The notes under the pieces were generated by a model. It worked only from the letters and a program-made list of their open reading frames with translations. It searched no databases and had not been told where the DNA came from. The translations under genes were made by a program, and so were the position numbers. A DNA stretch of 40,006 nucleotides from Bacteroidota bacterium (GTDB taxonomy: Bacteria; Bacteroidota; Bacteroidia; JACCXN01), in contig JACCXN010000058.1 of NCBI GenBank assembly GCA_013696965.1, positions 1 to 40,006 of the forward strand, written 5' to 3'. The stretch's first letter is position 1. Each line of letters starts with the position of its first letter. Of the stretch, positions 1 to 40,006 are shown piece by piece.

Positions 1-2
1 CG

Positions 3-278
3 AATGCTTTTACAGAACAGGGAGTAGCAATGCTTTCAGGAGTATTAAGCAGCGACAGGGCAATATCTGTAAATATCCAAATCATGCGAATATTTACACG
101 CATCAGGCAAATGTTAACAGACAATACAGAATTACGTTTAGCAATAGAAAAATTGGAAAAGAAAACAGACAATCAGGGCAAAAATATAGAACTGGTTTTT
201 CAATACCTGGACGAGTTGCTGGAAAAGAAAGAAAACCCAAAACCAAGGCAACAGATCGGATATAAGAAAAATAAATAG
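3..278 (+). CDS. ORF6N domain protein, 3' part only (5' end outside window)
   Basis: The open frame runs in from the window edge (reads NAFTEQGVAML...) and stops at 276-278, so this is the C-terminal ~91 residues of a longer gene; an internal ATG at 30 is probably not the start. ORF6N is a DNA-binding domain related to phage antirepressor-type proteins and common in Bacteroidota accessory DNA. The visible part is the end of the domain followed by a charged C-terminal helix (LRLAIEKLEKK...) likely to be coiled coil. It is almost identical to the C-terminus of the second ORF6N gene at 2231-2740: positions 84-208 match 2546-2670 without a mismatch. The family call is firm; the target and function in the cell are unknown. 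Confidence 0.75.
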   Translation, partial: NAFTEQGVAMLSGVLSSDRAISVNIQIMRIFTRIRQMLTDNTELRLAIEKLEKKTDNQGKNIELVFQYLDELLEKKENPKPRQQIGYKKNK

Positions 279-317
279 AATAACCCCACCGCGCGCCCCA
301 CAGCTTGCAAATCTCCA
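84..317 (+). repeat. Direct repeat of ORF6N 3' end, copy 1
   Basis: Positions 84-208 are identical, base for base, to 2546-2670 (125 bp, offset 2462). Similarity continues past the stop codon (AACCCCACC and CAAATCTCC blocks near 285 and 309) with scattered differences. Upstream of 84 the two copies diverge, largely at synonymous positions. This pattern suggests partial gene conversion or recent recombination between two family members. Confidence 0.8.
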
Positions 318-351
318 GTGCATTTTCTCTGAGAAAAATGTAAAACAGCTT

Positions 352-404
352 CCCCCGTTGGGCGTAGCGTCCCGCTACGTCATATTTAGCCGGCATCTTG
401 CCGG
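352..404. repeat. REP-like element, left copy (two hairpins)
   Basis: Two adjacent perfect hairpins are visible. One has stem CGTAGCG (363-369) with CGCTACG (373-379) around loop TCC. The other has stem CCGGCA (390-395) with TGCCGG (399-404) around loop TCT. Together with CCCCGTTG at 353-360 this is the mirror image of the block at 861-912, and the two blocks bracket the RAYT pseudogene. This arrangement matches REP/RAYT transposon-like modules. Confidence 0.7.
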
Positions 405-445
405 AATATACCAAATTGAATAATTGTATCTTTGAAGTTAAAAAA

Positions 446-862
446 ATGCCTATAGGTTATCAAATAAAAGAGCAAGACAAACTTCAATTTGTAACACTAC
501 AAGTAGTAGAGTGGGGTGATATATTTACCCGGCAAAAATATCGGGATATAATAACCCTTAACCTAGCATACTGTCAGAAAAACAAAGGTCTTGAAATATA
601 TGCATGGGTAATTATGAGTAATCATATTCATCTATTGGTGCGAAGTCAAAAAGAAGAATGGAGTGATGTTTTAAGAGATTTCAAAAGCTATACAAGTAAA
701 AAAATATAGAAGAAATTGATTCCAATAGTGAAAGCAGAAAAGGCTACTGGCATTGTTGAAAAGCCTGAAGAATATCGGTATTCAAGCGCAAAAGATTATG
801 CAGATGAAAAAGGGTTGTTGGAAATTGAAATAGTAATTAGAAAATGGAAAACTTGCAAATAG
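446..862 (+). pseudogene. REP-associated tyrosine transposase (RAYT, Y1/IS200-like), internally deleted
   Basis: The first frame (446-709) begins MPIGYQIKEQDKLQFVTLQVV and contains the HUH metal-binding motif in SNHIHLLV, then DVLRDFKSYTSKKI and a stop. After the stop, another frame up to the TAG at 860-862 encodes a typical RAYT C-terminus (IVEKPEEYRYSSAKDYADEKG). The middle of the family, including the segment where the catalytic tyrosine is expected, is missing. The gene is therefore a non-functional remnant about two thirds of the usual length. The final stop lies inside the first hairpin of the right REP-like element. ATG 446 is preferred over 398 because homologues begin close to this methionine. 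Confidence 0.75.
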
Positions 863-912
863 GCCGGAGGCCTTGTTAATATGAGCGTAGCGGGACGCTA
901 CGCTCAACGGGG
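861..912. repeat. REP-like element, right copy (two hairpins)
   Basis: A small hairpin AGGCC-GGA-GGCCT lies at 861-873 and a larger one at 882-906 (stem TGAGCGTAGCG, loop GGA). CAACGGGG follows. The block is the inverted counterpart of 352-404, so the RAYT remnant sits between two REP-like units facing each other. RAYT proteins are known to bind and process such hairpins. Confidence 0.7.
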
Positions 913-930
913 TGCCATCCTTCCAATACC

Positions 931-1149
931 ATGCAATCCTTGTCCAGTGAATTAAAAGGTATCAATCCTGTAATCCATAATGCAGGGCACATCAGGGCAA
1001 GCGTGATACTGAACTGGATAAAAATGTACGATAAAAGACAGGTTCAATATATGGCAGGCCACAAATGGATAAGCAGTACAGAAAATTATGAAGTACAGGA
1101 ACTAACCGGATTAACGGACTTACTTACAAAACACCATCCCTTTAGTTGA
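931..1149 (+). pseudogene. Tyrosine recombinase (phage-type integrase), C-terminal fragment
   Basis: The frame encodes the last ~72 residues of a tyrosine recombinase catalytic domain: GHIRASVILNW (box II with the H-x-x-R pair; H replaced by G-H here), MAGHKWISSTENY (the GH and the nucleophilic tyrosine) and a tail ending HHPFS. The N-terminal arm- and core-binding domains and the first catalytic arginine are absent. The fragment begins immediately after the right REP-like element, so the 5' part was probably lost when that module arrived or during later deletion. It cannot be an active enzyme. The family assignment is good. Confidence 0.7.
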
Positions 1150-1161
1150 ATACAGACTTAA

Positions 1162-1194
1162 AATTTGGAGGTCGCAATTTGTGACCTCCAAATT
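1162..1194. promoter_or_regulatory. 33-bp inverted repeat upstream of ORF6N gene
   Basis: AATTTGGAGGTC (1162-1173) pairs exactly with GACCTCCAAATT (1183-1194) around a 9-nt loop. The core GGTCGCAATTTGTGACC is itself nearly palindromic, more like an operator than an ordinary terminator because no U-tract follows. It lies just upstream of the -7 box at 1207 and the ORF6N start at 1236. Either an operator for that gene or a terminator of the recombinase remnant is possible. Confidence 0.5.
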
Positions 1195-1206
1195 GAGATA
1201 ATATTA

Positions 1207-1214
1207 TAAATTTG
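1207..1214 (+). promoter_or_regulatory. -7 box TAAATTTG of the disrupted ORF6N gene
   Basis: The sequence matches the Bacteroidota -7 consensus TAnnTTTG exactly and lies 21 nt before ATG 1236. No equally clear -33 element at the usual distance was seen; TTG inside the upstream inverted repeat is slightly too far. Confidence 0.5.
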
Positions 1215-1293
1215 CAACGATCAAACACCAAAAGCATGGCAAAGAAAGAAACAGAAATAACAGTTCCTGACGAAATAGTAATGAATAAAATTT

Positions 1294-2253
1294 TAGAGGT
1301 CTGCACTTAACCGCATATTAATTGTTTGTGTAAAATATTATCAGAATGAACCATTCTTTTAATAAGGCTATCAAATATGATTTCTTTACTTTGAGATCTA
1401 TTAATCCTGAAGGAAAACTCATTAAAACATCTGTTAATATTTCTTTCGCTTACCCAAGAGTAAGTAGTTCTAATCCAGGATTTAACTTGATGTATCATGG
1501 TATGCAAGGCTTTGAAATTCGCTCCTTTTTCACTTGGGATTTGTGTTATAGGGTAATCTTTTCCAATAGGCCTATATTCTTTCCATTCGTCAGTGGTGAT
1601 TTTTGCTTGTTTACTAATGTGTTTTTCAAATATTCCTTGTAATGATTTGGCCGAAAAATCTTCAATTTTTAATGCGTAAAATCGTTTTACTTTTCCTTCT
1701 TTTGTTAATTCTACAGCACAAATAGACTTTTTCTTTTTACTATCATAACTTCTGCCTTGTTTTCCATTTTCTTGACCTCCAACAACAAATTCATCAACGT
1801 GAACATCACCATTCATTGGGTAGTTTTTACTTGATTTCATTGCTTCCCGCACTTTATGCATAAATAATCTAGCGGTATTTTCTCTCACTCCATAGCGAAC
1901 ACTCATTTGTGAAGCAGATAAACTTTTAGTAGTAGTTGCCATTTCAAAGCAAATAAAAAAAGCTTTTCGCAATCCAAATTTCACTTTATGAAATAGAGTG
2001 TCAGCACTTGGGGATTCTGTATCACTACATATGTTACAGGTACGTGAAAAGTCTTTGCGTTCCTGGCTTTTAGTATGATTACATTTTCGGCATACAAACC
2101 CTTTATCCCACTTAACTTTGGATAAGTATTTTTTGCAATCTTCATCAGTTTTGAAGTATTCAGCGAACTCTATGAGGTTTTGTCCTTTAAAAATATCCAT
2201 TTGTTCTTTGTTTTTCAATGCGTTAAAGATATGCAATTAAATGATGACCTCTA
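1294..2253 (-). mobile_element. Complete IS1595-family insertion sequence, 960 bp
   Basis: The ends read TAGAGGTC (1294-1301) and GACCTCTA (2246-2253). The terminal inverted repeat continues imperfectly inward (GCAT ... ATGC about 20 bp in). Both sides carry an identical 8-bp target duplication, TAAAATTT (1286-1293 and 2254-2261), the duplication size known for IS1595-family elements. One transposase gene fills the element. Because the duplication is perfect, insertion is probably recent and direct. Confidence 0.9.
1307..2200 (-). CDS. IS1595-family transposase (ISXO2-like DDE)
   Basis: This enzyme moves the surrounding element. The N-terminus (FKGQNLIEFAEYF) is typical of the family. Next come a zinc-ribbon with CRKC and CNIC pairs, a helix-turn-helix-like stretch (SLSASQMSVRYGVRENTARLF) and the catalytic domain with HVDEFVVGG and ITTDEWKEY supplying the two aspartates. 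At the third position the sequence reads IHQVKSWIRTTY, so a histidine with a lysine three residues later replaces the classical glutamate; variation at this place is known in the family. The start at 2200 (MDIFKGQ) is preferred; an upstream ATG at 2236 would add 12 residues and lies almost at the element end. The frame is intact, 297 aa, so activity is plausible. Confidence 0.9.
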   Translation of the reverse strand: MDIFKGQNLIEFAEYFKTDEDCKKYLSKVKWDKGFVCRKCNHTKSQERKDFSRTCNICSDTESPSADTLFHKVKFGLRKAFFICFEMATTTKSLSASQMSVRYGVRENTARLFMHKVREAMKSSKNYPMNGDVHVDEFVVGGQENGKQGRSYDSKKKKSICAVELTKEGKVKRFYALKIEDFSAKSLQGIFEKHISKQAKITTDEWKEYRPIGKDYPITQIPSEKGANFKALHTMIHQVKSWIRTTYSWVSERNINRCFNEFSFRINRSQSKEIIFDSLIKRMVHSDNILHKQLICG

Positions 2254-2740
2254 TAAAATTTATTACATCAGGGGACAAAAAGTAATGCTAGATAGTGATT
2301 TAGCTGAACTGTACCAAGTGGAGACCAAACAATTGAAAAGGCAGGTAAAAAGAAATATAGACCGCTTTCCAAAAGATTTTATGTTTGAATTAACTCAAGA
2401 TGAGCTTAATAACTTGAGGAGCCAAAATGGCACCACAAGTTGGGGCGGTTCAAGATATTTACCAATGGTATTTACAGAGCATGGAGTTTTAATGTTATCA
2501 AGTGTTTTGAGCAGCCCAAAAGCAATACAGGTTAATATACAGATTATGCGAATATTTACACGCATCAGGCAAATGTTAACAGACAATACAGAATTACGTT
2601 TAGCAATAGAAAAATTGGAAAAGAAAACAGACAATCAGGGCAAAAATATAGAACTGGTTTTTCAATACCTTGATGAATTACTGGAAAAGAAAGAAAATCC
2701 AAAACCAAGGCAACAGATCGGATATAAGAAAAATAAATAG
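2231..2740 (+). CDS. ORF6N domain protein with IS-derived first residues
   Basis: The intact frame of 169 codons starts at ATG 2231, which lies inside the right end of the IS1595 element; the first ~8 residues (MQLNDDLY) come from the element. It continues with the ORF6N domain: KIYYIRGQKVMLDSDLAELY, KRQVKRN, FPKDFMFELTQDEL, LPMVFTEHGVLMLSSVL and a charged C-terminal helix. The domain is expected to bind DNA. Whether it is expressed depends on a promoter in the element or readthrough; none was recognised with confidence. The first 19 residues of the ancestral protein are lost, but the domain core is nearly complete. Confidence 0.65.
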   Translation: MQLNDDLYKIYYIRGQKVMLDSDLAELYQVETKQLKRQVKRNIDRFPKDFMFELTQDELNNLRSQNGTTSWGGSRYLPMVFTEHGVLMLSSVLSSPKAIQVNIQIMRIFTRIRQMLTDNTELRLAIEKLEKKTDNQGKNIELVFQYLDELLEKKENPKPRQQIGYKKNK

Positions 2741-2780
2741 AACAACCCCACCAATAGGCCCCACCCCTTTCAAATCTCCG
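2546..2780 (+). repeat. Direct repeat of ORF6N 3' end, copy 2
   Basis: Partner of 84-317; 2546-2670 is identical to 84-208. Differences after 2670 inside the coding part are silent (for example TTGATGAATTA against GGACGAGTTGC, both encoding DEL), which shows selection on the protein followed by local homogenisation. Confidence 0.8.
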
Positions 2781-3022
2781 GGCCCACACATAATTTTCAA
2801 GCTGTTCCACACCCTGCCCTTCTGTTGTTTTTTCTGTCACACTTTTTGTACCTCTTACACTTGCAGCACATTTTTTTCAATCTATATAGGGGATATTGAA
2901 AAACGGAATGTACTTGATGATCAATAAAAATAAACAGGGAGAACTACTAAAAACTTAAAATTGGCAGTAATTAATTTTTAATGAATAAATTACCCTACTT
3001 TTAGATCACTAAATAATTGAAA

Positions 3023-3976
3023 ATGAAAAGAATTTTAATTCTCCTTCTAATAGTCACAAGTGTTATTTCCTGTAAAAAGGAAGAGGAATTAAAGAAAGAG
3101 GATGAATTAATACCAGAGGTAAAAGAGCCACATCTTATTTATGAAAGCACCTTTGGCATAAGTGGAACAGGGCTTGGAGAATTTAGATTGCAGCAGGGAA
3201 ATGTTTATCCGGGAACTTTTGCATTAAATAGCACTAACATGTTTATTAAAGATATACATAATCACCGTATTCAAAGGGTGAACCTGGATCTCACCCCTGT
3301 TGATTGGTTTGGTTACAATAACAATTGGGGATTTCACACCCAGGCGGTGGAAGGTGCAGATTCTATAACTCCCCGCAATATCTTTTTAAAAAATAATTAT
3401 CTATATGCAACCCAGTCAATGATTAATAGAATCCTGCTTAAAGTTAATCTTCAAACAGGACAGATAGAAAAACGATATAAGTTTAATTTATTTGTTAATA
3501 GTTTTGCGGTTGATGGCGATCATAACATTTATACCTATGAAACGGACAACCATATCTTATCAAAATATAATGACAATGGAGATTCTTTAATATCCTGGGG
3601 AGGATATGGCTCTGCCATCGGAAAGTTCAATACAGTTGATCCTCAAATAATTATAGATAACAGTAATAATATTTATGTATGTGATGCAGGAAATAAAAGA
3701 ATTCAAAAATTTACTGCTTCAGGCCAATACTTGAGCAGCTGGACTGTGAATGTAAATTCAACAATTTATGGGTCTTTTGATATTTATGAGGAAAATATTT
3801 TTATTGTGGAAGGGAATTTTCTTTCTAAATATGATCTTAATGGGATCCTTTTGAAAAAGTATGAAATTCCCTTCTCTTATTTTATTCAAAACCGATTTAA
3901 GGTTTATAATACAAATAAAGTAATTGTAGAATATAGCTACAGTAATGAGTTTAAAGTTTTTAAAATGCAAGACTAA
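3023..3976 (+). CDS. NHL-repeat (six-bladed propeller type) lipoprotein
   Basis: Residues 1-18 form a lipoprotein signal peptide with lipobox VISC; the cysteine is followed by a lysine/glutamate-rich linker (KKEEELKKEDE). The rest (~280 aa) carries NHL-like blades: STFGISGTGLGEF near the start, NHRIQRVNL, and IIIDNSNNIYVCDAGNKRIQKF later. Such propellers bind proteins or ligands outside the inner membrane; no enzymatic residues can be assigned. ATG 3023 is chosen over the TTG six bases earlier because MKRILIL is a better signal start. It stands alone, 139 bp before lepB. Confidence 0.7.
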   Translation: MKRILILLLIVTSVISCKKEEELKKEDELIPEVKEPHLIYESTFGISGTGLGEFRLQQGNVYPGTFALNSTNMFIKDIHNHRIQRVNLDLTPVDWFGYNNNWGFHTQAVEGADSITPRNIFLKNNYLYATQSMINRILLKVNLQTGQIEKRYKFNLFVNSFAVDGDHNIYTYETDNHILSKYNDNGDSLISWGGYGSAIGKFNTVDPQIIIDNSNNIYVCDAGNKRIQKFTASGQYLSSWTVNVNSTIYGSFDIYEENIFIVEGNFLSKYDLNGILLKKYEIPFSYFIQNRFKVYNTNKVIVEYSYSNEFKVFKMQD

Positions 3977-4052
3977 ACGGGGGCTTCAGGCATATTGAAA
4001 TCCTTTTTTTATTACAAAACAATTTGTTATTGATTAACGTTTAATGGGTAAG

Positions 4053-4092
4053 GAAAAACAGGAGTATCTTTAAAAAAGGTAACCTGTTTTTC
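4053..4092 (+). promoter_or_regulatory. Inverted repeat around candidate -7 box upstream of lepB
   Basis: GAAAAACAGG (4053-4062) pairs with CCTGTTTTTC (4083-4092). Between them is TATCTTTA (4065-4072), one base from the TAnnTTTG consensus. It may be a weak terminator of the upstream gene, a promoter for lepB, or both. Confidence 0.35.
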
Positions 4093-4115
4093 TGTTTTTA
4101 CCCTCTTTAACTGAA

Positions 4116-5195
4116 GTGAAATTGAAAAGAAAAGCGGCACGAAAAAAATCACTGTTCCGGGAATGGATTGAAGCCCTGTCTATAGCGCTGCTGGTGGTAA
4201 TTCTGGTAAGAGGGCTTGTAGCAGAGGTTTATGTAATTCCTACCCCTTCCATGGAAAAAACACTTTTACCCGGTGATTTTATATTGGTAAATAAAATTTC
4301 CTATGGTTCCCGTTTAGCACAAACCCCCTTGTCTCTTCCTTTTTTTCACCAGTACATCCCTTTTTTTGAAGGATTTAAATCCTACTTAGAATGGATAAGT
4401 CTGCCTTATTTTAGATTGCCTGGAACAAGTTCTATAAAACACAATGATGTAGTTGTTTTTAATTATCCTCTAGATGACAATTTTCCTGTTGATCATAAAA
4501 CGCATTATGTAAAGCGTTGTGTTGCCCTGCCAGGGGATACTTTAGTTATAAAAAACACACAGGTAATTGTTAATCATTTACCCTTGCCTGTTTTTCCTGA
4601 ATTGCAATACGACCGTATAATAAAAACATCTTCTGGCGACCAGGGGTTTATTCATGAATTTGAACCCTCAGAAGGCGGAAGGGCACATGGAAAAAATGTA
4701 TTGAACATACCTTTAACCGACCATTTGGCAAATGAAATTAGTAAAGACAAAAGAGTAGTGAACATAAAAAAAAGGATAGAAAAAGAAGGTTTTTTTTATG
4801 ACCATATATTTCCTTATGACTCTAATTTTCCCTGGAATACGGATAATTTTGGTCCTTTAATAATTCCTAAAGCGGGTACAACTGTAAATATTAACACAAA
4901 AAACATTGGAATTTACCAAAGAATTATAGAAAATTACGAATTGAATGAACTCGAAATAGTGGATCAGGCAATTAAAATAAATGGAGAGCTTGTGGATTCT
5001 TATACATTTAAAATGGATTATTATTTTATGCTTGGCGATAACCGGCATTATTCTTCTGATTCCAGATTTTGGGGCTTTGTTCCCGAGAACCATATTGTTG
5101 GAAAAGCAAGCAGCATTATTTTTTCTATAAAACCCAAACAGCCTATTTCAAATAAAATAAGAATGGATAGGTTTTTTAAATCTCTTGCATTGTGA
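4116..5195 (+). CDS. lepB: Signal peptidase I
   Basis: The enzyme removes signal peptides from exported proteins at the outer face of the inner membrane. A basic N-terminus is followed by one membrane helix (residues ~18-38, ALSIALLVVILVRGLVAEVY). Box B is IPTPSMEKTLLPGD with nucleophile S45. Box D is HYVKRCVALPGD with general base K133. Box E is MLGDNRHYSSDSRFWGFVP. The long segment between boxes D and E (about 170 residues) is typical of Bacteroidota enzymes, and the C-terminal part is short. The start is GTG at 4116; no in-frame ATG is available upstream of the membrane helix. The last four bases overlap the next gene, indicating one transcript. Confidence 0.92.
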   Translation: MKLKRKAARKKSLFREWIEALSIALLVVILVRGLVAEVYVIPTPSMEKTLLPGDFILVNKISYGSRLAQTPLSLPFFHQYIPFFEGFKSYLEWISLPYFRLPGTSSIKHNDVVVFNYPLDDNFPVDHKTHYVKRCVALPGDTLVIKNTQVIVNHLPLPVFPELQYDRIIKTSSGDQGFIHEFEPSEGGRAHGKNVLNIPLTDHLANEISKDKRVVNIKKRIEKEGFFYDHIFPYDSNFPWNTDNFGPLIIPKAGTTVNINTKNIGIYQRIIENYELNELEIVDQAIKINGELVDSYTFKMDYYFMLGDNRHYSSDSRFWGFVPENHIVGKASSIIFSIKPKQPISNKIRMDRFFKSLAL

Positions 5196-5815
5196 ATTTA
5201 ACCCATACCAGTTGTTTTTTATCTACTGCTTACATGGCACCTGTTTCCTATTATTGCTGCCTGGCAAAATTCAAAGAAATATGCATTGAAAACCATGAAA
5301 CTTATTCAAGGCAATCCTACAGAAACAGGTGTAGCATTTATGCAGCCAATGGAATATTAAATCTTTCTATTCCGGTTAATGCAACCAATAACACAGTGAT
5401 TAAAGAAGTAACAATAGAGCATTCGGAAAATTGGCAAAGACAACATTGGCGTTCAATTTCATCGGCTTACAAGTCATCTCCCTATTTTATTTATTATGAT
5501 TATGAGTTGCAACCCTTTTACGAGAAGCCTTTTAAGTATTTAATTGATTTTAATGAAGAAATTCAAAACAAATTTTTAACGCTTTTAAATTTATCCGTTC
5601 ATCCATTTTCATCCTTGACTTATGATAAGTTTGTGGAAAATTCCGTGGATTTGCGTGAGCTTATTCATCCAAAAAAAAGCAACCTTTTTTCCTTGCCCCA
5701 GTACAACCAGGTATTTATTGAAAAACATGGATTTATTCCCAATCTCAGTATTTTGGATTTGTTATTTAATCAGGGTCCTGAATCCAAAGAATATTTATTG
5801 TCTTCTTTTATTTAA
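5192..5815 (+). CDS. WbqC family protein
   Basis: The protein has 207 residues and matches the WbqC-like family by its start (AYMAPVSYYCCLAKF), RQSYRNRCSIYAANG, ILNLSIPV, WQRQHWRSISSAYKSSPYF and YDYELQPFY. The family is linked to surface polysaccharide gene clusters in some bacteria, but its reaction is not established. It starts with GTG at 5192, overlapping the lepB stop by four bases (GTGA), so translation is probably coupled; a lepB-WbqC pairing is common in Bacteroidota. No signal peptide is seen, so it should be cytoplasmic. A hairpin/repeat cluster follows the stop. Confidence 0.85.
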   Translation: MNLTHTSCFLSTAYMAPVSYYCCLAKFKEICIENHETYSRQSYRNRCSIYAANGILNLSIPVNATNNTVIKEVTIEHSENWQRQHWRSISSAYKSSPYFIYYDYELQPFYEKPFKYLIDFNEEIQNKFLTLLNLSVHPFSSLTYDKFVENSVDLRELIHPKKSNLFSLPQYNQVFIEKHGFIPNLSILDLLFNQGPESKEYLLSSFI

Positions 5816-5825
5816 GTTCTGGTTT

Positions 5826-5973
5826 TTCTTTGCGCCCTTTGCGTGAGAATCCTTTGCGTGAAAAATGCAATGGGAAATTTCACGCAAAGAACGCAAAGGT
5901 TTTTTCGCAAAGAACGCAAAGGTTTTTTCGCAAAGAATGCAATGGTTTTCACGCAAAGGTTTTTTCGCAAAGA
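5826..5973. repeat. Tandem and inverted CGCAAAG repeats, 23-bp unit
   Basis: Two exact copies of a 23-bp unit (CGCAAAGAACGCAAAGG plus TTTTTT) lie at 5883-5905 and 5906-5928. A degenerate third follows from 5929, then ACGCAAAGGTTTTTT (5951-5965) and a final CGCAAAG (5966). The inverse form CCTTTGCGT occurs just upstream (5837-5859), so the RNA can fold into alternative hairpins followed by T-tracts. It may act as terminator for lepB-WbqC; low-complexity CGCAAAG arrays of this kind are frequent in intergenic DNA of this phylum. Confidence 0.7.
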
Positions 5974-6178
5974 GGATAGATTTACTTTAACTTAAAGCCT
6001 TGTATTAACCTCATTTTGAATTGCTATAATTCTTGCATTTGAATAACAATAAGCCTTTTTAAGGACAACTATAAATTTGTGAAAATAAAATGTGCTTTAA
6101 ATTCCATGTAAATGCTATTTTTACGGAATATATTTATCCTTAATTTGAATTATATAAAACACTATTCAATAGGATTGA
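5974..6178 (+). promoter_or_regulatory. Leader of the SpoIIE-domain gene with -7 box at 6072
   Basis: TAAATTTG at 6072-6079 matches TAnnTTTG exactly, ~100 nt before the start codon. No convincing -33 element at standard spacing was found. Together with the repeats before it, this accounts for the 363-bp gap between genes. Confidence 0.45.
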
Positions 6179-8662
6179 ATGATTTTTACTAAAAAATCAA
6201 TGAAAATTTTTATTCGCTTTTATTTTCTTACCCTTTTATTGTTCCTCTTGGGAACTGTTTATCAATTTAGTTATGGGAACCAGGAAAGAATGGTGGCCTC
6301 AAAATTGTCAAGAGTTGATAGTTTAATAATTAAGAAATTAATTGATGATAATATCAAACAAATCAAAAAAGATTCTCTTCAGGCAATTTTAAAAACCACC
6401 CTAAGCGATAGTATAAAAGTTCTGGCTTTGCATGAGTTATACCTCGCCAGTGATTCAATTGACTATGCCAAACAAGCCTTGAAATTTTCAAATAAAAAAA
6501 ACTACAAAAATGGAATATGCTTGTCATTGCTGGATTTGGGCCGGTATTATTATTTTGAAGGCCAACAGGATATTTCTCTTAGCTATTTGGTTAAATTAGT
6601 TAAAATTGCTGAAGAAACAAACAATAAGAAAATACTTGTAGGTGCGTATAAATATATAGGTTTTATATACCGGCCACATAATTCATTTATAGCCCTTGAC
6701 TATTATCTTAAAAGCTTGGCATTGGCTGAGGAAATTAAGGATGAAATTGCACAATCCTATGCCTTAAGTGCTATTGGTAATGTTCACGAAGGAGTTTTTG
6801 ATGGTACTTCTGAAAAAAACAAAACAGCATTGGAGTATTACCTCAAAAGCCTGGAAATACGTGAAAGAAAAGGATCTTATGATGAAATTGCTTCATCATT
6901 GACTGAAACATCGCGTGTTTATGACCTCTTAGGACTACATGATAAGGTAGTGGATATAAGATTAAGGGGCTTGGAATTTGCCAAAAAATCAGGAAGTACA
7001 GAGAATATTGTTTTCTTATACAATCTTTTGGGCCACGACTATAACTATCGGAAAAATGATTTTAACAAAGCTCTCGAATACCAACTAATGGCTTATGAAA
7101 TAGCCAGGAGCCAGAAAAACAACCTGGATATAATGTTTGATATCACAAAAGAAATTGCTTACTCCTATTATTCTTTAGGCAATTTTAAAAAATCAGCAGA
7201 TTTTTTTCAGCAGGGCATCGATATAAATAAATCAATACGGGAAAAAGAAATAAGTTACAATCATAACCTTTCGGGAATAAAATATGAACTGGAAAAAGAT
7301 ATTGAAAAACAGAAATTACTTTTAAAGGATTCAGAAATACTAAAAGAAAAGACCGAGGCTGAAAAACAAACGATGTTACGCAATGCCTTTTTTATTGGTT
7401 TTGCCCTTGTTTTTATTCTTGCACTAATTATTTTTAAAGGAAACAGACAAAAATTAAGATCTAACAGAGAACTGGATATTAGAAATAAAAAAATTGAGAT
7501 TGCCTATCAAACCCTTGCTTTAAGCGAAAACAAGTTAAAACAGATTACCTCAACTATCAATGATGTTTTCTATTTATACAACATTGTTGAGAAAAAATAT
7601 GAATATATTAGCCCAAACAGTGCTTCATTACTAGGAGCGGAGCCTCAATTTTTTTATGATGGAAACAGCATGAAACATTTTGTTGTGCAAGCTGATTTAC
7701 CAAAACTTATTCAAGCAAACGAGAAAGTAGATTCAGGCATTGCCTATGATATTGAATACCGGGTAGTGATTGACAATAAATTAATATGGATTGACGAGAA
7801 ATCCTATCCAATATTTGATGAACAAAACAATTTGATATGGAATTCAGGTGTTTGCCGTGATATTACCAAAAGAAAAAATGCGGAAGAAATCCTACATAAA
7901 AAAAACAAAGATATTACCGATAGCATTAATTATGCAAGCAAAATACAACAAGCTATTTTACCCGAGAGCATAGAATTTAAAAAGCATTTTCCAGATTCAT
8001 TTGTGCTATTTAAGCCCAAGGATATAGTTAGCGGTGATTTTTACTGGATAACAGAAAAAAACGATTTTGTGTTTTTTACAGCTGCCGACTGTACAGGTCA
8101 TGGTGTTCCGGGAGGTTTTATGAGTATGCTAGGAATGGCTCTTTTGAATGAAATAGTTAACCTGAAAGACATCTCAGAACCCTCAATTATTCTGGATAAA
8201 ATAAAAATCAGGATCATTTATGCCTTAAAGCAAAAAAGCGGCTTGAGTGAAACAAAGGATGGAATGGATATGGCCCTGTGTAGAATAGATAAACGCAAAA
8301 ATGAATTGGTTATAGCATCTGCAAACAATCCTGTATGGGTGATAAGGGAAAATGAATTCATAGAAATAAAAGGTGACAAGCAGCCCGTAGGTATTTCTGG
8401 AGGCCTTGATTTTAAATTCAACCAACAGACTGTGCAATTAAAAAAAGGAGACTGTATTTATGTGTTGACTGATGGATATGCAGATCAGTTTGGCGGTGCA
8501 AAAGGAAAGAAATTCAAATACAAGCCCCTAAAGGAATTATTGATTTCCATGCATAGTAACACCATGGAACAACAAAGAGAAATACTTTCTAAAACTATGC
8601 TTGAATGGAAAAAAGATATTGAACAGGTAGACGATATACTCCTTATGGGAATTAAAATATAA
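6179..8662 (+). CDS. TPR-PAS-SpoIIE (PP2C-type) serine phosphatase sensor
   Basis: The 827-aa protein has an N-terminal hydrophobic signal (FIRFYFLTLLLFLLGTVY), then about six tetratricopeptide repeats outside the membrane (residues ~100-350, e.g. ALDYYLKSLALAEEIKDE and ALEYYLKSLEIRERKG). A coiled linker and a membrane helix follow (~401-420, FFIGFALVFILALIIFKG). The cytoplasmic part has a PAS fold (~450-565, ending in ICRDITKRK-like VCRDITKRKNAEE) and a SpoIIE-type PP2C phosphatase domain with GDFYWI, AADCTGHGVPGGFMSMLG and LTDGYADQFGG. The family dephosphorylates anti-sigma-factor antagonists or other phosphoserine proteins. The input signal is unknown and no partner-switch genes are adjacent. 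A second in-frame ATG at 6200 is an alternative start. Confidence 0.85.
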   Translation: MIFTKKSMKIFIRFYFLTLLLFLLGTVYQFSYGNQERMVASKLSRVDSLIIKKLIDDNIKQIKKDSLQAILKTTLSDSIKVLALHELYLASDSIDYAKQALKFSNKKNYKNGICLSLLDLGRYYYFEGQQDISLSYLVKLVKIAEETNNKKILVGAYKYIGFIYRPHNSFIALDYYLKSLALAEEIKDEIAQSYALSAIGNVHEGVFDGTSEKNKTALEYYLKSLEIRERKGSYDEIASSLTETSRVYDLLGLHDKVVDIRLRGLEFAKKSGSTENIVFLYNLLGHDYNYRKNDFNKALEYQLMAYEIARSQKNNLDIMFDITKEIAYSYYSLGNFKKSADFFQQGIDINKSIREKEISYNHNLSGIKYELEKDIEKQKLLLKDSEILKEKTEAEKQTMLRNAFFIGFALVFILALIIFKGNRQKLRSNRELDIRNKKIEIAYQTLALSENKLKQITSTINDVFYLYNIVEKKYEYISPNSASLLGAEPQFFYDGNSMKHFVVQADLPKLIQANEKVDSGIAYDIEYRVVIDNKLIWIDEKSYPIFDEQNNLIWNSGVCRDITKRKNAEEILHKKNKDITDSINYASKIQQAILPESIEFKKHFPDSFVLFKPKDIVSGDFYWITEKNDFVFFTAADCTGHGVPGGFMSMLGMALLNEIVNLKDISEPSIILDKIKIRIIYALKQKSGLSETKDGMDMALCRIDKRKNELVIASANNPVWVIRENEFIEIKGDKQPVGISGGLDFKFNQQTVQLKKGDCIYVLTDGYADQFGGAKGKKFKYKPLKELLISMHSNTMEQQREILSKTMLEWKKDIEQVDDILLMGIKI

Positions 8663-8813
8663 TGTTCTTGTGGTGTGAATATTAGATTTAAAATATTCTT
8701 ACTTACTCAAAAGTTCTTAGCAGTTTAATGCAAAAACAATCAAACATTCCCGCTGATAATCTATTACAAACTCAAGAAATGGAAATGGTTAAAACTCTTT
8801 AATTATAGGGGTT

Positions 8814-10001
8814 CTACAAATTTTCGGCAAGGTATTTATTCTTCAGCGCTTTATATTCCTCGGGAAAATATGTTTTTAAAATAGAAACATAGTAATTATA
8901 AGGTTTGTGTTGGTAATTCCATGATTCTTTCACATAAAGCTCATCATTTAAAAAATGACCATCTGCTCCTCTTTTATACACTGAGACCAAAGAATCATTT
9001 TTAACAACAGAAGGGTCTTTGAGTACTTTTGGAAAATCAACAGGATTAATTTCTATTAGGTTATTTAACTTCAGATAATTAATATCTGCAACATAATCAG
9101 GCAGTATTACTGGGCCAACATCTTTGGAAATTTGTTCAGAAACAGAAGTGCCGAATTTTTTTACCGTTCTTTTAAGGCTTTCTTCAAAGAAAAGAACACT
9201 TCCTTCTGAAATTGATTTTTTTAAACTGAATGCTTCCTTATCAAACAAAAACGCTTTTAAATTATCCTTAAAAAAACTGGCCGTGTCGTTATAGCTTAAA
9301 GGAAATGAGGGAATTGGATCACTCTTAATGGCTACATTAAAACTTGTATTGGCATCACAAAATTTAGAATTGTACTCTCTTGAAAACCATTTATTCCCAA
9401 TCATTGGGGCCGCAAAAGAATAATTCTTGAATTTATTTCCTTTTGACATTTGATCTGCAGGAAGATTTTCCAGGTATGCTCTTAACAAACTAGCAAGTGC
9501 TCCGCCCTGGCTGTGGCCTGTTATAATGAAGTTATTAATCCCCTCAATGTTCATTATCCTTATCTGATATAGAATATCTTTAGCCAAAAAAGCTATTCCA
9601 AGGGCATACCCTGCATGAACAGCTGCATTTGTATCCTGAGCAAAACAATAGTCAAAATTTTCTCCCGATACCTTTATTACCCCTTTCGCTGGTATCATTG
9701 CAGAATTGATGTTTTCCAGCCAGCTGATTTTTTTTGCTGTTGAACCGCGAAGATTAATAATCCCAACATTTCCCTTTTGATAAACCTGGTATTTGTTATC
9801 CATGCCAAACATTCCGGAAGTATAAGTCTTTTTATATCCGGCAGGAAGAATTTCTAAATCTGAATGGTAAAGTTCTAAAAAGGTAAAGCTGTTGCAAATG
9901 GCAACCATGTCCCTAGCCTCTTCCTTGTTGAACCCAATTTCAAACTGAGCAAAAGAATTGAAACTAAAAATTGTAATAAAAACAATTAGGATTACCTTCA
10001 T
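8814..10001 (-). CDS. Secreted lipase class 3-like alpha/beta hydrolase
   Basis: A signal peptide (MKVILIVFITIFSFNSFAQ) opens a 395-aa protein. The nucleophile elbow is ITGHSQGGALASLL (GxSxG). The probable acid is the aspartate in AIKSDPIPSFP; a histidine near the end (YQHKPYNYY, or DGHFLND) could complete the triad. NLRGSTAKKISWLENINS upstream resembles the fungal lipase (class 3) lid/oxyanion region. Class 3 members hydrolyse triacylglycerols or related esters; the natural substrate here cannot be told. It is monocistronic, convergent with the SpoIIE gene, and has no T9SS domain, so it is periplasmic or exported by another route. Confidence 0.75.
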   Translation of the reverse strand: MKVILIVFITIFSFNSFAQFEIGFNKEEARDMVAICNSFTFLELYHSDLEILPAGYKKTYTSGMFGMDNKYQVYQKGNVGIINLRGSTAKKISWLENINSAMIPAKGVIKVSGENFDYCFAQDTNAAVHAGYALGIAFLAKDILYQIRIMNIEGINNFIITGHSQGGALASLLRAYLENLPADQMSKGNKFKNYSFAAPMIGNKWFSREYNSKFCDANTSFNVAIKSDPIPSFPLSYNDTASFFKDNLKAFLFDKEAFSLKKSISEGSVLFFEESLKRTVKKFGTSVSEQISKDVGPVILPDYVADINYLKLNNLIEINPVDFPKVLKDPSVVKNDSLVSVYKRGADGHFLNDELYVKESWNYQHKPYNYYVSILKTYFPEEYKALKNKYLAENL

Positions 10002-10115
10002 TTGAATGAATAATAATAACTTTTGAAATAGACTGAAAGCCTTAAAAGTATTGATTTTTTTTAAGAAAAATGCAGCATGCCTTACTTATTCTTTAACAAT
10101 GAATGGATCTTCACA

Positions 10116-11483
10116 TTAAAAAAGCACTGTTTTTCTGTTCTTTTTTTTTAACCATGATCTAATTAAATCATCTGAATCCGGGTAATAGGTAGCTTTTTTC
10201 ACCATTTCTTTGAATTCCTGCACCGAGGTAAATTGCATGCTAGGATCCATATATCCATAACCAGCGAATTTTCCTTTTTCAACAAGAATTACAGACTGCT
10301 CCTCTCCTTGCCTACCATGGTCAAATATGAGAAAGTTGGGAGATTCAAAAATGAAATTGCTTAAGATTTTTTTTGTCCTAAGGTTGTATTTCGCCTTATC
10401 TTCCTTACCTGCACATATGCCATTGCATTTTTTTATTTGATGATTAAAGCAAATGCTCCCTTCGTTTGTGAGGGCACAATATTGAAGGCACAGGGAATTT
10501 TCTTCTATCCAGTTCTCCAATCTTTCACGTGCAGCAATATAACTGGTAAATGAAATTAATGCGTTTTCAGCCAATTCACTTTCCACAATCCTGAAATTGA
10601 TTATGCCTTTATTGTCCTTAAACCATTCTATAGCATGCGTGAAAACATCTGCCTTTCTCAACCGGTTGTATTTAGGCTTGTGTAGCTTTATTTGTTCAGA
10701 TTCCAACAACAGTGCAATTAATTCACTGCCTGTTTCAACAAAATCAACATTGTACAAATCGTTCAACATTTTTTTTCCCTTGCTTTCATCGCTGTTGAAA
10801 TGGCTCAAGGCCCTACTGTACATATTAACGCTCTTGCCAATATAAATTATGGACCCATCTTTTGCTAAAAAAAAATATACTCCGCAGGATTCGGGCAATT
10901 TATCAAGAATGTATTTTTTAATGTTGTCAATACGCCTGGCCATTAGTTCAACTACGCCTTTGTTTTTATACTGGGCATGCATATTTTTGGCCTGCATTAG
11001 TCTGTCAAAAAGGATAGCTGTAGCCAATGCATCTCCATGCGCCCTATGCCTGGCTAAATTTTGAATGCCAAGGGAATCACATAAATTTCCAAGACTATAA
11101 GAAGCATGTCCAGGCAATAATTTCCTACTCAACCGAACAGTGCATAAGGTTTCCCTCCTGAATTTAAAGCCAAGGGAATTAAATTCATCTTTTAAAAAAT
11201 TGTAATCAAAACCAACATTATGGGCCACAAATATTTTTCCTTCGGTAAGTTCAAGAATTTTTTTTGCTACCTCACAAAACCTGGGTGCATCTTCAACCAT
11301 TTTATTTGTAATACCAGTAATATTGGTGAACATGGGAGAAATAAAACATTCAGGATTTAGGAGGGTGGTATAGGTTTCAACCACGCTTAAACCATCGTGA
11401 ATGAGAATACAAATTTCAGTTATTCTTCCTTTGCGGAATTCAAATTTTCCACCACATGTTTCTATATCGATGATTGCAAACAT
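10116..11483 (-). CDS. DnaQ-like 3'-5' exonuclease fused to GIY-YIG (Cho/UvrC N-terminal) nuclease
   Basis: The protein has two nuclease domains in 455 aa. Residues 1-165 are a DEDDh exonuclease like the Pol III epsilon subunit: D6-I-E8, H88-N..D93, and H146..D151. Residues ~195-275 are a GIY-YIG domain (GVY at 201, YIG at 214, R224, E261) followed by HKPKYN. A UvrC/Cho-style cysteine region (CFNHQIKKCNGICAG) lies around 345-370. UvrC/Cho cuts beside DNA lesions in nucleotide excision repair, so the fusion may incise and trim damaged strands. It starts 2 bp after the LexA-like repressor gene and is surely co-transcribed with it, implying damage induction. DnaQ-UvrC fusions are known elsewhere; lesion specificity here is not known. 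Confidence 0.88.
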   Translation of the reverse strand: MFAIIDIETCGGKFEFRKGRITEICILIHDGLSVVETYTTLLNPECFISPMFTNITGITNKMVEDAPRFCEVAKKILELTEGKIFVAHNVGFDYNFLKDEFNSLGFKFRRETLCTVRLSRKLLPGHASYSLGNLCDSLGIQNLARHRAHGDALATAILFDRLMQAKNMHAQYKNKGVVELMARRIDNIKKYILDKLPESCGVYFFLAKDGSIIYIGKSVNMYSRALSHFNSDESKGKKMLNDLYNVDFVETGSELIALLLESEQIKLHKPKYNRLRKADVFTHAIEWFKDNKGIINFRIVESELAENALISFTSYIAARERLENWIEENSLCLQYCALTNEGSICFNHQIKKCNGICAGKEDKAKYNLRTKKILSNFIFESPNFLIFDHGRQGEEQSVILVEKGKFAGYGYMDPSMQFTSVQEFKEMVKKATYYPDSDDLIRSWLKKKNRKTVLF

Positions 11484-11485
11484 TT

Positions 11486-12238
11486 TTATTTTCCCATTTC
11501 AACCCGGTAAGACTGCAAAAAGCGGATCATATTATCAATGTTTAAATCCTGTGCATTGAACTCACCTATATTTAAGCTGCATACAAAACTCCACACCTCT
11601 AATATTTCCTCGTTATTAATGACATAGGGCTTATAAACAGGGTTGTCTGAATGAAATTCAAAGCAAGGATTTTCCTTATTCCCGTATAATCTTTTGTAAA
11701 CCACACCTTCGTTTTTTGTAAGTACAATGTAGCTTTGGCCATCTTTAATTTCTTTCAAAGATTCCAGGTATTTTCCTACGGCAATTGAACCATCCTTTAA
11801 AGGTGGCATTGAATCGCCTTTTATTCCAAATGCTCGGTGTTTACCTATTATCTTAAATGGCAAATTCATTACAGGAAGCTCTTCTATAAACTGGGGATCG
11901 GAATAACCATTTAAATATCCGGCTGATGCCTTTACAGCAACTACTTCTATTAAATCATCTCCGTTTTTATCAACCATTATAGGAAAAAGAGTTCTGTTTT
12001 GGCCAATCTTGATTAATGATTCAGGATTTGTTTTGCTCAAATCGCTCTTCAAAAGGCAATCTGTAGAGATTTGAAAATAATCAGCAATCCTGATCAATAA
12101 TTCATAAGGAGGCTCTGATCTGCTTTCTTCATAAGCCCCAATGCGTGACCTATTTATCTCCAGGGACTCTGCCAGCTGATCCTGAGTAAGCTTTTTTAAT
12201 TCCCTTAGAACCTTAATATTTTTTGCTATTTTTGACAT
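11486..12238 (-). CDS. HTH (XRE/Cro-CI) + S24 LexA-like self-cleaving repressor A
   Basis: Residues 5-63 form an XRE helix-turn-helix (TQDQLAESLEINRSRIGAYE). Residues ~95-220 are a LexA/CI-type S24 domain with the serine in GDSMPP (S143), the lysine in GVVYKRL (K182) and a candidate cleavage site A106-G107 (KASAGY). Serine-lysine spacing (39) and site-serine spacing (37) resemble LexA. The full set of residues suggests RecA-stimulated autocleavage and derepression after DNA damage. The next gene, 2 bp downstream, is an exonuclease/GIY-YIG nuclease. Paired inverted repeats overlap the gene's own promoter and start codon, which suggests autorepression. It is a paralogue of the repressor at 21166. 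Confidence 0.88.
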   Translation of the reverse strand: MSKIAKNIKVLRELKKLTQDQLAESLEINRSRIGAYEESRSEPPYELLIRIADYFQISTDCLLKSDLSKTNPESLIKIGQNRTLFPIMVDKNGDDLIEVVAVKASAGYLNGYSDPQFIEELPVMNLPFKIIGKHRAFGIKGDSMPPLKDGSIAVGKYLESLKEIKDGQSYIVLTKNEGVVYKRLYGNKENPCFEFHSDNPVYKPYVINNEEILEVWSFVCSLNIGEFNAQDLNIDNMIRFLQSYRVEMGK

Positions 12239-12282
12239 GTTACTACATTTTTAAGCATAATATTACTACAAATATAAGTAAT
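12239..12282 (-). promoter_or_regulatory. Paired operator candidates over the promoter of repressor A
   Basis: On the minus strand operator A (12262-12282) is ATTACT-N9-AGTAAT, a perfect inverted repeat containing the -7 box TATATTTG (12269-12276). TTTG lies exactly 21 nt upstream of that box, a good -33 element. Operator B (12239-12259), ending TGTAGTAAC against the start codon, matches operator A at about 14 of 21 positions and is shifted by 23 bp, about two helical turns. A separate ACATGTC/GACATGT repeat (12284-12290 and 12234-12240) brackets the set. This is the layout expected for an autoregulated LexA-type gene. Confidence 0.65.
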
Positions 12283-12502
12283 TACATGTCGGAAAAACAA
12301 ATTTTTTAAGATTTGTTACATTTTTATCCCGGATTAGCTAACTGAAACAGCAATGTGCCTATAGCAAACATCGGACAGGAATGCATTTAAATTGATGTGA
12401 AAAAAATAAAAAGAACTGATTTATAAAAAAAATCAGGCAAAACAAGTGCACTACTTTTATAATTCTTAATTGGAATTAAGGGAGTTTGGAATAATAAAAA
12501 AC

Positions 12503-12534
12503 AAAAAAAGGCTGCTAAAAAGCAGCCTTTTTTT
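12503..12534 (-). terminator. Rho-independent terminator (usable in both directions)
   Basis: GGCTGCT (12510-12516) pairs with AGCAGCC (12521-12527) over an AAAA loop, extended by A7/T7 flanks. It lies 15 bp beyond the stop of the 1860-aa surface protein gene and separates it from repressor A. Together with the operators at 12239-12282 it accounts for the 310-bp intergenic stretch; the remainder (12291-12502) shows nothing recognisable. Confidence 0.9.
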
Positions 12535-12548
12535 GTTTTTTCAAGCTA

Positions 12549-15500
12549 TTACTTGTATAAATTCAATGCACCTTTTTCCTCAAATGCTTTTCCATCTGTT
12601 CCCTCTGCTTTGATAACATAAAAGTATGTACCCTGCGAGACACTTACTCCTGAGGATAGTTTACCATCCCAACCGTCATTTGGATTATCCCAGGCATAAA
12701 TTTTCTTTCCCCACCTGTTGAATATTTCAGCAGAGAATGTTAGAATATTGCCACCCTCTACCTTGAATACATCATTTTTCCCATCACCATTTGGAGAAAA
12801 AACATTTGGAACAATCATAAATGATTTACCTTCTACAAACACAGTAAAAATAGCGGTATCAGAACAAGAAGTGTTATTTCCAGTTGCAATTAAGGATACA
12901 ATATAAGTTCCTTGTTCAGAAAATACGGTAGCGGCATTAAATGTTTTGCTGGAATCTCCATTGCCAAATGTCCATATATATGAATTTCCTCCACTTGAAG
13001 TATTGGTAAAATTCACATTTAATGGAATCATTCCTGATAAGGGATCAGCGGTAAATGAAGCTTCTACAGTTTCTGCAAAAACAATCGTTGTGGAAGATGC
13101 ACTATTGCATCCATTTAGTGAAATTGATAAATTGTAAGAACCGAAATTAGTTGCAGTGGTATTGTTTATTACTGGATTTTGCTGGTTGGAAGTATATCCA
13201 TTAGGGCCAGTCCATGAATAAGCAGCCCCGATAACTTCTTGCGCTTGTAAAACAATAGCATTGCCTGTACAAAGGGGGCCATTGTTAGAAGTCGATGGAG
13301 TATTAGGAGCTTGATTTACAATTACATTAACCGAGGAAGAAGCACTCTGGCAGCCATTCACATTAATTGAAGCTTGGTAGTTTCCGGCCTGAAGTGCGCT
13401 GGAATTTGCAATTACAGGATTTTGATTAGAGGAAGAAAAACCTGCAGGTCCGGTCCATGTATAACTACCTGTTGAATTACCAGTTAAATTAATATTAGAA
13501 CCTGAACATACAGTAATATCCTGGCCAAGATCAGGTGGCAATGGATCATTTATTGTAACGTTTATTTGTGTTTGCCCACTCTCACAACCATTTTCTGTTT
13601 GAGTTACATAAAATGTAGTTGTAGTAGTAATGGCGGGAGTATAAGTAGCTGTTGTACTTACAATATTTCCATTGCTGTCATACCAGGTAATACTTCCTGT
13701 GGTTCCAGTTACTGATAAAGGATTTAGGGACTGTCCTGCACAATAGGAGGGATTTGGATTTGGGCCAACGGGGGCTGGAGCAACATATATTTCCACCTGT
13801 TCGGTATGCTGGGAGGAACATGAGCCGGAGGTTGTATAGGTAACAGAATGAATTCCTACCGTGCTTGCTGTAAAATCAATTTCACCAGTTGTTGCATTTA
13901 TTGACAGCCCTCCTAATGGGTTACTAAAATTTCCAGTGGTACCAGGATCATTTAACACAGGAGTTTCAGAGCCCGATTTACAATAAACAGATTGTGCATA
14001 TGTAAATGTTGCGTCATCTGAACTTACAACAGTAACCTGTACACTGGCCATAGAAGAACATCCCAGATCATCTGAAACTTCTACTGTTAAATTATATACT
14101 CCAAGGTTTGATGAATTAAATACAGGATTATTTATTGATGTAGAAGAAATATCTGCAACATCTCCAGTCCAATTATAGCTGTTAAAAGTACCACTACCAC
14201 CATTTGCTGTTGCAGTTAAAGTGAGATTCGTATTCATACATATTTGGGCAGAACTAGGTATTATTGAAACCGATGGCAATGGTTCAAATGAAATGTTAAT
14301 ATCCGCTACATTTGTACAAGCGTTTAGCGTAGCTGTAACAGTATATAATCCCTCATTTAAAGTAGTTGTATTATTAATGGTATTACTTTGGTTGTTAGAG
14401 GCAAATGATGCAGGACCGGTCCATACAAAAGTTGCTCCACTAGAGGAAGAAGCAGAGATAATAAATTCAGATCCTATGCAAACGGGGGCATTTGTTGAAA
14501 TAACGGGCAAATCTGGATTTATATTTACTACAACATTTTCAATTCCCTGTGTACTGGTACAACCATTGATGTCGGTAATTGTTAAAAAATAATCACCAGC
14601 TTCATTTAAAGAAGCAGGCTGAACAACGGGATTCTGCTCTGTTGAAGAAAAACCATTAGGACCTGTCCAGTTATAGGTAACATCTGAAACCAAATCAGTA
14701 GATAAATTAATGCTTTCCCCAATACAAACAGGAGAGTTGCTTGAAGCTATTGGTGTTCCGGGTAATGGATTAACATCAACATTCAGCGAATCAGAATTTG
14801 AACAACCATTTTCTGTAACAACAAGTACATACATTCCATTGTTTGCCAATGTTGCAGATGAAATTACTGGATTTTGATCCGTAGAATTAAAAGATACCGG
14901 CCCTGTCCAATTGTAAGTAAGGCCAGATGCTGAAGTAGTTAAATTAATGGAGTTACCAACACACACATTAAGGTCGGAACCTATCAAAACCGCAGGAGCA
15001 GGATTAATAATTACTGTTTGATTATGCACAGAAGAAGGACATCCTATAACGGTTATAGTGTTGGTAACCGTATATGTTCCAGGTGTACTAGCTAATAAAT
15101 CTATTTCTCCGGTAGCAATATCAGTAAACACCATTTGTTGGCCTGGAATTAGGGAAGATCCAGAAAATATACCTGCAGAACCTGTAGTAAAAGTTGGCAA
15201 AGGATTTACACCTCCAGCACAAAATGGACCAGAGTAGCTAAATTCAGCACTTGGAGCATTTGTAATGGTTATGGATTCGGTGCTCGAAGATGGACAAGGG
15301 CCTGAAACTGTATAAGTAATATCATAAGTATTATCATTGCTGGTTGAAATATTAACTTCTCCGGTAGAAGAATTAATGCTTAACCCGGCAGGAGAAGCAG
15401 AAAAAACACCTCCAGGAGTTCCTGATATAACTGGAGTTGGAGTTGCACTGGTTCCAGAACAATATACCTGCTGGGAATAATTAAAAGTAGCATCTGTTCC

Positions 15501-18131
15501 AGGATTTACCTGTACATTTTCTACATCCTGCAAACTTGTGCATCCATTATTTGTAATTGTAAGAAAGTAATCTCCCGCATTATTTAATGAAGCAGGTTGA
15601 ACAATTGGATTCTGATCTGAAGAAGCAAATCCATTTGGCCCAGTCCAGTTATAAGTAGCTCCGTTTACTGTAGCAGTACTAAAATTAATGCTTCCACCCA
15701 CACATACAGGAGAATTACTTGTTGCATTGGGTAATCCAGGTAAGGGAGTTACTGTTACAGAAAGTGAATCTGAACTGGAACAACCATTTTGAGTAACTAC
15801 AAGTACATAAGTTCCATTGTTTGCCAAGCTTGCATTTGCAACGGATGGATTTTGAACAGATGAATTATAAGAAGCAGGTCCAGTCCAACTGTATGTTGGC
15901 CCTGCAGTAGTAGTTAAATTAAAAGTACCGCCTTCGCAAACAGTTTGATCTGCTCCTATAAGTACAGAAGGTGAAGGATTGATTGTAATTGTTTGATTAT
16001 ACACAGAAGAAGCACATCCTGGTACAGTTATAGTATTTGTAACAGTAAAAGTCCCCGGGGTACTTGCTGTTAAATTTATTTCTCCCGTGTTGGTATTTAC
16101 AAATGATATTTGTTCACCAGGATTGATGGAAGTTCCAGAAAATATACCTGCAGAACCTGAAGTAAAAGTTGGAAAAGGATTTATACCATTGGCACAAAAA
16201 GGAGTAGCATAACTAAATTCAGCACTTGGAGCATTTGTAATAGTTATTGATTGTGTACTTGAGGATGGACATGCCCCACCCAGGCTATAAGTAATAGTAT
16301 AGGTATTGTTTGCACTTGCTGCAATATTAACTGCTCCGGTAGTTGCATTAATGCTTAAACCAGCAGGAGAAGAAGAGAAAGTTCCTCCGCTTGTAGTGGT
16401 TGTTGCTGTTGCGGTTCCTGCACCTGAACAATAAACTTGTTGTGGATAAGAAAAAGTAGAATTTGCGCTTGGATTGACGGTAATTGATCTATTTTGAGTT
16501 GCTGTATTACCACAAGCATCTGTTACAATTACAGAATAAGTTGTATTTGCTGTTGGCGAAACTGTAATTGTAGAAGTGGTTGCTCCCCCCGGAGTCCAGG
16601 AATAGGTATAAGGACCTACACCAAACTCTCCAAAACTAGCAAGTGTTGTAGATTGTCCTGCACAAATAGTTGTGCCTGCACTACTGGTTATACTTGAGTT
16701 ATGCTCAATTGTTTTGCCCTGAATTGTCATTGTCCATGGGCTTGCAGAACCTATACAATTATTATTACAACCAGTGGAGCCATAACATTTTCTATAAAAC
16801 TGCAAGGTGAACGGAACATTCTGTGCCACACAGGAAGGGGGAGGTAAACAAGAGCCAAGGTCATTAAAAACAGAAATATTAAGTCCATTGCAACTTCCCC
16901 CAGAGTTTTGATTACAATACCAAAAAAAACCTGCTTGTCCCGGACTCACACAGCTACCGGTGGTCAGTTTTATTGCCCCGTCACTCCTCCAACAGATTCC
17001 AGATGCCGAGTAGTTAAAAGTCCATAATACATCAGTAAAGGTTGCCTGGGGAGGTGTTGCTACAGTTAAATTATAATTACATGAATTTGTAAAATTACAA
17101 GAAGCATTATACATGGATCCTGTAATTGAGGCTTGTGCTAAACTATTAGAGCTTGTTACCAATGGATCCACAATTAACTCTCCTTTTGAAATATTTTGCG
17201 CTATCCAGCTTACCGGAATAATAATTCCCAACCTGTTTACATCAATAATATACTCTGCCGTGGTTGCCTCCTTTTCAAAATTCCTTGGATAAATTACAGC
17301 CTCATTTATTTTCAATAAGGGTTCATTTCCCTTTTCAAAGGCTACCGACCCTACCCCCTTGTTTAATGTTGCGTTGTCCTCAAATCTTAAAGAAGCAATT
17401 CCTTCTGAAGAAAATTCATCTACAAATACTATTCTTTCAAACTGATTGTAATTATTGAATTTAATAATCAGATTCGTTTTAACAGATCCTCTGGATGCTA
17501 TCATTTCTGCATCTATTCCCGGAAACAGGTCAATTACTTTTATTCCATTGTCTCCGGCTGTATAATTGGTCCAGTTTGCTGTTGCAATTTCCGTTTCTAT
17601 ATTTGCCGAAATCCCATAAAGCTTCCAGTTGTTAAATTCTACATTTCCTTGCGGAGTTTTTATAAGTGATGCTTTCTTTATAAAATCAAATCCGACAGGA
17701 TCAATCTGCCCCGTTGACATAAGTAACTCATGGGAAACAGGCTTTAATCGGGTATCTAGCGTAACTAAAAAATCATTCCTTAACATGTGCATGGCACCTA
17801 AGGATTTTTGAATGTAAAATTTAGTATAATCCTCTGCATCCACAAAATATCTTTCATCAATTTTTCTTTTACTCAATACTTCTACACAATTATTACAGGG
17901 AGCATTATAGGGCAATTTTCCGAATTCAGGATGTCTTTGAATGCTAAAATCGGGATTGTTTTTTTTCCAATGTTCCTGGTTTTTAATGCTTTTATCCTCA
18001 TTACTGAAATTTGTCAAATTTGACTCTTGGCTTTCCATTGCACTGTTCATCCTATTATCCTGAGCAAAAACAAAGGATAATAATAGTGAGGAGATGAAGA
18101 TGGAAACAAATAAAAAAGTAGCTTTTTTCAT
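12549..18131 (-). CDS. Giant gliding-associated (T9SS type B) repeat adhesin-like protein
   Basis: The 1860-residue secreted protein starts with a signal peptide (MKKATFLFVSIFISSLLLSFVFAQ). Residues ~25-330 form an N-terminal region found in other large gliding-associated proteins (NAPCNNC, SLGAMHMLRNDF, LFPGIDAEM). About a dozen Ig/PKD-like modules follow, many with the signature YNWTGPNGF...QNPVV and SPVCxG. A clear PKD domain lies near the end (FTNTSSGGNSYIWTFGNGDS). The last ~90 residues are the gliding motility-associated C-terminal domain (VPNVFSPNGDGKNDVF, FNRWGKKIY, GTYFYVIKAEG), a type B T9SS sorting signal. It should be exported to the cell surface or released; adhesion is the likely role. 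Modules are internally duplicated (see the repeat entry). Confidence 0.88.
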   Translation of the reverse strand: MKKATFLFVSIFISSLLLSFVFAQDNRMNSAMESQESNLTNFSNEDKSIKNQEHWKKNNPDFSIQRHPEFGKLPYNAPCNNCVEVLSKRKIDERYFVDAEDYTKFYIQKSLGAMHMLRNDFLVTLDTRLKPVSHELLMSTGQIDPVGFDFIKKASLIKTPQGNVEFNNWKLYGISANIETEIATANWTNYTAGDNGIKVIDLFPGIDAEMIASRGSVKTNLIIKFNNYNQFERIVFVDEFSSEGIASLRFEDNATLNKGVGSVAFEKGNEPLLKINEAVIYPRNFEKEATTAEYIIDVNRLGIIIPVSWIAQNISKGELIVDPLVTSSNSLAQASITGSMYNASCNFTNSCNYNLTVATPPQATFTDVLWTFNYSASGICWRSDGAIKLTTGSCVSPGQAGFFWYCNQNSGGSCNGLNISVFNDLGSCLPPPSCVAQNVPFTLQFYRKCYGSTGCNNNCIGSASPWTMTIQGKTIEHNSSITSSAGTTICAGQSTTLASFGEFGVGPYTYSWTPGGATTSTITVSPTANTTYSVIVTDACGNTATQNRSITVNPSANSTFSYPQQVYCSGAGTATATTTTSGGTFSSSPAGLSINATTGAVNIAASANNTYTITYSLGGACPSSSTQSITITNAPSAEFSYATPFCANGINPFPTFTSGSAGIFSGTSINPGEQISFVNTNTGEINLTASTPGTFTVTNTITVPGCASSVYNQTITINPSPSVLIGADQTVCEGGTFNLTTTAGPTYSWTGPASYNSSVQNPSVANASLANNGTYVLVVTQNGCSSSDSLSVTVTPLPGLPNATSNSPVCVGGSINFSTATVNGATYNWTGPNGFASSDQNPIVQPASLNNAGDYFLTITNNGCTSLQDVENVQVNPGTDATFNYSQQVYCSGTSATPTPVISGTPGGVFSASPAGLSINSSTGEVNISTSNDNTYDITYTVSGPCPSSSTESITITNAPSAEFSYSGPFCAGGVNPLPTFTTGSAGIFSGSSLIPGQQMVFTDIATGEIDLLASTPGTYTVTNTITVIGCPSSVHNQTVIINPAPAVLIGSDLNVCVGNSINLTTSASGLTYNWTGPVSFNSTDQNPVISSATLANNGMYVLVVTENGCSNSDSLNVDVNPLPGTPIASSNSPVCIGESINLSTDLVSDVTYNWTGPNGFSSTEQNPVVQPASLNEAGDYFLTITDINGCTSTQGIENVVVNINPDLPVISTNAPVCIGSEFIISASSSSGATFVWTGPASFASNNQSNTINNTTTLNEGLYTVTATLNACTNVADINISFEPLPSVSIIPSSAQICMNTNLTLTATANGGSGTFNSYNWTGDVADISSTSINNPVFNSSNLGVYNLTVEVSDDLGCSSMASVQVTVVSSDDATFTYAQSVYCKSGSETPVLNDPGTTGNFSNPLGGLSINATTGEIDFTASTVGIHSVTYTTSGSCSSQHTEQVEIYVAPAPVGPNPNPSYCAGQSLNPLSVTGTTGSITWYDSNGNIVSTTATYTPAITTTTTFYVTQTENGCESGQTQINVTINDPLPPDLGQDITVCSGSNINLTGNSTGSYTWTGPAGFSSSNQNPVIANSSALQAGNYQASINVNGCQSASSSVNVIVNQAPNTPSTSNNGPLCTGNAIVLQAQEVIGAAYSWTGPNGYTSNQQNPVINNTTATNFGSYNLSISLNGCNSASSTTIVFAETVEASFTADPLSGMIPLNVNFTNTSSGGNSYIWTFGNGDSSKTFNAATVFSEQGTYIVSLIATGNNTSCSDTAIFTVFVEGKSFMIVPNVFSPNGDGKNDVFKVEGGNILTFSAEIFNRWGKKIYAWDNPNDGWDGKLSSGVSVSQGTYFYVIKAEGTDGKAFEEKGALNLYK
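14520..16475 (-). repeat. Internal tandem duplication of ~969 bp (323 aa) in the giant surface gene
   Basis: Two consecutive blocks of four modules share the same order of landmarks: QQVYCSG, SPAGLSIN, ITNAPSAEFSY, GSAGIFSG, GTYTVTNTITV, NGTYVLVV, NATYNWTGPNGF-like and the closing ENVxVN. Matching codons are 969 bp apart (for example ggatt at 16471 and 15502). The copies have diverged, so the duplication is old relative to strain-level change. Confidence 0.8.
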
Positions 18132-18196
18132 AGTATCGAATTATTAAATCGTTGAATACATTGCACTTGGAACTGGAAAAACAAAGGACACAATAA

Positions 18197-18204
18197 CAAA
18201 TTTA
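18197..18204 (-). promoter_or_regulatory. -7 box TAAATTTG for the giant surface gene
   Basis: On the minus strand TAAATTTG fits TAnnTTTG exactly and lies 66 nt before the start codon at 18131. The rest of the ~300-bp divergent region up to 18430 has only an approximate box (TAACCTTTG, one base too long) close to the alkD-like start. Confidence 0.45.
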
Positions 18205-18430
18205 ATAAATTTATATATTCATTTACAGTATTTACTGCCTTTTTTATGAATTATAATTCTGGAGGAGTTACTGGTGTTTATGTCTAATTTTGCTTTTATA
18301 TTATGATTTTGAGAATACTCTTGTAACCAAATGAAAAACAAAGCATAAGATTGTAGCAAAAACAGGGCATTGTAGCCAATGAATTTCTAATTATTCCAAA
18401 TAAATTTAACCTTTGCAAAAACAATGAACC

Positions 18431-19147
18431 ATGGATTCACTATACAAGCAAGTTACTATAGCCTTAAACAAAGGTTCAAACCCTGAAAAACCTGTTTTTT
18501 TACAAAAATTCTTCAAAACCGAGCCAGGGCAATATGGTGAAGGTGACCTTTTTATCGGATTAAGTGTTCCTCAGCAGAGAACCATTTCAAAGATCTTTTA
18601 TGCTCAAGCATCTCTTGATGACATAAAAAAAATGCTGCATGATCCCATTCATGAATTCAGGCTTACTGCCCTTTTTATGCTTGTTTTGAAATTTGAAAAA
18701 ACCAAGGATGAAAAATTAAGAAAAGACATTTTTGATTTTTACCTCAATAACACAGCTTATATAAACAACTGGGACCTTGTTGATTCCTCAGCTGAAAAAA
18801 TACCCGGTGCTTATCTTTTTGATAAAAACAGGACTTTGCTTTTACGTTTAGCAGAAAGCGAAAGCCTTTGGGAGCAAAGAATTTCAATTATTGCAACTTT
18901 TTATTTCATTAAAAAACATCAATTTGAGGATACTCTTGCCATTGCAGAAAAACTTCTTTACTACAAACACGACCTCATCCATAAGGCAGTAGGCTGGATG
19001 TTAAGAGAGGTTGGCAATAGGGACTTTCAAAAAGAGTATGATTTTCTGTCACTGCATTACCAAACAATGCCCCGAACTATGCTAAGGTATGCCATTGAAA
19101 AATTTGAGCCTGAACTTAGAAAAAAATTCCTTGAAGGGTCAGTTTGA
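18431..19147 (+). CDS. DNA alkylation repair protein, AlkD-like HEAT-repeat glycosylase
   Basis: The 238-aa, all-helical protein matches the AlkD family: EFRLTALFMLV, NNWDLVDSSAEKIPG (with the tryptophan and aspartate of the active cleft), LWEQRISIIATFYFI (tryptophan and arginine), HDLIHKAVGWMLREVG and MPRTMLRYAIEKF. AlkD excises N3- and N7-alkylated bases without flipping them out. No signal peptide; cytoplasmic. It stands alone, between the two LexA-like repair cassettes, and ends 36 bp from the convergent DUF1028 gene. I see no copy of either operator type upstream, so damage control through these repressors is not supported. Confidence 0.9.
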   Translation: MDSLYKQVTIALNKGSNPEKPVFLQKFFKTEPGQYGEGDLFIGLSVPQQRTISKIFYAQASLDDIKKMLHDPIHEFRLTALFMLVLKFEKTKDEKLRKDIFDFYLNNTAYINNWDLVDSSAEKIPGAYLFDKNRTLLLRLAESESLWEQRISIIATFYFIKKHQFEDTLAIAEKLLYYKHDLIHKAVGWMLREVGNRDFQKEYDFLSLHYQTMPRTMLRYAIEKFEPELRKKFLEGSV

Positions 19148-19183
19148 ATTTTCATGCAATTACTTTAATTTGAGGTAAATAAA

Positions 19184-20188
19184 TTACAATTTTAAAAATG
19201 TTTTTCCTTGCAAATTCGAAACCTGAATAATGTATAATCCCTCAAATAAACTTCCAACATCAACAGTACTGTTTTCTCCGGCAATTATACCTGTTAAAAC
19301 TTGTTTGCCTAAAATATCAGAGATAATATAAGTGGACCCAATCAAAAAACCATCTGATCGAAGGATGATTTCTTTTGTTGATGGATTAGGATACACGTTA
19401 AAATGATTCATTAAAGTTGTTTTGTTTATTCCTATTGATAAACAATTGTGCTGCAAATCAAAAATTGTTTGCAGGGAATCTATGGGTTCAATCTGGGCAT
19501 TGCTTAGTGTTCTAACTGAAACATTAAACCAGGGATTTCCATAAGCATCAGTGGGTTTTGCAACCTTCACATAAGCAAACAGCGAGGATGTGCCATTTGG
19601 TGCGCAACGTGTATCTGCCCCGGTCACATTTGCACCTTGCAAGGCAGCCATCAAGCGGCAAGCCAAATCACCCTGAGCATTTCTAAATTTTATTTCCATG
19701 GAATCAATTATATCTTGCCCAAGCAATATATTTCCTTGTATGGAGTAATGAAATCCATCAATACTGCCTGTTTTATGATTTTTATAGTCCATGCAATTGA
19801 TTCCGGTGTAAGCCTCGGCACTTACATTATTGCCTGTAAATCCTACAATGCCGTACTGCCTGACAGCAGGATTGTTTTGGGCATCATTAGAACTAAGCCA
19901 TAAAATGTTTTGTGCAGGACTGTCCCCTGCCCTCATGCGCACCCTGGCATTGGTCTGGTTGGTTGCAAGATATGAAGCCTGCGTGTTTATTGCTCCTGTG
20001 TCAGGAAGCAAATCTCCAAGAAAGGATGGATCTGTAATGTTAAATTGAAATAAATTAACGCAGGATGCCCCCGCACTTCCAACTTCCCTGGTAGAAGAAT
20101 CGGCAGCAACAATAGAAAAAGTGTCCTGGGCATATATATCTGTTTCAAACAGGATAATTGCAAGGAGAAAGAATAAGGTTGTTTTCAT
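19184..20188 (-). CDS. DUF1028 secreted protein with T9SS type A sorting domain
   Basis: A signal peptide (MKTTLFFLLAIILFETDIYAQ) precedes a DUF1028 domain (residues ~22-245): DTFSIVAADSSTREVGSAGASCV at the start, a central GNILLGQDIIDSME and AALQGANVTGADTRC. DUF1028 resembles Ntn-hydrolase-fold proteins, but its reaction is not established. The last ~75 residues are a type A sorting domain (FNVYPNPSTKEIILRSD, YIISDILGKQVL, GLYIIQVSNLQGKTFLKL), so the protein is exported by T9SS and probably anchored to the surface. It is monocistronic and converges on the alkD-like gene. Confidence 0.85.
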   Translation of the reverse strand: MKTTLFFLLAIILFETDIYAQDTFSIVAADSSTREVGSAGASCVNLFQFNITDPSFLGDLLPDTGAINTQASYLATNQTNARVRMRAGDSPAQNILWLSSNDAQNNPAVRQYGIVGFTGNNVSAEAYTGINCMDYKNHKTGSIDGFHYSIQGNILLGQDIIDSMEIKFRNAQGDLACRLMAALQGANVTGADTRCAPNGTSSLFAYVKVAKPTDAYGNPWFNVSVRTLSNAQIEPIDSLQTIFDLQHNCLSIGINKTTLMNHFNVYPNPSTKEIILRSDGFLIGSTYIISDILGKQVLTGIIAGENSTVDVGSLFEGLYIIQVSNLQGKTFLKL

Positions 20189-20367
20189 TTTTTAAATTTA
20201 AAGTAAAATTATAAAAATTAACAGGTGAATTCTTTATGTTATCGTCAATTTTTTATACGTAAAATACAAAAAGAGAGATAAATTCTAAGTATAAAAAAAA
20301 CAAGACAACAAGTACAGTAGAAAATATACCTACTAAAGCTTAGTAAAGCATAAAAAAATAATTGCTT

Positions 20368-20841
20368 TTAATGTAAATCAAACAACCTAATTAAATCCCT
20401 TCCTCCTGTATGGCAGGAAATGCAACCATCTCCCTTTTTGGAGATGCTAAATACGGTTTTACCATCAGGATCATATTCACCCCATATCCAGCCCTCAGCA
20501 GCGTTTTTGGATTTAGAGAATTTTTTCATCACCGCCAAAAGGGTCAGATTTCCCCCGCTTTTATCAAAAATTTCTTTAACCACCACTGCATCATCCTCAA
20601 AGGAGGATCCTTTAGGTAATTTCCCATCCCCATCAAGTGATTTTTGTGCCACCGAATTAAATTTCACCCTAAAACTCCCGTGAGGACTTGCACTTGCAGG
20701 AAGAAGCGTATCCAAAGAGTTTTGATAATAAGTAAAACCCGTTTGCTGACTTAAATTATATAATTGCTCATCCATTTTTTTATTCTTTTTACAAGAAACA
20801 ACAATGCCTAAAAACATTGTAATTATCAGTATTTTCTTCAT
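20368..20841 (-). CDS. Cytochrome P460-like haem lipoprotein
   Basis: The 157-aa protein has a lipoprotein signal (MKKILIITMFLGIVVSC) and a single c-type haem motif, CISCH, near the C-terminus. Flanking landmarks are PHGSFRVKFN, GKLPKGSSF, AVVVKEI, LTLLAVMKK and EGWIWGEYDPDG, which fit the P460 fold. P460 cytochromes oxidise hydroxylamine or bind NO in nitrogen-cycling bacteria; many homologues have no tested role. The lipid anchor and haem motif place it in the periplasm. A -7 box TAAATTTG (20870-20877) and a perfect palindrome just upstream suggest a regulated promoter. Confidence 0.75.
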   Translation of the reverse strand: MKKILIITMFLGIVVSCKKNKKMDEQLYNLSQQTGFTYYQNSLDTLLPASASPHGSFRVKFNSVAQKSLDGDGKLPKGSSFEDDAVVVKEIFDKSGGNLTLLAVMKKFSKSKNAAEGWIWGEYDPDGKTVFSISKKGDGCISCHTGGRDLIRLFDLH

Positions 20842-20869
20842 AACAGTTTGGATTTAAGCTCGCAAGATA

Positions 20870-20904
20870 CAAATTTAAATTACCTTGTTCGGTCAGTATG
20901 ACCG
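20870..20904 (-). promoter_or_regulatory. Promoter and palindromic operator candidate of the P460-like gene
   Basis: On the minus strand TAAATTTG (20870-20877) is an exact -7 box 29 nt before the start codon. Twelve bases further upstream, CGGTCA-GTA-TGACCG (20890-20904) is a perfect 15-bp inverted repeat in the -33/spacer region, the position of a repressor site. No cognate regulator is adjacent. Confidence 0.5.
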
Positions 20905-21165
20905 TTAATAAGATTGATGTTTTTTTTTGAAAACAGAACCAATGCGCTACTCAGTCTGAGTACAGCCAAGGACAACGCAATGGGAGATCTGAGCAAAGTC
21001 GAAGAACATGCCTCAGCAACCACTTCCAGAACTTCAGGAATTATTCTTTTAAGCAGGCCTCCCATTCCAGTTTAATGTCCTTGAATAAGAAGGACACCCG
21101 CTGCTGTTTAGGACAAACAACCAAAATATGTACCACCGCGTAAAAACTGCTGAAACTAAAACTGT
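20905..21165. other. Non-coding stretch with degraded dispersed element
   Basis: No convincing gene. The stretch around 20945-21010 (TCAGTCTGAG ... GAGCAAAGTCGAAGA) resembles the degenerate REP-like hairpins often scattered in this phylum. GTCCTT-N7-AAGGAC (21077-21095) is a small hairpin. A minus-strand frame of 61 codons crosses the region but has no recognisable protein features. Confidence 0.4.
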
Positions 21166-21972
21166 TTATTTTCTCCCCTTGCTTATTTCTGCTTTTATAT
21201 CCAGTAGCATCGTTCCTAAATGCTCCAAAGTAATTCCGCTTTCAGGAATCTGGCTGCTTAGGTAACTCACGAATTTCCATACCTCATTTATTTCACTGGC
21301 TTTTATAGAATAATCTTTGAACAGGGGATTCAGTGAATGCATCAAAAGCGTTCCCTCTTGCTTTAAATTATTGCTTACTTCTTTAAAAACAATGCCTTCA
21401 TCTTTGGTCAAAACAATGCATGCCTGGCCATTTTTAATGGTATTCCAGTTTTCAACAAATTCGGAAATAACATAAGATTTATCGGGTATGGGCAACATGG
21501 AATCGCCCTCTATTTGAAACATCCTAAACTTCCTGTTTGGGGATAAAACCGGAAGGTGAAAGCATTGCAAGCTTCCAATAAATTCAGGATTGCTGTATCC
21601 CTGGGTATATCCTGCCTTGGCTTTAAGGCTAACTATTTCGATGTTTTCCCTGTTTTTAGAATCCACAGTTGTTGCCAATACCCGGATTTTTGTCCCCATA
21701 ATATATTCATCATTCCCGGCCTCTAAATTACGCAGCTGCAATTCGGTTAATCGCTTTAAATTCACCCAAAGCAGGGAATCCACACTTACTTTAAAGTAGG
21801 CTGTAAACTTTGCCAGATCTTCTATTTTGGGGTTAACATTTACTCCGTTTTCAAATGCATTGATCTTTGCGCGGGTAACTTTTAAGCTTGCTGCTACATC
21901 GCCTTGCGTTTTTTTCTTTCTATCTCTCAACAACTTAAGGTTGCTTGCTAAAAAAATTGTTTGTTTTTCCAT
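21166..21972 (-). CDS. HTH (XRE/Cro-CI) + S24 LexA-like self-cleaving repressor B
   Basis: The 268-aa paralogue of repressor A has an N-terminal helix-turn-helix (TQGDVAASLKVTRAKINAFENG) and an S24 domain. The candidate cleavage site is A120-G121 (KAKAGYTQGYSNPEF), the serine S158 (GDSMLPIPD) and the lysine K197 (GIVFKEV). Spacing between serine and lysine is 39, the same as in repressor A. It is divergent from dinB-dnaE with 77 bp between start codons, and that gap carries two inverted repeats. The likely role is to hold both its own gene and the mutagenic polymerase operon off until RecA-dependent cleavage. That logic is inferred from family behaviour and gene order. Confidence 0.88.
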   Translation of the reverse strand: MEKQTIFLASNLKLLRDRKKKTQGDVAASLKVTRAKINAFENGVNVNPKIEDLAKFTAYFKVSVDSLLWVNLKRLTELQLRNLEAGNDEYIMGTKIRVLATTVDSKNRENIEIVSLKAKAGYTQGYSNPEFIGSLQCFHLPVLSPNRKFRMFQIEGDSMLPIPDKSYVISEFVENWNTIKNGQACIVLTKDEGIVFKEVSNNLKQEGTLLMHSLNPLFKDYSIKASEINEVWKFVSYLSSQIPESGITLEHLGTMLLDIKAEISKGRK

Positions 21973-21980
21973 TTAAAAAC

Positions 21981-22018
21981 GTTATTATAGGTAACACAAC
22001 ATTGTTATTTTAAATAAC
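21981..22018. promoter_or_regulatory. Two operator candidates in the repressor B / dinB divergent promoter
   Basis: GTTATTATAGGTAAC (21981-21995) and GTTATTTTAAATAAC (22004-22018) both read GTTA-N7-TAAC and are 23 bp apart. A minus-strand -7 box TACATTTG for the repressor gene directly abuts the second site. On the plus strand TTG at 22002-22004, 19 nt, then TATAAAAA (22024-22031) could serve dinB with the second site in the spacer. Protein bound at these sites could therefore block both directions. Confidence 0.6.
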
Positions 22019-22049
22019 AAATGTATAAAAAATTTCAATTCAAAAAAAA

Positions 22050-23204
22050 ATGGAAAGAACAGTTGTTCACATGGATTTAGATTCCTTTTTCGTATCGGTG
22101 GAACGCCTTATGGACAGCAGCCTGTTTGGAAAGCCTGTTATTATTGGCGGTACTTCCGACCGGGGAGTGGTGGCATCATGCAGTTACGAGGCCAGGAAAT
22201 TCGGTGTTCACAGTGCCATGCCGGCAAAAATGGCCAGGCAACTTTGCCCTCATGCCATCTTTGTTCGCGGAGACATGGATACCTATTCCAAATATTCCAA
22301 ATTGGTTACCCAGATTATTGAAAACGAAGCCCCTTTAGTGGAAAAGGCTTCCATTGACGAACATTACCTGGACATTACCGGTATGGACCGCTATATAAAA
22401 AACAGCATGCAATGGACACATGAGCTGCGGCAAAAAATAATAAAGGAAACAGGACTTCCTATTTCTTACGGTTTATCTGTAAACAAAACAGTTTCTAAAA
22501 TAGCTACGGGAGAGGCTAAGCCCAATGGTGAAAAAAACATTGATCCGGGCATTGAAAAACTTTTTTTAGCTCCCTTATCCATTAAAAAAATTCCGGGAAT
22601 TGGTGATAAAACCTATCTCATGTTACGCAACATGGGAATAGAAAAAGTAGAAACAATTCAGCAAATGCCCCTTGAAATTATTCAAAAAGTGCTTGGTGAA
22701 AATGGCGGAATTATATGGAGAAAGGCAAACGGAGTGGACAATAGCCCGGTTGCACCCTATTCGGAACAAAAAAGCATGAGCTCCGAAAGAACTTTTGACA
22801 AGGACACAACGGATATTGAACAGCTAAAAAAAACACTCATTACCATGATTGAAGGTTTAGCCTTCGATTTAAGGAAATCAAAAAAAGTAACAGGGTGTGT
22901 TACCCTAAAACTCAGGTATTCCGATTTTCAAACACATACCTTTCAAAGCAGGATCGCTTACACAGCTTCCGATCATGTATTACTGGATAAGACTTTGGAA
23001 TTATTCAAAAAAAACTATACACGAAGAGTGCTAATCCGTTTGATTGGTGTAAAGTTCAGCCACCTGGTTTCGGGTCAAACCCAAATCAGCTTGTTTGACG
23101 ATACCGAAGAAATGATAAACCTCTACCAGTCCCTGGACAGGATTCGCCTAAGGTTTGGAGTAAAGGCAATAATGCGCAGTGTTGGATTAGACCTTAAAAA
23201 ATGA
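22050..23204 (+). CDS. dinB: Y-family DNA polymerase (DNA polymerase IV)
   Basis: The 384-aa translesion polymerase copies damaged templates at low fidelity. Catalytic carboxylates are D9 (HMDLDSFF) and D103-E104 (ASIDEHYLDI). GGVV-type fingers (SDRGVVASCSYEARKFGV) and helix-hairpin-helix segments (IKKIPGIGDKTY) follow, then the little-finger domain. QISLF at 345-349 is a good sliding-clamp-binding motif. The gene overlaps the following polymerase gene by four bases (ATGA), so both are made together, as in imuB-dnaE2 mutasomes. It differs from ImuB in retaining the catalytic residues. Control by the divergent S24 repressor is likely. Confidence 0.92.
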   Translation: MERTVVHMDLDSFFVSVERLMDSSLFGKPVIIGGTSDRGVVASCSYEARKFGVHSAMPAKMARQLCPHAIFVRGDMDTYSKYSKLVTQIIENEAPLVEKASIDEHYLDITGMDRYIKNSMQWTHELRQKIIKETGLPISYGLSVNKTVSKIATGEAKPNGEKNIDPGIEKLFLAPLSIKKIPGIGDKTYLMLRNMGIEKVETIQQMPLEIIQKVLGENGGIIWRKANGVDNSPVAPYSEQKSMSSERTFDKDTTDIEQLKKTLITMIEGLAFDLRKSKKVTGCVTLKLRYSDFQTHTFQSRIAYTASDHVLLDKTLELFKKNYTRRVLIRLIGVKFSHLVSGQTQISLFDDTEEMINLYQSLDRIRLRFGVKAIMRSVGLDLKK

Positions 23205-26143
23205 TACTCAATGCACATTCCAATTACAGTTTACGCTACGGGGTTATTCCTTTGGAAGAGCTTGTGCAATGGGCCATTTATAATGGTTATGAAGCAGTGG
23301 CCATTACCGACATTAACAATTCATCGGGCATACTTGATTTTGTTAAAATTTGCATTGAAAAAGGAATAAAACCCCTTGTGGGAATGGAGTTCAGAAATAA
23401 AGATGAATTGTTGTTTATAGCCCTTGCCAGGAACAACGCTGGCTTTAAGGAAATAAACGAATTAATGACCAACTGCAATTTAGCTCAAATTCAACTCCCT
23501 TCTAAACCTGATTTTTTAAATTGTTATGTCATCTACCCCTACGGCAAAATAAAACCGGAATCACTCAAAGAGCATGAATACCTTGGTGTACGGCCGGGCC
23601 AGCTGAATCAACTTGTTCATGAAAAGCCTGCCCAGCAAACAAAGTATGTTATACAACAACCCTATACATACAAGGATTACAAGGGATATGAAATTCATAA
23701 AAAATTAAGGGCAATCCATAACAACATACTGCTCTCGCAAGTTAAACCAGGGCAATTGGCAGGAACCGATGAGTTTATAATACCTGAAAAACAACTGCTG
23801 AAAAAATATGCTGATTACCCGCATTTAATTGAAAACACAAATAGAATTATCCGTGATTGCAATTTTAGTTTTGATTTTAAAAGCGGGAAAAACAAAAAAA
23901 CGTATACTGGAAATGCTTATGATGACAAGTTATTACTGGAAAAACTCGCATATGATGGTTTGAAATTCCGGTATGGAACACAAAACAAAACAGCCATTGA
24001 ACGGGTAAATAAAGAATTGGAAATTATTCAAAACCTGGGTTTTTGCGCCTACTTTCTAATAACGGCCGATATTATCCGCTATTCCATGCAAAGGGGGTAT
24101 TACCATGTTGGCAGGGGGAGTGGCGCAAACAGCGTAGTGGCATATTGTTTAAGAATTACTGATGTCTGCCCCATTGAACTGGATTTGTATTTTGAGCGTT
24201 TTTTAAACCCAAAAAGAAAATCGCCTCCTGATTTTGACATTGATTACAGCTGGCAGGAACGGGATGATGTAATTGATTACATATTTAAGCGCTATGGGAG
24301 AAAACACACTGCCTTATTGGGTGCCATGTCCACTTTTAAAGATCGTTCCATTATCCGGGAAATGGGGAAGGTATACGGATTGCCCAAAGAAGACATTGAT
24401 CGACTGATAAAATATCCAGCTTCGCCCTTAAACCAAAATGATATTTGCACTGATGTTCTCTCACATTATTCTGCAATAGAAGATTTCCCCAATATGCGTA
24501 CCATTCATTCCTGCGGCATTCTTATTTCTGAAGAACCAATTACCTGTTATACTGCCCTGGATCTGCCCCCCAAGGGTTTTCAAACTACACAATTCGATAT
24601 GCACCAGGCAGAAGATATAGGCTTTGAAAAACTGGATATTCTAAGCCAGCGGGGCATTGGCCATATTAAGGATGCTGCCGAAATTATTTTTAAAAACAGG
24701 GGGATAAAAGTAGATATACATGATATTCAAAAGTTCAAAACAGACGAAAAAGTAAGGCTGCAATTAAAATCAGGAGATACCATTGGCTGCTTTTACATTG
24801 AAAGCCCTGCCATGAGGGGATTATTAAAAAAACTTAAATGCGAGGATTATTTAACCCTGGTGGCTGCAAGTTCCATCATTCGCCCCGGAGTTGCCAAAAG
24901 CGGAATGATGAAAGCTTATATTCAGCGTTTTCACGATCCTGCTGCAATTGAATATTTACATCCCGTAATGAAAGATCAGCTCAGGGAAACCTTTGGTGTG
25001 ATGGTGTTCCAGGAAGACGTTCTAAAAGTAGGCCACCACTTTGGAGGGCTGGATTTAGCAGATGCCGATGTTTTGCGCAGGATGATGAGCGGGAAATCCA
25101 GGAATAAAAAACACCTGGAAGAGATTACAGAAAAGTATTTCGTGCATTGCAAAGCAATGGGATATTCCCCTCAATTAAGCAAAGAAGTTTGGAGACAGAT
25201 AGAATCCTTTGCCGGGTATAGTTTTAGCAAAGCACACTCTGCCAGCTATGCTGTGGAAAGCTATCAAAGCCTATATTTAAAAACATATTTCCCTTTAGAG
25301 TTTATGGTTGCGGTAATAAACAATTTCGGGGGCTTTTACCCAACAAAAATTTACATCAATGAAACAAAAAAAGCAGGCGGAACGCTTCACCTTCCTTGCG
25401 TAAACCGCAGTAGCTATTTAACTTCCCTTAAGGGCACTGATGTTTTCCTGGGATTTATTCACATTAAATCTATGGAACAAACAAGTGCCAATACCATTGA
25501 AAGGGAAAGGAAAAACAAGGGAAAGTATAAAGATTTGGAAGATTTTATTTTACGAACAAACATTGGAATTGAATCCTTGCGCACGCTCATACGCATGAAT
25601 GCCCTGCGTTTTACCGGGCAGAATAAAAGACAATTGCTCTGGGAGGCATACATGTTGTTTGATAAAGAAAAAACCAAACAGGCTGCCTCTTCCATTGCTA
25701 TGTTCGAAGTTGCTGTTCCCCACTGGGAAATCCCTGAATTAACGGTTAACAAAATAAGCGATGCCTATGATGAACTGGAATTGCTTGAATTCCCTGTCAC
25801 GCTCTCTGCCTTTGATTTGTTAAAGTCTGATTTCAGGGGCGAATGTAAGGCAAAGGAACTTTTGGAACACATTGGTAAAACAGTAAGAATGGTTGGCAAT
25901 TACGTTACCTACAAAGGCGTAAGAACCATCCGGGGAGATTTAATGGCCTTCGGAACTTTCCTGGACGAGCAGGGCAACTTCTTTGACACCACACACTTTC
26001 CACCGAGTTTGAAAAATTACCCCTTTACAGGCAGTGGCGTTTACTTGATTTTGGGAAGAGTAGTTCAGGAGTTTGGCTTTCCAAGCATAGAGGTTGAGAA
26101 AATGGCAAGGATGGGATATGTGAAGAATCCTATTTCTGAATAA
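23201..26143 (+). CDS. Second DNA polymerase III alpha subunit, short error-prone (DnaE2-like) type
   Basis: This C-family polymerase of 980 aa is shorter than main replicative DnaE (about 1150 or more). The N-terminal PHP domain lacks metal ligands: the usual HxH reads NAHSNYSL and the next motif reads AITDINNSSG, so proofreading there is unlikely. Palm aspartates are in PPDFDIDYSW, preceded by GRGSGANSVVAYCL, and the third acidic position is in GFEKLDILSQRGI. Later come SGKSRNKKH, FNKAHSASYA-like FSKAHSASYAVESYQ, tandem helix-hairpin-helix and an OB-like end. It is translationally coupled to dinB. Damage-induced DnaE2-type enzymes carry out translesion synthesis with Y-family partners; that role here rests on gene order. 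Confidence 0.88.
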   Translation: MILNAHSNYSLRYGVIPLEELVQWAIYNGYEAVAITDINNSSGILDFVKICIEKGIKPLVGMEFRNKDELLFIALARNNAGFKEINELMTNCNLAQIQLPSKPDFLNCYVIYPYGKIKPESLKEHEYLGVRPGQLNQLVHEKPAQQTKYVIQQPYTYKDYKGYEIHKKLRAIHNNILLSQVKPGQLAGTDEFIIPEKQLLKKYADYPHLIENTNRIIRDCNFSFDFKSGKNKKTYTGNAYDDKLLLEKLAYDGLKFRYGTQNKTAIERVNKELEIIQNLGFCAYFLITADIIRYSMQRGYYHVGRGSGANSVVAYCLRITDVCPIELDLYFERFLNPKRKSPPDFDIDYSWQERDDVIDYIFKRYGRKHTALLGAMSTFKDRSIIREMGKVYGLPKEDIDRLIKYPASPLNQNDICTDVLSHYSAIEDFPNMRTIHSCGILISEEPITCYTALDLPPKGFQTTQFDMHQAEDIGFEKLDILSQRGIGHIKDAAEIIFKNRGIKVDIHDIQKFKTDEKVRLQLKSGDTIGCFYIESPAMRGLLKKLKCEDYLTLVAASSIIRPGVAKSGMMKAYIQRFHDPAAIEYLHPVMKDQLRETFGVMVFQEDVLKVGHHFGGLDLADADVLRRMMSGKSRNKKHLEEITEKYFVHCKAMGYSPQLSKEVWRQIESFAGYSFSKAHSASYAVESYQSLYLKTYFPLEFMVAVINNFGGFYPTKIYINETKKAGGTLHLPCVNRSSYLTSLKGTDVFLGFIHIKSMEQTSANTIERERKNKGKYKDLEDFILRTNIGIESLRTLIRMNALRFTGQNKRQLLWEAYMLFDKEKTKQAASSIAMFEVAVPHWEIPELTVNKISDAYDELELLEFPVTLSAFDLLKSDFRGECKAKELLEHIGKTVRMVGNYVTYKGVRTIRGDLMAFGTFLDEQGNFFDTTHFPPSLKNYPFTGSGVYLILGRVVQEFGFPSIEVEKMARMGYVKNPISE

Positions 26144-26344
26144 TGGTTGAAAACTACGCCAAGCTACAATCGGTTGAGTTGAAAACTTTACCAGGCCTCC
26201 ATCAGCTGAATTCAAAGGCAGGCCTAAAAAAAACGTAACTGAATCGTTTGAAAATACTAAACGGATATTATGCAAGTTTCCTTTAATAACAACAGATACA
26301 AAGAGAAATAGTGCAAACTTTTTTTTTTAAAAAATCATATCCAT

Positions 26345-27010
26345 ATGAAAAAAATAAAATTCATTTTAGTAACTGCAGCAATTGCTCTATTTTTAGCATT
26401 GAATGCTTGTGTTAATGTGCTTCAAAAAACACCAGACACTTGCACACAATTCCAGAAAGACTGGACTAAAAAAAGAATACTGGAACATGTACAAAACTGG
26501 CCTAAAACAGCAAGCAAAGCGGCAAAAACTATGGTTGAAAAATATGGACTTCCTGATGAAATAACAGAATATCGTTTAATTTGGCACAACAAGGGTGATT
26601 TTAAAGAGACAATTGTATTTAGGGAAGAGGTAAACAATAATTTCCCATTCCCACATAAGGCTGTATTGGAACAATCAATTAACTACACTGTTCCAATGGA
26701 TAAATTAGCTGATATTTCAAAATACAGCGGGAATATTGTTGTTGACAGAACAAAAGGAAAAATTTCTGCAAGATGCGACAATGAATACATGAATTATTTA
26801 ACATTAAATCTTGCCCACGAAATTGCAATTGGAGAAAGAACAGTAGAGGACGCAAGAGAATTTCTTGCCACTAATGTTATTGCTTATTTATCGGGAGATA
26901 CATCCTTGTTTATGCATGATTTTTTATTTACTCCGCCTTTAAAAACAGGAGATGCAGATGAGGCAATTATAGATGATGAAATAGTGAAGGAAATTCTTGA
27001 TCAGAAGTAG
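26345..27010 (+). CDS. Putative lipoprotein of unknown function
   Basis: The 221-aa product has a signal peptide and lipobox-like LALNAC (cysteine near residue 22), so it is probably a lipid-anchored envelope protein. The mature part is mixed helix and sheet with FQKDWTKKRILEHVQNWPKTASKAAKTMVEKYGLPDEITEY, a stretch that recalls small helical bundles preceding a beta domain, and ends in an acidic tail. I do not recognise a family. It sits alone, 200 bp downstream of the polymerase operon and with its own A-rich leader, so there is no reason to link it to DNA repair. Confidence 0.6.
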   Translation: MKKIKFILVTAAIALFLALNACVNVLQKTPDTCTQFQKDWTKKRILEHVQNWPKTASKAAKTMVEKYGLPDEITEYRLIWHNKGDFKETIVFREEVNNNFPFPHKAVLEQSINYTVPMDKLADISKYSGNIVVDRTKGKISARCDNEYMNYLTLNLAHEIAIGERTVEDAREFLATNVIAYLSGDTSLFMHDFLFTPPLKTGDADEAIIDDEIVKEILDQK

Positions 27011-27450
27011 TTTGCACAAATTTTCTAAAACCAGAAGGGGATTTTTTATAAAATTTATCAATATTCCGTGTAAATTGTGTTACCATTTTTAACATATTAA
27101 TAGCCCCAAAGGGTGGGGTGACATCTTCAAACGAGGGGCAACGCCCTTCGCCCATGAAATGGCGTAATATCTATTCCCAAACAACATTATATTAATAAGA
27201 TAGATATAGTAGCAACTTAATTTTAAATAAGAATAGCAGAAGTATAAGTAAAAATGACAACCAACACCATCGTATCTAAAGTTTGGTCTTTTTGTAATCC
27301 CCTGAGCGATGTTAGCCTTACGAAGAGCCATTTCTTTCCTAATAGGATTAAGGCTAATTTCTTTCCTTATCAGAAATGAAAGTAAAATGATGTGTGTTTT
27401 TAGTGAATGTTTAAGAAAACATTTTACTACTTTCGATAAAAAAACACCCC
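27011..27450. other. 440-bp gap with G/C-rich hairpins and a short direct repeat
   Basis: Around 27104-27160 are short GC-rich inverted motifs (GCCCC/GGGG, GGGGCAACGCCC) that resemble a decayed dispersed element. ATTTCTTTCCTWAT occurs twice (27331 and 27357 regions). TACTTTCG, about 20 nt before the next start, is one base away from the -7 consensus. A 138-codon minus-strand frame crosses this gap but has no protein-like pattern that I can support. Confidence 0.4.
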
Positions 27451-29211
27451 ATGAAAAGCTATTTATTTGCATTTTTCTTCTTAATTTCTTTACATGCCTA
27501 CTCACAAAACAAACAACAAATTGAATATTTAAAAACCTTTAGCAAGGCTTATGGATATGTAAAATATTTTCATCCAAGTGATGAAGCTTCTGAAATTGAA
27601 TGGGGAAAATATGCTATTTATGGGGCAAAGGAAGTAGAGAAATGTTCAACAAAAGAAGAACTTTTGCTTTGCCTTAATAAATTATTTTTGCCCATTGCTC
27701 CCACAATTAAATTTTATGATTCTTCAATTAAAACAGATTTTGATCCCACTTCTGTAACACCCATCAACATTGCTGGTTATAAACAAACCTATTGGCAGCA
27801 TAATGGGGTAAGTACTGATATGGAATACCAACAAGGAATATATAAAAGCATAAGGGTAAATAAATCACCCAAATCTTCGGGAAAAAATTTGTTCAAATCA
27901 AATCCTTTATTTGAACAAGCAATCAATAAAGATATAGGAAGCGGAATTTCCTGTATTGTTCCAATGACTTTATATTTTAATAAAAAGGGTAGTTATCCAA
28001 TTTCAGATGGGGAGAAGAAAAAAGAGTTGGACCTTGCATTGCAAAATGTTGAAATAAATCCTGAAAAATTGGAATTGAGGCATGGAAATACAATAAATGT
28101 ATGGAATGTGTTTCAACATTTCTATCCTTACTTTAATGTAGTGGATGTAAACTGGGAAAAAGAACTGCATACGGCATTGGAAAAATGTTATTCCAACAAA
28201 ACAGCAACAGATTTTCTTCATACTTTACAGGAGTTTACCGCACCCTTACAAGACGGGCATATTCGGGTAAAAGGTGGATTGCCAGGTATTTTCAGGTTAC
28301 CTGTTTCCTGGGAATGGATTGAAAACAAACTGGTAATTACAAAGGTGAGAAATGAAGATCTTGATATTAAACCGGGAGACATTGTATCTAAAATAAATGA
28401 CCAAACTCCTGAAGAATTTTTCAAGCCTATTGAAAATCGTATTTCCGCTTCTACAAAGGGAAGACTTGATTTTATTGCAAAACATACTTCAGTAACCGGT
28501 TATAAAGACACAGAAATGCAAATTGAAGTAAATGGTAGAATTTTAATTTTAAAACATGAGGAAGACTTATCTTTAATACAACAACCAAAAAATCCAGAGG
28601 AATATAAAGTTATTGAAGAGAGCATAATTTATTTAAACATCAATTACATAACATCGGGTACGATAAATAAAATAATGCCTGAACTCTTAAAAGCACAAGC
28701 AATTATTTGTGATTTAAGAGGTTACCCTAACAGCAACCATGATTTTATTTCTCATCTATTAAAATCGGATGATACAACAAAAGCCTGGATGCTGGTGCCA
28801 CAAATTATTTATCCTAACCAAGAAAAAAACATTGGTTATAGTCAACACGGATGGGGACTCAAGGCAAAGAAGCCGTATTTGGGTGGAAAAGTCATTTTCA
28901 TAATTGATGCACAAGCTATAAGCTACGCTGAAAGCTATATGGCTTACATTGAAGGATACAAACTTGCAACAATTGTTGGTCAGCCAACCGCAGGGACTAA
29001 TGGCAATGTTAATCCTTTTAAACTTCCTGGAGATTACAAAATTTCATGGACAGGAATGAAGGTAGTGAAACACAATGGTAGCCAATTGCATGGAATCGGA
29101 ATTTTACCAGATGTATATGTTTACAAAACCATTAGCGGAATTGCACAAGGAAAGGATGAGTTTCTTGATAAAGCAATTGAAATTGCAAAGGAAAAAATTA
29201 TCACCAATTAA
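27451..29211 (+). CDS. Secreted S41 family peptidase
   Basis: The 586-aa protein has a signal peptide (MKSYLFAFFFLISLHAYSQ). An N-terminal region (LKTFSKAYGYVKYFHPSDEA) of the type preceding S41 domains in Bacteroidota is followed by a second, similar helical stretch (GNTINVWNVFQHFYPYF). A PDZ-like segment lies around LVITKVRNEDLDIKPGDIVSKINDQTP. The C-terminal S41 catalytic core includes VIFIIDAQAISYAESYMAYIEGYKLATIVGQPTAGTNG-type landmarks, with the nucleophilic serine in the AISYAES piece. S41 enzymes cleave at exposed C-termini or hydrophobic tails in the periplasm. No neighbours suggest a substrate. Confidence 0.85.
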   Translation: MKSYLFAFFFLISLHAYSQNKQQIEYLKTFSKAYGYVKYFHPSDEASEIEWGKYAIYGAKEVEKCSTKEELLLCLNKLFLPIAPTIKFYDSSIKTDFDPTSVTPINIAGYKQTYWQHNGVSTDMEYQQGIYKSIRVNKSPKSSGKNLFKSNPLFEQAINKDIGSGISCIVPMTLYFNKKGSYPISDGEKKKELDLALQNVEINPEKLELRHGNTINVWNVFQHFYPYFNVVDVNWEKELHTALEKCYSNKTATDFLHTLQEFTAPLQDGHIRVKGGLPGIFRLPVSWEWIENKLVITKVRNEDLDIKPGDIVSKINDQTPEEFFKPIENRISASTKGRLDFIAKHTSVTGYKDTEMQIEVNGRILILKHEEDLSLIQQPKNPEEYKVIEESIIYLNINYITSGTINKIMPELLKAQAIICDLRGYPNSNHDFISHLLKSDDTTKAWMLVPQIIYPNQEKNIGYSQHGWGLKAKKPYLGGKVIFIIDAQAISYAESYMAYIEGYKLATIVGQPTAGTNGNVNPFKLPGDYKISWTGMKVVKHNGSQLHGIGILPDVYVYKTISGIAQGKDEFLDKAIEIAKEKIITN

Positions 29212-29292
29212 TTCCAATGAATCTAAATTCGGTTTTTAATTAAATTACGTTTCATCAGGTGTATGCCTGGGCTTAAGAACCCATCATTCTTA

Positions 29293-29379
29293 ATAACAGT
29301 TCCTAACCAAATAGTAATGAATAAAATTTACTATATAAGGGAACAAAAAGTGATGTTAGATAGTGATTTAGCTGAATAA
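29293..29379 (+). pseudogene. N-terminal remnant of an ORF6N gene (third family copy)
   Basis: The frame reads ITVPNQIVMNKIYYIREQKVMLDSDLAE and then meets TAA at 29377-29379. This equals residues ~8-35 of the interrupted gene at 1236, and the DNA around ATGAATAAAATTT is the same as that IS1595 target. Nothing of the remaining domain follows. It gives an independent view of the uninterrupted junction. Confidence 0.75.
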
Positions 29380-29433
29380 AACACAGTTGTTTCAACTTTT
29401 TATGATCTTTACTAAAGGACATCCCAAAGAAAG

Positions 29434-29553
29434 ATGGCAAAAAAAAGCATTATGATTTTGTTCTTCTTAGCCTTCGCTATAATAAAGGACATTGAATGCA
29501 AAGATTTTGCTTGCTGCAAGGGTAGCTGCTTAGTGCGTTCGGGGGTATCTTGA
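29434..29553 (+). CDS. Possible 39-aa Cys-rich secreted peptide
   Basis: ATG 29434 opens a 39-codon frame: a lysine-bearing start and hydrophobic run (MAKKSIMILFFLAFAI) followed by a short tail with four cysteines (IECKDFACCKGSCLVRSGVS). The layout, signal-like stretch then Cys-rich mature part, is that of small secreted peptides, but a frame of this length can occur by chance and no promoter box was found. The surrounding gap between the S41 gene and the DUF421 gene (29212-29624) otherwise holds only the ORF6N remnant. Confidence 0.25.
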   Translation: MAKKSIMILFFLAFAIIKDIECKDFACCKGSCLVRSGVS

Positions 29554-29624
29554 TATCCAAACCACCCCTACATAGTTCTATAAAAAAAGAACCAGAAGAC
29601 AGAAATGTTTTTTTGGAGGAGTAA

Positions 29625-30146
29625 TTAATTCTTAAAGTCAATGTTTTCATCCGTATTTATTCTACCCTTTGTCCTTCTTTCAATAATGGATAAATCTCCT
29701 GTTGCTTCAAAAATTATCATTTCAATGTTATCTAATGAGGTCAAGCCTTTTAATCTACCGGCATTATAAATCTCCTCCACTGTAATTCTTTGCTCCTTCA
29801 TTACTTTGTGCAAAAACTCTCCCTGGTAAAAAACCAAAGTAGGGCTGCTTGTTATAAAAAATTTGAACTTACTGATTCGCACAGATAACCATGTCATTAA
29901 AAACTGAAGGAAGATCAATAAAGATAAAGAGATAACGCCCTCTGCAAGAGTAACATTTTTGTTTAAGGAAAGTGTGGCCAAACAAGAACCAAGGGCAATA
30001 GTAATTACAAAATCAAAAGCATTCATCTTGGATAATGTTCTCTTTCCTGAAACTCTTAAAAGTATAACTATAGAAAAATAGCCTAGGGATGTCAGAAGTA
30101 CAGTCCTTATAATACTATCCCAATTTGAAAAAAAGATATAATCCAT
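29625..30146 (-). CDS. DUF421 (YetF-like) membrane protein
   Basis: The 173-aa protein has three membrane helices (residues ~13-30, ~45-62 and ~68-88) and then a cytoplasmic DUF421 domain: ISKFKFFITSSPTLVFYQGEF, MKEQRITVEEIYNAGRLKGL and IEMIIFEATGDLSII. The motif LLRVSGKRTLSKMNAFDFVITIALGS between helices one and two is typical. Related YetF/SpoVA-neighbour proteins have no firm biochemical role. The length is usual for Bacteroidota members. It is monocistronic. Confidence 0.85.
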   Translation of the reverse strand: MDYIFFSNWDSIIRTVLLTSLGYFSIVILLRVSGKRTLSKMNAFDFVITIALGSCLATLSLNKNVTLAEGVISLSLLIFLQFLMTWLSVRISKFKFFITSSPTLVFYQGEFLHKVMKEQRITVEEIYNAGRLKGLTSLDNIEMIIFEATGDLSIIERRTKGRINTDENIDFKN

Positions 30147-30647
30147 AATGGCAATTAAATGACAATCCTTATAAAGGTTCCGGTAATTATCAATAGTGGT
30201 TGTTTTGCACCCTTACTCTTCACCATTATGAAGATAACAGAAAGCTTAGACTTTTCAAATAGCATCCAATTACTTCTCCTAATCCTTTATCCGCAATGAC
30301 TTTGGATCTGCGGAAGATGAATTCTATACTTGCACTAATGCAAGATGAATAGTCTATTTAGAATGGACAACAATATTTTATAACCGGATTATATTAACAA
30401 AATTGAAGAGAAATAAATCCTAAAAAAAATTGGCCCTCTAGTTCTTTTTTATGGAACTATCAAGGCAGGAATTAGCCATTGGATTAATGCATATTTTTGA
30501 TGCTATGTTTCTAGTGAATAGGGCAACTTTGTTTTTATCCTCCGGTTCCTCAAATAGAATTGAAGAGTTAGGGGGCATAAAATTGCTAAAAAATAAAGGT
30601 TTAATTTTGTAAATGATATTTTAATCAAACAAGGAAAATTTAAAAGC
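30147..30647. other. 501-bp intergenic stretch with promoter of the SDR gene
   Basis: TAATTTTG (30602-30609) is an exact -7 box 39 nt before the SDR start. A 53-codon plus-strand frame (30451-30612) ends at the box; its start MELSRQELAIGL looks faintly like the helix-turn-helix entry of Crp-type regulators, but the rest does not fit. Nothing else is recognisable. Confidence 0.4.
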
Positions 30648-31442
30648 ATGCAAATTAAAAACATCTTAATTACCGGAGCGGGAAGCGGTATTGGAAGGGA
30701 AACTGCCATTGCCCTGGCAAAAAAAGGACATAGGGTTATTGCAACAACCCATAAGCTATCTCAAGCCCATGAGCTTAAAGATTGGTGTGAGAAAAACAAT
30801 ATCTCTCTTGAAGCTTTCCAGCTTGATGTTACTATTCCCAAGGACAGGGAAAAGATTTTAACTTATGATCTGGATGTACTAATAAATAACGCAGGAATGG
30901 GAGAATCGGGCTCTCTTGCAGAAATACCGGTTGATAAAATCCGTAATAATTTTGAAGTAAATGTATTCTCACCCATAGCACTTTCTCAACTTTGTCTAAA
31001 GCATATGATGAAAAAGGACAAAGGGAGCATTCTATTCATTGGCTCTTTGGCAGGGCGTGTTGCGATGCCTTTTCTGGGCTCATATTCTATGACCAAGTTT
31101 GCCCTTGCCGGTGGCATTGATTCTTTTAGGCAAGAAATGAGAAAAATCACTAAGAATGTGCATGTCTCCATAATAGAGCCGGGAGCATACCATACCGGCT
31201 TCAACCAAAAAAACGTGGCTAAAAAATTTGAATGGATGAATGAGCAATCTTACTTTTATAAGATCAGCGAGAAAATCAAAAGGGAAGAACAACTGGCATT
31301 TAAAATTTTAGAGCATAAATCCTTGCAAAGCATTGTGAAAAAAATTGTAAAGGCAAGCGAAGCAAAAAATCCTGCATTTCGTTATTCTGCACCATTTTGG
31401 CAGGCAGCAGGAGTTTATTTGTTAAGGGTGTTTGGCAAGTAA
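30648..31442 (+). CDS. Short-chain dehydrogenase/reductase (SDR)
   Basis: The 264-aa Rossmann-fold oxidoreductase has the cofactor motif TGAGSGIG (residues 9-16), LDVT, NNAG, the catalytic serine segment ILFIGSLAG, and Y146-S-M-T-K150. EPGAYHTGF follows the active site. The residue pattern fits classical NAD(P)-dependent SDRs acting on alcohols or ketones; the substrate is unknown. No signal peptide; cytoplasmic. It has its own promoter and no operon partner with a metabolic hint. Confidence 0.88.
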   Translation: MQIKNILITGAGSGIGRETAIALAKKGHRVIATTHKLSQAHELKDWCEKNNISLEAFQLDVTIPKDREKILTYDLDVLINNAGMGESGSLAEIPVDKIRNNFEVNVFSPIALSQLCLKHMMKKDKGSILFIGSLAGRVAMPFLGSYSMTKFALAGGIDSFRQEMRKITKNVHVSIIEPGAYHTGFNQKNVAKKFEWMNEQSYFYKISEKIKREEQLAFKILEHKSLQSIVKKIVKASEAKNPAFRYSAPFWQAAGVYLLRVFGK

Positions 31443-31498
31443 GAAATTTTAACTCCCGCTGATGACCATTCAAGAATTTGCTTTATCTATTTTTATAA

Positions 31499-31903
31499 TT
31501 GGAAATAAAAAACACAAAAACTCTGACCTTGAAACCCAAAACTGTTTTCTTAATTGACGAACTAGGAGCTGTTTTAACAGCTATTCTCCTGATGACAATA
31601 AGGACTTACAATGAATATTTTGGAATGCCTAGAAAGACACTGACAATACTTTCAATAGTAGCATTGATTTTTGCAATTTATTCATTCTCTTGTTTTTTGT
31701 TTTCACACAATAACTCACAAAAACTTTTAAGACCTATTATTGTGGCAAATTTGACCTACTGTATTTTGACACTAGGCCTCGTAATCTATTTTTATAATAG
31801 ACTTACAATTCTCGGTTTAGCATACTTTACTGGAGAAATTTTAATAATATGTGGACTTGTTCACATTGAACTAAAAACCTTAAAAGAAAGTATCAATTAT
31901 TAG
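31499..31903 (+). CDS. Small integral membrane protein of unknown function
   Basis: The 134-aa product has four hydrophobic segments (LGAVLTAILLMTI, LTILSIVALIFAIYSFSCFLF, IVANLTYCILTLGLVIYF and ILGLAYFTGEILIICGLV), so it spans the membrane four times. The frame opens with TTG at 31499; the first in-frame ATG would remove the first helix, so TTG is preferred. The next gene begins 3 bp after its stop, suggesting a two-gene unit. I do not recognise a family. Confidence 0.6.
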   Translation: MEIKNTKTLTLKPKTVFLIDELGAVLTAILLMTIRTYNEYFGMPRKTLTILSIVALIFAIYSFSCFLFSHNNSQKLLRPIIVANLTYCILTLGLVIYFYNRLTILGLAYFTGEILIICGLVHIELKTLKESINY

Positions 31904-31906
31904 TTG

Positions 31907-32167
31907 ATGACTTTAATCGAAAGTTTTATTCAAGCGGATGAAAAAACACTAGCTTCAACATTCTTAGAAGCAAGCTGGCAACTTGGGGCTATTGAAAAAG
32001 TCCGTACTTTCTACTATCTTTCAAGCGTAGCAGACAGGAAGGATAATGTAATCGACAACTTGACCTATGCAGAAAAAACTAAGCAACCAGCCTTAAATAT
32101 TAATTTGAAAAGTCAGAATTTTCTAAATACTTTAGCTGCTCTAAATGGAAAAAAATCAGTGTTATGA
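31907..32167 (+). CDS. Small cytoplasmic protein of unknown function
   Basis: The 86-aa product starts at ATG 31907 (a TTG directly before it is an alternative). It begins with an amphipathic helix (MTLIESFIQADEKTLASTFLEASWQLGAIEKVRTFYYLSS by position 40) and ends with a basic, asparagine-rich tail. No domain, signal or membrane segment is recognised. Its position 3 bp after the small membrane protein suggests co-expression. It could also be a truncated larger protein. Confidence 0.45.
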   Translation: MTLIESFIQADEKTLASTFLEASWQLGAIEKVRTFYYLSSVADRKDNVIDNLTYAEKTKQPALNINLKSQNFLNTLAALNGKKSVL

Positions 32168-32252
32168 TTACACTAAATTTTTTTAGATATCTCTCAGAAA
32201 AACTGGAATCAGAAAAACTGGAAATAAATCATTCTCCGTAAATTATCAATAC

Positions 32253-33083
32253 TCAATAAATCCTTATTGATTTCACAGAGGATGAAAATGTTCTGAAATA
32301 ACCTAGTGCTTCACCTGTTAAATTACTGGTTGTGGGATATTGAGGAACACCTGAAAAGGCTCCCGGGCCTGGATTGTTAATCACTTCATTTAAGGATTTA
32401 TAATAATCAAAAGCATTCTTGTCGATTGAAATTAATTCAACTGTGGCAATACCGGAATTAAAATGACAAAAAGGAATCTCAATACCAAAATTATTTCCAT
32501 CAAAAAAATCATCATTTACCACAAAAAAATTATCACTACCGTGATTATATTCAACGCTTGTTCCACTTGCTTTTACCAGGTAAAAATTCCTTTCATTTGA
32601 GGGGTCCTTAAAAAAGAAGGTAACATAATTACCTTGCCTGGTTCCCAAAGTCCTTTCTTTTTCCCGGTACGAAAGATATTGTATTTGAACCGGCTCAGTC
32701 ATTTGTGATCCTGCTGAAATTGTTTCCCCATCGCTTTTTACTGTTAACTGATAACTATTTCCTGGAATCCCCTTTATTTCAGAAGTAACGTAAGTTCCAG
32801 AACTAACTTCAAGGAGTAATTCATTTTTTCCCATATTGTCTGAAACACTAACTTCTGCACCTGTTATGCTTTGAAAATTATTATCTCCAAAATAACTTCC
32901 TGTTCTGCTTAACCTAATGGTATCTGCTGTATGTTGGTTTGAAATGCCGCCTTCCACTATTATTTTAGAATTTTCCTCATTCAAATCAACCTCTATTACC
33001 TTTTCACAGGAAACAACAGCAATTACAAGAAAAACTAAACCCGGAATAAAAATGATATTTTTAAATTGTTTTTTCATATACAT
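32253..33083 (-). CDS. DUF4249 lipoprotein, partner of TonB receptor
   Basis: The 276-aa product has a lipoprotein signal ending AVVSC and the DUF4249 pattern: KVIEVDLNEENSKIIVEGGISN, DTIRLSRTGSYFGDN, GAEVSVSDNMG and a late SSSVKSIRIY end. DUF4249 proteins are encoded beside TonB-dependent receptors in Bacteroidota and probably act with them at the outer membrane, by analogy with SusD-type partners. Here it lies 91 bp downstream of the receptor on the same strand. ATG 33077 (MKKQFKN) is an equally good start. Confidence 0.85.
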   Translation of the reverse strand: MYMKKQFKNIIFIPGLVFLVIAVVSCEKVIEVDLNEENSKIIVEGGISNQHTADTIRLSRTGSYFGDNNFQSITGAEVSVSDNMGKNELLLEVSSGTYVTSEIKGIPGNSYQLTVKSDGETISAGSQMTEPVQIQYLSYREKERTLGTRQGNYVTFFFKDPSNERNFYLVKASGTSVEYNHGSDNFFVVNDDFFDGNNFGIEIPFCHFNSGIATVELISIDKNAFDYYKSLNEVINNPGPGAFSGVPQYPTTSNLTGEALGYFRTFSSSVKSIRIY

Positions 33084-33174
33084 TCAACTTGATTTTAATT
33101 GTTATCCAAATTTACCGGGAGCCTTGTTATGTTCATTCCTATATGTGAAGGTTTTGAACATGGATTGTGAATAT

Positions 33175-35493
33175 TTAAAATTTAAAATTCCAGGTTACTG
33201 AAGGAACAATTCTGAATAATGCCACACGAACTGCTTCTTGTTGACCGGGTTTTGTTTCACTTTCTCTGAAATTTATCATATATGGATTCTCCCTTCCATA
33301 CACATTGAATAGGGAGAAGTTCCAACTGGACTGAAACTTTTTTTCTGAATTATTCGGCTCATAAGTAGCTGAAAGATCCATTCTATGGTATGGCTCTAGT
33401 CTATATGCATTGCGTTGAGTATAAAAACTAATCACACGACCTTCGTATTCATACTTACCAACAGGGAATGTAACTGGATTGCCTGTTGCATAAATCCAGG
33501 TACCCGATATATTCCAGTTGGTGCTAATTTGATAACCAAGCATAATATTTAAATCATGGGTTCTGTCATACCTTTGAGGATATGGATTGTTGTTGTTAAT
33601 TCCTTCAATTTGTCTCATGGAGCGTGAAAGGGTATAGCCTATCCAACCATTCACTGCACCCACCTTCTTCCTTACAAAAAATTCAATACCATAAGCCCAG
33701 CCCTTGCCAAAAAGCAATTCGGTTTCAATGGTTGGGTTAAACAAAATATTGGCCCCGTTCTTATAATCAACAATGTTTTGCATGGTTTTATAATAAACCT
33801 CCACCGAAGTTTCAAACATATTGTCCTTGAAATTCCTGAAATATCCTGAAGATATTTGATTACCTATTTGTGGTTGCAACACATCACTCACGGGTATCCA
33901 TAAATCAGTAGGGCTTCCGGAACTTGTATTGGATAAAAGGTGCATGTATTGGCGTGTACGGTTATAGGCAGTTTTAACAGAGCTTTTTTCTGAAAGCATG
34001 TAAGTGAAAGATATTCTAGGCTCTAATCCTCCGTATGAACTGTAAACATGATCTGATCCATAACTTGTGGTGTCTATAACCCTTTCAACTGCTTCATCAA
34101 AAGTATAAACATCACCAGGGCCTTTTAGTTTAAATAAGGAATACCTAAGGCCATAATTTACGGATAATCTGGGACTTATTACCTGTTCATTGTGAATATA
34201 TGCAGCACTTTCAATAGCAAAGCGCGAGGGCACTTTAAGATCTTCTATCTCCGAACTAGTAGTGCTGAAGGAAGGAAGTGAAAAATCATGAAAAATAGAG
34301 CTCAAACCAAACTTGATTTGATTGTTTTCATTTTTATACCAATCCCAATCCACTTTTAAATTGTAATCTTTTATTCCTGATTTTAAATTCACATCCGTGT
34401 CATCTACAAAAAGATCAAAACTATAGGCATAATTGCTGTAAATCAAGGAAGTGTTCATAATCAGTTTTTCATTGTGAATATGGCTCCATCCCACTGTTCC
34501 CGTTGTGTTTCCCCAGTTAAAACCAAACAATTCATTGTACTTAAAAACGTCCTTTCCGTAGTAAGCAGAAATGAAAATCTTGTCTTTATCAGATATTTTC
34601 AAATTTGCTTTAAAGTTAAAATCGTAGAAATAAAGGGTTGAATTTTTTATTCTTTCTTCATTGCTCAATCCTAAAAAAATATCTGCATAGGTTCTGCGGG
34701 CAGTAAAAACAAAGGAACTTTTATCCTTGATTAATGGTCCTTCAAAGCTAAGCCGGGAGGAAATTAAACCAAGGCCCCCTGAGGTTTCAAATTTTTCCAT
34801 GTTGCCTTCTCTTTGTTTTACATCAAGAACTGAAGATAATCTGCCTCCATAACTGGCAGGAATGCCTCCTTTGTAAAGCTTAAAATCACTGAGTGCATCA
34901 GAATTAAAAACAGAGAAAAAGCCCAGCAAATGAGAGGCATTATAAACAGGGGCATTATCAAGCAGGATAAGATTCTGGTCGGAGCCACCACCCCTTACAT
35001 ACAATCCGGTATTTCCATCTCCTGCTGTTGAAACACCCGGCATAAGAGTAAGGGTCTTTAGTATGTCGGTTTCTCCAAAAATAACCGGAATTGTTTTTAT
35101 ATCAGAAACATTCATTTTAATCACCCCCATATCATTGGATCTTATGTGTTCATCGGCTCTTATTGCGGATACTTCAACTGTTTTTAGCTGTGCAGAGGAT
35201 TGACCAAGGGTAACATCAATTGTTTCTGCTTGCATTAAATCCAGTGCCATTGCCTGAGGTTCATAACCTATATAACTGTACTTGATCGTATAGCGACCCT
35301 CATCTAGTGTGAGGGAATAATATCCGTCTAAATCCGCAACCACCCCTGTTTTTAGTTCTTCAATAAATACAGTTGCACCAATGAGTTCTTCCCCCGTTTT
35401 TCCATCTTTTATAAAACCACTTATCTTATGCTTATCCTGGGCAAAAATTGATTCAGAAAGAATAATTAAAAAGGCAAAGAAAAATAATCTCAT
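33175..35493 (-). CDS. TonB-dependent outer-membrane receptor with carboxypeptidase-regulatory-like domain
   Basis: The 772-aa protein starts with a signal peptide (MRLFFFAFLIILSESIFAQ), then a CarboxypepD_reg-like beta sandwich (~22-105, KISGFIKDGKTGEELIGATVFIEEL). A plug domain follows (~115-235, IPVIFGETDILKTLTLMPGV, GLYVRGGGSDQNLILLDNAPVYN, and GGRLSSVLDV). The remainder is a 22-strand-type barrel ending in aromatic WNFKF, the usual terminal signature. Such receptors import ligands across the outer membrane using TonB energy. The following DUF4249 gene supports a receptor-lipoprotein pair; the ligand cannot be inferred. Confidence 0.9.
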   Translation of the reverse strand: MRLFFFAFLIILSESIFAQDKHKISGFIKDGKTGEELIGATVFIEELKTGVVADLDGYYSLTLDEGRYTIKYSYIGYEPQAMALDLMQAETIDVTLGQSSAQLKTVEVSAIRADEHIRSNDMGVIKMNVSDIKTIPVIFGETDILKTLTLMPGVSTAGDGNTGLYVRGGGSDQNLILLDNAPVYNASHLLGFFSVFNSDALSDFKLYKGGIPASYGGRLSSVLDVKQREGNMEKFETSGGLGLISSRLSFEGPLIKDKSSFVFTARRTYADIFLGLSNEERIKNSTLYFYDFNFKANLKISDKDKIFISAYYGKDVFKYNELFGFNWGNTTGTVGWSHIHNEKLIMNTSLIYSNYAYSFDLFVDDTDVNLKSGIKDYNLKVDWDWYKNENNQIKFGLSSIFHDFSLPSFSTTSSEIEDLKVPSRFAIESAAYIHNEQVISPRLSVNYGLRYSLFKLKGPGDVYTFDEAVERVIDTTSYGSDHVYSSYGGLEPRISFTYMLSEKSSVKTAYNRTRQYMHLLSNTSSGSPTDLWIPVSDVLQPQIGNQISSGYFRNFKDNMFETSVEVYYKTMQNIVDYKNGANILFNPTIETELLFGKGWAYGIEFFVRKKVGAVNGWIGYTLSRSMRQIEGINNNNPYPQRYDRTHDLNIMLGYQISTNWNISGTWIYATGNPVTFPVGKYEYEGRVISFYTQRNAYRLEPYHRMDLSATYEPNNSEKKFQSSWNFSLFNVYGRENPYMINFRESETKPGQQEAVRVALFRIVPSVTWNFKF

Positions 35494-35845
35494 CTGGAAT
35501 TTTAAATTTTAACTTTAAAAAAGGCTCAACAACCTGTAATAGGCATGTTCAGAGGTATTGCTAAAGACTAACTTAAAGTTTTAGTATTTATTTTCAGTGA
35601 AAGCCATTATCCATTTTCACCTATAATTCCAGAAACAATAGCCCTTTGAAGAGTTTGTTGCTTATAATTCTCAGTAGTGTCCTAATTTATTCACAGTATA
35701 AACTTCCACAAAAACTATCAATTTTCTACACTGTTATTAAAAAACAAACTGAACAAATCGAGTGTAAGTTTTTAAATTACAATTAGTTGAACTATAATTT
35801 CAATGGATGGTATGTTTTTTCTGATGTAAGAAAAAAACAATTATT
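35494..35845. promoter_or_regulatory. Divergent 352-bp promoter region, with box for the T9SS protein
   Basis: On the plus strand TTG (35787-35789), 21 nt, then TATGTTTT (35811-35818) fits the Bacteroidota pattern except for the final G, 35 nt before the start at 35846. For the minus-strand receptor no exact -7 box was seen. The rest is AT-rich without recognisable features. Confidence 0.45.
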
Positions 35846-37915
35846 ATGAAAAAAAACTACATTTTATTCTATCTTTTATTTATCACCCTAAATTCTAATA
35901 ACCTATTTGCTGCCATAAAAACCTGGACAGGAAACAGCAATAGTAACTGGAACACAACAGAAAACTGGCTTCCTTCAGGTGAACCGGCAAGTGGTGATGA
36001 TATTATTATTAATTCAATTAATTACACCGGAGCTAAGGCAAATCCAAGCTTCAACAGCACATTTTCCGGGAAAAATATTGAAATTTGGAATTCAGCGGTT
36101 TTAACAATTACAGGTGGTACGCTCACTTTTACCGGCACTTTAAAATTAAATGGAAGTAGTACTGCTTCACCCCTAATCGATATAGTAAATGGAACCTTTA
36201 CTGTAAATGGTACAAGCTCGTGGCTTGGCCATTCTGCGAGTGTTCCTGAATTAAAAATTTCTGAAGGCAAGAGTATATTTAACGGAGAGGTATTGAGCAT
36301 TTCAGGAGCTGCAAAACTATTAATTACGGTAATAGGTGGGGAACTGCATTTTAATTCAGCGGTTACCTTAAACAATTCTACCGACAGAGTTGAACAATCA
36401 AATGGGATAATAACATTAAATAACACCTTTAATTTCGTAAACAAAGGAATTTTCAACTCAACTGGCGGGCTTGCAATTATTAACGGTTCAAATTCAATAA
36501 AAAATGGTATTTGGAATTTTTATACTCTAAGAATTAATCCAGGAAAAACCCTTAATCAAAATCAAAATATTTCAATCGGGAAAGATTGGGTAAATCAAGG
36601 AATATATTTACACAACAATAAAACGGTAACTTTTAATGGAAACTCACTTCAAACAATAAGCGGGAGTTCAAACCAAAACTTTGGTGGTCTAAGCATTAAT
36701 AATACTTCTTCAGTGATTCCCCAAATAATTTTAGAAGTGGGAATTACAATAAACAATAATTTAGAACTAATTGCCGGTTGTGTGAACCAAAATGAATCAA
36801 CCGTTATGATTGGAACCTCTGAAACAAACTTAGGCAGCCTTTCATATACTTCGGGTTGGTTTTATGGAGGGAATTTCAACAGATGGTTTGACCGCTTTAA
36901 CTTTTCACTAGTGGATCAGAAAAGCCATTTCCCTGTTGGATCTAATGTAGATTACCGGCCCTTCTGGTTTAGAGTAGCCAATTCATCATCAACTGGTGGA
37001 ACAATAACTGTAAGGCATTATGGTATCTATCCATCAGGAATATTTCTTGCTTCACACACTGATCCAACATGGGGAGTAGCGCCTGGAACACCCATAAAGG
37101 CTGTATCAAAATCCTATTGGAATGTATTGTTAAATGGTTTTGCAGGAAATGGAAACTTTGAAATACGATATGGAGGAGAAGGATTTGGAATTAATGAATT
37201 AAGTGATATTGGATCCACATTAATCAATTCAGTAGTTGGAATTCATGCTTCATCAACCTCAGCGAATGTTCCTATTGAAGCAAACAGAACCGGATTGCTT
37301 GCTGCAAATATTTCAAACAACTTTCATCTTAGCACTGCTAATTTTTTAACCGCTCCCCTCCCGGTTGAACTCTTAACTTTTACAGCTAAGGCCCAGGAAA
37401 AAGAAATAAAACTTAATTGGGCTACAGCTTCCGAAACTAATTCTGATTATTTTTTGGTTGAAAGGTCTCAAAACGGCCTGGAATTTCTGGAAGTGGAGAA
37501 AGTAAAGGCAGCAGGAAATTATCATGGTTTGAAAGAATACACACTTATTGATGACAATCCACTAAGCGGAGTTTCATACTACCGTTTAAAACAAGTTGAT
37601 TTCGATGGTACTTTTGACTTTTCAAATTTAGTGGCAGTAAAAATGAACATTAGCGAAAAAACAGTTGCATTTTATCCTAACCCTATTGCTACCGGAGAAA
37701 ACGGAAGGCTGTTTTTTCAAGGAGAAATAAATGAAGAATTAACAATTACCATTACTGATTTTACAGGAAGTGTCTGTTTTGCAAAAGCCGTGAATCCTGA
37801 AAAAAACAATCAATTATTCACTGTTACTATATCTGAAAATTTATCCCCTGGTTTATACCTTTTAACAGCCTCCGGCAAAGATTTTTACACCTATGAAAAG
37901 CTCCTGGTAAAATAA
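35846..37915 (+). CDS. Secreted T9SS type A surface protein
   Basis: The 689-aa product has a signal peptide (MKKNYILFYLLFITLNSNNLFA) followed by the surface-protein opening TWTGNSNSNWNTTENWLPSGEP. Residues ~50-300 are repetitive short beta strands (ITGGTLTFTG, IVNGTFTVNG, INGSNSIKNG) that probably fold as a beta helix. A jelly-roll or Ig-like part follows (PVELLTFTAKAQEKEIKLNWATASETNSDYF by ~520). The final ~80 residues are a type A sorting domain (VAFYPNPIATGENGRLFFQG ... GLYLLTASGK). It is exported by T9SS and displayed at the surface. The function is unknown. Confidence 0.8.
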   Translation: MKKNYILFYLLFITLNSNNLFAAIKTWTGNSNSNWNTTENWLPSGEPASGDDIIINSINYTGAKANPSFNSTFSGKNIEIWNSAVLTITGGTLTFTGTLKLNGSSTASPLIDIVNGTFTVNGTSSWLGHSASVPELKISEGKSIFNGEVLSISGAAKLLITVIGGELHFNSAVTLNNSTDRVEQSNGIITLNNTFNFVNKGIFNSTGGLAIINGSNSIKNGIWNFYTLRINPGKTLNQNQNISIGKDWVNQGIYLHNNKTVTFNGNSLQTISGSSNQNFGGLSINNTSSVIPQIILEVGITINNNLELIAGCVNQNESTVMIGTSETNLGSLSYTSGWFYGGNFNRWFDRFNFSLVDQKSHFPVGSNVDYRPFWFRVANSSSTGGTITVRHYGIYPSGIFLASHTDPTWGVAPGTPIKAVSKSYWNVLLNGFAGNGNFEIRYGGEGFGINELSDIGSTLINSVVGIHASSTSANVPIEANRTGLLAANISNNFHLSTANFLTAPLPVELLTFTAKAQEKEIKLNWATASETNSDYFLVERSQNGLEFLEVEKVKAAGNYHGLKEYTLIDDNPLSGVSYYRLKQVDFDGTFDFSNLVAVKMNISEKTVAFYPNPIATGENGRLFFQGEINEELTITITDFTGSVCFAKAVNPEKNNQLFTVTISENLSPGLYLLTASGKDFYTYEKLLVK

Positions 37916-37963
37916 GGGAAAATAAAAAAAACAATTTTTTCTATATCAACACACTCCTTTAAT

Positions 37964-38026
37964 AAAACAGCTAATGCAAAACCTACGGAACAGGCCTTAT
38001 TCCGTAGGTTTTGCATTAGCTGTTTT
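37964..38026. terminator. Very long perfect hairpin, 27-bp stem and 9-nt loop
   Basis: Bases 37964-37990 (AAAACAGCTAATGCAAAACC...) pair without mismatch with 38000-38026, loop 37991-37999, followed by one extra T. It starts with an A-run and ends in a T-run, so it could stop transcription on both strands after the T9SS protein gene. Its perfect length is unusual for an ordinary terminator. Confidence 0.85.
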
Positions 38027-38151
38027 TAGAATGAATCAAAAGTAAAGTCTACCTTTATACCAAATTCAAATCCTATATGTTACTTATACAATTACTTAAT
38101 TGTTTTAAACTGTTTTAGTGTGAATTTAAATAAACAGCAAATGAATCAACA

Positions 38152-39123
38152 ATGGATAATAAGCTAAAAGAAAAGAAAGAACACCAAAAAATAAAACTTA
38201 AAATTCATCCCCGAAACAAACATCGGGAGCGTTACAATTTCCAGGTTCTTATTTCTACCTGTCCTGAACTTGCTGAATTTATAAGACCAAATGCTTACAA
38301 GGACCTATCCATTGATTTTTTTGATCCTAAAGCGGTAAAAATGCTAAATTCAGCTCTGTTGAAACATTATTATGGAATTGATTTTTGGGAGATCCCCACA
38401 AATTATCTATGCCCTCCTATACCAGGAAGAGCAGACTATATACATTATATGGCCGATTTATTAGCAAGCATGAACAAGGGTACAATACCCACTGGAAATA
38501 AAATAAAATGCCTGGATGTTGGAATGGGAGCAAATTGTATTTACCCAATACTTGGCCATGTGGAATATGGCTGGGCCTTTGTTGGTTCAGACATTGATCC
38601 TGTGTCTATTGAATCAGCATCAACAATAATTAAACTCAACCCCTCTTTAAAAGGAAAAGTTGAACTCAGATTACAAAAAAATAAAAACGATATTTTCCAA
38701 GGAATTATTCAAAAAGATGAAAAGTTCGATTTTACTCTATGCAATCCACCATTTCATGCTTCAATGGCTGAAAACCAAGCTGCGTCCCTAAGAAAATTAA
38801 GCAATTTAAAAAATAAGAAAATTACTAAACCAAGGCTGAATTTTGGTGGACAAAACAATGAATTATGGTGTGAGGGTGGTGAAGAAAGGTTTGTGAGAGA
38901 TATGATAATTCAGAGTAAAAAAATTTCCAGTTCCTGTTTTTGGTTTTCTACCCTTATTTCTAAAAAAGAAAACCTGAAACTTGCTTATTTTGAACTTGAT
39001 AAAGCCAAAGCGGTTGAAGTAAAAACAATTGAAATGAGCCAGGGGAATAAAATCAGCCGAATACTTGCCTGGACTTTTCTCTTAAAGGAAGAACAAAAAA
39101 AATGGGTGGATTTATTGTGGTAA
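38152..39123 (+). CDS. rlmF: 23S rRNA (adenine(1618)-N6)-methyltransferase
   Basis: The 323-aa SAM-dependent enzyme methylates N6 of A1618 in 23S rRNA. The basic N-terminus ([14 protein letters not shown]) precedes the family stretch [21 protein letters not shown] and [24 protein letters not shown]. The SAM site is [16 protein letters not shown] with [11 protein letters not shown], and the catalytic NPPF motif is at residues 198-201, followed by [21 protein letters not shown] is also conserved. It is monocistronic and follows the long hairpin terminator. Confidence 0.93.
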
Positions 39124-39186
39124 AGGCTAGTTTGATAAATTAATACAAGCAAATAATAAAACCACAAAACAAAAGATTCAATCCTT

Positions 39187-40006
39187 AAGAAACTGTTTTG
39201 AATTTAATTTTTAATTCTATTAAGCATTAGTCGAATCATTGCTAATTGTATCATAGTTTCACTTGTATCAGTATGATATTCAAAATCTTTACTTAACCTT
39301 CTGTAACTTTCAAACCAAGCAAATGTTCGTTCAACTACCCATCGTTTAGGTAAAACAATAAACTGTTTTTCTTTATCAGTACGAAGTACTATTTCAATCG
39401 CCCAGCCAAAAAGCTTTTTCACGTATTCAATTAATTCACCTCTATAGCCACCATCGGCAAATATTTTAGTCAAGCGATTGAACCGCCCCCTGAGTTTGTT
39501 TATAACATCTTTTGCAGCTTGACTATCATGGATATTTGCAGCATGCACAACTACCACAAGTAAAAGTCCCATAGTGTCCGTAATAATATGCTGTTTGCGT
39601 CCTTTTATTTTTTTTCCACCATCCACTCCTCTATAAAGTCCCCCAGAACGCGTTGTTTTCACTGAACGACTATCAATACATGCGGCACTTGGAGACTCCT
39701 CTCTTCCGGATTTCTTACGAATGATACCTCTGATACATTCATGAATTTCTTCAATTAATCCATTGTGTTTCCATTTTCGAAAATAAAAATAGACAGTGTT
39801 ATAAGGGGCAAATTCTTTTGGTAACATACGCCATTGGCAGCCTGTTTTAAGCAAATAAAAGATTGCATCGAGAATATCTCTTAATTTATGTTTGCGTTTT
39901 CTATTATCATTCAAAATATTTTCAATAATTTGCCATTGATTTTCGGTTAAGTTGGTTGGATAGGTTTTCATCTTGCTAGAGTTATTTGGTTGATAATCTA
40001 CAAGAT
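39187..40006 (-). mobile_element. IS5-family element, right end outside window
   Basis: The transposase gene nearly fills the visible part. The left terminus probably lies near TTAAGAAACTGTTTTGAA (39186-39203), a sequence that looks like a terminal repeat, but the matching right end must lie beyond 40006 because only 35 bp follow the start codon. Exact boundaries and the target duplication cannot be read from this window. Confidence 0.6.
39204..39971 (-). CDS. IS5-family transposase
   Basis: The 255-aa DDE enzyme begins with the DUF4096-like N-terminus MKTYPTNLTENQWQIIENIL and GCQWRMLPKEFAPYNTVYFYFRKW. The catalytic residues are in CIDSRSVKTT, KIFADGGYRG and VVERTFAWFESYRRLSKDFE (D-D-E). The sequence GGKKIKGRKQHIITDTMGLLL between them is standard for this family. 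It is a full single frame with no frameshift, so it belongs to the one-ORF IS5 members rather than those using programmed frameshifting. It faces away from rlmF and ends 80 bp from it. Confidence 0.92.
   Translation of the reverse strand: MKTYPTNLTENQWQIIENILNDNRKRKHKLRDILDAIFYLLKTGCQWRMLPKEFAPYNTVYFYFRKWKHNGLIEEIHECIRGIIRKKSGREESPSAACIDSRSVKTTRSGGLYRGVDGGKKIKGRKQHIITDTMGLLLVVVVHAANIHDSQAAKDVINKLRGRFNRLTKIFADGGYRGELIEYVKKLFGWAIEIVLRTDKEKQFIVLPKRWVVERTFAWFESYRRLSKDFEYHTDTSETMIQLAMIRLMLNRIKN

Follow-up and report, generated by a model that had tools for sequence, protein, structure and literature searches.

What are two copies of an inverted repeat doing directly in front of a repressor gene, the first over a promoter element and the second against the start codon? 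The question is raised by a locus in the window, i.e., the whole stretch of 40,006 nt of Bacteroidota contig JACCXN010000058.1 that we analysed, and it concerns the minus-strand gene that we call REP1 (Table 1). There, TTTG is followed after 21 nt by TATATTTG (12301-12269), and these elements were called by the B. fragilis -7/-33 consensus cited in PMC2483708. As claimed in an earlier note on this DNA, the -7 box (12276-12269) lies wholly within the repeat ATTACT-N9-AGTAAT (12262-12282), and a weaker second copy, TATGCTTAAAAATGTAGTAAC (12239-12259), starts 23 bp further on, agrees with the first in 14 of its 21 positions and directly adjoins the ATG (12238-12236).

The exact repeat occurs once in the window and in none of 100 shuffles. 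Perfect inverted repeats with 6-bp arms 3-15 bp apart were present in 54% of shuffled 150-bp promoters of the same composition, a 14/21 copy of site 1 arose in 15% of shuffles anywhere and in 0.075% at the fixed position, and the -33/-7 pattern was seen three times against 1.8 expected per window. The repeats and the promoter pattern of the window alone are weak evidence, and it is because they are conserved across orthologues that the twin repeats go beyond chance.

Table 1. Features of the window at REP1, its paralogue REP2 and their promoters.
Feature	Position	Strand	Basis or remark
DEDD exonuclease + GIY-YIG (UvrC/Cho-like) nuclease	10116..11483	-	Pfam, NCBIfam
REP1, non-canonical LexA-type repressor, HTH_3 + Peptidase_S24	11486..12238	-	Pfam, alignment, predicted fold
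Candidate operator 2, 17-bp unit TGCTTAAAAATGTAGTA, core CTTA-AAAAT-GTAG	12241..12257	-	position and spacing as in orthologues
TAATATTA, degenerate; place of the orthologue -7 box (last 2 bases of site 1 + 6-nt spacer)	12258..12265	-	
Candidate operator 1, 17-bp unit TACTTATATTTGTAGTA, core CTTA-TATTT-GTAG	12264..12280	-	aligned with orthologue site TRCTAA-N5-TTAGYA
-7 box TATATTTG, inside operator 1	12269..12276	-	perfect TAnnTTTG, TTTG 21 nt upstream
-33 element TTTG	12298..12301	-	pattern search
REP2, HTH + S24, 38% identical to REP1	21166..21972	-	
REP2 candidate operator 2 TGTTACCTATAATAACG, 23 bp from REP2 operator 1	21980..21996	-	
REP2 candidate operator 1 TGTTATTTAAAATAACA	22003..22019	-	
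Y-family DNA polymerase IV (DinB), divergent from REP2	22050..23204	+	
DNA polymerase III alpha-type protein (DnaE), overlaps dinB end	23201..26143	+	

The repressor and its relatives

REP1 is 250 aa long, with Pfam matches to HTH_3 (PF01381, E 1.2e-11) and Peptidase_S24 (PF00717, E 1.1e-9), and an alignment of 16 sequences, the paralogue REP2 included, shows no variation at its Ala106-Gly107, Ser143 and Lys182. In the predicted model, whose mean pLDDT of 67.5 is moderate (81-92 for residues 1-50), the N-terminal domain has five helices within residues 3-64 and no wing. The best fold matches of this domain include P22 c2 (TM 0.86 by target length) and ImmR, and the C-terminal domain resembles LexA; the model also has a terminal helix (234-249) of low local confidence, and an extra C-terminal helix is predicted for the family. 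A canonical LexA was considered and rejected, the N-terminal domain being all-helical and HTH_3/P22 c2-like rather than winged-helix. REP1 fits as a member of the Bacteroidetes non-canonical LexA family. According to Sanchez-Osuna et al. (2021, PMC8565304), S24 repressors with a CI-type HTH run the SOS response of Bacteroidetes; one non-canonical LexA group binds CTAA-N5-TTAG, its own promoters are among those bound, and the targets are induced by mitomycin C, the evidence being EMSA, mutagenesis and RT-qPCR. REP1 shares with this group the phylum, the CI-type HTH joined to S24, the Ala-Gly/Ser/Lys residues and 4-5-4 palindromes in its own promoter (PMC8565304).

Conservation of the pair and position of the promoter

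Searches within the genus, family and order gave only two other genomes and few close relatives, and our set of orthologues comprises 27 Bacteroidota loci encoding relatives of 47-75% identity. The repeats, which the earlier note had proposed to look for upstream of orthologous repressors, are kept: with the upstream regions side by side, two 17-bp palindromes 23 bp apart are found in 24 of the 27 promoters. They mostly read TRCTAA-N5-TTAGYA, which holds the published core CTAA-N5-TTAG, and site 2 ends at the ATG or at most 3 bp from it. The standard pair was not clearly visible in the remaining promoters (L043-L045). In L045, from a Sphingobacteriales genome, TGTCC/GGACA-like elements stand upstream of 5995 instead of CTAA-N5-TTAG, the recognition helix of the repressor is divergent, and the adjoining dnaE (1840-4775) reads as two open frames.

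Both cores in the window read CTTA-N5-GTAG and align with the CTAA-N5-TTAG of the orthologues, the exact form of which is absent from the REP1 promoter; operator 2 is centred 23 bp from operator 1 and lies 2 bp from the ATG. When the window was aligned with 23 orthologues, information per column reached 1.56 bits in site 1, 1.17 in the spacer and 1.49 in site 2, whereas it was 0.69 over the 20 bp that adjoin site 1 upstream and 0.35 beyond these. This comparison redraws the repeat as first described: the conserved unit is not the 21-bp ATTACT-N9-AGTAAT but a 17-bp palindrome with a 4-5-4 core, the outer bases of which vary, and the distance, given as two helical turns, corresponds to 2.2 turns of B-DNA. 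The second copy is an imperfect palindrome in the window, but among the orthologues site 2 is conserved as well as site 1. Moreover, the half-sites covary, as CTAA/TTAG in most orthologues is replaced by CTAT/ATAG in both sites of L033.

In 20 of the 23 aligned orthologues, a TAnn[T/A]TTG box is made up of the 6-nt spacer and the two site 1 bases that precede it, and the -7 box thus lies between the two sites. The corresponding place in the window reads TAATATTA and holds no such box; the only good -7 box in the window is TATATTTG, 11 bp upstream of that place. Judged from these alignments, the sites have apparently kept their distance from the ATG, whereas the promoter of the window has shifted by about one helical turn. 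The picture of a -7 box buried in an operator therefore holds here, but as a peculiarity of the window.

Neighbouring genes, the paralogue REP2 and the extent of the regulon

The exonuclease/GIY-YIG nuclease gene starts 2 bp downstream of REP1 and is its probable operon partner. Among the 27 orthologous loci, some of which end early at contig ends, a relative of the exonuclease part follows downstream in 13 (in three at full length), and a divergent Y-family polymerase gene lies upstream in 16, often followed by dnaE. No phage genes were recognised beside REP1. The same-strand upstream neighbour (12549-18131) encodes a secreted repeat protein of 1860 aa with, by eye, a gliding-motility/type IX-secretion-like C-terminus, and a G+C-rich hairpin with a T run follows this gene near 12505-12540. 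Elsewhere in the window, 6179-8662 encodes a protein of 827 aa in which a repeat-like N-terminus and a membrane segment were recognised by eye, along with a C-terminus of SpoIIE-like phosphatase type.

REP2 has its own pair of sites in the interval between REP2 and dinB (21973-22049), with the cores TTAT-N5-ATAA and TTAC-N5-ATAA, compared with CTTA-N5-GTAG at REP1. The same 23-bp geometry is present at the REP2 relatives L100, L101 and L128. In addition, a TACATTTG box (22018-22025, minus strand) overlaps the edge of REP2 operator 1. A search of the window's genome with the REP2-type pattern returned, without mismatch, only the pair in the window plus a single site within an unrelated reading frame; with one mismatch, there were 155 matches, below the 398 of the control. 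Going by these core sequences, REP1 and REP2 appear to use separate operators.

The tandem pattern TRCT-N9-AGYA-N6-TRCT-N9-AGYA, with at most one mismatch allowed, has a single match in the 3.86-Mb genome, at the REP1 promoter and with no mismatch; each of 14 orthologue genomes gave the pair at its repressor gene in the same search, and the few other matches there were unlike it. The 21-bp frame is useless for a regulon search since ATTACT-N9-AGTAAT with two mismatches gave 711 matches genome-wide against 665 in the control. Matches to TRCTWA-N5-KTAGYA in the window's genome were at background level (8 and 12 against 11), and those outside the REP1 promoter lay nearly all within genes. CTAA-N5-TTAG sites do stand upstream of other genes in orthologue genomes: a splB-like gene (named by eye), the peroxiredoxin gene bcp followed by recA in one genome (G006: L085, L088, L130), and bcp in another (G014: L097). 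No site was seen by eye in the bcp-recA upstream region of the window's genome (L129). A wider regulon in that genome is not supported, and the regulon may be small, because the bcp-recA region shows no site and the motif of the window occurs elsewhere at background level. As a separate observation, a perfect CTAA-N5-TTAG lies 58 bp upstream of an apparent DNA cytosine methyltransferase gene at L079 (G006:C3:50647), and the modification gene there may be under SOS-type control.

Probable autoregulation, its alternatives and the 23-bp spacing

The twin repeats are very probably tandem operators through which a phage-derived, LexA-like S24 repressor regulates its own gene. Autorepression of REP1, which had been proposed from the window, is strongly supported by the sequence comparison: the repeats are conserved at orthologues, REP1 is of the HTH-S24 repressor type, and members of its family are damage-inducible and bind such palindromes in the promoters of their own genes (PMC8565304). 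We infer from the sites that REP1 binds both of them. A point against this is that its specificity would have to have shifted from the tested CTAA-N5-TTAG to CTTA-N5-GTAG, since substitutions in either dyad abolished binding in the published EMSA (PMC8565304). One REP1 dimer on operator 1 would cover the -7 box and a second on operator 2 the stretch from the transcription start to the first codon, so that both together would turn the repressor-nuclease operon nearly off. Self-cleavage of REP1 at Ala106-Gly107, carried out by Ser143/Lys182, would be set off by RecA filaments once DNA is damaged. Once the sites are empty, the operon would be induced, along with fresh repressor that resets it. 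A cooperative contact between the dimers across the 6-bp spacer is plausible by analogy, the geometry (17 + 6 bp) being compatible with it and phage CI, the adjacent dimers of which interact pairwise, providing the precedent (PMC5880393).

The most serious alternative accepts the operators as real but has the dimers bind independently, the 23 bp being set by the promoter, with spacer and site 1 end serving as the -7 box, and not by protein contact. In its favour are the 20 of 23 REP1 orthologues in which the spacer supplies nnTTTG of that box. However, the window keeps 23 bp without a -7 box in the spacer, and REP2-type promoters keep it with spacers such as CTATTA, AATGTT and ATGTTG, the TACATTTG box there being at the site 1 edge; we consider this reading rather unlikely, though worth weighing. 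Control of REP1 from outside, by REP2 or an unrelated HTH protein bound to the repeats, is improbable. Two paralogues with the same operator geometry 9 kb apart could engage in cross-talk, but their cores differ, each tandem pair is present in the window's genome only at its own gene, and in many genomes the pair remains at the repressor gene even though the neighbours are different. We also rejected, as very improbable, the reading of operator 2 as a leader RNA hairpin that limits translation at the ATG, with its likeness to operator 1 being secondary. Several orthologues do have a perfectly palindromic site 2 directly against the start codon, in what is probably the 5' leader. However, site 1 is conserved at least equally and, being located at the likely transcription start or upstream of it, would hardly act as RNA; the half-sites of both sites covary, and site 2 of the window is imperfect. 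That the repeats arose by chance in an AT-rich promoter has next to no probability in spite of the shuffling frequencies given above, as the orthologues keep sequence, spacing and distance to the ATG, which is decisive.

The proposed tandem autoregulation by REP1 can be placed beside several known systems. The neighbours and targets of the CTAA-N5-TTAG group include error-prone polymerases, recA, splB and the GIY-YIG exonuclease, the last being a predicted target, which recalls the genes around REP1 and its orthologues (PMC8565304). The group differs from REP1 in the core and in its recA-upstream site, not seen in the window's genome; promoters with at least two sites are mentioned for it, but the main-text statements on spacing concern the dyad, and no fixed 23-bp tandem pair is described in them (PMC8565304). 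Paralogues with diverged palindromes are reported there as well, and the Elizabethkingia anophelis paralogue, with TTAC-AAATT-GTAA opposite an error-prone polymerase, resembles REP2 in the divergent polymerase gene (dinB at REP2) and in similar half-sites (TTAT, TTAC); REP2 differs by its two sites 23 bp apart and its dinB-dnaE pair (PMC8565304). With the lambda and P22 repressors, REP1 shares 17-bp sites in tandem, a P22 c2-like all-helical N-terminus and an S24-type C-terminus, whereas it has two sites per region rather than three and host repair genes as neighbours. FddR of Francisella is likewise a domesticated phage-like S24 repressor in a DNA-damage response but its site is GTG-N11-CAC, and it groups with lambdoid repressors in a separate clade (PMC13148647).

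We examined the spacing in 137 autoregulator promoters by scoring all pairs of 17-bp sites at spacings of 17-45 bp for the agreement of their four half-sites. The best spacing was 23 bp in 57 of the 137, compared with 6.1% in shuffles, and still in 33 of 109 after the close REP1 orthologues and the window had been left out; the binomial p values (7e-33 and 7e-15, respectively) are overstated, the promoters being phylogenetically non-independent, but the effect is large. The site sequences in this set are diverse (TACTAA, TGTTAT, TGATTA, TGACAA, TGCGTA and others). With overall similarity removed, a partial Mantel test linked operator and recognition helix weakly (partial r 0.17, p 0.004), and this link became marginal once the REP1 cluster was left out. 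A minority of CTAA-type promoters seem to have abutting sites with centres 17 or 18 bp apart (L190, L197, L201, L202, L203, L205, L206).

This kind of repressor was already known, and the new element is the recurrence of the 23-bp geometry over diverged specificities. The observation made on raw sequence now connects with the SOS system that was recently described for Bacteroidota. We give even chances to the view that Bacteroidota SOS-type repressors keep the geometry of two 17-bp sites 23 bp apart while the bases diverge, the constraint being a dimer contact inherited from a phage ancestor. If this is true, paralogues could switch specificity yet retain the switch. The spacing rule helps to find operators that have diverged beyond the reach of motif searches, and it allows a direct test of whether a cellular SOS repressor is cooperative in the manner of phage repressors.
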